NCBI GenBank assembly: GCA_025403435.1
Contig: CM046350.1
Span: 24,181,661 to 24,245,660, forward strand
Direction of reading: 5' to 3'
From: Artocarpus heterophyllus
Lineage: Eukaryota; Streptophyta; Magnoliopsida; Rosales; Moraceae
DNA length: 64,000 nucleotides
Under the pieces are notes generated by a model that had not been told where the DNA came from, made no database searches, and saw only the letters and a list, made by a program, of their open reading frames with translations. Positions 1 through 64,000 of this stretch are shown here, in pieces (the stretch's first letter is position 1; every line of letters begins with the position of its first letter). The translations under genes and the position numbers were made by a program.

Positions 1-1340
1 GTTTTAGAGAATCAAGTGGTGAGTAAAGAACAATTTAAAGGATTATCATTCGAGGAGTTCTTTCATGAAACCAAGTCACAAGACCCATTGGAGGATAAGG
101 AAGCCTATGCAATCATTGATATGAACTTGTCGATGGTAATATCATATACACCACCAACAGATTCTTACTTTCCATTAATGCCATCAGCACCATATTATAT
201 CATCTTTTAGCTTGAGCTAAAATCGAAGTTCTCCTTCTAGGCATATAAATAAAAAATGGGTCAAGTTAGTGCAATGTGTTGGAATTTCCCACGCCTTGCC
301 AAGCTTGAGGGTATCAACAATGAAGACCTATATGTGTTGTGCTATGACATATTTTATGGGCGGAAGCTGCTCTTTGATTTACATTTCCCACGTCAAGTTG
401 AGAACAATAAACCAAGTATTTATTGGAAGGTAACCTAATGAATAAAGAGCACCTCATGACAAATTTGATTTCTCTTACCCTCCACTTTATTTTGTTTAAT
501 GCTTTTATTATTTAGTTTGTGGTGTGTGTGTGTGTGTGTTTTTTTTTTAATCTCCCATACTTAGACTTACATTGAGGACAATGTAAGAATTAAGTGTGGT
601 AGGAAGGTTTATTTAATTTTTGTTATTTTTGTGTGTTTGTGTATTTTTATAATTCATTAATGTGTGCATTGTTTTGAATCCCAAGAATTATTTCTCAAAG
701 GAGGACCACATTGAATGACTACTTTACGAAAGACATAGTTATCCATGCCCTCTCAAAACGCATTCAATGATAGGTAGGTTACATTGAAATTCTCTAAGTT
801 TAGATTTTTGCATATATTTTTATAAAAAAGAAAAAATCATATAACTAGAGACCATAAAAATTTTTGGATTTTTGTTTTTTTTTTTTGTTTTAAGTTTTTG
901 AGTCTTACGATATCTTCCAGCAATTTTGATGAGAACTGAGCATTATTGATATGATTTTGATTGAAGACGAGTGTTGTTTTGAATTCTATGTGATTCATTG
1001 GTTCATATGTTTCTATGATGATTGTACTCAAATTTATTGCACAATAGCCATGTTATTCGGTACAGAGATAAGCATGCTTGGATGAGTAGATTCTTTTTAA
1101 TATTTTTCTTGTATAAATTCTAGTTTTGAAAGTAAGTATTCTGTATTAGAACTCTACTGGAGGTCTGTCAAGGTGAACGACTAATCATGTATCATTTTGA
1201 ATCATAAGGCAATAGGATTTTCTTAGCATCAAAGCCAACTAAACCAGAGCCCCGATAGATGCTCTAGAAGGAACATCCCTCTTAATAGCCATTTGTGCAT
1301 TTATGTAAACCTGTTCGTTTCATAAGCCATATTTTCTAAG
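1..1340. other. Decayed retroelement-derived region, no intact gene
   Basis: Two short plus-strand ORFs (16-210 and 256-438) resemble no family I recognise. The text near 560-600, a 'ttgaggacaatgt...aagtgtgg' stretch, resembles the sequence that often follows pol in plant Ty3/gypsy elements, so this may be the tail of a plus-strand gypsy element. A (GT)n microsatellite and a T-run lie at about 523-550. From about 600 to 1340 I see only AT-rich sequence without coding signals. Confidence 0.35.
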
Positions 1341-1545
1341 GTGCTTTGGAAATGAGTGCAGTTCCTAGTACAAGATCAATTACAAACTCAATCTCTCGAT
1401 CTAGTGGCAATCTTGGTAAATCATCTGGAAATACTTTTGAAAATTCTTGAACCACATCTACATCTTCTTGCTTTAACTTATGTTCCACCAAAGAATCTAT
1501 AACAGAGGAAACTCTGAAACTCCCTAAGAGTTATTGTTCACAATC
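1340..1545 (-). pseudogene. Ty3/gypsy pol fragment, start of RT domain (element C remnant)
   Basis: Read on the minus strand, about 1370-1480 encodes a decayed version of the conserved stretch before gypsy reverse transcriptase (D-LP-LP--REIEF-I-L). The same block is recognisable in element D near 62460-62530. No open frame survives. It belongs with the minus-strand gag remnant to its right, with a copia LTR fragment lying between them. The match is short and judged by eye. Confidence 0.5.
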
Positions 1546-1549
1546 AAGA

Positions 1550-1838
1550 ACTTTAGCTCTAGGTCTTCTCAAGTGGTTGGAAGGAGAGTCATTAGAAGAA
1601 GAGTTGTACGACATATTATCACCCACACTTTGATTGTGGATAAAGAATATTAAAGAAGACTAGTTAGTTAAGGCTTTTCTGTAACGTTTTTCTCTTCGCG
1701 GATTCGTGCCTACTTCAGTAGACAAAAGGTTAGTAAGATCTGTCATTTATTTATGTATATAACGTGTCTAACTTTTATTTTAGAAAATACTTTGATTTAA
1801 AAATTTTTAAAATTCTGTTGCATACTCGTTTTCCAACA
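1550..1838 (+). repeat. Truncated Ty1/copia LTR fragment (3' end only)
   Basis: This stretch aligns by eye with the last ~290 bp of the copia element A LTRs (about 20365-20657 and 28010-28302). Shared landmarks are 'ttggaaggagagtca', 'gttagtaagatct' and the terminal 'ttccaaca'. It is clearly more diverged than the two LTRs of element A are from each other. No PBS follows, so it is a broken LTR left inside the gypsy remnant. Confidence 0.75.
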
Positions 1839-2019
1839 CTTTTGTCTTATCTTTTCCACTGGGTAGGATTCTTTATATTAAATCCTGATGTTCTTTATTG
1901 GTGAAACTTCTCAATATCTTTTTCATCCTAATCAGCTATCAACGCTTTGTCCATCGACTTTCTAAACTCTATTGCAAATGACATCCTTACATCCCTTTTG
2001 ATTTCAAGATTAAGGCCTC

Positions 2020-2870
2020 TTAAAAGTGATCTATCTTCTTATTACTTTCCTTAGCAATGTAAGGGACATATTTGCAAACTTCATCAAATTTTTGAACATA
2101 ATCAGACACCGACATCCCTCCTTGCTTTAGCTCTAAAAACTCCTTTACTTTCAGTGATCTAGTATCCTTGGTGAAATATGTTTTATAGAAGGTCTTCTTG
2201 AATTTATCCCATATCAACTCATCCATGTTCACTCCAAGCTTAGTTCCTTCCCACTAGGTTCTGGCTCCCTTTTTAAGCAAGAAAATTGCACAAAGTACCT
2301 TTTCAACATTGCTAATCCTCATGTAATCAAAGATGGCATCAAAGGATTTCACCCATTCCTCAACAACTAATGGATCTGAACCACCATCAAAGTCAGGAGA
2401 CTCCATTTTCTTGAATTTCAATCCTCATGTAATCAAAGATGGCATCAAAGGATTTCACCCATTCCTCTACAACTAATGGGTCTGAACCACCATCAAAGTC
2501 AAGAGACTTCATTTTCCTAAATTTCTCATAAATAGATTACGAAGCATCTGGCAAAGGTGGAGGTGGAGGTAGAGGAGGCGGTTGACATTGTTGGTTGTTC
2601 CTTTACATATCCAACAATTATTGTATTTGTTCATTATGCATTCTAGTATGTTGTTGAATCAAATTTATTAGATTATCTGCTAAATCATGATCACCCTCCT
2701 AATCACCATCCTTTGTCTTCCTTTTTAGTGCCATATCTTTTTGTATAATGTCCATTCTTATTGCTTTAACTAGCCAATAATAAAAGCAATCATAAGCTAA
2801 ACAAAAATTCATAAAGACAAGAAATACCAATAGTTACCAACCTTCCTAGCCATTATATGTTCATATGCCT
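2020..2870 (-). pseudogene. Ty3/gypsy gag remnant (chromovirus-like, element C)
   Basis: The longest intact piece (2020-2232, 70 aa) carries the retrotransposon gag signature W-KF----Y---...K--EFL-L-QG-MSV-DY---F. Gag makes the virus-like particle that packages the element RNA in the cytoplasm. Upstream in element direction, about 2540-2590 encodes a proline run of the kind seen near the N-terminus of Tekay/Del-like gag, and a possible start ATG lies at about 2852-2854 (minus strand). Stops and frameshifts break the frame, and a 106-bp tandem duplication sits inside. The gag lies directly downstream of a tRNA-Met-type PBS, as expected. Confidence 0.7.
2314..2525. repeat. 106-bp tandem duplication in gag remnant
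   Basis: Two adjacent copies, 2314-2419 and 2420-2525, share 'aatcctcatgtaatcaaag' and the following ~85 bp with only a few differences (for example 'caacaactaatggatct' against 'ctacaactaatgggtct'). The period is 106 bp, not a multiple of three, so the duplication alone would break the gag frame. Confidence 0.85.
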
Positions 2871-2896
2871 CCCTTTAACTTTAGAAAATATTTAAC

Positions 2897-2912
2897 CTCT
2901 GCTCTAATACCA
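2897..2912 (-). other. Primer binding site of element C (initiator tRNA-Met type)
   Basis: On the minus strand this reads TGGTATTAGAGCAGAG, one change from the TGGTATCAGAGC core used by many plant LTR retrotransposons. It lies 5 nt from an LTR-like boundary that reads TGTAATACCC on the plus strand from 2918. This fixes C as a minus-strand element with its 5' LTR to the right. Confidence 0.7.
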
Positions 2913-2917
2913 AAAAC

Positions 2918-3675
2918 TGTAATACCCTCAACCTACCTAATAAGCTCATGGAAAGCCTATTTAGTTAGGATAAAGAGTATTAACTTTATTTACATTATAA
3001 ATGTTATGGTTTACTTAAAATATTCATATCAGTACAAAAGAGTTTTGAAAGTGTTGTTTCACTCATTTTCTTATTTACAACATATATAGTATTCAAAAAT
3101 AGGATGTAGAGTGTACTATCATATCTAGAGTTAGTAATATATCTATTTACGAAACCATAACAACCTGTTAAATTTGACAAAATAGAGTTCCAAAATAGGC
3201 TTCAAAAGTTGACCTTAAATATGACATATGAACAAATCTCAATCCGACAGCTGTGGATACTTGGTCAACCCTTAACTTGTACATCCTCACCTGCATCATA
3301 AGAATTGTAATGAGTTAAAGACTCAGTAAGTAGAAACTAATGCATGAACATGAACACTAAATGAGAATGCAATCAAACATTTTCTTTTATTAGTTTTCTT
3401 TCAATTTTCTTCTTTTGGGTACCCTTCGAGTGTGGTACTTAATTGATAATCATAGTCGTGGTTTTCGAAACATATTCATCATAATTTGGCCAATGCAACA
3501 ATAATAATGCGGGGTTAGCATCTTGATCTTTAGACCTCAGGTATTTGCCATATTCAGTCTCAGTCTTTATGGATTTTCTTATCTTGTTTTTTCAACCTCA
3601 AAGTATTCACCATCCATTGTTGGGTTTGTCGGTCCCACCCACGTCCCATGTCTACCCAATCACCAATTAAGCACT
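2918..3675 (-). mobile_element. Element C 5' LTR, first segment (interrupted by element B)
   Basis: It starts TGTAATACCC next to the PBS. Blocks such as 'cctcacctgcat...actcagtaagtagaaac' sit where the LTR of element D has equivalent blocks. The LTR is cut at 3675/3676 by element B and resumes at 17416. The short ORFs inside (2865-3089, 3523-3720) look like chance frames. The inference of one continuous LTR rests on orientation and block order, not on a computed alignment. Confidence 0.55.
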
Positions 3676-5281
3676 TGTATATATCGCCCAAAATGTTTCT
3701 TTAAACGCGGACATATGTAGTATAGAAAGTTGTCGTATCCACAAGGACGTGGGTTTTTGAAAGATTGAAAATGATTGAAAAGGCAAGGGTGATTTTAACA
3801 AAATTTTAAAGAAAACGATTATTTTTTAACAATTTTAAATAAGATTTTAAAACATAAAATTAAAACGGTGAAGCTTTAAGAATCTTTTGTATGTTTCATA
3901 ACTGATATGGGATCTTAGCTTTAAATAAATAATTATCTAAAGCATTGATTTATTATATCTTTTCTGTTAATTGTAAGCGCATTTACTAATTTTATAAGTC
4001 AACATAAAACGACAATATAGTAAGCTACAATACAATAAGGATTTTCTTATAAAAAATAGTAAAAGAATCATCTCTTACTAATGATTTGGTGCACTAATTA
4101 TGAAAATTATAAACGTTATCACTACAATTATAATTAATATAATTTTGAGATAGAAAAGATAATAACAAGTCAAAATTAGTATATTTAAATGGAACAATTT
4201 ATTGCATTAATTCTAGCAGAACCTTGTTTTATTAAATGGTTTAAGAATACACTATGCCATCCTATGTCGACAATAAATCAAACATTAACAAGCATTTACT
4301 ATGCCAGTTCATGTCTATAACGCAGCAAAAACTCAACTTAATAAACATGCATGATTTTAGTATTATTAATATTAATTATGCAACACATTAAATTACATAA
4401 ACAAATATAACAACATTAACAATAAGGACTAAAAACATAGAAAATATAACTTATTCTATAAAAATATAAGCATTACAAAGCAGATATAAAGTTAAAAACT
4501 ATACTAGAGCACTATGCAATTGCACGTGGAGCTGCCCACACACAATTTGACATGCTTCTAAAGATTCCCTAACAAGCAGCAAGTGATCTAGCAGTTGAGG
4601 ATGATTCAGAGGTTTGATCGAATGGTCCAAAATGCGCCATATGTCCTTTTGTTTAATTTTTAATTTCTTTTTGGTTTCTTGTGCATTTGAGGTCCATTTT
4701 TGTGCCCTTTTTTGTGCCGTCTTGCTCCCTTTTTTTCTGGATTTTAAATCTAAAATTAAAACACACTAAAATTAATTATTTAACAAACAAAATATTTACA
4801 ATAATTTTAAAATATTTATTTTACAACAAAACACACAAAAATAATTACAAACTTCTAAAATTCTACTCTCTTTCAGTTTGACACGGATATGATTTTTAAG
4901 ACTCGAAAATATTTTTAGAAATTATCAAAAATATAATAGATCATATTTACAAACTTAAAATACACTAAAAAATACATTAAGACTTAAAATTAAATAACCA
5001 GTTATTATTTTTACCGTTTTAATTATTTACAAACTAAACACATATTTAGCACACAGAAACAACTAAACACATATTTAACACACCAAAACAACTTTAAAAA
5101 TTATCAAAAATATTATCAAACAAAAAACGCACTAAAAATACATTTTTAAACATATTTATACACTAAGACACAAAAATACTTAGTAACAAAAAATGCTAAT
5201 ATTTAGAGAATTTTACGAGAAATGTTAATGCAAAATAATGATATTTAACCTTAAAAAATATTTATTTTTACAGTCTCATTA
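3676..5281 (-). repeat. Element B 3' LTR (with internal deletion)
   Basis: It aligns with 15257-17415 from 'gcccaaaatgtttc' to the end near 'cagtctcatta'. About 550 bp present in the other LTR (roughly 16130-16690, including its TATA-like box) are missing at about 4517. The two LTRs differ at many positions, indicating an old insertion. Confidence 0.8.
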
Positions 5282-5977
5282 TACTTCTCAACCACTTCTT
5301 GCTAGTCCCTTGCAATTAAAGCAATATGATTTTGAAATGATTTACTAAATATTCATACAATGTAAACCATTTAACTATAATTTGACTCACCTAACTAAAT
5401 AGACTAACAAAACAAAAATCTTATTTGAACGATATATATGCTATTTAACAAAAATGAATGCAAGCCAGACTTCGTGCAAAAAGGGTTAATAAATAATTTT
5501 GAAGTTTCATAAAAAATAAGAATAAAATTGTTATGATATTTTTTTATTCACATTACTCCTACAGGTAGCAACATTTCAACTTTATTATTAGAACAATTAA
5601 GAATAAAGACTTAAAACAGAAATATTTACAAAAATTAAATAAATTTAACAATTATGGATAGTATAATGTTTGGCTTCCTTAAGTTTTCTCTATGACCCAT
5701 TTAACGAGCTTTGAGTTAGTAACTCCTAGATTAATTGGCCTAAGGTACTAGGTGTTGAAGCACCCCTTAGAACTTACTTACTCAAGTTAAAGATGCTACA
5801 AAACCAAACTTAACCGACTTTTATTCATTAATAATAATAATTATACTTTATTTATTTACCCTTCCTTTTAATTTTCATTTATCAAATTTAATTGACTAAT
5901 TAATTTTGAAAATGTTACTGCCTTTAATTGTTTATCTTCACAAAATAACAAAACTCAAATATTTATAGCTTTAACTT
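5282..5977. other. Element B 3' internal non-coding region
   Basis: No coding signal. Next to the LTR, 'cttctcaaccacttcttgctagtcc' corresponds to 'ccccaaccagcttattgctagtctc' at the same position in the LOG-carrying element (35232 onward). The polypurine tract would lie here but is eroded. Confidence 0.6.
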
Positions 5978-8457
5978 TGTGACACCCATTATTTTCTTAA
6001 CAGGTAATATGGTAATTAAATTAATTATTAGTATGCTAACTAAAATTTATTTCATCTAAAATCTATTTCATCCTATTTATTTATACCTATTTCAAAATTT
6101 TTTAAAATTTTTCTATGTCTATTTAGTAAATTTACCGAAACGTTCTTGGAACATCAAATTAATTACTAAAATACCATTTGGCATTATATGAACTAAAGTC
6201 TCCAAAGGAGACATAATGCACTTAATGCTTCACCTACTTGTCTCCCACTTCCCATTATTTTCCTTCAATCAGGTCCTCTAACAAAGAAAACCATACATTC
6301 ATTTTCTTTTCTCCGTGCAACACTTATCTTTCCCTTTCTCCTTGAAATGTCTTCCTCTCATTCTCTTCTTCTTCTTCCTTTTTCTGCTCTCTAAACTTGA
6401 GAAACCCAGCTCCATGTCGTTCAAAAGTTCCCATGCTAAAGTTGAACTTGAGCTTTAATCTCTTGAATTGATGACTTAAAGTTTTCAATGAGATTTTAAG
6501 GTAAGATTTTAGAAAATTAATCTAGTCTTATCTACCATCTTTACTTTGAAATTACTCATTTATTTTACTGCATAATTTATATTTTATGGTTTTGAATGAG
6601 AAAGTTTGACATAAGCATGTTTTCACCCTTATTTGTAAAAAATGCTAGAGATATAGGTTGATGATGATTTTGATATAAAACTCATGAAAATATGTTTATT
6701 GTAATTATATAATGCAAGCTGCATATTTTGGAATGGTTTTAAGATTTTGAACAAGGATAATATGTTTTGGGTTAAAGAAAAATTTGACATTCCATAAACT
6801 TTGTAATACCTTTATGGGCAGTGGCTATTTCTTGAAATTTTGGGATTAAATTAAAATGAATTTTATAAATTGGTTTGCATATTTAAAAAGTAGACATCCT
6901 AAGCTTTCTAACGAGCTGTCATAAACCTAAATTAGAGTTGTATTTTATTTTCTATAAATTTTTCAATTTTCGTATTGGAAACTAGTAAACTGCCAGTTTG
7001 TCATGGTATACCAGCTGCTAACCTGAACCAAGAACCCATCTTTGCTCACCACCTAATTTCTTAATGTCTTGCAACCTTTCCAATATTATCCTAAGTGATT
7101 GATGAATCTTATTAGGGACTAAAACATATAGATTACTTGTTTAATTTTATATTGTGTTAAGACAAAAATTGTTTACTGTGGTATTCAAAAAAGGATTTGC
7201 ATAAAGGCTTTAATGGCACACTAATAAGATGGATTTACACATGATTTATTTATAAATATGGTTGTATGTTGTGCTTTAGTTTTAATTGTCCTTATGCACA
7301 CCTTAGGATCAAGGGAGTGTGGAGCTAACATTAATTGATTCTGGGATTTAAAGATTGTTGATAAGCTTGGAAGGTAGGTATTCTATTACTCATCTTTTGT
7401 GAGGTTTTATGGAATTAAAATTGATTGTTTTACCGCAAGATATATATATATATATATATATCTATGTTGAACTGCTATTATATGAGTATCACATATGAAA
7501 CATATGACATGGACTCGTCTTGTATTGTCCGGCGAGGAACATAATGAATTAACACATGTTATAAATTGAGAAGCATGGTTAGGAAAACTGACTCTATTAA
7601 TAATGATTGAATATAGAGAAATGGTGAGACGTGAAGAGGGCGGCAGTTACATCCTTGGGCATGAATACCCTAAAAGGTAAAATAGGGGGAAGGTGATGAC
7701 GCTTCCTTGGGTTGAAAGTCCCAGAACACACTGTATAGGAATCGACTTGGTGGGGACTCGGGGCTCGATGTCCCCTCACCGAAACACCCTTGGAATGTTT
7801 AGAGGGTGATCAAGCACGCCCATTTGGGTTTCAGTGAGTTGAGTGATACTCTATTGAACGTGGGTACCTAGGAATAATGATGAGCTGTAACATTTGTATA
7901 TATGTATATGTATGAAACTAAGTAATGACTAACTATGGTATCCATGCAATATGATTATAATAAATCTCATAATGTGGATAATGATGAGTATTAAATAACC
8001 ATGTAGGTTTTAATGTAGTAATGATAAAAACCTAAAGGTGAGTAATGGTTTTCTCTACTGAGCATATTGTCGCTCATTCCCTTATATTTTTATCTTTTCA
8101 GGACTCACTAAGTATGAGGTGACTACGAGAAAAATAGTTGAGGAAGCTATGTAGCTATATTATATTAGGACTGCTTTAATTGTTAAGAATGTTCTTCATG
8201 ATAATATAAGCATCAATTGTTACTTTCTGTGACTGTATTAAAATACGTTGAGGGTTAAAATGATGATGACGACAATTTATATTATTAAATTAAAGGTGCT
8301 ACATTAAACTGTGGTTTAATTGTCGTTTATATTTTTATTTTTGATTTGAGAGTTTTCATTTAAGCCCCGAGCAATTTTATTTTTAAGGTTTTACTTTTAT
8401 TTCTGATTTTTATTTTAATTCATTAAAAACTGTTAACCCTCATATAGGGGCGTTACA
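5978..8457 (+). mobile_element. Solo LTR of a Tekay/Del-like gypsy element
   Basis: A 2480-bp segment begins TGTGACACCC, ends GGGGCGTTACA and is flanked by perfect 5-bp TSDs AACTT (5973-5977 and 8458-8462). It has no internal domain, PBS or pol, as expected after recombination between two LTRs. A block at about 8059-8120 ('gctcattccctta...tcttttcagg') resembles the element-sense strand of the element D LTR, which suggests plus orientation. A (TA)n microsatellite lies at 7440-7461. The 60-aa ORF at 7597-7779 looks like chance. Confidence 0.85.
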
Positions 8458-8462
8458 AACTT

Positions 8463-9048
8463 GCCATCATAATTAAGCATTACAGTGTGTGTGTGAAAAG
8501 AACGGCTTACAAGCACTCTAAAAAATTAACATATAAAAATGTTAAATAAAATTGAAGTTTTGAAAGTCTATAAAGTTAGACAATTCAAAGAATAGAAGAA
8601 TAACATTACAGTAATATGAAATTCAAAAAACAAAACAAAATAATAAAACATTAATTACTAAGAAACTAACATTTACAGAACATTTTTTTATTTTATAACT
8701 TACAAAAATGAAAAATTTTTACAAAAACACACAAAATCTAGAGCAAAAACCGACAAAGTTAAGCAAAAATAAAAAAATCGAGGCACAATTTCGTACATCA
8801 GTGATGCACAACCTCTCCTCCCAACTTAAATTGTACAGTCCCTAATGTATACAAAGGAATAGTGAGAGCAGCAAAAATATTACCTAAATTAACATAGCTG
8901 TAGAGATGATCTGTAACAAACTTAATAAACCAAACTAAATAAACTAAAATAAACACACAACAATATATTACAAATTGAGTCTTTTAAAGTCAGATTCCCA
9001 AGACTTTATTTTTGTTCTGAAAATCAAAAATCATGTTTTTTACACAAA
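8463..9048. other. Element B internal non-coding region, continued
   Basis: AT-rich, no coding signal. The stretch 8800-8860 ('gcacaacctctcctcccaactta') corresponds to 36802-36830 in the LOG-carrying element ('acacaaccttctccccccaacc'), giving an anchor for comparing the two elements. Confidence 0.5.
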
Positions 9049-9141
9049 TTCTTCAAAATACATCTTAAGAGGCCGCAAATACAAAGTATTCACTAATCAC
9101 TACTGATTATGTCCTCCTTAATCTCAGCCATTTTGCAAGAA
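9049..9141 (-). other. Imperfect hairpin after element B pol (motif copy B)
   Basis: The arms 9049-9059 and 9130-9141 are complementary apart from one bulged base. Inside, the plus strand carries 'ctcagcc' at 9124-9130 and 'cttaagaggcc' at 9063-9073. These correspond to the conserved blocks of five hairpins in the element at 33068-42119. An inner helix, TTAAG-GAGG with CCTC-TTAA, also forms in the minus-strand RNA. It lies roughly 100 nt downstream of the likely pol end. Confidence 0.7.
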
Positions 9142-9259
9142 TTGACTTTGAAATTCATTTTCAATTTTTGAGGGTTTTTTTTATGAAAATTTAAAGAACA
9201 TAAAATTAAGCAGAAAATAAAATAAGAAAAAAAACGACAAAAATAAATATTTATAAAAG

Positions 9260-10489
9260 AGAATGATAGAAAACTACTTAGGGTTGGTAAATCGGAGCCA
9301 CAAGACTAACCTCTTTGGGCTTAGTTATCTATTTTGTGTAGCTTTTCAGTCTTCAGACATTTACTCTGAGTATCCTTCCATCAGATGGATCTTCGATTTC
9401 AACAACACCATTTGGGTAAACCTGTTTTATAATATATGGACCAGTCCATCATGATTTTCATTTACCAAGATGAAGGTAGAGTCGAGATTCATAAAGATGA
9501 ACCCGTTGATTTCGCTCAAAATTTTTCCGCTGGATCTAGTTGTCATGAAATGCTTTTATTTTTGTTTTGTAAATCCATGAATTGTCATAAGCATCATTCC
9601 TTAATTCCTCAAGTTTAGAGAATTAAAGTTTCTATCCAATATTTGCAGCACTAAGATCAAACTTGAGAGCTTTAATAGCCCAATAAGCTTTATGTTCAAG
9701 TTCTATAGGTAAATGACCAGTTTTTCCAAAGATGAACCTATAAGGAGACATTCCTAAGGGAGTATTGTAAGCTGTATGGTGTGCCCAAAGTGCATCTTAA
9801 AGACATGAAGATCAATCTTTTTGATCTGAATTCATCATTTTTTCCAATATTTATTTCATCTCTATATTTGCTAACTCAGCTTGTTTATTTGTCTGTAAAT
9901 GATAGGTAGTCGAAACTTTATGAATTACACCGTACTTTCCCATTAGAGCTTCAAAAGAACGGTTGCAAAAATATGTGCCTTGATCACTGATTATGGTGCG
10001 TGGTGTACCATACCTAGATAACACGTTTTCTTTAAAGAACTTTATAACAATTGTGTTATCGTTAGTACGGTATGCGACGAATTCAACCCATTTTGAAAGA
10101 TACTCCACAGCAAAAAGGATGTATATGTACCTAAGAGAAGGTGGAAAAGGTCCCACAAAGTCTATTCCTTAGCAATCAAATATTTCTATTGCAATAATTA
10201 AGTTTAGAGGCATCATATCGCGATAGGATAAAGTACCAAACTTTTGACAATTTTTACATGAACAACAGTAGTGATAAATGTTTTTGAACAAAGTGGGCCA
10301 ATAAGACCACATTGGAGAATCTTTGCAGCAATCTTTCTTTGTAGAAAAATGACTGCCACATGTATCAGTATGACAAAATTTTAAGACACTAAATACTTCA
10401 TCTTCAAGACTGCAACGTCTCATGATTTGATCATGATAGTATTTGAAAAGTTTAGGGTCATCCCAGAAAAAGGTATACACTTCAACCAA
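9260..10489 (-). pseudogene. Element B integrase remnant
   Basis: Integrase inserts the cDNA into the host chromosome. On the minus strand, 10169-10489 encodes the zinc-binding N-terminal domain (C-T-T-CGSHFS, then C--C---C--C--FG). The stretch 9851-10156 encodes the core with FP-S--Y-YI, VEYLSKWVE, F-RYGTPR-IISDQGT-F and the H-TT-YH-QTN-Q-E motif containing the catalytic acidic residues. About 9260-9850 encodes decayed C-terminal sequence. Several frame breaks make it non-functional. Confidence 0.8.
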
Positions 10490-10513
10490 AAACTTTCTTT
10501 TGTCTTGAAAACT

Positions 10514-11050
10514 TTAAGTAGAAGGAATTTCTCTAGTTGTCAAGTAATTGACAATGTACGCATACCAAGTTAACTTGGTGATAGAAAACAGATGTTCATT
10601 AGGAAATTCATCATGGATTGGTAGGCCATCGATAAAATCATTGAATCCCAAGCGAGATATATGGTCAGCTACCACATTCTCAACCCCTTTCTTGTCCTTA
10701 GTGGTCAAATCAAACTCTTGCAGAAGAAGGATTCACCTGATAAGTTAGGTCTTAGCATTTTTGTTAGAAAAGAGATATTTAAGGCTGAATGATCAGTGAA
10801 AATAGTGATGGGTGAACCGATCAGGTATGAACGAAACTTGTTAAGAGCAAATACTATAGTAAGTAATTTTTTTAGTGGTTGAGTAGTTCCTTTGAAAACT
10901 GTTCAAATTTCTACTTGCATAGTACATTACAAAAGGTTTTCCTTCCCTCCATTAACGTAAAAAGGCTCCTACAATGTAATTGCTTGCATCACACATAAGT
11001 TCAAATGGTAAACTCCAATCAGGGGGATTGCATGATAAGTGTAGAGGTCA
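10514..11050 (-). pseudogene. Element B RNase H and RT connection remnant
   Basis: The ORF 10514-10708 carries KKGVENVVADHISRL, the conserved end of gypsy RNase H (cleaves RNA in RNA-DNA hybrids), followed by a linker toward integrase. Recognisable but interrupted RNase H sequence extends to about 11050. The 66-aa plus-strand ORF here is a shadow. Confidence 0.7.
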
Positions 11051-11099
11051 TCTTATATATTAGTGTTCAGAAAGATTCTCCACATTCTTTTATTCATTC

Positions 11100-12301
11100 A
11101 AACACTACATCTTTTAACAAGAGATTTCGTAATGGTCTTGATATGGCTGAAAAATTCTAAATGAATTTCCCTTAGAATCCAGCATATCAAAGAAAAGATC
11201 GAACATCTCTAACAATCTTTGGAGTGGCCATGTTTGAAATAAATTCAATCTTAGCTGGACCAACTTCAATTCCTTTTTTAGAGACAATATGTCCAAGAAC
11301 TACGTCACATGGAACCATAAAATGGCATTTTTCCTATTTAACACAAGGCTTTTTTCTTCACAGCTTTTCAAAACGGCTTCTAAGTTAAGTAGACGAGTGT
11401 CAAACAAATCACCAAAGACAGTCAAATCATCCATGAAAACTTCCATAATCTTCTCAATCATGTCATTGAAAATGCCCATTATGCATCTTTGAAATGTAGC
11501 TAGAGCATTACAAAGTCCAAATGGCATATGCCGAAAAGCATAAGTATCAAAAGGATATGTAAACATGGTCTTTTCTTGATCTTTTAATGCAATCTCTATC
11601 TAATAGTATCCTAAATATCCATCAAGAAAGTAATAGAAAGGATGACCAGCTACACGTTCTAAAATTTGATCAATGAATAGGAGTGGGAAATGGTTTTTTT
11701 GAGTGGCGATGTTCAACTTTCGATAATCAATGTGCATTCGCCATCCAATGACAGCTCTTATAGGAACAAGATCTCCTTTTTCATTCCTTGAGTTGGACTA
11801 ACCATTTACTATCTACAATGGGGTAAATGGTACCTGCATTTAACAATTTCAACACTTCATTCTTCACAACTTTTTTCATTGTTGGGTTTAGCCGTCTTTG
11901 GGGGTCTTTTCTTAGATTAATGCCTTTTTCTAGTTGAAAATAATTGAAGCAAATCAAGGGACTAATACCCTTGATATCAACTATTGTCCAACCTAATGTA
12001 GTTTTATGATTGCGCAAAATGTTGATTAATCGTCGCTCTTTTGATTCATCGAGTTTGAATGAAATGATGATGAAAAAGAATCATCAGCTCCCAGGAATGC
12101 ATGTTTCAATCCTTCAGAAAGTTTGGCTAACTTAACTTTCAGGATTCCTTTAGTTAATAGTTTTGGCTTTTCTACTTTTGGAAACAACTTTTTAAAGCAT
12201 GGTTGCCAAAACTTTGTTCCTCTATCCAGTGAAAGTTTAAGAATTTCAGAAATGACATCAGAACTTTCAAGATCAAAGTTTTGGAGGACTTCTTTAAGCA
12301 C
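11100..12301 (-). pseudogene. Element B reverse transcriptase remnant (Athila-like)
   Basis: Reverse transcriptase copies element RNA to cDNA. Fragments in order on the minus strand are 12026-12301 (upstream linker), 11781-12017 with GWTIVDIKGISP and PQRRLNP-MK-VV--EVLKLL-AG-IYPI-DSKW, and 11300-11566 with HMPFGLCNA-ATFQRCM-like and FMDDLTVFG motifs. The catalytic Asp pair survives in FMDD. Stops and indels separate the pieces. The wording of these motifs is typical of the Athila lineage. Confidence 0.85.
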
Positions 12302-12384
12302 AATGATTTGCTTTAGAAGTTCTTCCTGAATAGCATCATCAATGATTCAAGTGTAAAAACACTCATCATTGTTTTGAAATTGCT

Positions 12385-12548
12385 TTTCAATATGGAAAAC
12401 ATTCACTTCAAGAGTCATATTTCCAAAAGAATTTTCATGAGACCATTTCAATAGTTAATGAGAGCATTTCAATATGGAAAACATTCACTTCAAGAGTCAT
12501 ATTTCCAAAAGAATTTTCACGAGACCATTTCAATAGTTAATGAGAGCA
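12385..12548. repeat. 82-bp tandem duplication in element B
   Basis: Copies 12385-12466 and 12467-12548 are almost identical (one difference noted, 'cttcaag...catgag' against 'cacgag'). The repeat starts 'tttcaatatggaaaacattc'. It lies between the protease and RT remnants. Confidence 0.85.
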
Positions 12549-12559
12549 TTACCGTATCT

Positions 12560-13020
12560 AAGAAAGGTCTTTTGAGGATGATAGGAATTTTTGATTCCAT
12601 GTCCACCTCATATTGACTATCTAAGATGAGAAAACTTATCAACTTGCAACAAAACATCTTCAACTATTCCTCGTGGTTCCTTGATGGATCGGTCTGCCAA
12701 TTCCAAAACCATAGATATTGGCTTAATCTTTCCAAGCCCTAGTTACGAGTAGCGAGTAAATAGAATAATGTATGAGATTAACACCGTTCCTAAGTCTAAC
12801 AAGGCTTGAATGATTTCATGGGTTCTTATATAACAGGTAATTGTGGGACATCTAGGATCTTTGTACTTGATTGGTTCTCTCTGCTCAAGAACTACACTTA
12901 ATTGCTCAGTCAAAAAAGCAGTCTTTGCGACATGATGCTTCCTTTTCACTTATGCACTTTCATAACTTTGGCATAAGTAGGCACTTGTTTAAGTATTTGT
13001 AAAAGAGTAAGGTCAATTTA
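12560..13020 (-). pseudogene. Element B aspartic protease region remnant
   Basis: The minus-strand ORF 12743-12949 contains KYKDPRCPTITCYI and ALLDLGTVLI, a decayed form of the gypsy protease region in which the catalytic D-T/S-G triad is reduced to DLG. The protease would cut the Gag-Pol polyprotein. Its position between gag and RT is correct. No intact frame remains. Confidence 0.65.
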
Positions 13021-13673
13021 AACTTGCTTTAAGTGTTCCAAGATTTATTCATAATTTTTCAGTACTTTCCTAGTGGATTGAAGAGTTTTGGGGAAAGAAG
13101 CTTTTAACAAAAGCTTATTCACTTCTTCTTTTTGTCTTTGTGGAACAACTTCTTCATTACTTACATCTGCAATGTTTAATTTTTCCAATGATTTTGCACT
13201 GCGAGTGGTAAAATAACTGACCTCTTCGTCATTCTTCTATTCAGTGTTAGAGGTTTGTTTCATGTTTTGAGTTCAAAATGAAGTTTCTCAGTCAATTTTG
13301 AGGTTTCTTCTATCATTTATGTGAAAGCAGCTTAAATTTTCTGATTTATCTTGCTTTATGCTTCAATTAATGCTTGTAAATCCTTAAGAGGTTTACTTGA
13401 TAAGTCTGAATCATGCTAAGGAACATATTCGCTTAGATGTATTTCTTCTTCATTTCTTAATTGATCTACGCATGATTGTTCTTGATTCAAATTCCTCCTG
13501 TCAAAATTTGAATTGCTTTTTCCATTAGGATTAAGAATTTTAGGATAAGGAATATGAGGATTATGATATGTCTCTAAAGCATTGCATTGTTCCTCATATA
13601 CTCCTATTATTTCCTAATAAGCATGACAGTTCTATAGTTGTTGTTTAACTTTTTCATTCACAAAGATTGTTCC

Positions 13674-14400
13674 TTACAATTCAACTCTTGTGACAACTTG
13701 ACTTCCTCTCTCATTCTTTGCTTTGAGGATTTCTAACTTTTTTATAAGATTTTCAACATGAATTCTAAGGTTGTAGTTATCCTCTTCCTTCAATTGATGA
13801 ATTTTAGTTGATCGGGACTTATCAATACTATGAAAAATATCTAATTCGGCCCATGAATGAACTTTCTTAGCAAATTCAGCAAGAAATTTTGTAGCCACTT
13901 CAGGATCCTTATGTAAGAATTTTCCATTACACATCTTCGAGATACTAACGATCATGACTTGCGAGTCCTTTGTAGAAGAGGCTGACAAGATGCCAATTCA
14001 CATAACCATGGTAAGGACATTGATCTAACAAAACTTTGAACCTTTCCCAAGCTTCATAGAAATTTTGATGATCATTTTGAGAAAAAGTCAAAATTTGTTT
14101 ATTGAGATTGTTGGTTCGATATGGATAATATTTCTGCAAGAAAGTAGATGTCATGTCATCTCATGCTTCGATGAATCGAGGTCATGCAGAATAGAGCCAG
14201 CTTTTGGCTTTATCTTTTAGAGAGAAATGAAAGAATTTCAATTTTATGGAATTAGCAATGTTAGGGCGGTTGTGGAAAGTGGTGACAACTTCCTTAAATT
14301 CACGAATATGAACATAAGGATTTTCGCTTTCTAATCAGAAAAAGGTTGGCAACAGTTGAATCATGCCTAGCTTAAAATCCTATTATGGAAGATTCTATGG
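13674..14400 (-). pseudogene. Element B gag remnant (Athila-like)
   Basis: Overlapping minus-strand ORFs 13945-14154 and 13674-13988 read F-Q-DHQNFYEAWERFK-LLDQCPYHGY--W-LV--FY-GL and then K---KDPEVA--FL-E-A. Both are signatures of Athila-group Gag. The two ORFs are in different frames, so at least one frameshift is present. This is the capsid part of the element, upstream (right) of protease. Confidence 0.85.
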
Positions 14401-15234
14401 AAACATAATACATGAAGGAGTTAAAGTGCGAGTCAGGTGCATGTAATCTTTAATCAACATTCTTTGAGGATTCTCATCGAAATTCGCCACTGCAAATGAA
14501 TTTGAAAGAACTGGAGAATGTGGAGAAGAGTTCAATGATTTTTCACTAGGGTTTCTTAAGTTAGAAGCTTTAGCAAATTGGCCTAGTTTGTCTCTATGTC
14601 GAAGTATTGACCCTAAGCATTTTTTTAATTTTTTATATTATTTATAAGGGAAAGACAAGATGCTAAGCTTTTCTTTATTCTGGGAGAATAAAGTAGTGAG
14701 CGAAAAGCATTCGTCTCATTTATTTTGTAGATCTTGAGAATTATATGCTTTAAGGATATTGCCAGGAAAGATTAATGGGGCGAAGGCTTCTTAAAAACCA
14801 ACCTTCTAGTTAAAACTACGTTCTTGCAATGACTGGTGTTGGGAGAATAACCAAAATTAACTGGCTATGGGAAAGGTTTTTGAACCAATACCAGCCTCTA
14901 TACAGAACTTCCTCAAAGTATACTTTTCATAAAACCACAATTTATTTTATTAAAATCCTAGCTCTAAAGTTTTATTAAGTTTTATTTCTAAGTTCACGAC
15001 CTAAATCTAAACCTAAAACAAACAAACAACAATATTATACAAACTATAATTAAAAAGAAAATATTTTTTATTTTTTAGATTTTTTATTTTTTATTTGTTT
15101 CAATTTTTTTTACAATTGATGTACTAAGTGAAACACACAAATATTGAAAATAATATTTACAAATGATAGGGATAGATCACTTATCTGTTTTCCTGCTTAA
15201 TTTCGTAATCTGAAAAAGTAATGGCACCTCTCTA
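14401..15234. other. Element B 5' leader region
   Basis: This lies between the 5' LTR/PBS and gag in element direction. It holds decayed gag N-terminal sequence at about 14400-14600 and AT-rich leader beyond it. No other gene is visible. Confidence 0.5.
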
Positions 15235-15256
15235 GAAATAGCACCAAATTTTTGGT
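15235..15256 (-). other. Degenerate primer binding site of element B
   Basis: On the minus strand it reads roughly TTTGGTGCTATTTCTAGAGA. It differs at several positions from the TGGCGCCGTTGCCGGGGA site of the related element at 33068-42119. It abuts the LTR start at 15257. Confidence 0.5.
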
Positions 15257-17415
15257 TGTGACACCCAAAATGTTTCGTTAAACATAGGCATATGTTGTAT
15301 AAAAAGGTTGTCGTATCTACAAAAAGGTAGGTTTTTGAAAGACTGACAATTTATCGGTTGAAAAGGTAAAGGTGATTTTAACAAGATTTTAAAGAAAACA
15401 ATTATTGTTTAACAATTTTAAATAAGATTTTAAAACATAAAATTAAAATGGTGAAGCATTAAGCATCCCTTGTATGTGTCATAACTAATATGGGATTTAA
15501 CTCTAAATAAATAGTTATCTACAGCATTTGATTTATTATATATTTTCCCATTAATTACAAGCACATTTACTAATTTTATAAGTCAACATAAAGTGACAAT
15601 ATAGCAAGATATAATGCAATAAATGTTTTACTATAAAAATAATAAAATAATCATTTTCTCACAAATGATTTGGTGCACTAATTATGAAAATTATAACCGC
15701 TGTCACTATAACTATAATTAACATAATTTTGAGATAGAAAAGATAATAACAAATCAAAATTAATATATTTAAATAGAATAAGTTTTTACGTTAATTCTGG
15801 TAGAACCTTGTCTTATTAAGTGGTTTAAGAATATACTATATCATCCTCTGTTAATAATAAATCAAGCATTACTAAACATTTATTGTGCTAGTTTATATCT
15901 ATAATGCAGCAAAAACTTAACTTAATAAACAAGAATATTTCAGTATTATTAATATTAATTATGCAACACAATTGAATTACATAAAAAAGCATGACTGAAT
16001 TTATGTAAGAATTAGGCAGCATAACAACATTAATAATAATGACTAAAGACATAGAGAATATAATTTATTCCATAAAAACATCAGCATTACAAAGTAGATA
16101 TAGAGTTAAAATTCATACCGAGTACTATGCATACAAGATCAGTGTTTCCTTAACAGTGTTTCCTATGCATACAAGTCTGCCTCACCAAACTCTCTACACT
16201 AATCTAGGTATTATTTTATTATTTTTAGTGAGGTTGGAGGAGTACCTTAACAGTGTTTCCTTCTAAAAGGTAGTACTGCTAAGCTAGAAGCTCAGTAGTT
16301 GAAAAACTGAAGAAAGGAAAGTGAGGGAGGCCAGAAATGGTCGTGTGAAATTATGGAAGGGGTTTATATAGAAAGGATTTTTTTTACTATTTATTTTTAC
16401 TATTATTTTATTTTTTTATTTTTTTCCCCTTCAATTGCATCTAAATCAGGATGTAATTAGAAGAAAATTTTTTCTTCTTTTTCTTTTTTCATGCTGATCC
16501 AAGTTCTTTAGAATGTAAATTATAGTTTGTAAACCTATGCAACGCGAAGCAGGGAAGTACGTGTGTGAGGCGATCTTAGACGTCAATCGAGTGATCCAAC
16601 AGCTACAAGATGAGCAAGAAAATGGGCCCAAGTGGGCCAACTAGGACCACAAACATAAACCATTAGATCAGTCTTAGTAAACAAATCCAATGGCAAGAAA
16701 GCAATCACACGTGGAGTTGCACACACACAATCTAACATGCTTATGAAGATTCCCTAACACGTGATAGGTGATCGAACGACTGAGGATGATTCGGCAGTTT
16801 GATCGGACGACCCAAGATGTGCCACGTGTCCTTCTATTTAATTTTTAATTTCTTTTTGCTTTCTTATGCATTTGAGGTCCTTTTTGTGCCGTTTTACTAC
16901 TTTTTTTTAATCTAAAATTAACAAACACATTAAAATTAATTATTTTGCGAAGAAAATATTTACAATAATTTTTAAAATATTTATTTTATAATAAAACACA
17001 CAAAAATAATTACAAATTTTTAAAATTCTAGTCTCTTTCGGTTTAACATAGATATGATTTTTAAGACTAGAAATTTTTTTTAGAAATTACTAAAAATGTA
17101 ATAGAATATATTTACAAACTTAAAACATACTAAAAAATACATTAAGACTCAAAATAAAATAACCACTTAGTGTTTGTATGGTTTTGATTATTTATAAACT
17201 AAACATATCTTTAACACATCGAAATGATCGTAAAAATTATCAAAAATATTACCAAAAATTAAAACACACTAAAAATACATTTTTAAATTTATACGCTAAG
17301 ACACAAAAATACCTATTAACATAAAAATTCCATTAATTAGAGGATTTAACGAGAAATGTTAATGCAAGATAATGATATTTAACCTTAAGAAATGTGCATT
17401 TTCACAATCTCATCA
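15257..17415 (-). repeat. Element B 5' LTR
   Basis: A 2159-bp LTR beginning TGTGACACCC and ending ATCTCATCA on the plus strand. A TATA-like box (minus-strand TATATAAA) lies at 16363-16370. The small ORFs at 16039-16266 and 16446-16640 have no recognisable features. Confidence 0.8.
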
Positions 17416-18665
17416 GCACCATACCCCCATTTTAGTTAAAAACCTCATTCCCTTTTATCACATGTTCTAATACAAATGTCATGAATTATGAATGCTTTTG
17501 TACAATTAATATCATTTCCAAATAACAACATTCCAATCAATGCACCTTAAAACATAATATTACATAGTTCTTGTGACACAGTAAATGGTAGTTTCTACTT
17601 ACCTCGAGTCCAACTTATGTTGAGTGAAAAGATTAGTCCTCTTAAAAGATAAAATGCGCTAAAGGCTTAGTATTATAAAATCATATTCTATTTAATTTAT
17701 CATAAACCAAACTCATTGATTTATTTAGGTTATAAGTTCATATTACAAGTGTATTGCATTGAATCAAACACAAAATAGGCTATGTACAACAATGTCAAGA
17801 TGCAAATTTATGGCCAAGGAATAGGCTATACTACTATAAATATATTAAACATAGAGATTAGGTATTCAAACATCTCAACAAAGATGCATGTCCATACATT
17901 CTTGCTGCATATTACCTAACATCAAATATATAACAATTTTACCACTTTTGCCAAATCAGGTTATCAATGAATATCTAACATTTCCCAACATTAAATGTCA
18001 TTGAGGAAAGTAAATGGCCTTTGAAAAACAACCCAATACACAAGAATCAAGCATTGTGCAAACTTGATTTTCCTCTTAACCTAGTTTTATATTTCCTTTC
18101 CATAGATTTAGAAATAACATTCTAACTCATTTCAAGTAATTTATAACCATTCAAAATCATTCTATAAATACTTATAATCAATAAAAATAAAAGAAATAGT
18201 CAGGTTCCACAAAATTCTCAATTTTGCAAAGAAACTAACTTAACTAGCTTAGTTTGAACTTAATTAAATCCTACCTTACTTTCTCCACATCTATAATCAT
18301 ATATAACAGAAAATAACTTCATTTCATCATAAGAAACATAAATATAGATTTTGCCTTGTAGGGCTTGAAGTTAAGGTTCTATTGGAGGTCAAAACACTTG
18401 ATTTTCGAGCTCAAAATGGTAAGAACTTGACCTATTTTATGTTACTTGAATTTCTATGGTCTTGTTTAAGTTTTAAGGAGCTCGAGGAGATGGAAAATAG
18501 AAAGAAAGAAGTGCGGAAAGGCTTGATCAAATTTGGGGCTGCTAGGGAACATAAAAAGCAAAAATAGAGTTTTCTAGTGCATTTGATTAAGTCAAAATGA
18601 GGTGGGTTGAAGGAGGAAGTTGTTTGGGAGCTTTTTTCATCTTTTTCTAGGGTTTGACATGTAAA
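17416..18665 (-). mobile_element. Element C 5' LTR, second segment
   Basis: Between element B and element A lies AT-rich sequence with an LTR-like block ('tttctacttacctcgagtcc', 17592-17611) that matches the position of 'tcctacctcaatactcg' in the element D LTR. A 61-aa plus-strand ORF (18382-18567) and its minus-strand partner (18432-18743) have no recognised homologue. I read this as the rest of the LTR begun at 2918, cut again by copia insertion after GTAAA (18661-18665). Confidence 0.45.
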
Positions 18666-20657
18666 TGTTAGACATGCATGCCCTAAGGAGTAAAAATATA
18701 ATACGTTTTTGGAGACATTTTTATCAATAAAGAATTTATTCATTTATATATACCAAATCTTGTCCTCTTTATGTTCATATTTGTTGAATGTATGATAAGC
18801 AAACAGTAGTCTGAGACTGTCAATCTAAACCTTAAGACTTGGGCATATGATGGGATGATTATGCGGAAGACACGATTCTTAAGGTGACGGTCCAAAACAT
18901 ATGATCTGCAATCGAGGGAATAAAGTTGGGCGCTTTATTCATGTAAAGATTGTTATGTTGTCTATATCCCTTATGGGAGATGGTTTGTCTTGGCCATCGG
19001 AGCTGGACTCCTTGAATAGAAACATTGGCACGTTGTCATAGGTGACGATGTGTTGGACCAAGACATAAAGTGAATTGGTTTGGATTAATAATTCTGTCTT
19101 GGCAAATCGATTCACTTTAGACAGTCATTTGTATTGTATCTTAATCCTGAGATGAATAGTGGGCCCGTTGTCTCGACTTGTGCCTTTTGATGTACCAATG
19201 GGTGACTCCCACATCTCTATAGTGGTATGCATGTCGGTACGTTGGAGGCATGACTCTTGATAGCGTAGACTTGTTATTCATAGATATGGAATCCATAGCT
19301 CCTCTTTAGGAGTAATGATATGCTCTTATATGCGTTGTCCTGTAATTGGAAAACTGGAGCGCTCAACCATTTGGATACATAGGTGTAACCGAATGGTATA
19401 CTATCTTTGGATGGTAAGTTTTCCAATGGTGAGACAATGGAACGTAAGATAAAATTAATCGGGAAGGTAAGACAGAACTTGTCCTTAAGCCGATTATGGA
19501 TTATCATATGGGGATACGATGCACTATGATATGTCATGGAGACTTAGCTACACGAGCTTCGTAATTCTATAAAGTTCAAGAGTGCAGCTCCAAGCTTTTA
19601 GTGGAGTAGCGTTGGAGTTGATAATTGTGAAATGTATATCTGGGATATTGGGTTTCATAATTATCATGAGCTTGAACTTTATAGGTCCATTTTGGTCCCC
19701 TTTGCTAGCTCACAAAGTCCTGTAACGACACGGCGTGCTTTTCCAATAATTGGTGACTTATGTCGGATTTATCAGATTGGTTTAAAATTTGTACGAATCA
19801 AATAATTCATGTCTGTTTATTGGTTGAATTAATTTTGTAAGAAATTAGTTCAAGATAAACTTGTTGAATTATTGCGATCAGATAATTCTTGTCTGTTTAT
19901 CGGTTGTTTTAATTTTGGACAAAATTTGAACAAGATAAACTTGTAGAATTATTGTAAATTGATTTATTTTCTTAGAGATTATCTTGATAAAGTTTGTTTT
20001 GATCAGATAACTTCTCTATTGGGTTATTTGAATCAAAACTGAGACTTTATCCTTTAGAATCTCGGGTGGAAAATAAAAGATTCGTGGAGATTTTTTCTCG
20101 GGAGTTCGGCCTGCCGGATGACGTGTTCGGCCTGCCGATCAGCGGTAGATAAGATTACGTATTTTCACGCCGATCTTATCAGATATTGATCCGAACTTGA
20201 TTCTGTTTCGAGTTTTTGAGACCTAATCTGATATGGACTGACCCCAAGACCAATAGGTATAAAAAGGGAGTGAGTCTCATGATTTACTCAGATCAATTTG
20301 AGAGATTAAGAGTGATACTCTTCTAGTAAGCATCTAAAAACACCCTGAGAGCTTTTGTTCACAAATCACGAGCACTAGCTTTGGGTTCTCTCTGTTGGTT
20401 GGAAGGAGAGTCACCGGTGGAAGAGCTGTACGTGTGAGCCCACACTCACTCCGGTTGTGGATAGAGAATAGCAAAGAAGACCAGTTGGTTGAGGCTCTTC
20501 TGGAACGTTACTTCTCTACACAGGTTGCAGAGGTTCTTTGGCACACTGAGGTTAGTAAGATCTATTTAATTTATACATATAACACGTCAAACTTGTGTTT
20601 TAGAAATTACTCTGATGAAAAATTTTTAAAATTCCGCTGCGCACTTTGTTTCCAACA
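18666..20657 (+). repeat. Element A 5' LTR
   Basis: 1992 bp. A TATA box (TATAAAAA, 20258-20265) marks the likely promoter. Two GC-rich units TTCGGCCTGCCG lie upstream of it at 20105-20116 and 20126-20137, where the 3' LTR has three. ORFs inside (18432-18743, 19274-19537, 20395-20703) recur in the other LTR at the same sites and look non-coding. Confidence 0.95.
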
Positions 20658-20659
20658 AT

Positions 20660-20672
20660 TGGTATCAGAGCT
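20660..20672 (+). other. Element A primer binding site
   Basis: TGGTATCAGAGCT follows the LTR end after 2 nt. It is the standard initiator-tRNA-Met PBS of plant copia elements. Confidence 0.93.
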
Positions 20673-21166
20673 GAGGTTTTTACATAAATTTGCAAGTTTG
20701 TGATCATGTTATATGCATAAATTTTGTGATCTTAATCTTTCCTATGCTTGAATTGAATTTTATAGAGAAATGGCACTCTAGGTTTCTATATAATATATAT
20801 GTTGTCATGGATTATGTGGTGAATGTTTATTAATTAATTATGATTGATTAAATTGTTGTTTAATTATTTATTAGTTAATTTCTACCGGTTATGGTTCCTT
20901 AGAGGTTAGAATGTGTATCTAGGTTTTTCATGTAATTAGATAGCCGACTATCATCTCCGTCTAGGAATTGTTATTTAATTTTTAATTTGTAAGAATTTTG
21001 TAATTAAATAATTATCCGGAGAAGACGGATCGAGAAGTCGGATCTAGAAGATTGATGATGGCGCCTCCAAGTATTTCCTGAGTCTCTAATTTTATGTTTT
21101 TGAATTGTTGAAAATAAAATTGATGAATTGCATTAAAATTATATTTTCTGGATTAAGGGTTTTCTG

Positions 21167-21370
21167 CTCGGTCGGCATGCCGGACGTCACAGTTCGGCAG
21201 GCCGAAGATCACGGATCGGTAGGCCGGACGTATGGTCTGGCAGGCCGACAGTGGGGCAAAAATTTTGGCGCTCTGCCGGCAGGCCTAACCTTCATGTTCG
21301 GCAGGCCGAACCTTCATAATCGACAGGCCGATCACCCAGACTGGCCTGCCGACCGAGAGCTGCCGGGTGT
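21167..21370. repeat. GC-rich near-palindromic array in copia leader
   Basis: About eight degenerate units related to TTCGGCAGGCCGAA, or its reverse complement TTCGGCCTGCCGAA, lie between the PBS and gag, for example at 21192-21205 and 21297-21310. They stand out from AT-rich surroundings. The same units occur in this element's LTRs and in the unrelated element D LTR. The 107-aa ORF through the array (21105-21428) looks like a by-product of the GC-rich repeats. Confidence 0.85.
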
Positions 21371-22320
21371 CCAGAAAAGGTGTAATTTTTCCAGTGCAGT
21401 TTTAATTTTATTTTTGAGACGATTTTGAGAAACATTAAATTTGGATATGACCGAAAATATAAAGTATTCGATTCATATAGGATTGAAGACTTGAAGATGG
21501 ATATTACATGAAGAAGGATACAGCTTGAGGATTCAAGGATGAAGAATCGATAAATGTCTCGATTATTCTCTTGTAATCTTAGTTTTCTATTCTCTAGGGT
21601 GGAACCATAATATTACGGTTACTATTATTTTGCTTGTAGCTTTGCTTGATTGCTTTGCTTGTCTGCAATATAATATGATTTACCATGTATATTGATAACA
21701 TGTCATATAGAATAGGGAGTGCCGCTCATATTAAAATTGTTCATGCATAATTTTAAAATAAAACCTTGACTTCAAAAGATTGAGTGTGAGAAGGTTTTCG
21801 AAGAGAGGACCTAAGGCCTCCATCGTTGCTCCATAGGAAGAACATGGTGGTCCCGACCCCTAGAAAGGGATTTCTATCATGTACCAGATTGGATCTCTAA
21901 AAGGATAAGGTATTTTAGTATGATTTATGGTTGCACACCCCTAGGTGGTGATTATAAATCATGGATAAAATATTGAAACGGTGGTTATACATTCACGTTG
22001 ATTTTATTATTAACCTCCCCTAGGAGCTCTGTTAATAAAATTAATGGCCAAAGAAACGATTATTAGTATATGTTGGATCATACGGGTCTTGGATGACATA
22101 CATTAATCAAGAGGGGATCCGTGTTCCTGATTGAATTTGGCATGACTCCCCTAGGAGCTTGTTGAATTCTGAGTTGGGAATTATCGTTGTAAGGTTGTGA
22201 TGTTTTCAAGGTTTTGACACATAAACGCATTTGTATTATTTTACATGATTGTGTTATCTTACTAAATTATTAAATATGTTTGCTTATGTTTGGTATATGA
22301 TTCTTTATTGTAGATTGAAA

Positions 22321-23481
22321 ATGTCTAAAAACGCTTTATCATCGATACTTGACAAAAACCAATTAACCGGTGAGAACTATAATGATTGGAAACGGAACCT
22401 AGACATCGTACTTTCCTTTAAGAAACTGAAATATGTTCTAACAACTCCTTGTCCTCCCGAGCCTACGGGAGACTCAAGTAATGAGCAATTCCAAGCGTAC
22501 GACCGCTGGAAAGATGCTAATGATCAAGCCCGCTGCTATGTTATGGCCAGCATGAACAACGTGCTGCAGGCTCAACATCAGGATTATGAGACTGCGAAGC
22601 AGATCTTGGATAATCTTAAGGATATGTTCGGAGGCCAGGCCATAACAAAGCGGCAAGGGGCGCTTCAGAAACTCTTAAACTGTAGACAGAGACCGGGGAC
22701 ATCTGTAAGGGAGCATATGATGTTGGTCATGGGTTACCTCGCTGAGGCTCAAACCAATGGAGCCGACATCGATGCTGAAACTCAAATGACTATGGTCTTT
22801 GAGACTCTGTCTAAGGAATTTATTCTGTTTAGAGCTACTTTTAATTTAAGCAATAGACGGGATATGACCTTAACAGAACTGATGAAACAGTGACAGGAGT
22901 TTGAACTGCTAATCAGGGAGTCTCCTGCTGGTGGTGAGGCCAATATAGTAGCTGCTTCTGGTTCCAATCCTAACTCTGAGAATGGAAAGAAGCAACGGGC
23001 CAAGAGTGGGAATTATTCTATTCCTGCTGCTACCAAGAGCAAGAAGAAGAAGAAGAAGAACCCAAAGAAGCTTAAGTGCTTCTTCTGTGGTAAGGTCGGG
23101 CATATAAAGAAGCATTGCAAGGACTTCCTTTCCGAGGGAGGTAGGTGTGATCTTCTATATTTAGAAACTTGTTTGGTTGAGGAATCCATTGACATCTGGG
23201 TCATAGATTCTGGTGCAACTAATCATGTTTGTGTTTCTCTGCAGGGATTCAAAGAAACGAGAAGTCTACTTTGTGAAGACTTAACGCTTCGGATGGGCGA
23301 TGGATCCTTGGTCTCAGCGGAAGCAGTGGGAGATGTCCATCTTTATTTTGATAAATATAGGAATTTAATTTTGCGAGATTGTTTTTATGTTCCTAAATTT
23401 AAAAGGAATTTAATTTCTGTATCTTCTTTATTTAAAGACTCCTACGTGTTATCTTTTAATGAAAAAAGTGGTGATTCGTAA
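22321..23481 (+). pseudogene. Element A gag, zinc knuckle and protease
   Basis: The likely start is ATG 22321 (MSKNALSSIL). The ATG at 22249 gives only an odd hydrophobic extension. The Gag core contains LTGENYNDWKRNLDIVL and a UBN2-type region up to TGA at 22891-22893. The same frame continues with a Lys-rich stretch, a CCHC knuckle (CFFCGKVGHIKKHC, RNA binding) and a protease with DSGATNHV. The frame then closes at 23481 after a frameshift in an A-run at about 23461-23467. One stop and one frameshift disable the polyprotein. Confidence 0.92.
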
Positions 23482-26275
23482 AAACAAATTTTTTATCTGT
23501 TCTGGATGGATGCAAAATAATCTATATTTTATCAAATCTAAGATGGACTTCTTGCTTAATGCTGAGATAAATGATAATGACTCAAAAAGACTTAAAACTT
23601 CTCACTCTAATAAGACTTATCTTTGGCATTTGCGCCTTGGCCATATTAACCTGAATAGGATTCAAAGGTTGGTAAGGGATGGACCTTTAAGTCACTTAAA
23701 GGTGGAATCTATACCTCAATGTGAATCTTGTTTGGAGGGTAAAATGACCAAAAGACCATACGTGTCTAAGGGCAATAGGGCCGAAGGGGTTCTAGAACTT
23801 GTGCATAGTGATGTTTGCGGACCAATGAACATCCGGGCACGAGGAGGGTATGAGTACTTTGTCACTTTTATTGACGATTACTCAAGATATGGGTATGTGT
23901 ACCTAATGCACCACAAAAGCCAAACTTATGATAAGTTCAGGGAGTTTCGGGCTGAAGTGGAAAAGCAATTAGGTAGACCCATAAAGGCACTTCGATCTGA
24001 TCGAGGTGGGGAATACCTTTCTGATGAGTTCTTGGGACACTTGTTAGAGAATGGGATTTTATCCCATTTGACTGCCTCGGGCACTCTGCAGCAGAATGGC
24101 ATAGCGGAGAGAAGGAATAGGACTTTGTTGGACATGATTCGGTCCATGATGAGTTATTCATCATTGCCTTTATCCTTTTGGGGATATGCACTACAAACCG
24201 CATGTTATCTTTTGAACAATGTGCCTTCAAAATTGGTCCCTAAAACTCCTCACGAGTTGTGGACAAGATGGAAGACATCCTTAAACCATATTCGTATACG
24301 GGGATGTCCAGCTCATGTCTTGTTTAAGGATCCGAATAAGTTGGAAGCACGTTCGGAAGTTTGCGTGTTTATAGGATATCCAAAAGGGACTAAAGGGGGT
24401 TATTTTTATAACCCTAAGGAAAATAAAGTCGTGGTTTCAACTAATGCGACTTTCCTTGAGGAGAGTTACATGGATGACTTTAAACCTCGAAGCAAAGTGG
24501 TGCTTGAGGAGTTAAGGGGTGATTCGTTCACTCCAGAGGTTCCGAACGAAACCATTCCGATCGGTGTAGAAAAACCAAACAAACCTGAACAACACTCTCA
24601 GGGGCTTCGGCGTAGTGGGAGGATCAGGTGTCAACCTAAAAAGTATATGTTCAATGGGGAGGTCTTCTTGGCTGAACCGGATGAACATGACAGGGATCCT
24701 TATACTTACGCAGAAGCTATGGAGGATGTTGATTCAAGACTCTGGACAGAGGCCATGAACATAGAGATGAAGTCTATGGAGACTAATCAGGTCTGGGAGC
24801 TTGTGGATCTTCCTGAAGGGGTAAAACCCATAGGGTGTAAGTGGATCTACAAGAGGAAAAGAGGAATGGATGGAAAGGTTGAAACCTTTAAGGCTAGACT
24901 GGTAGCTAAGGGTTATACGCAAAAGGAAGGAATCGATTATGAGGAAACCTTTTCGCCTGTAGCCATGCTTAAGTCCATCCGGATTCTCTTGTCCATAGCT
25001 GCCGCTCTCGAGTATGAGATTTGGCAGATGGATGTCAAGACGGCTTTTCTGAATGGCTATCTTGATGAGTCCATTTATATGGAACAACCAGACGGGTTCA
25101 AGGTCGCGGGTCAAGAGGGGAAGGTTTGTAAGCTGCTAAAGTCAATTTATGGACTTAAGCCGGCATCCCGTTCTTGGAACATAAGATTTGATCAAGTGAT
25201 CAAGACTTATGGGTTCTCACAAAATGTGGATGAACCATGTGTTTACAAACACATAAAGGATGGGAATGTGGTTTTTCTACTGCTATATGTAGATGACATT
25301 CTGCTAATTGGCAATGACGTTGGGGCGTTGTCATCGGTCAAATTATGGTTGACCAAGCAGTTTGACATGAAGGACTTAGGTGAGGCTAATTTTGTTCTCG
25401 GTATCTAGATCATTCGGGATAGGAAGAACAAAATGATAGCTTTGTAACAGGCCGGCTACATAGATAAAATTCTCAGGAGGTTTGCAATGCTGGATTCCAA
25501 GAAAGGTGGGCAACCATCTAGGTCTGGAATTACTCTTTCTAAGAAAGACTCTCCAAAGTCTTGTGAAGAAAGAGAATACATGAAGAAGGTGCCTTATGCT
25601 TCGGCAGTGGGTAGTCTCATGTATGCCATGCTTTGCACTCGACCGGATATTAGCTATGCGGTCGGGATTGTAAGTCGATTTCAGGCGGATCCAGGACCGA
25701 ACCATTGGGTTGCGGTAAAGCATATTTTCAAGTACCTGAGAAGGGCTCGAGGGTATATGCTTGTGTATTCGGGTGAGGACTTGACTCCTCTAGGATACAC
25801 TGATTCGGATTTTCAATCCTGTCTGGATTCTAGGAAATCGACTTCAGGGTTTGTGTTTACTCTGAGTGGCGGTGCCATCAGTTGGAGAAGTGCAAAGCAA
25901 GATTGCCCTTCAGATTCAACGATGGAGGCCGAGTATGTGGCAGTTAGTGATGCTTCGAAAGAAGCAGTGTGGCTCCACAAGTTCCTTGGGGATCTTGAGG
26001 TAGTTCTTGGTATGGATAAAGCGATATCACTGTATTATGATAACAGTGCAGCGGTAGCTAATGCTAAGGAACCAAGATTTCACAAGAAGAGTAAGCATAT
26101 TGATCAGAAGTATCATGTGATAAAGGAATTTGTTGAGGGCGGGCATGTCACGGTGTACAAGATCGCGTCAGAGGACAATTTAGCTGATCCATTTATGAAG
26201 ACACTTACTGGGAGAGTCTTCGAGAGGCATGTGGAAGCTATGGGGATGCGAAATTTGCTGTATTTACTCACTTAG
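23459..26275 (+). pseudogene. Element A integrase, reverse transcriptase and RNase H
   Basis: The integrase zinc domain (HLRLGHIN...CESCLEGK) is followed by the catalytic core ([28 protein letters not shown]). RT carries [12 protein letters not shown] and the catalytic [11 protein letters not shown]. The frame stops at TAG 25406-25408 and again at TAA 25445-25447, then reopens from 25487 with the RT end and RNase H (YTDSDF, DSRKSTSGF, EAEYVA, DNSAAVANAKEP). Apart from the two stops the frame is continuous, so this was a functional Ty1/copia pol until recently. Products would act in virus-like particles and, for integrase, in the nucleus. Confidence 0.95.
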
Positions 26276-26289
26276 TGCAAGTGGGAGAT
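26275..26289 (+). other. Element A polypurine tract
   Basis: 'gtgcaagtgggagat' directly precedes the 3' LTR start TGTTAG. AAGTGGGAGAT is the usual plus-strand priming site of plant copia elements. Confidence 0.85.
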
Positions 26290-28302
26290 TGTTAGACATG
26301 TACACCCTAAGGAGTAAAAATGTAATACATTTTTGGAGACATTTTTATCAATAAAGAATTTATTCATTTATATATACCAAATCTTGTCCTCTTTATGTTC
26401 ATATTTATTGAATGTATGATAAGCAAATAGTAGTCTGAGACTGTCAATCTAAACCTTAAGAATTGGGCATATGATGGGATGATTATGCGAAAGACATGAT
26501 TCTTAAGGTGACGGTTTAAAACATATGATCCGCAATCGAGGGAATAAAGTTGGGCGCTTTATTCATGTAAAGATTGTTATGTTGTCTATATCCCTTATGG
26601 GAGATGGTTTGTCTTGGCCGTCGGAGTTGGACTCCTTGAATGGAAACATTGGCACATTGTCATAGGTGACGATGTGTTGGATCAGGACATAAAGTGAATT
26701 GGTTTGGATTAATAATTCTGTCTTGGCAAATCGATTCACTTTAGACAGTCATTTGTATTGTATCTTAATCCTGAGATGAATAGTGGGCCCGTTGTCTCGA
26801 CTTGTGTCTTTTGATGTACCAATGGGTGACTCTCACATCTCTATAGTGGTATGCATGCTGGTACGTTGGAGGCATGACTCTTAATAGCGTAGACTTGTTA
26901 TTCATAGATATGGAATCCATAGCTCCTCTTTAGGAGTAATGATATCCTCTTATATGCGTTGTTCTATAATTGGAAAACTAGAGCGCTCAACCATTTGGAT
27001 ACATAGGTGTAACCGAATGGTATACTATCTTTGGATGGTAAGTTTTCCAATGGTGAGACAATGGAACGTAAGATAAAATTAATCGGGAAGGTAAGACAGA
27101 ACTTGTCCTTAAGCCGATTATGGATTATCATATGGGGATACGATGCACTATGATATGTCATGGAGACTTAGCTACACGAGCTTCGTAATTCTATAAAGTT
27201 TGAGAGTACAGCTCCAAGCTTTTAGTGGAGTAGTGTTGGAGTTGATAATTGTGAAATATATATATGGGATATTGGGTTTCATAATTATCATAAGCTTGAA
27301 CTTTATAGGTCCATTTTGGTCCCCTTTGCTAGCTCACGAAGTCCTTTAACGACACGGCGTGCTTTTCCAATAATTGGTGACTTATGTCGGATTTATCAGA
27401 TTGGTTTAAAATGTGTAAGAATCAAATAATTCATGTCTGTTTATCGTTGAATTAATTTTGTAAGAAATTAGTTCAAGATAAACTTGTTAAATTATTGCGA
27501 TCAGATAATTCTTGTCTGTTTATCGGTTGTTTTAATTTTGGTCAAAATTAGAACAAGATAAACTTGTAGAATTTTTGTGAATTGATTTATTTTCTTAGAG
27601 ATTATCTTGATAAAGTTTGTTTTGATCAGATAACTTCTCTATTGGGTTATTTGAATCAAAACTGAGACTTTATCCTTTAGAATCTCGGGTGGAAAATAAA
27701 AGATTCGCGGAGATTTTTTCTAGGGAGTTCGGCCTGCCGGATGACGTGTTCGGCCTGCCGAACTGGCCTGTTCGGCCTGCCGATCAGCGGTAGATAAGAT
27801 TACGCGTTTTCACCCAGATCTTATTAGATATTGATCCGAACTTGATTCTGTTTCGAGTTTTTAAGACCTAATCTGATATGGACTGACCCTAGGACCAATA
27901 GGTATAAAAAGGGAGTGAGTCTCATGATTTACTCAGATCAATTTGAGAGATTAAGAGTGATACTCTTCTAGTGAGCATCTGAAAACTCCCTGAGAGCTTT
28001 TGTTCACAAATCACGAGCACTAGCTTTGGGTTCTCTTTGTTGGTTGGAAGGAGAGTCACCGGTGGAAGAGCTGTACGTGTGAGCCCACACTCACTCCGGT
28101 TGTGGATAGAGAATAGCAAAGAAGACCAGTTGGTTGAGGCTCTTCTGGAACGTTACTTCTCTACACGGGTTGCGGAGGTTCTTCGGCACACTGAGGTTAG
28201 TAAGATCTGTTTAATTTATACATATAACATGTCAAACTTGTGTTTTGAAAATTATTTTGATGAAAAATTTTTAAAATTTCGCTGCGCACTTTGTTTCCAA
28301 CA
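26290..28302 (+). repeat. Element A 3' LTR
   Basis: 2013 bp, matching the 5' LTR throughout. The main structural difference is an extra GC-rich unit: TTCGGCCTGCCG occurs at 27728-27739, 27749-27760 and 27771-27782. The TATA box is at 27903-27910. Confidence 0.95.
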
Positions 28303-28307
28303 GTAAA

Positions 28308-28760
28308 AAGAATGGTGAGTAAGAAGAGAAATCAACTAATAGTTAGCCAATTAAATCAAGTACAAACAAGTGAAACTTCAGTTTCTATAATCTAGTCAAC
28401 ACACCAATGAAATTGCACCATTTTGCATAGTTTCCATTCTAATAAAATTTAGCTATGGTCAAGGTATAAATAGAAAAAACAATTAGTTTAGAATGCAATT
28501 ATAATGAAAAAATAAATTCCAATAAATTTGTAACTATTTAACATACCAATCTTCCTTAACTGAGAAATCAAGCTTTTCATTGCAACTAGGACTTTTAAAA
28601 CATGTTAAACCATATATTAATAATTCAATATCATATTCAATGAATATAAGCACATTTATGCATGATTCAATCTTAAAAATAATAAGTACTCATCTTCAGA
28701 AAAATATGCTTCCTATACGCTCATATTTAAATAATGTGTGTTCACTAAATGCATAGATAG
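28308..28760. other. Flank of element A, probably element C LTR continuation
   Basis: AT-rich, no coding signal. By position it should continue the sequence interrupted at 18665. I cannot place the end of the C LTR. Confidence 0.3.
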
Positions 28761-29759
28761 GCAAGATGCCTATTTTTGGCTAATTGTGAGTTAATTGTGC
28801 ATTACAATTAAAATTTTGAAAATACCAAGATTGTCCTTCCTAATCTATGTTAAATTTTCTTTTAAATAAAAATTAACTAAAAACTTATATAAAAAATTTT
28901 AAATATTCAAAAAATATTTCAATCACACAAATGCTTTAATCATTTTGAAAGTTTTTAATCTTCTAAGATTTTATTTAAAATTTTGGTTTAAAAATGTTTT
29001 AGATTGTATTTAATAAGGGTTAAGAAGGGTAATCTTGCCATTGTAAAAAAATTAATTGCTCTACAAGATATTTTGAGTCTGATTTCATAAATAGAGGGAG
29101 TGTTTTGCATAATAAAAGGGGAAACGTGCACATAAACAAAATGTAAAAGTTTTAGTATTATTCCTTTAAAAAAAAGAAATAAAACAAAGGCTATGGCTCT
29201 AATCCGACAATCAGAGCGATGCGACTCTTATGTGGTAGATATAGGTATAATACATAAAAAGAACTCTTATTTTGGCCCCAGAGGGTAGCAGTCTAGACAC
29301 TCGCAAAGGGTGCCCCCTGCAAAGTAAATTAGTCCCTATACCACTTTTTTGGGTTTAATATTGTCTTTTAGCACTTTTTCACTGCTAGATTCACACCATT
29401 TTGTTGAGTAAAGTCTAAATTACCCTTAACCACACTCACACATGAATCTAAAGTAATTGCTAGCCTCTTGCCCTTTCTCTTCTCTTACTCACTTTCTCTC
29501 TCTTCAAAAGTTGAACATCTAGTGATCTCTGTCACCTTCCCTATCGCGAGGCTACATCAATCACCATTGCCAACTACCTCTCTGATGAGGTAGGTTTATG
29601 CCATCGAACATCCTCCATTACACTAATCATCACAAAGTTGCATATCTCTACCAATCTCAAACACCTTGCACACAATGCCGATCATTTTTGGTTGTTGTCA
29701 ACTTCGATTCCAAGCGACAATCGAGCCACCATTGTGTGATAAGCTTGTGATGATTTTCC
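28760..29759. repeat. Compound dispersed repeat, copy 1 (with empty site)
   Basis: 28760-29160 is an AT-rich MITE-like segment and 29160-29759 a second segment. Together they match 32040-33067 plus 42120-42600 by eye, with shared landmarks 'taattgctc...catctattttg', 'gaaataaaa...aggct', 'gtgccccct' and 'aaccacactca'. The GCAGT at 29288-29292 is the position where the LOG-carrying element inserted in copy 2. Copy 1 is cut on the right by a truncated copia element at 29760. No coding potential recognised. Confidence 0.75.
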
Positions 29760-31915
29760 TGTTAGACTTAATGCCCTAAGGGCTAAATAATGTTATTGTT
29801 TTTGTGATATTTTGTCAATAAAGAATTTATTAATTATGTCATATATCAATATTTTCCTCCTTATGTTTGTTTATGATGAGTGTATGATAAGCAAATTAAA
29901 ATCTGAGACTGTTATTTTAAACCATTAAGATCATACATATGATGGAAAGAATATGCGAAAGACATGAGTCTTATAATGATAATCTAAATGTAAAGGTCCA
30001 CAATCAAGTGAATAAAATTACACTCTTTATTCATGGTAGAAATTACTAGGTTGTATGCATCCCTAATAAAAGATGACTTGTTTTGGCCATCGTAGTTGGA
30101 ACTTGGTGAGTAGAGGCATTGGCATATTGTCATTGGTGACAATATATTAGATCGAGACTAAAGATGAATTGGTTGAGTTAATAATTTCATTTGAATAAAT
30201 CAACTCACTTTAGACAACTGTGTGTATTGCATCATAATTTTGAAATGGATCAATGGGTCTATATTCTTGACTTATGAATTTTGATATAACAAAATGTGAC
30301 ATGCTAAATTATATGAAAGTACGAATGTTAGTACATTAAAGATATGACTCTTGAATAATCTGGACTTGTTATTTATAAATATAAAATCTATAGCTTTTTA
30401 TTAGAGTTAACAATGTTCTCTTATAAACATTATCTTGAAATTGAAAAATTGGAGCGCTCAGCTATTTGAATTCATTTGTGTGACTAATGGTTTACTATTT
30501 GTATTGGTTATAAATAGTAAGTATTCCAATGGTAAGATAATGGAACATAAGATAAAAATAGTCAGGAAGGTAAAACAAAACTTGTCCTCAAGCCAAGTAT
30601 GGATATCCTATGGGGATGTTACATATCATGATATGATATGTCATAGACAAAACTTATTAGAATTTAGTATATAGTTCAAGAGTGCAGCTTTAAGCTTTTA
30701 ATGGAGTAGCATTAGAGTTGATAATTGTAAAATGAGCGTGTATGAGACATGTCATTTTATAATTGTAGAAGCTTGATCTATATATAATCATTAGGTCTCC
30801 TTTGCTAGCTCATATATTTTCCTAATACGATACATCATGTTTTTCTTACAAATTGGTATTTTATGTTAATTTTACAATTGGTTTAGGTTTGGTTGCTTGG
30901 ATTGTAATAATTCATGTAAGTTTGTTAGTTGAATTAATTCAAGATAAACATGTCGAATTATTTGTGTTTTTTTATTTGATGTGCGATTATTACAATATGA
31001 TTATTGTAATCAAGTAATTACTACAATGGGTTTATTTGAATTAAAACTAAAACTTATAAAAAATTCTTAGATCAAATAAAATAAGGTAGTGTCCAATCAG
31101 GTAACAATTGGTTGACCAGTGGCTTGGACCAGACTACCGGTGTGATTAAGTCACAAGAGGTAGCTCTCTAACCTTAACTGATTGGTTGGGTGACGCGATT
31201 TTTGACCCAAAAACAAATTTAAAAACCTTTTTTGAGTAGAATTGATGCCCTACTAGCCACTATACATAGGCAACTTATTCCTACAATTTGGTACATCACT
31301 AGAGAAATTTGGAGAGTTTTCTAGAAAGAGAAACTTTAAAACTCCCATAGAATTATCATTCAATGTCATGATCAATAATTCTTTGTTTGCTCTTGTGGTT
31401 TAAAGGAGTTGCCAAGAAGATTGAATGACGTATGCCCACTCGTACTCCGATCGTGGAAAATAGAATAGCAAAGAAGATCAGTTAGTGGAGGGTCTTTTAT
31501 ACGTAATTCTCTTGTAGCAGTTCTGCATAATTAATTCAATCAGAAGTGTGGTTATCAGTCTTCTAAAGGTACGAAAGTCTAAGATTAATTTACGGTATAT
31601 AGCATCTCTAAGTCAATTCTATGAAACTTTATTTAAAAATTTAAAAATTTCGTTGCATAACCATTTCTCAACAATTAGTATTAGAGCCATGGTTTTGGAG
31701 TTTATGATTATGCTATGTATATAAATTATGTGATCTTAAAAATTGTCCTATGCTTGAATTGAAATTTTTAGAGAGTTAATACTTCAGGTTTCCACATATT
31801 ATTTTGTTATCATGAGGTTATGTGGTGAATTATGTTAATTATTTGTTTCATTAATTAACTTTATCGTTTCTTAAAGGTTAGAATGATTGTATCTAAGTTT
31901 TTTTCATGAAACCTA
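29760..31915 (+). mobile_element. Truncated copia element related to A: LTR, PBS and leader
   Basis: The LTR (29760-31673) starts TGTTAGACTTA, ends TCAACA and follows the element A LTR block by block ('caataaagaatttatt', 'ctgagactgt', 'gctagctca'), with heavy divergence. A mutated PBS (TTAGTATTAGAGCC) follows at 31675-31688. Leader sequence similar to element A's ('tatgcttgaattgaa') continues to about 31915. No gag or pol follows. It lacks the GC-rich units of element A's LTR. Confidence 0.8.
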
Positions 31916-33067
31916 ATTACCCTATAAAAATAACACTAAAACCCAATTTCAATTATTATAAAAAAAACCACATCTAAAAAAAAGCCAACAAAAAAACTAA
32001 TATACAATTTCAATTATAAGAAAAAAAAAAAGAAATACTCAAAAGGCTTGTATACTTTGTCTAAAAACTATTTTTATCCCTCTTATTATACAAATACTTA
32101 AAACACTCATTGTGTTCATAAAAACACTCAAAATATCACCTAAAGTAATTAAATTTTCAAAATATCGATTTTATGCTTCCAAAACACTCAAATTAAAAAG
32201 TTTAAAATGATTGAAGCATGTATTTTGTCTAAATACCTTTTTACCCCTCTTATATATAAAAACACTCAAAATATCACCTGAAACAATTAAATTTTTGAAA
32301 TATAATATTACACTTCCCAATTGATGTTAAATGTTGTTTTAAATATGAATTAATTAAAAAATTAAATTAAAAATTAATATATTCAAATAAAAATTTCAAT
32401 CAAGCAAATGCTTCAATAATTTTAAAAGTATTTAATTTCTCTAGATTGATTTTATTTAATACTTTGGTTTAGAAATGTTTTAAATTGTACTTAATAAAAG
32501 TTGGGAAGCATAATCTTGTCATTTAAAAAAAAATTAATTGCTCCACCATCTATTTTGGCCCCAATTTCACAAACAAAGGGGTATTTTGCATAACAAAAGG
32601 GTAAGTGTATAAAAACATGCGAAAAATTGGAGGGATTTTTAAAAATGACCTTTTGAAAAAAAAAAATTTGGTCAATGACCTCTTTTTTTTTTAACAGTTT
32701 TTGGCACAAAAAAAAAGGCTTTTTAGACATCAAAACGGTTCTAGTTTTTTTTTTCATCCTGTTGAGGTTTCTTATCCTGCTACAATTATTTTTCTTTTTT
32801 TTTTTGAAAAAAACTGGGACAGTTTACCTGCACAGAAAAGCGTGTTTTTTTGGTTCCAAAAAAAAAAGGGGACTTTTACTCAATTTGAAATTTTTTTTTT
32901 GCCCTTTTGTCAAAATCATCCGAAAATTTGCTTATTATTCCTACAAAAAAAGAAATAAAATAGAGGCTTTGGCTTCAATTCGGCAGTGGGATTGGTGTAC
33001 CACCTATGTCATAGATACAAGTACAATACATAAAGAGCACTCTTATTTGGCTCGATGGAGCAGCAGT
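31916..33067. repeat. Compound dispersed repeat, copy 2, left part
   Basis: 32040-32640 matches 28760-29140 and about 32930-33067 matches 29165-29292. Between them lies a homopolymer-rich insert (about 32640-32925, many A and T runs) that copy 1 lacks. The 141-aa and 88-aa ORFs crossing this insert are low-complexity Lys/Phe-rich frames and are not credible genes. The sequence ends at GCAGT (33063-33067), the left TSD of the next element, and continues at 42120. Confidence 0.65.
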
Positions 33068-35227
33068 TGGTCTCGCGTCTATTTACGCATTTTAAACTAA
33101 CCTCAAGTATAAGGTTGTCTCAAGTAATATTTTCTCGGTGAATCCGAGGTCGAACCCACAAGGAAGGATTTATTCAGTTCTAGTACATGTATTATATTAA
33201 CTTTTTCTTTTTATTTAAACTGAAAAATTTGAGGATTAATATTTATTATTCACAGAATGTATTTACAATATTTACACATTTTTTTTACAACATTTTTCAT
33301 TTTTAGATTTTGATAATAAGAAACTTTAATAACAAGAAATGCAATTAATAACTTAAGCAAAGTAACAACAATAATAATGACAATTTAAAGAAGTGAAACA
33401 GCAATAATAACAGGGCTGAGGTTCAAAGGTTCCGTTCTGACAATTATCTTTAATATATTTTAGTTTCTCTTTTTATTTATTAGTTAGTTTAAGTATGCAC
33501 TATGCCATCCTATGTCGACAATAAATTAAGAATTACCAAGCATTTACTGTGCCATTCTATGTCTATAATGCAGCAAAAACACAACTTAATAAATAAGCAG
33601 CATTTCAACATAACTTAACTAAAATAACAACCAAGATAGTGAGTTAAGCATTTACCGAGCCATTCTCTGTCTACGAGTAATCAAGGTCCTCCCAAGCATT
33701 ATCCGTGCCAGTCTATGTCGTCGATAAATCAAAACCGTGATTTTGGCAGAGTTCTAGTTAAGACAATATTGAAATTCTAGGTTTTCTAAGAGAATATTTT
33801 GGCATTACAACAGCTTAGAAAACTAAGAAAAACCAAAAATATTTAAGATAATTTTGCCAGAATTTTCCCCTCTCCCCTCAGCTAAAAGGAAATTTAGAAA
33901 GACATAATTAATAAAGTACTACTAATATTATTAAACATAATTTTTACAACATAAACTAGAAAATATTTTACAAGAAACTAGACTGAAAACTAAAATAAAA
34001 ACTAGACTATAACTATTATAACAGCATTTTTATGCTGCGGAAGGCTCTCTCAACTGAGGCAAAAGCCTCAGTATTTATAGTGATTCGAGATTGCAAACGT
34101 CCATTGCTATTTAATGATCTTCACTGTTGAAAGTTGACAATTTTCAATTATTTGCTTCTTCTCTTCCTCGCGCTGCAGCTAGCCTTCTCGCTCTGAAATT
34201 TTATTTTTCTTCTTTTCCCTTGCTGAGAGTTGTTCTTCATTATGGGTTTTAGCCTTTGGGATTCTGTGTGACGCAGATCATGACAAGACCATAATGGACT
34301 GATCGTGTCTGTTAATCGCACGATCCAACGGCTGTCAGATGCTCGTAAATTGGGCCTAAGTGGGACCAGTGAAAGCGCAATTATAGACCGTCAGATTGGT
34401 CTCGGTATTCGCATCGAATGGCTGAGAGAGAGGCTGCATGTGGTCATGACCGCACGCGATCCAAGACTGTCTGAGACACCCCACTGACACGCTGCAGCTT
34501 GTCGGCGCGTGCGTTATATCTCGACACGTGGACCGCACTTTGAGATTTCGCTGACGCACCGAATGACGCGTTGACACGCGTCTCTTCCTCGGACGGCTGA
34601 GATTGATTTGGCAGTGAATCCAACGGCTCCCATGATGCCACGTGTCCTCTACATTTTGAAATTCAAATTTTTCAAAGATTTTTGATGCATTTGATGTCCG
34701 ATTTTATCCGTTTTGGTGTCGTTTTGCTCCGTTTTTCCTCCAGATTTCAAATCTAAAATTACAAACATACTAATATTAATTATTTTACAACCTTAATATT
34801 TATTAAAAATATTTATTTTAGAATAAAACACACAAAAATAGATAAAAACCCTTAAAATTTCCAGTCTCTTGCGGTTGAGCACAGATATAATTTTTATGAC
34901 TTGGAAATATTTTTTAAAAATTACTAAAAATATAATAAGACATATTTATAGACTTAAAACACACTACCAAACACACTAACACTCAAAATAAAATAACCGC
35001 ATTACTTTTACGGTTTTGACTATTTACAGACTAGACACTTATTTAACACACCAAAATGACTCTAATAATAAAAGCACACTAAAAACGCATTTTTAATCAT
35101 ATTTTCACACCAAGACATAAAAATACTTATTAACACAAAATGCTAATAATTAGAGGATTTAATGAGAAATAAAAGCGTAAACAAATTATTTAAGCTTTAG
35201 AAAATGTACACTTTTATAGTCTCATCA
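33068..35227 (-). repeat. LOG element 3' LTR
   Basis: Near-identical to 39952-42119. The clearest difference is near 34510, where the other copy has about a dozen extra bases. A TATA-like box (minus-strand TATAAATA, 34072-34079) is followed at once by a 7-bp-stem hairpin (34054-34071). Two G-box cores CACGTG (34525-34530, 34639-34644) lie upstream in U3. The ORFs at 34305-34641 are repeated in the other LTR and are shadows of GC-rich U3. Confidence 0.95.
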
Positions 35228-35242
35228 CACCCCCCAACCAGC
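35228..35242 (-). other. LOG element polypurine tract
   Basis: On the minus strand, GGTTGGGGGGTG abuts the 3' LTR start (TGATGAGAC). A G-run immediately upstream of a 3' LTR is the expected plus-strand primer. Confidence 0.75.
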
Positions 35243-36462
35243 TTATTGCTAGTCTCTAGCAACTAAAGCGATAAAACTTAAAACAATTAAAAGATTTTTT
35301 TTTTTTTTTAAACTTGCGATTACTCACTGATTTTTCTCAGGGTTTATCTCATATTCATGCCTCAAAGTAAAGATGCAAACACTAATTAAGTTATGATTCA
35401 TGTCTAGAGTTTGTCAATTATTTAAGATGAATTTTTCCCTATGTGTGTGTGAATTTCTATTACTAATCAATGCATATTAACTAGATAAATTTATATTAAT
35501 ATATCTTAATTTATTTAAATAAATTCTTATAAATTTGTTTTTCATCCCTCTCTCCACTAATGTAGAATAACACCTTGTTAAAGACCTTTAGGACTTTATT
35601 CAGCTTGTAATGTAAGGCTTGGGTCAAAGGTATGATGGAAGATATATTTGAGGCTTAGTTCACCCATAAGACACTTACAAAAATCCCGAACCTTTAAAAT
35701 GTACAATTCAATTCTCAAAGTTTACAATCCCAAACTCGAAATGAAATTTCCTTTGTCAACCACTTTTTATTAATCTTTCTTCTTCTTCTTTTTTTTTTTT
35801 TTGATCTTTTTGTTTTTGTTTTTGTTTTTGTTTTTGTTTTTTTGTTTTTTTTAATAACTGAAGAGTTACGTACATATTTTACAGAGGTAGCAGATATTCC
35901 TAACTCCTCCTAACCTCATAAACCTGAATTCACTTGAAAGAACAGATGTCTTATGAGTGAAAGGTACAAGAAAAGGATTATGAATTAAAAAGGCTAGGCT
36001 AAATATATGGGTAACAAAGAAAATAGAAAATTAAGCACAACGAGGTGACTAGGGATATAAAATGTAAACAGGTTAGCTTTAAAGGCTCAAACGATCCAAA
36101 GATGGCCTAAATTATATCTATAACTTAGTGTTATCTAGGATTTCGTCTCAAGAGGGATTTAAACAAGTTATAAGATTTTATAAAAATAAACCAAATTATA
36201 CTAACATAAACAGTCTCTAAATTAATATAACAAATCATAGTGCAAGATTAAGTGTTTAAATTTTGGAAAAATTTCATCCTAAACATATGGCAAACTAAAG
36301 AAACTAACATAAACTTAAATAATATTTAAACTTTGCCTTAAGTCATGGAATGATATAATCTTGATATCGTCAATGGACAGGAGGCAAATCACCAAAAAAA
36401 ATTTAGATTTTTTTTTTAATTTTTTTTTGAATGCAATGCAAACACACAGTTTTTACAATCAT
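35243..36462. other. LOG element 3' non-coding region
   Basis: No coding signal over about 1.2 kb. It contains a (TTTTTG)n run at about 35808-35850 and long T tracts. It lies between the last hairpin and the polypurine tract. The part nearest the LTR is similar to element B at 5284-5320. Confidence 0.6.
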
Positions 36463-36514
36463 GTAGAAACACGTTTCAAGAATGCTAGTCACTCCATTAC
36501 TCAGCTATTTCTAC
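36463..36514 (-). other. Hairpin motif copy 1 (after LOG ORF)
   Basis: Arms GTAGAAA (36463-36469) and TTTCTAC (36508-36514) are perfectly complementary. Inside are the blocks 'acgtttcaagaa' and 'ttactcagct'. In the minus-strand RNA this reads stem, GCUGAGUAA, variable part, UUGAAACGU, stem. Confidence 0.8.
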
Positions 36515-36519
36515 CAAGG

Positions 36520-36569
36520 TGAAGATGCGTTTTAAGAATAATAAATACTCCTTACCTCAGCCATCTTCA
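36520..36569 (-). other. Hairpin motif copy 2 (after LOG ORF)
   Basis: Arms TGAAGATG and CATCTTCA (36520-36527, 36562-36569) are perfectly complementary, with a sequence unrelated to copy 1's arms. The blocks 'gcgttttaagaa' and 'cctcagcc' match the other copies. Confidence 0.8.
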
Positions 36570-36644
36570 AACTTTTATGCTACAAAAGAAAAATGCAGAG
36601 ATGAGAATTTTACAAACACAAAGAACTTCATTTTCGGACCGTTA

Positions 36645-36687
36645 TCGAGACGCGTTTCAGGCCAAAACCTTCACTCAGCCATCTCGA
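36645..36687 (-). other. Hairpin motif copy 3 (after LOG ORF)
   Basis: Arms TCGAGA and TCTCGA (36645-36650, 36682-36687) enclose 'cgcgtttcaggcc' and 'tcactcagcc'. An inner AAGG/CCTT pairing is possible in this copy, replacing different pairs in the others. Confidence 0.78.
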
Positions 36688-36956
36688 CCTATGAACACAT
36701 GAATCTTAAAGTCTTACAAATAGCACACTCTTTTTTTTTCGCTTGGTTTTTTTTTTTTTTAAACTAGTCCCAGATTCAATCACAAAAGAAAAAAAAAATT
36801 GACACAACCTTCTCCCCCCAACCTAGATTGAACACTGTTCCAAAGTTTAACAAGATTAAATAAAAAGAGCAACAACATATACTTACCAGAGCGGTTATTC
36901 AAAGACAAAAAAAGACAAAACAACAATGCTGTAAGTAAAACTAAAAGAGGTAGAGT

Positions 36957-37595
36957 TTAGAGAGAAAGATCCCAATCTCGTTTGCGTTTTTCGCAGAACT
37001 TTGATGTTGCAGTGCCCGTTTCAGGATCAATGACGTGCATTTTTTCGAGCAATTCCTCTACAGTAGTGGCAGAGATAAAAATCTTTCTTCCTGACTCATC
37101 AAGAAACTTTTGTTCCACAGCATGATCTAAAAAACTAAGCAAACTGTCAAAGTAACCATTTATATTTAACAAACCAACAGGTTTAGAGTGTAGTCCTAAC
37201 AATTTCCAACTAGCAACGGCAAAAAGTTCCTCTAGAGTTCCTAAACTTCCAGGTAAGGCAATGAAAGCATCAGAAGCAAACTCCATGTCTCTTATTCGCT
37301 CAGGCATGCCTGCAACTATTTTTTCAACACCAATGGTAGGACCACATAAACGACTTTGAGCAAGGACACTTGGAATAATACCTAGAGCTCCAGTACCTCC
37401 AGAACGTCTTCCAGCAGAGACAGTACCCATTAAACCTAGACTACCTCCTCCATAGACAAGGTTTATCTTTTTCGTAGCCAAGACATAGCCTAAATGAAAT
37501 GCATTTTCTATGTAATCAATGCCTCTTCCTGATTTAGAACCACAAAACACACAGATATTGTTGAACTTTAAAGATGACTGGGACGAGGAATCCAT
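36957..37595 (-). CDS. LOG-like cytokinin riboside 5'-monophosphate phosphoribohydrolase carried by a retrotransposon
   Basis: The 212-aa protein is full length for the plant LONELY GUY family (usually about 210-225 aa). Family members release active cytokinin bases and ribose 5-phosphate from cytokinin nucleotides, in cytosol and nucleus. Visible motifs are ICVFCGS (14-20), the nucleotide-binding VYGGGSLGLMG (47-57), MPERIRDM (97-104, keeping the conserved Arg100) and PGSLGTLEE (115-123). The last is a variant of the hallmark PGGxGTxxE, with Gly117 changed to Ser and Glu123 kept. The segment KPVGLLNINGYFDSLLSFLDHAV (138-160) is typical of plant LOG. Host LOG genes have several introns, but this ORF has none, which suggests capture through spliced RNA. 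A TATA-like box lies about 100 nt upstream. Family assignment is firm. Activity is uncertain because of the Ser and other changes near the active site. Confidence 0.93.
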   Translation of the reverse strand: MDSSSQSSLKFNNICVFCGSKSGRGIDYIENAFHLGYVLATKKINLVYGGGSLGLMGTVSAGRRSGGTGALGIIPSVLAQSRLCGPTIGVEKIVAGMPERIRDMEFASDAFIALPGSLGTLEELFAVASWKLLGLHSKPVGLLNINGYFDSLLSFLDHAVEQKFLDESGRKIFISATTVEELLEKMHVIDPETGTATSKFCEKRKRDWDLSL

Positions 37596-37695
37596 GATAG
37601 TTACTAAGACTAAGACTCTTTTTTTTTTCTTCTTTTTTTTTTTTGAATGACTCTATCTTACAAATTCGCTCTGAGAAAAACTTAAGAACTGAAAG

Positions 37696-37706
37696 GATTT
37701 TATAGA
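37696..37706 (-). promoter_or_regulatory. TATA-like box upstream of LOG ORF
   Basis: TCTATAAAATC on the minus strand lies about 100 nt before the LOG ATG. The identical 11-mer precedes ORF2 at 39040-39050. Farther upstream, 'tttgtcaaaag'-type and 'atctgtc'-type short repeats (about 37750-37860 on the minus strand) may be regulatory. Promoter activity is inferred. Confidence 0.6.
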
Positions 37707-38084
37707 CACCTAAAGAGAACGTTGGGTAAAATTAAATAAAGACAGCTGTGATGACAGATAAGGACAGATAAATGTGACACTCCTATAGACAACTTGTACC
37801 TGACAACACTATTTACCTTTTGACAAACTGGACTTTACTGTACAACTTTTGACAAATGGGACTAAATTTTTAAAATTCGAAGTAAAGCTTATCTTACACG
37901 ATACACAAGACACCTACCGAATATAATTATGCATCTGACAAAAGAAGAAAAGTCAAGATATCATTATTATAAGATAAACGGTACAATCACAATTATTAAA
38001 CAACAACTGTACAAATCACACAAAAATAAAAAAATCTTTTTGTTGATGAGATTTTATTCGAGAATGAGTTGAAGAAACTTTTGT

Positions 38085-38132
38085 TCATCAAAACGCGTTT
38101 CCAGAAATTTCGTTACTCAGCCGTTTTGATGA
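38085..38132 (-). other. Hairpin motif copy 4 (after ORF2)
   Basis: An 11-bp perfect stem, TCATCAAAACG with CGTTTTGATGA (38085-38095, 38122-38132), encloses 'cgtttccagaaa' and 'ttactcagcc'. It starts about 104 nt after the ORF2 stop. It is the strongest stem of the set. Confidence 0.85.
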
Positions 38133-38235
38133 TTTTTTTCATTAAAACCATGCTCATACCTCAAATAAATTTTCAATCAATTTTTTTTTTATATTTTTTT
38201 TTTGGACAAACACACAGAGAAACAAAGAAAATACC

Positions 38236-38790
38236 TTACAGACCTTGTTCTGAAGTGGAAGGATCATGAGTCTGTTTTCCATCTAACATTCTCGCAAACT
38301 GAACAGTTGGGTCTTTTAGCGTCAGATTCCCAAGACGTTCTTTTTCTTCATGAAATTGAGGCCAGAGTTGTTTCATAGCCCTCCAGACGTATCCACTTGG
38401 ATGGGACTCAAGAGAAACTCGAAGATCTTTTAAGTTTTCATTCCTAAGACCATTTTTACAGAACTGAATTTTATCTTCCCTATTTCTAGATACGAAACCA
38501 GGTGAGGGACATTTTCCAGAACAAGTTTGATGAGAACATTTATGACATTTTGACTCCATACAACGAGCTCTTCTTTTTCTAGCACACAGACTTGTACCCA
38601 TACCAGGCAAGCCTACATTATTTACATCACTTGAACGAGCAAGACCTTCTATGTACATCTTGATATCAGTAGGAAGCTTAAAACGTGAAAGTACCCAAAG
38701 ATGAGTGACTCTAGTTTTATACTTCTTTCTGATCTCTCTTTGAGAAAGTGAAGGGAAATATTTCTTTAAGTGCTCATATTTCAGATCCAT
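38236..38790 (-). CDS. ORF2: basic Cys-rich protein, possible zinc-binding nucleic-acid-binding protein
   Basis: 184 aa with no family I can name firmly. The centre has a basic run (ARKRRAR, 70-76) followed by a dense cluster: Cys77, Cys82, Cys85, His88, Cys90, Cys94 and later Cys111. The spacing C-x2-C-x4-C-x3-C could bind zinc. A basic nuclear-targeting-like run leading into a small Cys cluster is also the arrangement of the Cys-rich nucleic-acid-binding proteins of carlaviruses and relatives. That is a motif-level resemblance only, and a host origin is equally possible. It is not a Gag knuckle (CCHC spacing is absent). The ORF is intact, in sense orientation between ORF1 and LOG, with its own TATA-like box about 250 nt upstream and a CT-rich leader. 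Confidence 0.7.
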   Translation of the reverse strand: MDLKYEHLKKYFPSLSQREIRKKYKTRVTHLWVLSRFKLPTDIKMYIEGLARSSDVNNVGLPGMGTSLCARKRRARCMESKCHKCSHQTCSGKCPSPGFVSRNREDKIQFCKNGLRNENLKDLRVSLESHPSGYVWRAMKQLWPQFHEEKERLGNLTLKDPTVQFARMLDGKQTHDPSTSEQGL

Positions 38791-39039
38791 GATTGAGAAA
38801 TTGAGATTCTTGAGAGTGAATTGAAAGCTTTAAGAGAGAGTTCGAGAGAGAATTGTGAAGATTTTCGTGGAAGCAGAAGAAAAGAAGATTGAAAAGTGTT
38901 TGAAAGATTGGAGAATTTTGAAAGAGTTTTGAAGAATTTCTTGGAATTTTAGCGAGAAGACAGAGAAAATTTGAGAGAGAGAATAAGAAATTCAGAGAGA
39001 GAAAGAACAAAGATTTCTGAGCTGGGATGCACAGTAACA

Positions 39040-39050
39040 GATTTTATAGA
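39040..39050 (-). promoter_or_regulatory. TATA-like box upstream of ORF2
   Basis: TCTATAAAATC on the minus strand, identical to the box before LOG. Downstream is a CT-rich leader (about 38930-39010 on the minus strand), typical of plant 5' UTRs. Upstream in element direction lie repeated GTCTGAGTAA (39151-39160 and 39085-39094) and a related GTCTGAACA (39066-39074). The overlapping 78-aa ORF at 38774-39010 is probably leader sequence. Confidence 0.6.
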
Positions 39051-39245
39051 CAAGGGGTGGACTTCTGTTCAGACACGGGGAAGCTTACTCAGACGCACGT
39101 GAGAGTAATGGGCTGAACTCAAATGGGCCAAAGAAAAGTAACCTAACAGATTACTCAGACATGAAAATATTTTTGTATTTTTTTGAGTTTTTTTTTTAAT
39201 TTTTTTTTTGAGATCTAAAATTCAGAAAAATTCATTGAAGATTAT

Positions 39246-39337
39246 TTCATTAAAATGCGTTTCTAGAGGCCGTTGATACAAAAATACCAACTAATCGTGC
39301 TGATTATAACCTCCATAATTTCTACCATGTTAATGAA
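39246..39337 (-). other. Hairpin motif copy 5 (after ORF1)
   Basis: Arms TTCATTAAAATG (39246-39257) and CATGTTAATGAA (39326-39337) pair with one mismatch. The 'gcgtttctagaggcc' block is conserved, but the 'ctcagcc' block has been replaced. It lies 93 nt after the ORF1 stop. Loop sequence around 39260-39325 aligns with the hairpin of element B (9060-9130), so these two are orthologous copies. Confidence 0.78.
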
Positions 39338-39429
39338 TTTTTGAAATTATTTTTCTGATTTTTAGGAAAAACAAAGAAAATAAAGATACGACAAACACAA
39401 GGAAAAAAAAAATAAAGACAATACAAACA

Positions 39430-39867
39430 TTAATCTATAACTATGATTTCAGTTTCTGGTTCGGAGTCAGAATCGTCAATGTGGATGACTGTTGGAAGAG
39501 ATGCTCTAAACCTTCCCAAAAGATAGCACTCCCAAAAAGTTAAGTTGCCAGTAGCTGCAAAGAATCTTTGCTGAAATTCTTCTTCATCCATGAGATCATA
39601 CATAAGGTCATCCATAGTGTCACCCACAGTGTCACCCATCACCACATCCTCAGGTTCTTTAAAAACTTCATTTTCACATTCAGCCTCAAAATTTGAAATG
39701 TTTGCTTCAAGAGATTGGTCAGAGACATTCACAGGATGGTTGTCAACCTTGGGTGGAACATTCGAATCAAAAGAATTAGCCAAATCAGCCAAGGGATCAA
39801 CAAACGTTCCTGAAGTATTGCTCTCAACAAAATTCACTTCACACTTTCCAGAGGGTGATTGTGCCAT
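39430..39867 (-). CDS. ORF1: acidic protein with C-terminal SUMO-interaction-like motifs
   Basis: 145 aa, no recognised family. It sits in the gag position, starting about 60 nt after the PBS. It is strongly acidic, with a middle region rich in Asp, Glu and Met (VVMGDTVGDTMDDLMYDLMDEEEF, written here only as an acidic amphipathic stretch at about 75-98). The end contains VIHIDDSDSE (about 127-136), a hydrophobic core followed by acidic and Ser residues, the pattern of a SUMO-interacting motif. A second, weaker EIIVID closes the protein. No zinc knuckle or capsid motif is visible. The frame is intact and in sense orientation. Confidence 0.65.
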   Translation of the reverse strand: MAQSPSGKCEVNFVESNTSGTFVDPLADLANSFDSNVPPKVDNHPVNVSDQSLEANISNFEAECENEVFKEPEDVVMGDTVGDTMDDLMYDLMDEEEFQQRFFAATGNLTFWECYLLGRFRASLPTVIHIDDSDSEPETEIIVID

Positions 39868-39927
39868 GTTAAAAACGTTGAATTAGAAAATGCATGCAGA
39901 TTTCTACGTGAACAGTACTTAATACCT

Positions 39928-39945
39928 TCCCCGGCAACGGCGCCA
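39928..39945 (-). other. LOG element primer binding site
   Basis: On the minus strand TGGCGCCGTTGCCGGGGA lies 6 nt from the 5' LTR end. This is the PBS type known from Athila-group gypsy elements (reported as tRNA-Asp). Its perfect preservation agrees with recent mobility. Confidence 0.9.
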
Positions 39946-39951
39946 AAAACT

Positions 39952-42119
39952 TGGTCTCGCGTCTATTTACGCATTTTAAACTAACCTCAAGTATAAGGTT
40001 GTCTCAAGTAATATTTTCTCGGTGAATCCGAGGTCGAACCCACAAGGAAGGATTTATTCAGTTCCAGTACATGTATTATATTAACTTTTTCTTTTTATTT
40101 AAACTGAAAAATTTGAGGATTAATATTTATTATTCACAGAATGTATTTACAATATTTACACATTTTTTTTACAACATTTTTCATTTTTAGATTTTGATAA
40201 TATGGAACTTTAATAACAAGAAATGCAATTAATAACTTAAGCAAAGTAACAACAATAATAATGACAATTTACAGAAGTGAAACAGCAATAATAACAGGGC
40301 TGAGGTTCAAAGGTTCCGTTCTGACAATTATCTTTAATATATTTTAGTTTCTCTTTTTATTTATTAGTTAGTTTAAGTATGCACTATGCCATCCTATGTC
40401 GACAATAAATCAAGAATTACTAAGCATTTACTGTGCCATTCCATGTCTATAATGCAACAAAAACACAACTTAATAAATAAGCAGCATTTCAACATAACTT
40501 AACTAAAATAACAACCAAGATAGTGAGTTAAGCATTTACCGAGCCATTCTCTATCTACGAGTAATCAAGGTCCTCCCAAGCATTATCCGTGCCAGTCTAT
40601 GTCGTCGATAAATCAAAACCGTGATTTTGGCAGAGTTCTAGCTAAGACAATATTGAAATTCTAGGTTTTCTAAGAGAATATTTTGGCATTACAACAGCTT
40701 AGAAAACTAAGAAAAACCAAAAATATTTAAAATAATTTTGCCAGAATTTCCCCCTCTCCCCTCAGCTAAAAGGAAATTTAGAAAGACATAATTAATAAAG
40801 TACTACTGATATTATTAAACATAATTTTTACAACATAAACTAGAAAATATTTTACAAGAAACTAGACTGAAAACTAAAATAAAAACTAGACTATAACTAT
40901 TATAACAACAATTTTATGCTGCGAAAGGCTCTCTCAACTGAGGCAAAAGCCTCAGTATTTATAGTGATTCGAGATTGCAAATGTCCATTGCTATTTAATG
41001 ATCTTCACTGTTGAAAGTTGACAATTTTCAATTATTTGCTTCTTCTCTTCTTCGCGCTGCAGCTAGCCTTCTCGCTCTGAAATTTTATTTTTCTTCTTTT
41101 CCCGTGCTGAGAGCTGTTCTTCATTATGGGTTTTAGCCTTTGGGATTCTGTGTGACGCAGATCATGACAAGACCATAACGGACTGATCGTGTCCGTTAAT
41201 CGCACGATCCAACGGCTGTCAGATGCTCATAAATTGGGCCTAAGTGGGACCAGTGAAAGCGCAATTATAGACCGTCAGATTGGTCTTGGTATTCGCATCG
41301 AATGGCTGAGAGAGAGGCTGCATGTGGTCATGACCGCACGCGATCCAAGACTATCTGAGACACCCCACTGACACGCTACAGCTTGTCGGCGCGTGTAACG
41401 CACGCTCCAATCATATCTCGACACGTGGACCGCACTTTGAGATTCCGCTGATGCACCGAATGACGCGTTGACATGCGTCTCTTCCTCGGACGGCTGAGAT
41501 TGATTTGGCAGTGAATCTGACGGCTCCCATGACGCCACGTGTCCTTTTTGAATTTTGAATTTTTCAAAGATTTTTGATGCATTTGATGTCCGATTTTATC
41601 CGTTTTGGTGTCGTTTTGCTCCGTTTTTCCTCCAGATTTCAAATCTAAAATTACAAACATACTAATATTAATTATTTTACAAACTTAATATTTATTAAAA
41701 ATATTTATTTTACAATAAAACACACAAAAATAGATAAAAACTCTTAAAATTTCCAGTCTCTTGCGGTTGAGCACAGATATAATTTTTATGACTTGAAAAT
41801 ATTTTTAAAAAATTACTAAAAATATAATAAGACATATTTATAAACTTAAAACACACTACCAAACACACTAACACTCAAAATAAAATAACCACATTATTTT
41901 TACAGTTTTCACTATTTACAGACTAGACACTTATTTAACATACCAAAATGACTTTAATAATAAAAACACACTAAAAACACATTTTTAATCATATTTTCAC
42001 TCCAAGACATAAAAATACTTATTAAAACAAAATGCTAATAATTAGAGGATTTAATGAGAAATAAAAGCGTAAACAAATGAATTAAGCTTTAGAAAATGTA
42101 CACTTTTATAGTCTCATCA
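39952..42119 (-). repeat. LOG element 5' LTR
   Basis: 2168 bp. In element direction it starts TGATGAGACTATAAAAG and ends GCGAGACCA. U3 holds G-box cores at 41536-41541 and 41422-41427. The TATA-like box is at 40956-40963 and the adjacent hairpin at 40938-40955. It would drive the genomic transcript across ORF1, ORF2 and LOG. Confidence 0.95.
40938..40963 (-). promoter_or_regulatory. LTR core promoter with start-site hairpin
   Basis: In element direction, TATAAATA is followed directly by CTGAGGCTTTTGCCTCAG, a 7-bp perfect stem with a 4-nt loop. At TATA plus 8-26 nt it falls at or just before the expected transcription start. The same arrangement is at 34054-34079. Confidence 0.65.
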
Positions 42120-42900
42120 GCAGTCCAGGCAATCATAAGGAGTGCCCCCTCCTCTCATGTAGAGTAAATTAGTCCTAACACTTTCTTTGGTTGTTGGCTT
42201 TAAGCATTTGTTTTTGCACAGTTAGTTTCATACCTCTTTTATTGGGTATAGAGTCCAAATTACCCTCAACCACACTCATAAATAAATCTAAAGTTGATGA
42301 ATTGTTGCCCTATTGTTTCTCCTTTTGCACCCTCTCTCTTTCTATTTCTTCAAAAGTTGAACATCCAATGATCTCCATCACCTTCCCTATCCTGAGGTTG
42401 CATCGATCATCGTCATCGATTATCACTCCGACGAGGTAGATTCGTGCCATCAAACATCCTCTGTAGCACTAATCATCACGAGGCTACATATCTCCGCCAA
42501 TCTCAGGCACCCTCATGCAAGGCTAATCTCCTCTGGTTGTTGTCGATTCTGAATCCAAGCAACAACCAAGCTGCCATTGCGCGACGAGCTCCCATTGACC
42601 TTCTTCTCTGAACTCCTGGCGGATCTACAATCTATAGAAGTTACAAAAATAGTTGTTCTCATGCCTCCTCCATAATGATGCAGATCTCCTTCGGGTTGTA
42701 ACTGATTCTAGAGTGAAGCAACAACCAAGCTGCCATGGTGCAATGAGCTAGTGATGATCCTCCCCTTCGAACTCGCGGCAGATCTGCAAGTCTATGGAAG
42801 TTGAGATAGGTTAATCTCTCATTCATATTGTTATCCACGTCTTGAACTTGTGATGGTAATTAGAAGTTCTACAATATGCTAGAGATCAAGCTATTGTTGA
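42120..42900. repeat. Compound dispersed repeat, copy 2, right part
   Basis: This continues the repeat interrupted at 33067 and matches 29288-29759 ('gtgccccct', 'gtaaattagtcct', 'accctcaaccacactca', 'aaaagttgaacatc'). Beyond the region present in copy 1 it holds a diverged ~160-bp tandem duplication, with 'aagcaacaaccaagctgcca' at 42557 and 42717. The 82-aa ORF at 42191-42439 lies in this repeat and has no recognised features. Confidence 0.7.
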
Positions 42901-43126
42901 ATTGAAAGTTTTTTGGTGTGTTGTTGTTGTTGTTTTGGAAATTGTTAGATTTATGGGTTAGGATTTAGTCCATATAGGGGCTAATTTTGGGGGTCTATGG
43001 TTTAGGTTTTAAAATAAAAAATGCAACATAGCAATTCTTAAGTTTTATTGTATGTTTTCAACAATTTTCTTTCTTTTTCTTTTTTTTTTAATATTTTGTA
43101 TGTGTAGTATATTTATTATAAACTAA

Positions 43127-43365
43127 AGTTTATCGTTGATGAACTTGAGTTTATCAATAATACACCATAAATATTTGATTCATTGTTTAGTATATCATTA
43201 AAGTTTATCAATGGTTAACACTAATAAAATGGAATCTAACTGAAGTTTATCGTTAATGAACCTCAATTTATCATTGATAAACTCGAGTTTATCAGCGATA
43301 ATTTAAAGTTATCATTGATAGATTCGAGTTTATCAGTGATAGTCTTAAGTTCATCAATGATGGAC
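43127..43365. repeat. Degenerate short tandem repeat with palindromic units
   Basis: Units of roughly 20-25 bp built on 'gtttatc(a/g)(t/a)tgat(a/g)aact' recur about nine times, in both orientations of the 'ttatcattgataa' palindrome. The array is diverged and AT-rich. No coding potential. Confidence 0.7.
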
Positions 43366-44921
43366 TAGCATTCAATTCTATCTTTATATTATGTGAAAGT
43401 GGACATTTCTATTTTTTCCCATAAGTAGTGAAATTGAAAAATGTATCGCAAAACTTGTATCTATCAAATTGACCCCACCCCTTGTGACTGCCCGAGTAAC
43501 AGCCCCAACAGGCCCGAAAACATTTTTCACACATAAAACACATAGTTTGCCACTTGTAGATGTAATAAGGGGTTGTGCCAGTAGCTTTGGGATTTTGGAT
43601 GCCACTTTGGTGATCTTAACGAAGCTTGGCCCAATTTTATATATGAAAATGGTTTGTGTTAGATGAAGAATGTTATTATAATCAATTGGAGGGCATAATG
43701 GTCATTTTACATGCATTTAAAAAAATGAAAAATTTAAAAAAATTGTAAACTAATTGGGAGAAAAATTTTAATTCGTTAGTTGAAAATCTCTATTGTATAA
43801 AGCTCTCACATGTTACAATGCAAATCAAAAGTATATTATAATGTAAAACTCACATGCTACAATCCTTGAGTTCAAACTATGAGTTAACTCTTCTCCCACA
43901 TTCGTATGTAAACTTAGCATGATTCCAACAGAAGATATACATAACATCGTTTGGATGTGCTCTTAAACATTCCTCATCATTGCAGATTTGCCAAGTGTCG
44001 GTTCAATGGAATCGATGTATAAAACCTGACAATTACAAGAAGAAACGTGCTAAGCCACGAAATGAGACATGGAAAAAAGCCCGATGTTTGTGCTCTATCA
44101 TATATTGACACATGTCCGACTACTGCATGCACTACTGCGCCCACTTCTTCCATCAATTTGGAGCCACGATCTCACATTGTGCTCTATATAAAGGCATCAG
44201 CAACTTCAATAGAAAGATACGAAGAGCTCTATAGAAACTCTGCAAAAATACTCTCTCGTCCTTGTATTATTTTCTTTCAAACACTTTGTAATTTGTACTC
44301 ATTCATTCATTTATAGTAAAGAACATTAGATGTGAACCACTATAAATCTCGGCATGTGGTATCTTTTATTTCGTAGTACTATTCCATTATTTATAGTTTT
44401 GATGCAATTATTATTCTGTCGTTATTTTGATTCCATTCTTGAAAGTTAAACATATCCTAATAACGATGATTTAAGGGCCCAAAAGGGCTCGTATCCGTGT
44501 AACGTTCCTAATTGTGCTAGATGAGTACAAAATGCAAGGCAAATAAAATGAAGATTATGGTAGGTATATAAGCAAAGCTTTAATTTTTCTCTCTCGATTA
44601 AGCTTTAAGAACTGTGTGTCACATGTGTAACCCCTTTAAATAAGTAAAGCCTATATATTAAAAAAAAGTCTAAATGCATTACACTTAACCCTGGATCGGA
44701 TAATTCAAATTTGAATTTTTGATGCAAAAAAAATCTACGAATGTATGTGACAACACAGTTTTTTTACTCTAACATATAAGAGTTTTACACTGTAGTCTAA
44801 TTTTGCTTTATACAGTATCATGTAAGAGCTTTATACTATAGTAGTTGGAACGATATTTTTTATTACATTATAACTTAGTCTAAAATTCCAACTACAACCA
44901 TGCCAGCATATATTTGACACC
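43366..44921. other. Intergenic region with an isolated plant-type core promoter
   Basis: Short ORFs at 43384-43605 (minus) and 44047-44316 (plus) have no recognised homologue. At 44186-44193 TATATAAA is followed by a transcript-leader-like stretch ('gaaagatacgaagagctc', 'cttgtattattttctttc'), the look of an LTR or endogenous pararetrovirus promoter, but no LTR ends, PBS or coding sequence support either. From 44400 to 44921 I see only AT-rich sequence. Confidence 0.3.
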
Positions 44922-47900
44922 CGTGAGAATCACGTATGGTGGTGACTATAACGACTGTAGCTACGTAGCCGCAAATTAAACTACTTAAACATATATCTAT
45001 TTAGATTACTTAAATTTGCAAAAAAAAAATTACATTAATAATTTAAATAAACTTGCTAATTGATTTTAATTAAACTATTCTTACTTTTGTTACAAAATAA
45101 ATCCTAGCATGTTATCTTAATATAATAGTCTAAAAACTATACAGACTGAGATTGTAGGACTACAACTTTTATCTTTAAAATAGACATATATAAATCCAAT
45201 CATTACACATAATTAAAAATTCATAATTAACTAAAACTATTTGTGGAATAAAAGTGTGCGATATAATTCCCTATCTTTACTAATCGTCCGCCGCTATGCC
45301 ACCGTCCCTCAGACATTACTTGGGGGTTGCTTACTTACAGTATGAACATACTTGGATAAGCTTTTACTTGGCTACTATGTCTACTAAAACATTTATGAAG
45401 ACAAATAACAAAACATGCATGTGCTAATTATGCTCATTCTTGATCTTGTCTCACTAAACCGATAGGCCCGAGTGTTTGTACTGGTTGTTTGTACTCATCA
45501 GTAAGTTAGGATTTGCAAGGTCTCCAACGACAGCTTGATCAATTCACTATACTAAAAATAAGCTCCCTGTAGGTTGAGAGGTTGATACAACACTCAAATT
45601 TAACTCATTCTTATGGGCTTCATTGGACTTATTAGTGAGCATATAATATGACATGACATCACATACCATAACATAAGCCATAAACATGCATCTGTATTTT
45701 TTTATAAAACATTTTATTTATAAACTATTTATACTATAAGTGAGATTCCTACTTACCTGTTTTCCAGTAGTAGAAATTGCTAACTCGTCAAAGTTTCCTA
45801 TCTACTACAATTAAATTTTGTAGAAAAATACCCATTGAAAGTGTGAGATTAGCTTATCTTATGATATTTAATTTAGCAAAATCACAAATGAATTAAATTA
45901 TTTCTTAGAACATATTTTATTTTATTAAAGGATCATAAGATCATCATATTTATTACAAGGATCGATTTATCTAATTCTCATAATTTAGTTTTCGTCAATA
46001 GCCTTTATTTATTCATGTTATAGTTGATAATTAATAATTAATTAATTATGTATAAATAAATCCAATTAATCAGTTTAATAATTAATTAATTAATTTTCTT
46101 ATCCATGAGCTAAGTCTTGAAAAGTTTTTTTATTACTCTTATTGTGCTCATGATTGTATAAAAGCTCATATCTGCATACTTATTCATTTTGTAAGCCGAC
46201 ATGGCCCATTGTATCTGGAAACATTAATGGTGTTCTAATGTTAGACTATTTGATTTAGATCTGAGAGGCGACTTTTGAACTAGTACAGGTATTGGGCTCG
46301 TATATGGCATTTGATGTTGCGAGCCTAACATACTGGGCTTTTCACTAACCTTCTTTAAAATCCATTTGAAAACTGTTTTAGTTTGTAGAAAAACCTTTAT
46401 TTGTATAGGTAAAGTTTCGTGTCAAAAATCATATCTTCAAAATAGGATCCGAATGTGGTAAAACTATAAATTGCATGGTCGTATAGTTTTCGAGTGCTAA
46501 AATTCATTTGTCGGTCGTGAATCATAATTCTGCCGCTAAACAGGTGTTTTGTTTGAAAATTGGCACCGAGGGGCACTTTTGGGTTAGTTTTAAAAGTCAC
46601 CAAATAACTATATTTTAGAGACAGTTTTCTTAAAAATTGTCATCATAAAAGTTTCTCGTTTTAACGAAGTCTAGAACTTTTGTGTTTATCAAAATTTCGT
46701 TTTTTCTATCTTTAACATATCCGTTTCTAGTGATTTTTGTAAACTTTACCATTTAATACTTTTCTATAAAAAGTTCCGACTAGTTTTATAAATTTCTTTT
46801 AATGTCCAATTTATAGGTAGATTCTTATAAAAGTTTTTTTCACAAAAGTTTTTTGTTTCATTAAAAAAATCTGAAATTTTTGTGTGATGCCAAAATTGTG
46901 ATTTAGATTTTTCAAAGGTCATTTCTATGAAAAACAAAAAATTGCACTTTTTTGAAACTCTAAACTGTCAGTTTTTTAAATCTACCAGTAAAAATGTCTT
47001 AGAAGCAAAATTTCAAAAATTTTTCTTCAGGAAAATTCTTCTTCTCGTCAAGATCTAAAATTTTCAAGTTTTACAAAACTTGTGATTTGACCTCAAAAAG
47101 GCCCGTTGATGCTAAATATTAGGTGCCCAATTTTTTAACAGTTTTTGGGTAATTTTTGAAAGGAGCTTGAAAACTTGTCCTAGAGTTAAAATTGAAAAAA
47201 TACTTCTTCACAAAAATTTATACTAAACATCGAAATCTAAAAGTTTCATGTTCAAGAAAATTTTGAAATCAAACTCTAAAGGGTAAATAAGCAGAAAATT
47301 GTTGGAACATAACCTATGATCTAGTCCTAACATATTCACTTCCAACCATATATACACCAAAGCATAACAACATAAATTCAGTAAAAACCATAATAAATAC
47401 ACACCTAAAAGCTTATTACATGTTATAATCACTAAATAACATAAACTAAATCAACATCTTAAACTTAAGCATACTTAGAATAAAAGAGAGAGGATTTTGA
47501 AATATACTCTCGAAGACACACTTGAATGACTCCTAGATCTCGTTTTCTTCTTTAATTCTTTTGGCTAGTTATTGTGAGTATGGGAATGGAAGAATTTGAG
47601 ACGAAATGGCAAGAGTGGAAATCGGTTTTTTTAGTTAAGTTAATAAACAAAAATGGCTTCTTGAGTTAAAAGGGTCTATTTATAGAAGGTTTGCTAATTG
47701 TCCTTAATTCCTTAAATATGATTTATTTAACTTCCACACTACTTAATTAAGCTAAAATTTTTGATTAATTGCTCCTAATAATGGTGCCAAAAAGGAGAAA
47801 GAAAATGAGAGAGAAAAAGTCTCGTAATGACCCAAGGACACTAATCACATCAAGTTTTAATCAAGGCATTTCTAGTCCTTGATTTTATCTCTTCATCATC

Positions 47901-48060
47901 TCCCAAATATTCCTTAAACTTATATATTTTATACTAGTTGGAGGTGACTGACTAGCTGATAGGAATCTTTATTTTTGACCTTTGTTTCCAAGGGGTCCCT
48001 TTTCACTGCTTACTCACAATCCAATACTAATTTTCGAATGCATTGATACTGATATCAACT
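44922..48060 (-). repeat. Probable decayed solo LTR (gypsy type), minus orientation
   Basis: The left edge reads TTGACACCC, close to the TGTGACAC start of other LTRs here. A minus-strand TATAAATAGACCC lies at about 47674-47686, followed by a purine-rich leader, as in the element D LTR (about 59305). The block 'tgagattcctacttacctg' (45740-45760) also has counterparts in the C and D LTRs. I could not define the right end or a TSD. ORFs inside (46397-46603, 47223-47432) look like chance. Confidence 0.4.
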
Positions 48061-49249
48061 CTTAATCACAATAAAATCGAACTATTTTTAACCTTATAAT
48101 TATTTCAACGACATAAAACCTAAATTAGGCTTTTTATGCATTTTACCTCAATTATGACATAGTTTTTAACAATGTCAATTCTTGAGATCGAATAACATTT
48201 TTTCACTAAAAATGCTTGTCAAATAACTCTGATTTTTTAACTAATAGATAATTCAGGCCTTGCTATGTGTTAAAGTGTTTCTTGGTATATTACTAATATC
48301 GTACTACACTTGAAAATTTTTATAAATTAAATTCTGAAGTTAATCATGCATTAAAATTTCTTTCTTCTTAAATCACACTAAAAATTATCTTAATATTTTT
48401 AACTTTAATATTTACTATATAATTTTAAAATATTTATTTTAATTCTATAAATCCTTCATTAACAAAAATCAAACATGATATTTTGCAGAAAAATCCTTGA
48501 CTTAAATATATGAATTATATTATTTAATTTGAAGATGTTCTCATCGTTGCAATGATAGACTATCTTATTCTGCAATTCAAAATAATTCAAATTGGGAAAA
48601 ACATTTTTGGCTAGTTGGATTATAATATCAGATTTAGATACGAATCTAATTGTCAAAACCTATGCAAAACAAACACATAATTTGAGAAACAAGTTTTTGT
48701 TAATTAAGAATGAATCTAGACTCAATAAGATAAAAGATTAATTCAAGAAAGTTCGAAATAGAAAAAAACCTAAAAAATGTTAAACTTGAATATGAATGAT
48801 ATCAATCAAATTTATAACTTTTCACATAATCCAAATTAAACAAAGAACCAAATCTCCTACAAAGAAAATCGACTATAACGCCATTTAGATTTCAAACACC
48901 AAATCCATATTTAAATCAATCTGAAAAATCAGCAAGTTAATCAAATTAAAATATGAAACCAAAAAAAAAATCTTATAACAACTACCTCCAACCAAAATAA
49001 TAACAAAGACATTTTTCCTTTAGCAAAAACAAAAAATGGAAAAACAAAATTCAAAAATTCAAGTATATCTAAGGAATCTCTTGACAATCAAGATATTGAT
49101 GATAGAGGTAGTTCCATCACGGTGAGGAGCCAATATTTGTATTGAATAGTGATTCACTCTTTATTTGTATTTATAACTTAACATTATTATTTTACATTTA
49201 TTTTTTAGTTAAATAGATTTTTTAAATTATTTCATATCATTTTTTAAGT
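48061..49249. other. AT-rich intergenic DNA
   Basis: No gene, LTR end or clear repeat structure. One short AT-rich ORF (48459-48656, minus) has no recognisable feature. Confidence 0.5.
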
Positions 49250-49450
49250 AAATAAAATTTCAGTGTTTTGATTAAAGTTCTCAACACCCATCTAAATACA
49301 AATTCAATTCATATTTCATGTTCAAATTAATACTTTAACTGCATGATAGTTTGGATTGTAGTTTAAAGTGTTCATTTAAGCATCATATAAATTAAATTTG
49401 TATTTAGATGGGTGTTGAAAACCTTAATTTAAAACATGAAAATTTTGTTT
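49250..49450. repeat. 200-bp foldback (MITE-like hairpin)
   Basis: Arms of about 65 bp (49250-49314 and 49385-49450) are near-perfect inverted repeats, sharing 'caacacccatctaaatacaaatt' in part as their core (about 49282-49304). The loop is about 70 bp. It could be a small MITE or a hairpin small-RNA precursor. No protein is encoded. Confidence 0.8.
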
Positions 49451-50152
49451 AATTAATTCAAAATTTTCTATTCCAAAAAGAAGTTTAAATGAACAAAATT
49501 TAAACTAAGAAACCAAAGGGGTAATTTCATAAACCTTAAGATAGCTACCGATAAATGTCAATGGTCAACTCAATATTAGAAGTCATCAGGGTACAGGCTA
49601 AAAGCACTTAAATAAATATGAGGAGACAAAAAGAATAAGTGGGAAGCTACTCTCTTCGTATTTGTCCTCCCATTCCCTAATCTGTCGTTTTCCCCATGTA
49701 ATTTCAGTCTCATGGCTTTATGACAGCGCCAAGAAGTTATGCTCAATAAGACTAGAATCTTGAATGAGTGATTGGAAATTATCTTTAAAGCTTTAAATTT
49801 AAGCTATGTGTTGAGGGTGTTCTATTTGTGCAATGCTCTTTCTTTGTTTTTGTGTGTGTGTGTTTTTTTATTATTTTTTTTATTCTTTTCCATCCTCCAC
49901 TTTGTGTTGGTTGTTCAGTCAATTTGGGAAGGTGTGTTATTGTTTGGTTCATTGCCATTTTGGCTCTAGTTGGGTAATTTGTTGTTGTGGATGGTTTTAT
50001 GTTTGCCTCGAGAAAAATCCAAAACCCCCGCTGAGTTTTAGTTAAATCCAACATTAATTCTTGCATTTTTAATTGGCCAAAAATATCTGTTTTCAAATTA
50101 TCTAAAAATTATCGTCTATGTTTCTTGAACAAGTAAAAAGAAGATAATTTTT
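49451..50152. other. Intergenic, low-complexity
   Basis: It contains T/G-rich low-complexity sequence (49840-49890). ORFs at 49772-50096 on both strands follow the same low-complexity stretch and are not credible genes. Confidence 0.5.
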
Positions 50153-51086
50153 AGAATTATTTTTACATTTGTCCTCTAAACTATATCATTTATGTCACTT
50201 TACCTATTGATTTTTAAAATGTACTACTTAATCCCCTCAAACCTTGTTCCCTTAGTAAGTATTCCCCTTCTATCTAACTCCATTAGTTTTTAGACAGTTT
50301 TTGCAAAATATTTTTATTTCCTCCCAAACTATGTCACTTATATTATTTTATCCAAGACTTTCAAAATGTGTTATTATGTCTTCTTTTTTTTTTGTTAACA
50401 AATAACCTCCTTTCATCGAATTATGTTTGGCTAATAAATTGATTTTTTTTTTCCAACTTTATATTACCTCCGTGTCAAAGCAAATCCACAACTTGCATAT
50501 GAATATTGTTTTACAGAATGACATCCAAATACATATACAAAGAAAATTCAAGAGAGGGTCCTTTATTGAAAATTAAAATAGTGTGTTCTTTTTTTTTTTT
50601 GGAAAAAAAAAAAACTTCAAGAGTTGTATTCTTTTAAAGAACTTTGTAGTTTTTTTCTCCTTAAGCTATTTTATATGGTAAGAATGACCTATTATAAAAA
50701 TAATACTTTTTCTTTGAGCTCTTTTTTGCTTAATTTATTTTTTCCCCTTAAACACTTTCTTTTTATGTTTGAGTATTTTTACCCAAAATTGAAAAAAAAT
50801 TGACTTGTAAAGCCGAACAAAATTAGATGGAAGGAGGTTATTTACTAACAAATAAAAAATTGAGGGACATAGTGATATATTCCAAAAGTTGGGGGACAAA
50901 ATAACACAAGTGACATAGTTTGAGGGAGCAATATAAAAATATTTCACAAAAAAGATCAAAAAACTAACGGAGTTGGATGGAAAAGAGAAACTTACTACGG
51001 AATCAGGTTTGAGGGATTAAATGATACGTTTTAAAAGTTTAGGAGGCAGAGTAACATAGTTCAAGGGTAAATGTGAAAATAATTCT
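50153..51086. mobile_element. Foldback DNA transposon with ~300-bp terminal inverted repeats
   Basis: The left arm (50153-50455) and right arm (about 50790-51086) are imperfect inverted repeats that begin AGAATTATTTT-ACATTT and carry periodic 'caaactatgtcact'-type phrases. Direct AATTTTT 7-mers flank them (50146-50152, 51087-51093). No transposase is present. Long arms with no coding centre suggest a non-autonomous Mutator-like or foldback element. The TSD is AT-rich and so weak evidence. Confidence 0.75.
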
Positions 51087-51497
51087 AATTTTTAAGTTGT
51101 CAAAGTTTTTGAAATACGAAAACAATCTCAATAGTTACTATTTTATTTTTATTTTAAATATTAATTATTTGATTTTTTTGAAAAATATATTTACAAGTAA
51201 ATAAAATCAAGAAAAAAAGAAAATAACATATTAGCATGACTGTGAAGAAAGATCCGTTGCAGGTCTTGGCCATTCTAAATAGTCTAAATTCGACTAGCCA
51301 TGTGTAAATACTGCATTGGCACAAATTCTTTGAAGTGCTAAACCAATTTGACTTGCTGAGTTTTGATTTCTTTTTTTTTTTAAAAAAAGAAAAACAATTT
51401 ATTTTGTTGAATTTGCTTTACTTTTTCTATATAAATTTAAGGTTTTAGTTATGAATATTTAAAAAAAAAAACCCAAATCACCCCTTGTGTTCTGCCT

Positions 51498-51939
51498 AAA
51501 TATCACTTTTGTGCCTCTTATTATTAAAATGCCCAAAACACCCAATGTGTTTACAAAATCATATTCAGAATACCCCTGGAGCAATTAATTTTTTAAAAAT
51601 TCTAAGATTATCCTCCCTAATATGTATTAAATGTTATTTTAAGTATGACTTAGACTTAAAAAATTAAAAAAAAGGTGATTTAAAATGTTTAAATAAATAT
51701 TTTAATTAAGAAAATAGTTCAATTATTTTGAGAGTTTTAACTTTTTAAGATTGATTTTATTTAATATTTTGGTTTAACAATGTTTCAAATTGTATTTAAT
51801 ATAGATTAAGGGTAATTTTGTCTTTTTAAAGGTTAATATTTTGAATGGTATTTTGTGTATGATTTTGAAAGCAGAGAGATGTTTTAAAGCATAGAGATGT
51901 TTTGGGCTTTTTGATAATAAAAGAAGTAAAAGTGACATT
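51498..51939. mobile_element. MITE-like element with 37-bp inverted ends
   Basis: Ends 51498-51534 and 51903-51939 are inverted repeats with scattered mismatches (core 'atcactttt...cttattattaaaa'). The interior resembles the AT-rich segments at 28780-29130 and 32090-32620 ('aaattgtatttaata', 'gattgattttatttaatattttggttta'), so it is a family with at least three copies here. No coding sequence. Confidence 0.65.
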
Positions 51940-51959
51940 TAAACCAAACATGTTTTGTG

Positions 51960-52440
51960 TATTTTTTTCTATTTAAAACACTGTTTTCTCTATAAATTTA
52001 AGGGGTTTTTTTTTTTTTGGAAAAACGTAGAGGAATTTTGAGCATTGAGGTACACTTTTTACATTTATCCAAAACCAAATAGAATCTGGCTAAAACTCAT
52101 AACGTATTCTTTTGTCTCTGTTTCCCTCTGGGCATTTCTTTTTTTTTTTTTTCCTTCTCAAAGCATCAAAAGTGATGGCTCTACATGCTTAACTGCCAAA
52201 CTCATTTTTTCTTGAATTTTCATTTTTACTGTTTCAAAACTCCGGCTTTTGTAATCACACGAGAATCAACGATAGATTCCCTCCATTTTTAATCCAACGG
52301 TGTGCGTTAACTGCCGGACCAGTCCAGTCCAATTGGGTCTCCCGGATGAAGGACCATTTGTAAAACATAACCCAATTCTAAAGCAAACGTAACAAAACAA
52401 ACTAAAACCCAAACAAACCCTCGTCTCCGCCTCCAATTTA
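51960..52440 (+). promoter_or_regulatory. NAF1 upstream region
   Basis: Between the MITE-like element and the NAF1 leader. The text shifts from AT-rich to the mixed composition and CT-rich tract (52449-52482) typical of a plant promoter and 5' UTR. No clear TATA box. The 61-aa minus-strand ORF at 52307-52492 is the complement of the CT tract. Confidence 0.5.
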
Positions 52441-52572
52441 CACCCCGTCTCTCTCTCTCTCCCTCTCTCCCCTCCGACTCTCCCATTCTCATTTCAGCTC
52501 GCCTTCCGTCGCCTTACGTCGTCTCACCACACTGAAATCGCCGCCTTCTCCGGCGGAATTCCACTGTAACTG

Positions 52573-52770
52573 GTAAATTTAATATCGATTTTCTTCCTAC
52601 TTGTGAGTAACTTCTTGGTGTCGGAAATATCGATTTTCTTCCTACTTCAAGTTCATCCTGATTAGATGATGATTATTTGATGATATATATTCACTCAGTT
52701 GTAGTTTTGAATGTATTTTTATTTTTTTAACGTTTAAACTATGTTTAGACGGATTTTTAATTTCTTCCAG
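52573..52770 (+). other. Intron in the NAF1 5' UTR
   Basis: A GTAAATTT donor follows 'gtaactg' and a TTTCTTCCAG acceptor ends it, 79 nt before the start codon. A 21-nt direct repeat ('atatcgattttcttcctac', 52582 and 52627) lies just inside the donor. Inferred from splice consensus only. Confidence 0.65.
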
Positions 52771-52849
52771 GCACCTCCAGGGAGGAAATCATATAGAAGA
52801 AGATCATTTTGGAGTGGTGGTCTCAGCTTTATAGCCTGCGGCCACTGAT

Positions 52850-55746
52850 ATGTCATTTACTGACTCGTTCCTTGATTTTGACGCAATAAAGGATTGGTTT
52901 GAGGACAATACCAACGCAGATATGGCCGGGAGGGAAAAGGTTAATGACGAGGTTAATGAGGCAGATTTTTGTTGCAAAACTGTTGTTCAACAACATTTGA
53001 GTAATGAGTCTGACTCAATTGATATTGGGTCTAAGCCAATTTTTGATGAGTCTGGACCAATGGATTGCGGATCCCACTCTGTTGCGAAGGTGATAGGAGG
53101 GGAATGTGAAATCTTAGAAAATGCAAGTTGCCCAATTGAGGATGAGATCAAGGTCAGTTTGGTTTGTGGGTCTGGAAACTCAGTCGGTATGTATGAAAGG
53201 GGTACAAAGTGTGAAGCAACGGATGGGAATGGTGTAAAATGTGAAACAGTGATCGATGAGGGTGGGAGTGACAGTTCAGAGTCTGAGCACGCAAGTACCT
53301 CTTCATCGTCGTCACCTTCTTCTAATTCTGGCTCTAGTGATGATGATGTAGAAGTGGATGAAGAAGAGGATGAGGATAAGGTGGAGGAGATGAAGTTGGA
53401 TATTGAGAAAGAGTTTAACGAGACAGGAGATGTAGAAGAAGGTGAAATAAGGGATGCCAATCAGCAGGACATGGCAAGCAAGACCGATGATGAGGATGAC
53501 AATGTCAACGATAATGATGCAGAGGCAATGGTTGGTTGGAGTGATATTGATGATGCTGACAATGAAGAGGATGGTGGCGGTGCTATGAAAGGACCCATTA
53601 CATCTAAGAACGAGCTTAAGGTAAAAGAAAATTCTTTTTAAAATTTATTCTTCTGGATGATTTGTTTATCGGCAATGTAAAGTTACTCATCTTTGTTTTA
53701 GATGCCACCACAAACGAATATTGTGAAGTGTTTAATAATCTGAGTATTGTGTGCCATGATCTAGGGTTTAATCAGCTTTCATATGCAAGATATAAGTCCG
53801 ACCTTAATGATTTATTTTTGTCAGAGTCGTCTTTGCAACTTTTGGATCTCAATTAACAATGGTATTTTGTTATCTCTTACGAATGCTAGCAACTAATCTA
53901 AATCCAAATTGTGATATTATCTAGTTATTATTCTCTGCATGTGAATTAAAATTTCTGGTAGTTTTGGATCTCAATTAACAATGGTATTTTGTTATCTCTC
54001 ACGAATGCTAGCAACTAATCTAAATCCAAATTGTGATATTATCTAGTTATTATTCTCTGCATGTGAATTAAAATTTCTGGTAGTTTTGGATCTCAATTAA
54101 CAATGGTATTTTGTTATCTCTCACGAATGCTAGCAACTAATCTAAATCCAAATTGTGATATTATCTAGTTATTATTCTCTGCATGTGAATTAAAATTTCT
54201 GGTACATTTTCTTCCGTAAAGTAACAAAATCTAGACATTTTGTGAACCTATGTTATGATTATATTTCTAATCCAAGAATACAATTTTGTGTCTCTCTCTC
54301 TCTCTCTCACTCTCTTTCTCTCTTGCTTTATTATTTAGTGAATTGTATTGCAATTTATAGGATCTTCCTCCAGTTCCTCCAGTGGATGCTACATTATTAC
54401 CACATCATCAAATGTTGCCCGTGGGAGTTGTTTTATCGGTAAGCTCAAGAAAAGGCACAAGTATATATTCTGCAAATAGGCAGAATAAAACTTCAAGTCA
54501 TTGGCATTTGAACAGTTGCAGATGGGATTTCTTATTTTGTTGGCAACATAAATTTAAAACTCTCCATTTGCAATTTTTACAGATCATTGGTACCCAAGTC
54601 ATTGTAGAAGGGATTGAGAAGCATAACCCCCTAAACGATGGTTCTATTCTATGGATAACCAAAAGCAAGTCTCCATTAGGGCTGGTGGATGAAATCTTTG
54701 GTCCTGTCAAACATCCATACTATATAGTGAGATACAATTCCGAAAGTGAAGTCCCTGCTGGGATACATACAGGAACTTTAATCTCTTTTGTTCCAGAGTT
54801 TGCTAGCCATGTACTCAATAACAAGGATATTTACAAGAAGGGTTATGATGCATCCGGGGCAAATGATGAAGAGGTGTCTGATGAAGCAGAATTTTCTGAT
54901 GATGAGAAAGAGGCAGAATACAAGAGAATGCAAAAGATGACAAAAAGAGGCACAAACGACCAGAAACCTAGAAGCATGAACAACAAAATGAATGTCAGAA
55001 ACCAAGATGAGCCATGGAAAAAGGGTAAACAATCACCCCTGGAAACACCAACAAATGTAGGTCCTGTACCACCCAATCAACACCATGGTCATTTCTCAGC
55101 TCTCCCAGCAATGGTTGATCATGGAAATGTTTCTAACTCTTTCGGAGTTGGACAAGGTTTGGTTAGTGGGGCGGGTATACCTCCACCAATTCCACCCATT
55201 ACACAGATGGCTTGTTATAATGCACCTTCAAATGGGGGTTGGGGAAATGGAATGCCGTTTCAACAGCCACAAGGTGCTCTTTTTCCCAATGGCTTCCCAG
55301 TGAATGGCATGCCTTGGCTTTCACTGAACTCTCAGCAATATCCCTTTCAGATGCCTTTTCCGAACACCATGCCTTTTCAACAGCAGGTCGATCCTAGCCA
55401 GAGGTTACTTTCTGCTGCTGTGTTTCCGGGTGGACAATCGAATGCTATACCGGGATCCACAGATCCACAAGGTCTTGTGGGTCCAAATGCCTTCAACCCT
55501 GTGGCATTTGGAATTGGTTTACAACGTCAACCTTCTCAGCCAACCTTAAATGTTGGAGAACAAGGAATTATTCCTAATGGTTTACCCATGGGACAGAACT
55601 CTAACGTGTCACAACCTGGAGGCATTCCGTCAAACAATGAGGCTTCTCAGCAAGTCAATCTAGGTGTTTCTACTCATGGAAGAGGACCATATCGTCGAGG
55701 GGGTGGCCGTTTTGCAAGCGGAAGAGGACGGAAGCAATCTGGGTGA
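52850..55746 (+). CDS. NAF1: H/ACA ribonucleoprotein assembly factor NAF1
   Basis: Three coding exons, 52850-53620, 54361-54438 and 54583-55746, all joined in phase 0 with GT-AG introns, predict 670 aa. NAF1 binds the pseudouridine synthase Cbf5/dyskerin in the nucleus during H/ACA snoRNP assembly and is later replaced by GAR1. Residues 1-257 are acidic, with a Ser/Asp/Glu run (139-183). The Gar1/Naf1 core begins at DLPPVPPVD (258) and contains LPVGVVLS, VIVEGIEKHNPLN, GSILWIT, SPLGLVDEIFGPVKHPYY and RYNSESEV. A tail rich in Pro, Gln, Gly and Asn ends in a Gly/Arg-rich GRGPYRRGGG-type segment. The start ATG opens MSFTDSFLDF after a 5' UTR intron. This is the only conventional host gene in the window. 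Exon borders are from consensus and homology. Confidence 0.93.
53839..54204. repeat. Three tandem 122-bp repeats in NAF1 intron
   Basis: Units 53839-53960, 53961-54082 and 54083-54204 are nearly identical. Unit 1 differs at its first base and at 'ctctta' against 'ctctca'. They lie in the first coding intron and do not touch the splice sites. Confidence 0.95.
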
Positions 55747-55965
55747 ATGTTATCTTATCTTGTGTTCTGCCTTCAGTTTTGTATTTAACTTGTAACAGGT
55801 TATGAGTAGAGTTGTTGCATTTTGAAATTGCTTTATCGTCGATGGAGTGGTCTTTTAGCAAGCGGGATGACGGAAGCAATCTGGGTAAAAGTCGTCTCAC
55901 GTTTTGTGTCTAATTTGTAGGCAATGAGTGGAGCTGTTATACTTTGGAATTGCTTTGTTTTCTTA
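55691..55965 (+). repeat. Tandem duplication of NAF1 stop region and 3' UTR
   Basis: The unit starting 'atcgtcgagg' (55691) recurs at 55835 ('atcgtcgatgg') with a period of 144 bp. It includes the last codons (GGRFASGRGRKQSG region), the stop and about 90 nt of 3' UTR. The second copy is diverged and ends in TAA where the first has TGA. NAF1 terminates in the first copy. Confidence 0.85.
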
Positions 55966-56120
55966 GTTTCAGTAGTCTGCCTTTTAGAAGGCAAACGTCC
56001 TGTCATTTTTGGTTCCATGCATGGATGCATGTAGATGGTTATCATGTTGTCTTAATAGTTATGTAGAGATGATTTTATAACCTTGCGTTTTCTTTTCATG
56101 CAAGTTCGTTCCTACATTTC

Positions 56121-57453
56121 TGTTGAAAATCTTCCAAAGTTAGTATCCGGATTCTAGGGATTAAACAAGGAAATATTTTAGCTGATTGACAGCTATAGAA
56201 TCAGGATTTATTGGTCTAATGGGATGTGATTTGACAGCTTTTTACTTTCCTAGTTTAGTTTTCTTTCCGTTATTAGATTAGGAAAACCAATCGCTGTACC
56301 AGTATATATGTAGCATCTTTGTATCATTTTCATTAAGAGAAATAAAAAATATTCAATATTCTCTCAAAAACTCTATCAAAACTTTCACTCTCTCTCAAAA
56401 ACTTTCATGGTATCCGAGCCCTTCTGATTACCTAAAAATCATAGGGCTAAAACCGTATCTGTACACAACCGCCGCTCGTAACCACCCTGTGCACCGTCTG
56501 CTGCCGTGCATCTGTACAAGTCCGCGAGCCCGTACAACGCCGTACAACAGTATATCTGAGACCGTACTGTCGTTCGTATAGCCCGTATATCGACCCCATC
56601 TGTGTAGTCGCCAATCGTTGCAGTCCGTACAGTCGTACGCTCACATGGTGAAATTCGAAATGGCCACAGAAAAACTCAGTTACTCTTCCACAACATCTGA
56701 CGTCACCTCTCATCAAAATTTCACTCTCTCCAATCCTAGTGGAATGTCAGACAACAGTCAAATCCTCATTGCAGGACAGAAACTCAATGAGAACAATTAT
56801 CTCCAATGGCCCCAATCTATGATGATGTTCATTTGTGGGAGAGGAAAAGATGATTATCTCACCGTGGAAGTTGCCATTCCAGAGAAGAATGATCCACGGT
56901 GCAAGACTTGGAAGACCGACAATCACTTGGTAATGTCATGGTTAATAAATTCCATGAACAATGAGATAGTGAGAATTTTCTTCTATATGGGATGGCAAAT
57001 GAGATTTGGGATGCTATGAGAGAGACATATTCAAGTTCTGAAAACACCTCAGAACTTTTTGAGATCGAAGCCAAACTACACGATCTCCGACAAGAAGATC
57101 TTACTGTCACTCAATATTTCAACACTCTCACTCGCTATTGGCAACATCTCGACATGTTTGAAGTCCATAATTGGAAGTACCCCGAAGACACAACCTTATA
57201 CAGAAAGATTGTGGAGCAGAAACGAACATTCAAATTCCTTCTTGGTCTCAACAAAAACCTGGAAGGGAGAGTAATGGGAACCAAACCTTTTCCAAGTATT
57301 CGAGAAGCTTTTTCTGAGGTTCGGCGTGAAGAAAGCAGAAAGAAGGTTATGATGGGATCCCAAAATTTCACTTCAGCCCTTGAAGGATCTGCCCTTGCAA
57401 TACGAGGACCACCGCCAAATAATAATGAAAATTGACAAAGGAAAAGGAGACCT
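56121..57453 (+). mobile_element. Element E: 5' part of a Ty1/copia retrotransposon
   Basis: The LTR is 56121-56407 (287 bp, TGTTGAAAAT...CTTTCA), followed at once by the PBS TGGTATCCGAGC (56408-56419), a leader and gag. The element is interrupted at 57454 by element D. The rest, including pol and the 3' LTR, should lie beyond the window. It starts only ~370 bp after the NAF1 stop codon. Confidence 0.88.
56618..57435 (+). pseudogene. Element E gag (frameshifted)
   Basis: Two overlapping ORFs, 56618-57019 and 56992-57435, together form a copia Gag of the UBN2 type. Motifs are LNENNYLQWPQSMMMFI-GRGKDDYL and MSWLINSMNNEI in the first, then EIWDAMRETYSSSENTSELFEIE, ..VTQYFNTLTRYWQ.. and FLLGLNKNLE in the second. 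A single-base indel at about 56985-57000 separates them. ATG 56645 is a good start candidate. The downstream zinc knuckle is cut off by the insertion of element D. Confidence 0.88.
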
Positions 57454-59591
57454 TGTGACACGCCCCGGAGTACGAGAGGTGACGTGGCGGAATATTTAGA
57501 TTAATTAAATAAGAATTTAATTAAAACCAATGGTTTAAGGATCAAATTAGATGAGAAATAGAAAGATTTCCACCACATTTTATAAAAGAATTTATAAATA
57601 TTAGGCAAATAATAGAAATTAAATAAAAACCGCGGATATGGGTTCCACAACCCACAACTTGTGCACACACATGGTACTGACAATATCATAAATACAATTA
57701 CAGTCCAAGTACAAATAAAGTTAAGTCTTACATGCCTTGATTAATAATACAGAATATAAATAAGTTCTCCTATTGCTCGTGAGTTCGGTCCGAAGAATCT
57801 TCTCCCGACCTAAATGGGAAACCACCTAAAGGGGGAAATTTAAAACAGATAAAACGTGAGCGAAAGGCTCAATAGGACTATATTTTATAAAACAATTTAA
57901 TGCAAGGGAACATAGCATTATTAGAAGTTATTCAAAAGGAAACTTAAATAAATAAATAAATAATTTGAGTAGAACCGTCCTGACACAGAACAGTCTACTC
58001 GTCAAATCAAAACACCATTTTACTTTTACCTAGGCAAACCATGATAACACCACTGTAGTGGCCCAGCTGGGTTTCGGGACCTGCCCCCAAGGTCGATCGC
58101 TACACGACCCGATCTCTGATATGGCATCATGCCTATGTGTTTATTATCATTATCATTCAAAAACCTAATTACCGAGTGTTGTCAATTACGTTCATTATGA
58201 CGTTCATTTCAGATCACGGTATATTAAAATATAACCGATAAAACCATTTTCAAACAACCGTTGAAAACATTTTGATGGAAATCATTTTTAAAGCTAAATC
58301 ATTTCAAAACTAGGCTACCAAAGAAATAGGATAGAAGTCCTACCTCAATACTCGTGCCGGTGCTCCACATCGTAATCCCGGCCCGCTATACGTTAGCTCC
58401 GCGGAACCACGAACGATCCTAGATACAAACTAAGTCGATCAATATCTAGTTTGAGACATTCTATGTTACTAAATCATTTCATGATGTCCTAGTGTGCCAT
58501 TTTTACATTTAAAATCATCCTATAAGGTTGAGGTTTAAATCAGGGTTCAAAACAGTGAAAACGGGTAAAAATCACAAAATTTGTCATGCCTCGGTCAGCC
58601 TGCCGAACTGTACAGTTCGGCCTGCTGGAAGCAAATTTCGGTCGGCCGAACATTTCCCCAGATTCGGCTTGTCGGTCGGAAGAACACCGGCTTGCCGATC
58701 ATCACTCCGGCCTGCCGAACACGAACTTCGGCCTGCCGAACTGGGAAAACCCAGAAATTTCCAGCCACGGGTTTCGATTTCCCCAAAACCCAAATCTGGA
58801 TTCCAACCTGTTTTTCTCAATTCCCAGGCATGAAAAACAATTATACTTGATAGAAAAACATACTAAAACATGTTTGGACTCATTTAAACAAGATTTGAAC
58901 TCGAAATCCTCAAAAATCCAAAAATGAGGGGAAAAATGAAAAATCTTGAATTCAATCCTTTTTTCTTCAATCTAAGCTTAGATTCTAGTTGTTCTAAGTT
59001 CACCTAACTCAAATCCAAGGTTTTCTAAGCTTAAACAAACTTAGATTTCAAAAACACACAAAATTGAAAATTTTGTAAAAAGTTTAGAAATTTCGAATCT
59101 AACCTCGAATCAAAGCTTCAATCCGCGTTCTCGGTTGCCAAATCACGTCCCCGAGCTTCCTCCTTGCTATCCCGAAGCTTGGATTCGAAATGGAGTTCAA
59201 AAATTTTGAGAGAGAATTGAGAGAGAGAAAGAGCTGCCGAGAGATCAAGAAAGAGAGGAGAGAGAGAGAGTGTGAAACCAGGAGAGTGAGGAGAGAGAGA
59301 GAAGAGGGAAATAAATAGAGAAAGCCGGTGGGCGGTTTTACTGTGCGAAAACCATGTGCCGCCCACGGTTTTGCAAAACGGAGTATTTTTAACATTTTAC
59401 AAATTGTTGTGTTTTAAAACTCAAAACATCATTTTAAAATAATAAGAAATCATTTAAATGCATTGATTTAACAAAACAACCAAAAATTCAAAATCCAACC
59501 AAATAATCTAATTAATGTTAAAACGTTAATTATGGCACACTAATCCACCATTTACATTACATTAACATTAAATAAATTTCGGGGCGTTACA
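57454..59591 (-). repeat. Element D 3' LTR
   Basis: 2138 bp. On the plus strand it runs TGTGACACGCCCC...GGGGCGTTACA, with an inverted GGGGCG motif at both ends. A minus-strand TATA-like box lies near 59307 and a CT/GA-rich leader at 59200-59310. A GC-rich repeat array lies at 58593-58745. The ORFs at 57501-57689 and 59099-59395 have no recognisable features. Confidence 0.92.
58593..58745. repeat. GC-rich near-palindromic array in gypsy LTR
   Basis: At least seven degenerate units of TTCGGCCTGCCGAA lie here, with good copies at about 58615-58626, 58707-58720 and 58729-58742. They match the units in copia element A. Five overlapping ORFs on both strands in this stretch are artefacts of the GC-rich repeats. 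Confidence 0.88.
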
Positions 59592-59611
59592 ACTCTCCAC
59601 CCCTAAAAGAA
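59592..59611 (-). other. Element D polypurine tract
   Basis: On the minus strand, CTTTTAGGGGTGGAGAGT lies directly before the LTR start TGTAACGCCCCG. It is the expected plus-strand primer. Confidence 0.85.
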
Positions 59612-59639
59612 ATTTCGCCCTCGAAATTTACAACTCATT

Positions 59640-61676
59640 TCAGAAACAAAACAAATGCGGATTCAATTCCCGCATACTCGACTCTAACTCCCAAGTGGCT
59701 TCATCAACCCCATGATGCTGCCACACGACCTTTACCAACGGGATCTCACGACGACGCAAGCTAATCACTTTCTGGTCGATAATCTGAATCAGAACTTCTC
59801 CGTACGTCGTATCTTCCTGAACCTGCACATCGCGAAACGAAACTATCTTATCCTGCCCAGGTGGACATTTCCTAAGCATCGACACATGAAATACATCGTG
59901 CACATGAGAAAGTTCGGGCGGAAGATCAAGCCGATAAGCGACCACGCCAACACGCTGAGTGATCTCGAATGGGCCAATATACCTCGGCGCGAGCTTCCCA
60001 CTCACCCCGAACCGCATAGTTCCCTTACGAGGCGACACCCTCAAGAGAACAAAATCTCCAACCGCGAACTCTAATGGTCTACGTCTTCTATCCGCGTAGC
60101 TCTTTTGCCGACTCTGAGCTACCCTCAATTGATCTCGAATCACCACGAATTTCTCGTTGCTATCACGAATCTCATCCGGCCCAAGAATAACTCTATCTTC
60201 CGGCTCGGCCCAACACACAGGTGATCGACACGGCCGCCCATACAATGCCTCAAATGGTGCCATACCGATACTCGCCTGATAACTATTGTTGTACGCGAAC
60301 TCCGCCAAATGCAAACATTGCTTCCAATTCCCGCCAAAGTCCAACGCACAAGCACGCAACATATCCTCGAGAACCTGAATAACCCGCTCAGACTGTCCAT
60401 CAGTCTGAGGATGAAATGCCGTACTGAAGTTCAAATCCGTACCCAAAGCCTCCTGAAAACTCCTCCAGTACTTAGCATTAAACCCGGTGTCTCGATCAGA
60501 GGTAATGGACAAAGGAACTCCATGCAACCTCACAATGTTCTGCATATACAACTCCCCGAGAATCTTCCTGGAACACGTCGACCTAAATGGAATGAAATGC
60601 TCCGATTTCGTCAACCTGTCGACCACAACCCAAACTGCATCATGCCGCTGCTCCGTCCTCGGCAAACCTGTGAGGAAATCCATCGTCACATGCTCCCATT
60701 TCCATCCTGGAATAGGAAGCGGCTGAAGCTGACCTGCAGGCTTCTGATGCTCAGCTTTCACCTGAAGACACGTCGAACACTTGGCCACGTACTCGCAAAC
60801 ATCTTTCTTCATGCCTCTCCACCAATATTGCCTCTTCAAATCACGATACATCTTGGTGCTCCCCGGTTGAATAGCGAACTGAGACCTATGAGCTTCGTCT
60901 AAAACGGCTTTCGTCACCCCGACGACAACTGAAACTGCAAGACGCTCCCGAAAGTACAACGATCCATCTGCATGCACGCTCCATGCTTCAAACTGCTCCC
61001 CGTTCTGAATCCGCGACCAAATCCCCTGCAAATGCCGATCCTGCCACTGAATTTGCTTCACCATCCGAACAAGAGCTGGAGTCGCTTCCACATGATATAA
61101 CGAAACTCGATCACCGTCCTCATGATACACTAGCCGATACTCACTCACTATCGCATCCCTGCTCCAGTCCTCGAAAATCAAACAAGTGAGAATCCTAGAA
61201 GACTTCCTGCTAAGCGCGTCCGCGACCACATTAGCTTTCCCGGGATGATACTGCAAAGTGAAATCATAATCCTCCATGTACTCTACCCATCTGCGCTGCC
61301 TCAGATTAAGATCCCTTTGAGTGAACAAATATCTCAAACTCTTGTGATCGGAGAAGACCTGAAACGACGCTCCATACAAGTAACACCTCCAAATCTTCAG
61401 TGCGTAGATCACCGCCGCAAGCTCTAAATCGTGAGTAGGATAATTCCGCTCGTGAGGTCGTGGCTGTCTCGATCCGTACGCAACCACACGTCCATGCTGC
61501 ATCAACACGCATCCAAGTCCACACCCTGAAGCATCCGCATAAACCTCATACGGCTCGTCACTGCTAGGAATAACTAATACTGGAGCTGAAGTCAACCGGT
61601 TCTTCAATTCCTGAAAAGCAGACTCACAATCTTCATCCCACTCAAACCTGACATTTTTCTTGATCAATCTCGTCAA
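59640..61676 (-). pseudogene. Element D RNase H, integrase and chromodomain-like end
   Basis: A 678-aa open segment. RNase H carries VYADASGCGLGCVLMQ, YPTHDLELAAVI and HPGKANVVADALSR. The integrase zinc domain is the H--QFAIQPGSTKMY and C--C segment, and the core has TMDFLTGLP, ITSDRDTGFNAKYW and FHPQTDGQSER. The C-terminus (SLRRREIPLVKVVWQHHG--EATWE-E) is of the chromodomain-like type of Tekay/Del elements, which can guide integration to marked chromatin. The segment itself is open, but pol is interrupted upstream by two stops. Confidence 0.93.
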
Positions 61677-63185
61677 CGGAGCTGCAATCTTCGAAAAATC
61701 CTTTAAAAATTTCCTGTAATATCCAACAAGACCTAAGAAGCTACGAATCTCCGCTACATTCCTTGGTCATTTCCATTCCAATATAGCTTCAATCTTGGAT
61801 GGATCCGCAGAAATACCATGCTCCGAGATTATATGACCCAGAAACTTGACTTCAGTCAACCAGAACTCACACTTTTCCCTCTTAGCATACAACTAGTGCT
61901 CCCGCAGAGTCTGAAGCACGATCCGAAGATGCTGCTCATGCTCCTTCCAAGTCTTAGAATACACAAGAATATCATCGATGAACACGATCACAAACTGATC
62001 TAGATACGGCCTAAACACCCTGTTCATCAGATCCATAAAAGCTGCCGGAGCATTCGTCAACCCAAAAGATATAACCAGGAACTCAAAGTGCCCATACCGA
62101 GTCCTAAAAGCTGTCTTGGGAATATCCTCTTCCTTGATCCTGAGCTGATGATAACCTGAACGCAAATCAATCTTCGAGAAGTATCGCGAACCTCCCAACT
62201 GATCAAATAGCTCATCAATCCTAGGCAAGGGATACTTGTTCTTCACCGTAACACGATTCAGCTGCCGATAATCTACACATAACCTGAGAGTCCCATCGTG
62301 CTTCTTAGCGAACAAAACCGGTGCTCCCCACGGAGATGTGCTATTCCGAATATACCCTTTATCAGCAAGCTCCTGAAGTTGCTTCCTCAATTCCTTCATC
62401 TCTGTCGGCGCCATGCGATAAGGTGCCATAGAAATCGGTGCTGTCCCTGGAAACAACTCGATACTAAACTCAATCTCTCGATGCGGTGGTAACCCTGATA
62501 ACTCGTCGGGGAAAACATCCTCGAACTCATCAACCACCGAAATTGCTACACTGCCACTCGAAACATAGGGCTCGCAATCTAGATTGGCAAGAAAAGCAAA
62601 ACAATCTAGATTCCTTCGCCCTCCTAGACACGACTTCATAAGGCGCTCACTCATTAGCCAATCACCACCACCCTGGTAAGTGATCACCGTCCCCCTATCA
62701 GACACTAGGGTCACTTTTCTAAGTTGGCAGTCCACGACTGCACTATACCTGGACAACCAGTCCATCCCTAGAATCACATCATAGGAGCTCATGGGGAGTA
62801 TAATCAAATCACTTTTCAAAATCTTATCCCCAATCTTTATTTTACATGATTTACACATACAATTCACACACACCCGCCCCAAGGGAGAAGTTATGACTAG
62901 GGGTTCATTTAACTCTTCTATTTCTAATCCCAAGGCATGTACAAAAGAACTCAAAATGAGAGAATGAGAGTCACCGGTATCGAATAAAACACGAGCTAAG
63001 GATCTAGAAACCAAGATCATACCGTCAACAACTGCGTTACCAGTCTGAGAATCTGACCCTCTAGATGCCATTGCATGAACCTGCACTGGCGCTTTCCCTT
63101 TTCCTCTACCGACATTACTGGGTCCTGGATTACTCGGCCGATGCTGCTGAGATGGAGACGACTGCACACTACCTGTACTCGGCAC
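61677..63185 (-). pseudogene. Element D protease and reverse transcriptase
   Basis: The protease has [12 protein letters not shown] (an Asp in place of the usual Ala in DTGA) and ILGMDWL. RT has [43 protein letters not shown] and the catalytic [13 protein letters not shown] at 61893-61895 truncates RT after LQTLREH, and a TGA near 61768 interrupts the next segment, after which the frame continues to RNase H. So the RT is broken by two nonsense codons only. Confidence 0.92.
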
Positions 63186-63189
63186 TCTG

Positions 63190-63997
63190 CACTGAGGAAC
63201 CCTGCGCTGAAAATACTGCGGTTGCTGCCCCCGTGCCGGATATGAGAATTGCTGAGGAGAAAACTACGGATACTGCAACTGCGGGTACTGCGGAGGCGGA
63301 GGTAGGGTCTGAGGCTGAGGCTGAGATGAACGACTGGCATCCTCCCCGGTCTGCGATCCAAGACGAGCACTCCTGATCGGGCAATTCCTCTTGATGTGTC
63401 TGGGCTGCTAACAGAAATGACAATGAAAGCTATAGGGATTGCTGCGCCCGCTGCCAGACGAACTGCTACTGCCACTGGTCGCACCGCCTTGCTTGCCTTT
63501 CCCCGGAGCTGGACGACTACTGGTGCTCTTCCTGCCACTCCTCTGCGGTCCTCCTGAAGCCTTGGCTCGATCCTCACAATATTGCACATAATCATTCTCC
63601 ACGGAGATCGCCGACGACACAAGCTCTACGAAACTCCTAAGCCGTAGAGCAACCAACTGCCACCGAATAGGAGCCTTGAGCCCTTCCTGGAACTTAATAC
63701 ATTCTCGCGCTCCGATGCCACCGCTGATGGAGCAAATCTAGCCAACTCGTTAAACTTTACCTCATACTCCCGGACTGAAAGATCACCCTGCTGCAATCTA
63801 TAAAACTCAGCTGCTTTCTGGTCTCTATATCCCTGCAGAAAAAACCGATCATAGAACAGCTCCTCGAACTTGTCCCAACTGCTATTGCCACCGCGCTCCA
63901 GACGCTTCATCTGTTTCCACCAGGTGTTAGCGCCACCCTCGAGCTTATATGCCGCAAACTCCACACGATACTCCTCAGGCACACCAAGAGTATTCAA
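63190..63997 (-). pseudogene. Element D gag
   Basis: The capsid part (63626-63997) has YKLEGGANTWW, W-KFEELFYDRFF and LQQGDLSVREYEVKFNELARFAP. One extra A at about 63700 shifts the frame, and the sequence resumes in 63408-63656 (RLRSFVELVSSAISVE, a Ser/Gly-rich linker, FHCHFC). The zinc knuckle then meets a TAG after C--C, and a second TAG follows near 63265. The gene runs off the right edge, so the start is missing. Confidence 0.9.
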
Positions 63998-64000
63998 ATG

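Follow-up and report, generated by a model that had tools for sequence, protein, structure and literature searches.

The question raised by this locus is whether a plant LTR retrotransposon that carries a gene of the LOG family (cytokinin-activating type) in place of gag-pol picked that gene up once, as passive cargo, or belongs to a lineage in which such genes are a regular part. The window analysed is a 64,000 nt stretch of Artocarpus heterophyllus contig CM046350.1; it contains the element in question, E1 (33063-42124, minus strand), and an older related element, E2 (3687-17413). A preliminary description of E1 as an LTR element with TG...CA LTRs, GCAGT target site duplications (TSDs), a primer binding site (PBS) and a polypurine tract (PPT), in which three open sense ORFs, one of them an intronless LOG gene, stand instead of gag-pol, is confirmed in all these parts.

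33063..33067, no strand: left TSD of E1, GCAGT
33068..35227, minus strand: 3' LTR of E1, TG...CA
35228..35239, minus strand: PPT GGTTGGGGGGTG, adjoining the 3' LTR, identified by eye
36957..37595, minus strand: LOG-family gene, 212 aa, single open frame, no introns
38236..38790, minus strand: ORF2, carlavirus-type nucleic-acid-binding protein (NABP), 184 aa, basic motif and four-Cys zinc finger
39430..39867, minus strand: ORF1, 145 aa, acidic
39929..39945, minus strand: PBS TGGCGCCGTTGCCGGGG, exact 17-mer
39952..42119, minus strand: 5' LTR of E1
42120..42124, no strand: right TSD of E1, GCAGT

E1 has the features of an LTR retrotransposon: two LTRs, a 5-bp TSD, TG...CA termini, PBS and PPT. 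Its LTRs are 97.4% identical, with 56 mismatches in 2155 sites and 3 gap events (K80 0.0265, from an alignment trimmed a few bases inside the LTR bounds listed). At rates in common use this 2.65% divergence corresponds to roughly 1 to several million years, so 'recently moved' in the earlier characterization of E1 is to be taken as a relative term. The PBS 17-mer is the sole match of its type in the window at up to 3 mismatches. We take it to be of the Asp type, presumably that of Athila/Tat elements, which would point to the OTA/Athila lineage of Gypsy.

Reading in the sense direction, the order of genes is ORF1, NABP and LOG (145, 184 and 212 aa), and the next-longest sense ATG ORF in the internal region is 42 aa. 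Dinucleotide shuffles of that region gave a longest ORF of at least 145 aa in 1 of 1000 cases and a third-longest of at least 100 aa in 0 of 1000. Nine open pieces of the E2 gag-pol region, used as tblastn queries, found no match in E1 at E<=0.1; with three long ORFs only, E1 does not encode the gag and pol of an autonomous element. Comparison with Pfam and NCBIfam profiles found no family for the ORF1 protein.

The third protein is a member of the LOG family by its match to Pfam PF03641 (E 2.5e-31) and its predicted fold. Its closest PDB relative is At2g37210 (E 1.4e-56), and an AF2 model (pLDDT 84.2, pTM 0.81) superposes on 2a33_B at 0.8 A over 179 columns. Against the NCBIfam equivalog NF058542 it scores 102.3, where the cut-off is 300. 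The PGGXGTXXE motif reads PGSLGTLEE, with one Gly replaced, and the same PGS occurs in 2 of 111 other readable LOG rows. In CgLOG numbering, catalytic Arg99 and Glu122 are retained and the adenine-site Lys100 is replaced by Ile. In a tree of the 120 listed LOG rows, less 9 that are fused or truncated, the E1 protein falls in a group of 59 rows (support 100/99), apart from 44 canonical rows (100/100). Despite a branch of 1.27, it keeps to the other rows at all but 3 of the 57 columns in which they are 95% conserved. Because this group is separate and well supported, the gene does not have the look of a canonical LOG taken recently from the host. Cluster size was dropped as a measure of copy number, some canonical LOG clusters also being large.

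Most LOGs in the E1 group end in a terminal basic stretch and LxLxL, which we take to be a putative nuclear localization signal (NLS) and a putative EAR motif. A C-terminal LxLxL is present in 52 of the 120 LOG relatives listed; the E1 protein ends in WDLSL, a degenerate tail without the full LxLxL, and so has no EAR motif. Of the tailed rows, 47 have a readable motif: 46 of these carry I, L or M at position 100, 43 retain the catalytic Arg and 45 retain the EE pair. Tail-less rows with a readable motif number 64, and 56 of them have Arg-Lys there. Lys100 of CgLOG lies in the adenine site, and alanine changes at the binding and catalytic residues of that enzyme removed most of its activity, with S19A the exception (PMC4979012).

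The product of ORF2 contains ARKRRAR followed by CHKC-x4-C-x3-C, the basic motif and zinc finger that mark carlavirus NABPs. Because it scores 19.0 against Pfam Viral_NABP, under the gathering score of 23, and leaves Carla_C4 unmatched, we call it carlavirus-type and not a member. In its family, Carla_C4 and Viral_NABP are each found in 56 of 64 members scanned (E<=0.01). The family takes in 34 of 46 candidates in a first search, whose named hosts are Xanthoceras, Acer and Citrus, and 766 of 2976 in a profile search, where Populus and Rhamnella are named among the 120 of 766 matches listed. The E1 protein deviates at 10 of 51 conserved columns, and its differences from P0001 weakly avoid conserved columns (10/75 vs 26/109, P 0.056). 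In viral contigs scanned with profile A1, 59 stretches fit a pattern and 0 were confirmed, and a search of PDB with the same profile had a best E of 0.36. A predicted structure of the E1 protein (pLDDT 61.3, pTM 0.28) was too poor for fold comparison. We found no published report of an NABP within a retroelement.

The two genes recur together elsewhere. Gene models from Citrus (P0023) and Acer (P0034) each contain NABP and then LOG. Both are damaged, with the middle of LOG absent from the former, and the zinc-finger stretch absent and LOG breaking off in the latter. Two further NABP/LOG pairs are candidates from contigs of equal size: P0004 and P0080 (8723), and P0159 and P0070 (4511). Equal-size contigs of 734, 905 and 1018 were dropped as too short for both ORFs, so chance agreement in size does occur. 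Some relatives carry an annotation as chromosomal genes. The preliminary description was right about the open LOG gene and missed its recurring NABP partner. A position for that partner is indicated by E2.

3687..5279, minus strand: 3' LTR of E2
8961..9077, minus strand: NABP C-terminal remnant, downstream of integrase
9052..9138, minus strand: homologue of the fifth E1 stem-loop motif copy (listed below)
9854..14160, minus strand: decayed gag-pol of E2 (gag, RT and integrase pieces)
15264..17413, minus strand: 5' LTR of E2

Four of the nine gag-pol pieces match gag, RT, integrase zinc-binding and integrase core, and the RT is broken. Downstream of this gag-pol lie the stem-loop motif homologue and the NABP remnant, which resembles the E1 NABP gene at the DNA level (8975-9022, 86% over 49, E 4e-8) and P0004 at the protein level (46% over 39 aa, E 0.002). 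E2 yielded no remnant of LOG. Because an NABP remnant follows gag-pol in E2, NABP and LOG appear to form an accessory module placed after pol, and not a capture that happened once.

E1 also has putative promoters for the two genes and, repeated in its spacers after every ORF, a covarying RNA stem-loop.

36462..36515, minus strand: stem-loop motif copy, downstream of LOG
36519..36571, minus strand: stem-loop motif copy, downstream of LOG
36644..36688, minus strand: stem-loop motif copy, downstream of LOG
37696..37708, minus strand: TGTCTATAAAATC, putative TATA box of LOG; TATAAA starts 109 nt before ATG
38085..38132, minus strand: stem-loop motif copy, downstream of NABP
39040..39052, minus strand: TGTCTATAAAATC, putative TATA box of NABP; TATAAA starts 258 nt before ATG
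39246..39337, minus strand: fifth, degenerate stem-loop copy, downstream of ORF1; aligns with E2 9052-9138

Both the stem-loop motif and the TATA word were first spotted by eye and tested afterwards. The NABP and LOG upstream regions have a 13-mer in common; shuffled pairs did as well or better in 8 of 1000 cases, and TATA-like words are frequent in E1 (23 sites listed). The stem-loop motif has 4 matches in E1 by a mechanical count that leaves the fifth copy aside; among 2000 shuffles, 33 had one match and 0 had more. Across the copies 95.8% of cells are paired and 6 of 12 pairs have changed on both sides. The E2 homologue was detected at E 0.041 with filters, was unlisted with filters off, and has a fold z of only -1.58. 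Rfam gave six weak matches, with E values reaching 5, and the five stem-loop sites were not among them. The stem-loop may resemble a bulged-G (AGUA/GAA) motif. A hammerhead ribozyme, with consensus CTGANGA, was ruled out: the third stem is absent, the sequence reads CTGAGTA and Rfam is unmatched at the motif sites. Matches of R1 at 11136-11191 (plus), 25033 (plus) and 35079 (minus) were taken as chance.

We consider it probable that E1, a trans-mobilised element without gag-pol, comes from an OTA (Athila-like) Gypsy lineage in which the gag-pol-bearing relatives have an accessory module of carlavirus-type NABP and LOG after pol. LOG would belong to the same post-pol module as NABP; the LTR would drive the genomic RNA and ORF1, and internal TATA promoters would express NABP and LOG. 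NABP may enter the nucleus, bind RNA or both, blunting silencing and altering host transcription in the manner reported for carlavirus cysteine-rich proteins (PMC7588395, PMC12172455). LOG, judging by its relatives, would act on nucleoside monophosphates, of the cytokinin type or a shifted substrate, and its activity might favour dividing cells, where new copies are passed on. The stem-loops could be cis-acting RNA signals, perhaps NABP sites. A more elaborate version, which we advance tentatively, makes this a two-gene host-manipulation module, in which an NABP shared with carlaviruses as silencing suppressor and transcription factor, and a derived LOG with a tail of nuclear repressor type, each have their own promoter, with a repeated stem-loop read by NABP, and together reprogram cell proliferation and silencing in the way of a virus or gall-former.

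Two other histories would make the association incidental. In one, a non-autonomous element happened to take up a LOG gene of its host, along with an ORF unrelated to it, and carries both passively; gene transduction is known in plant LTR elements (PMC13317346) and only one copy of E1 is visible, but the NABP-LOG order in the Citrus and Acer models, the post-pol remnant in E2, and a LOG that groups apart from canonical LOGs with its conserved columns retained make a one-off event improbable. In the other, parts of retroelements were inserted into or next to host NABP and LOG genes, the LTR frame being coincidental. The chromosomal annotation of some relatives fits this, but the two ORFs are enclosed by LTRs, with exact TSDs and a PBS and PPT in place, and the E2 remnant occupies the corresponding place between that element's own LTRs, so that we regard it as very improbable indeed.

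A further alternative concerns what the LOG protein does: the LOG fold may no longer serve cytokinin production, and the protein may instead have another role, for example as an adaptor for corepressors in the nucleus, by way of the basic and LxLxL tail, or as a nucleotide hydrolase with a different specificity. The LxLxL ends of many relatives and the near-uniform replacement of Lys100 in tailed rows, a residue placed in the adenine site of CgLOG (PMC4979012), speak for such a role; retention of the catalytic Arg and EE pair in most of those rows speaks against it, as do the incomplete LxLxL of the E1 protein itself and the putative nature of the EAR and NLS readings. We would call this possible, though on the doubtful side.

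The functions of plant retrotransposon accessory genes are mostly obscure, and E1 has two with relatives of known activity, a viral protein (silencing suppression, induction of hyperplasia) and a cytokinin-activating enzyme, both directly assayable. The module inferred for E1 would tie a gene of retroelements to one of plant RNA viruses and would be a plant counterpart of retroviral accessory proteins; the NABP-LOG pairing could reveal how such elements manipulate plant cells.

Among known systems, carlavirus cysteine-rich NABPs such as chrysanthemum virus B p12 share the basic motif and zinc finger with the E1 family; the retroelement proteins differ in lying within an LTR element, in being 182-184 aa as a rule, and in a common C-terminal part, LGNLTLKDPVCQFIRKLDG, beyond the E1 Pfam match (residues 34-114). 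Plant LOG1, 3, 7 and 8 have the fold and the catalytic Arg and Glu in common with E1 LOG, which differs in its separate group and loss of Lys100, in PGS and its lack of introns (host LOG genes contain introns), and, in most rows of its group, in the basic and LxLxL tail. LARD-type non-autonomous elements likewise have LTRs, PBS and PPT without gag-pol, whereas E1 retains three open genes. In plant Gypsy elements, Grande gene23, Retand TRP28 and an orchid AlkB are, like NABP and LOG, accessory genes beside pol, with regulatory roles proposed, and gene23 has a promoter of its own (PMC7264820); the ORFs of Retand and Grande run antisense and belong to other families, whereas E1 has NABP and LOG in sense orientation and without gag-pol. 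A further known case is that of the Gypsy consensus sequences with YgdH/LOG domains from Citrus sinensis, C. clementina and, in unfiltered results, Populus trichocarpa (PMC9289625), a finding that agrees with a 2011 report by Steinbauerova et al.; LOG in a plant LTR element, of which the preliminary description knew no example, is thus on record. These have a LOG-family domain, as E1 does, in overlapping host genera; they differ in that LOG is reported as a domain match, that the wording 'nucleic acid binding' is absent from PMC9289625, and that its section 12 makes no mention of a gag-pol-less derivative, tail, promoter or RNA motif. The LOG domain in plant Gypsy elements, one part of what E1 shows, has thus been seen before.

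Two elements in the window carry the argument: E1, an LTR retrotransposon, and E2, its older relative.

33063-42124, minus strand: E1, with TSDs, LTRs, PBS and polypurine tract (PPT)
3687-5279 and 15264-17413, minus strand: the two LTRs of E2, 79-82% identical to one another

Re-inspection of E1 bore out the ends, TSDs, LTRs, PBS and PPT of the preliminary description, together with its three open sense ORFs (145, 184 and 212 aa; the next-longest in the internal region is 42 aa). A length of 145 aa was reached in 1 of 1000 shuffles of the internal region, and alignment of the LTR pair gave 56 mismatches over 2155 sites (K80 0.0265). The claim that a LOG gene stands there instead of gag-pol also held: the 212-aa ORF matches PF03641 (E 2.5e-31), Pfam detected no gag-pol in the E1 ORFs, and none of the nine open pieces of the E2 gag-pol region matched E1.

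E2, whose LTRs are 72-73% alike to those of E1 in long pieces, contains a decayed gag-pol: 4 of the 9 open pieces between its LTRs match gag (E 1.4e-10), RT (2.4e-9), integrase zinc-binding (4.2e-5) and integrase core (4.5e-12). Approximately 0.7 kb beyond the integrase core, E2 retains a remnant of NABP, the carlavirus-type nucleic-acid-binding protein encoded by ORF2 (DNA 86% over 49 bases of the E1 NABP gene, E 4e-8; E 0.002 against the relative P0004), as well as a homologue of the fifth stem-loop of E1 that scores 36, compared with a maximum of 21.5 in shuffles and 25 at the best unrelated site in the window. No trace of LOG was detected in E2. Because gag-pol pieces are followed in E2 by an NABP remnant, we infer that NABP sits at the env position in a gag-pol element; E1 appears to be a derivative that is without gag-pol. 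Nested in E2 is a ~2.5 kb insertion recognised by eye (5979-8459, TGTAACGCCCC...GTGTCACA, with AAGTT duplications), perhaps a solo LTR. Elsewhere the window contains a Copia element (22249-26275, plus strand) in four open pieces, the longest of which (23414-25408) matches RVT_2 (E 1e-66); a Gypsy element (59640-63263, minus strand) whose long open pol ORFs have RVP_2, RVT_1, RNase H and integrase; and a probable host gene (52835-55746, plus strand) with a Gar1/Naf1 domain in the open stretch 54361-55746 (E 5e-15), its 52835-53641 part giving no family match in the domain scan.

A protein search with ORF2 matched 34 of 46 candidates, with Xanthoceras, Acer and Citrus as named hosts, and a 20-row NABP profile matched 766 of 2976, the best 120 of which were listed and include Populus and Rhamnella; the listing is made up largely of unnamed contigs. 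Carla_C4 was found in 18 and Viral_NABP in 15 of the 20 rows at E<=1, and each in 56 of 64 members (E1 NABP and 63 of the 137 relatives listed) at E<=0.01. E1 NABP itself matches Viral_NABP at E 0.0014, under the gathering score, and groups with the relatives P0001 and P0002 (support 100) on a branch of 1.09, long as the E1 LOG branch also is. Carlavirus p12 is reported to activate transcription in the nucleus and to suppress silencing (PMC7588395), and also to induce hyperplasia (PMC12172455).

NABP and LOG occur within one gene model, in E1 order, in Citrus (P0023) and Acer (P0034), both damaged: the former is missing the LOG middle, the latter the zinc-finger stretch and the LOG end. The relatives P0004/P0080 and P0159/P0070 were taken as putatively on the same contigs, pair by pair, since their contigs are equal in size (8723 and 4511, respectively). 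Three shorter equal-size pairs (734, 905, 1018) were set aside as chance.

E1 LOG matches PDB 2a33 (Arabidopsis At2g37210) at E 1.4e-56, and its predicted model superposes on that structure at 0.8 A. Relatives were sought by scoring the 8000 candidates that had the most words in common with it, of which 7980 passed and the best 120 were listed, a listing from which further host LOG groups may be absent. In a midpoint-rooted tree of E1 LOG and 111 of these 120, E1 LOG falls in a 59-row group (support 100/99), 51 rows of which end in LxLxL and 8, E1 LOG among them, do not; its end branch is the longest in the tree (1.27), and its exact place inside the group is tentative. A 44-row group containing the named LOG1, LOG3 and LOG7 stands apart (100/100) with LxLxL in 0 of 44, and is joined (100/99) by nine more rows without the motif, six from Xanthoceras. 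In the Xanthoceras gene models P0035-P0037 a pair of LOG domains, whole or partial, stands in tandem, which suggests clustered LOG copies.

Among the best 120 of 7980 matches, LxLxL is at the C-terminal end of 52 and a basic stretch within the last 35 residues of 65 (e.g. KKRKLDLTLRL); E1 LOG ends in a degenerate version, KRKRDWDLSL. Motifs of these kinds are known as EAR and NLS, respectively. At 3 of 57 columns 95% conserved among the other 47 aligned rows E1 LOG departs: G117S (in PGGXGT), V145I and L186M, its motif reading MPERIRDM...PGSLGTLEE. Catalysis in CgLOG is proposed to depend on Arg99 and Glu122, and its Lys100 belongs to the adenine site (PMC4979012; CgLOG numbering for these three residues). 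The motif was readable in 111 of 117 matches examined from the best 120 (6 unreadable). LxLxL-tailed rows among them keep Arg in 43 of 47 and the EE pair in 45 of 47, with Lys100 in 1 and I, L or M there in 46; listed rows without LxLxL have Arg-Lys in 56 of 64 and EE in 63 of 64. These counts suggest that in the E1-type group the catalytic pair is mostly retained and the base pocket altered.

Each E1 ORF has downstream of it (36462-39337, minus strand) a copy of a covarying sense-strand RNA motif, a stem whose sequence differs between copies around an internal loop that stays constant, with AAACG facing GCTGAGTRA or a near variant of it. Under a mechanical definition, drawn up after the copies had been seen, four qualify (38120, 36678, 36560, 36504) and no further copies occur on either strand of the window; 33 of 2000 shuffles contained one motif and 0 of 2000 more than one. 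In the four-row alignment 95.8% of cells are paired and 6 of 12 pairs are changed on both sides, and slid structures lower pairing to 35-52%. Folding of the four copies is more stable than that of shuffles, with z from -2.1 to -2.6, and the fifth, degenerate on its 5' side, reaches z -3.5. R1, a model of the motif, recovers only these four above 17 bits; next comes the E2 homologue at 16.9 bits (E 0.041), which is missing from the list when filters are off and has a folding z of -1.58. Rfam gave no match at the stem-loop sites. An identical 13-mer, TGTCTATAAAATC, lies 5' of both NABP and LOG in E1, its TATAAA starting 258 nt before the NABP ATG and 109 nt before the LOG ATG. It is absent elsewhere in the window; a common word of at least 13 appeared in 8 of 1000 shuffled pairs, and TATA-like words are frequent in E1 (23 sites listed).

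Among the papers listed by our searches of open-licence PMC text, no NABP in a retroelement was seen. Other accessory ORFs of retroelements are described in PMC7264820, PMC11963269 and PMC6317226. For LOG, the preliminary description knew of no described example in an LTR element, a statement superseded by cases in print: according to PMC9289625, Gypsy consensus sequences from two Citrus species carry a YgdH/LOG domain, as do unfiltered ones from P. trichocarpa, which agrees with a 2011 report cited there.
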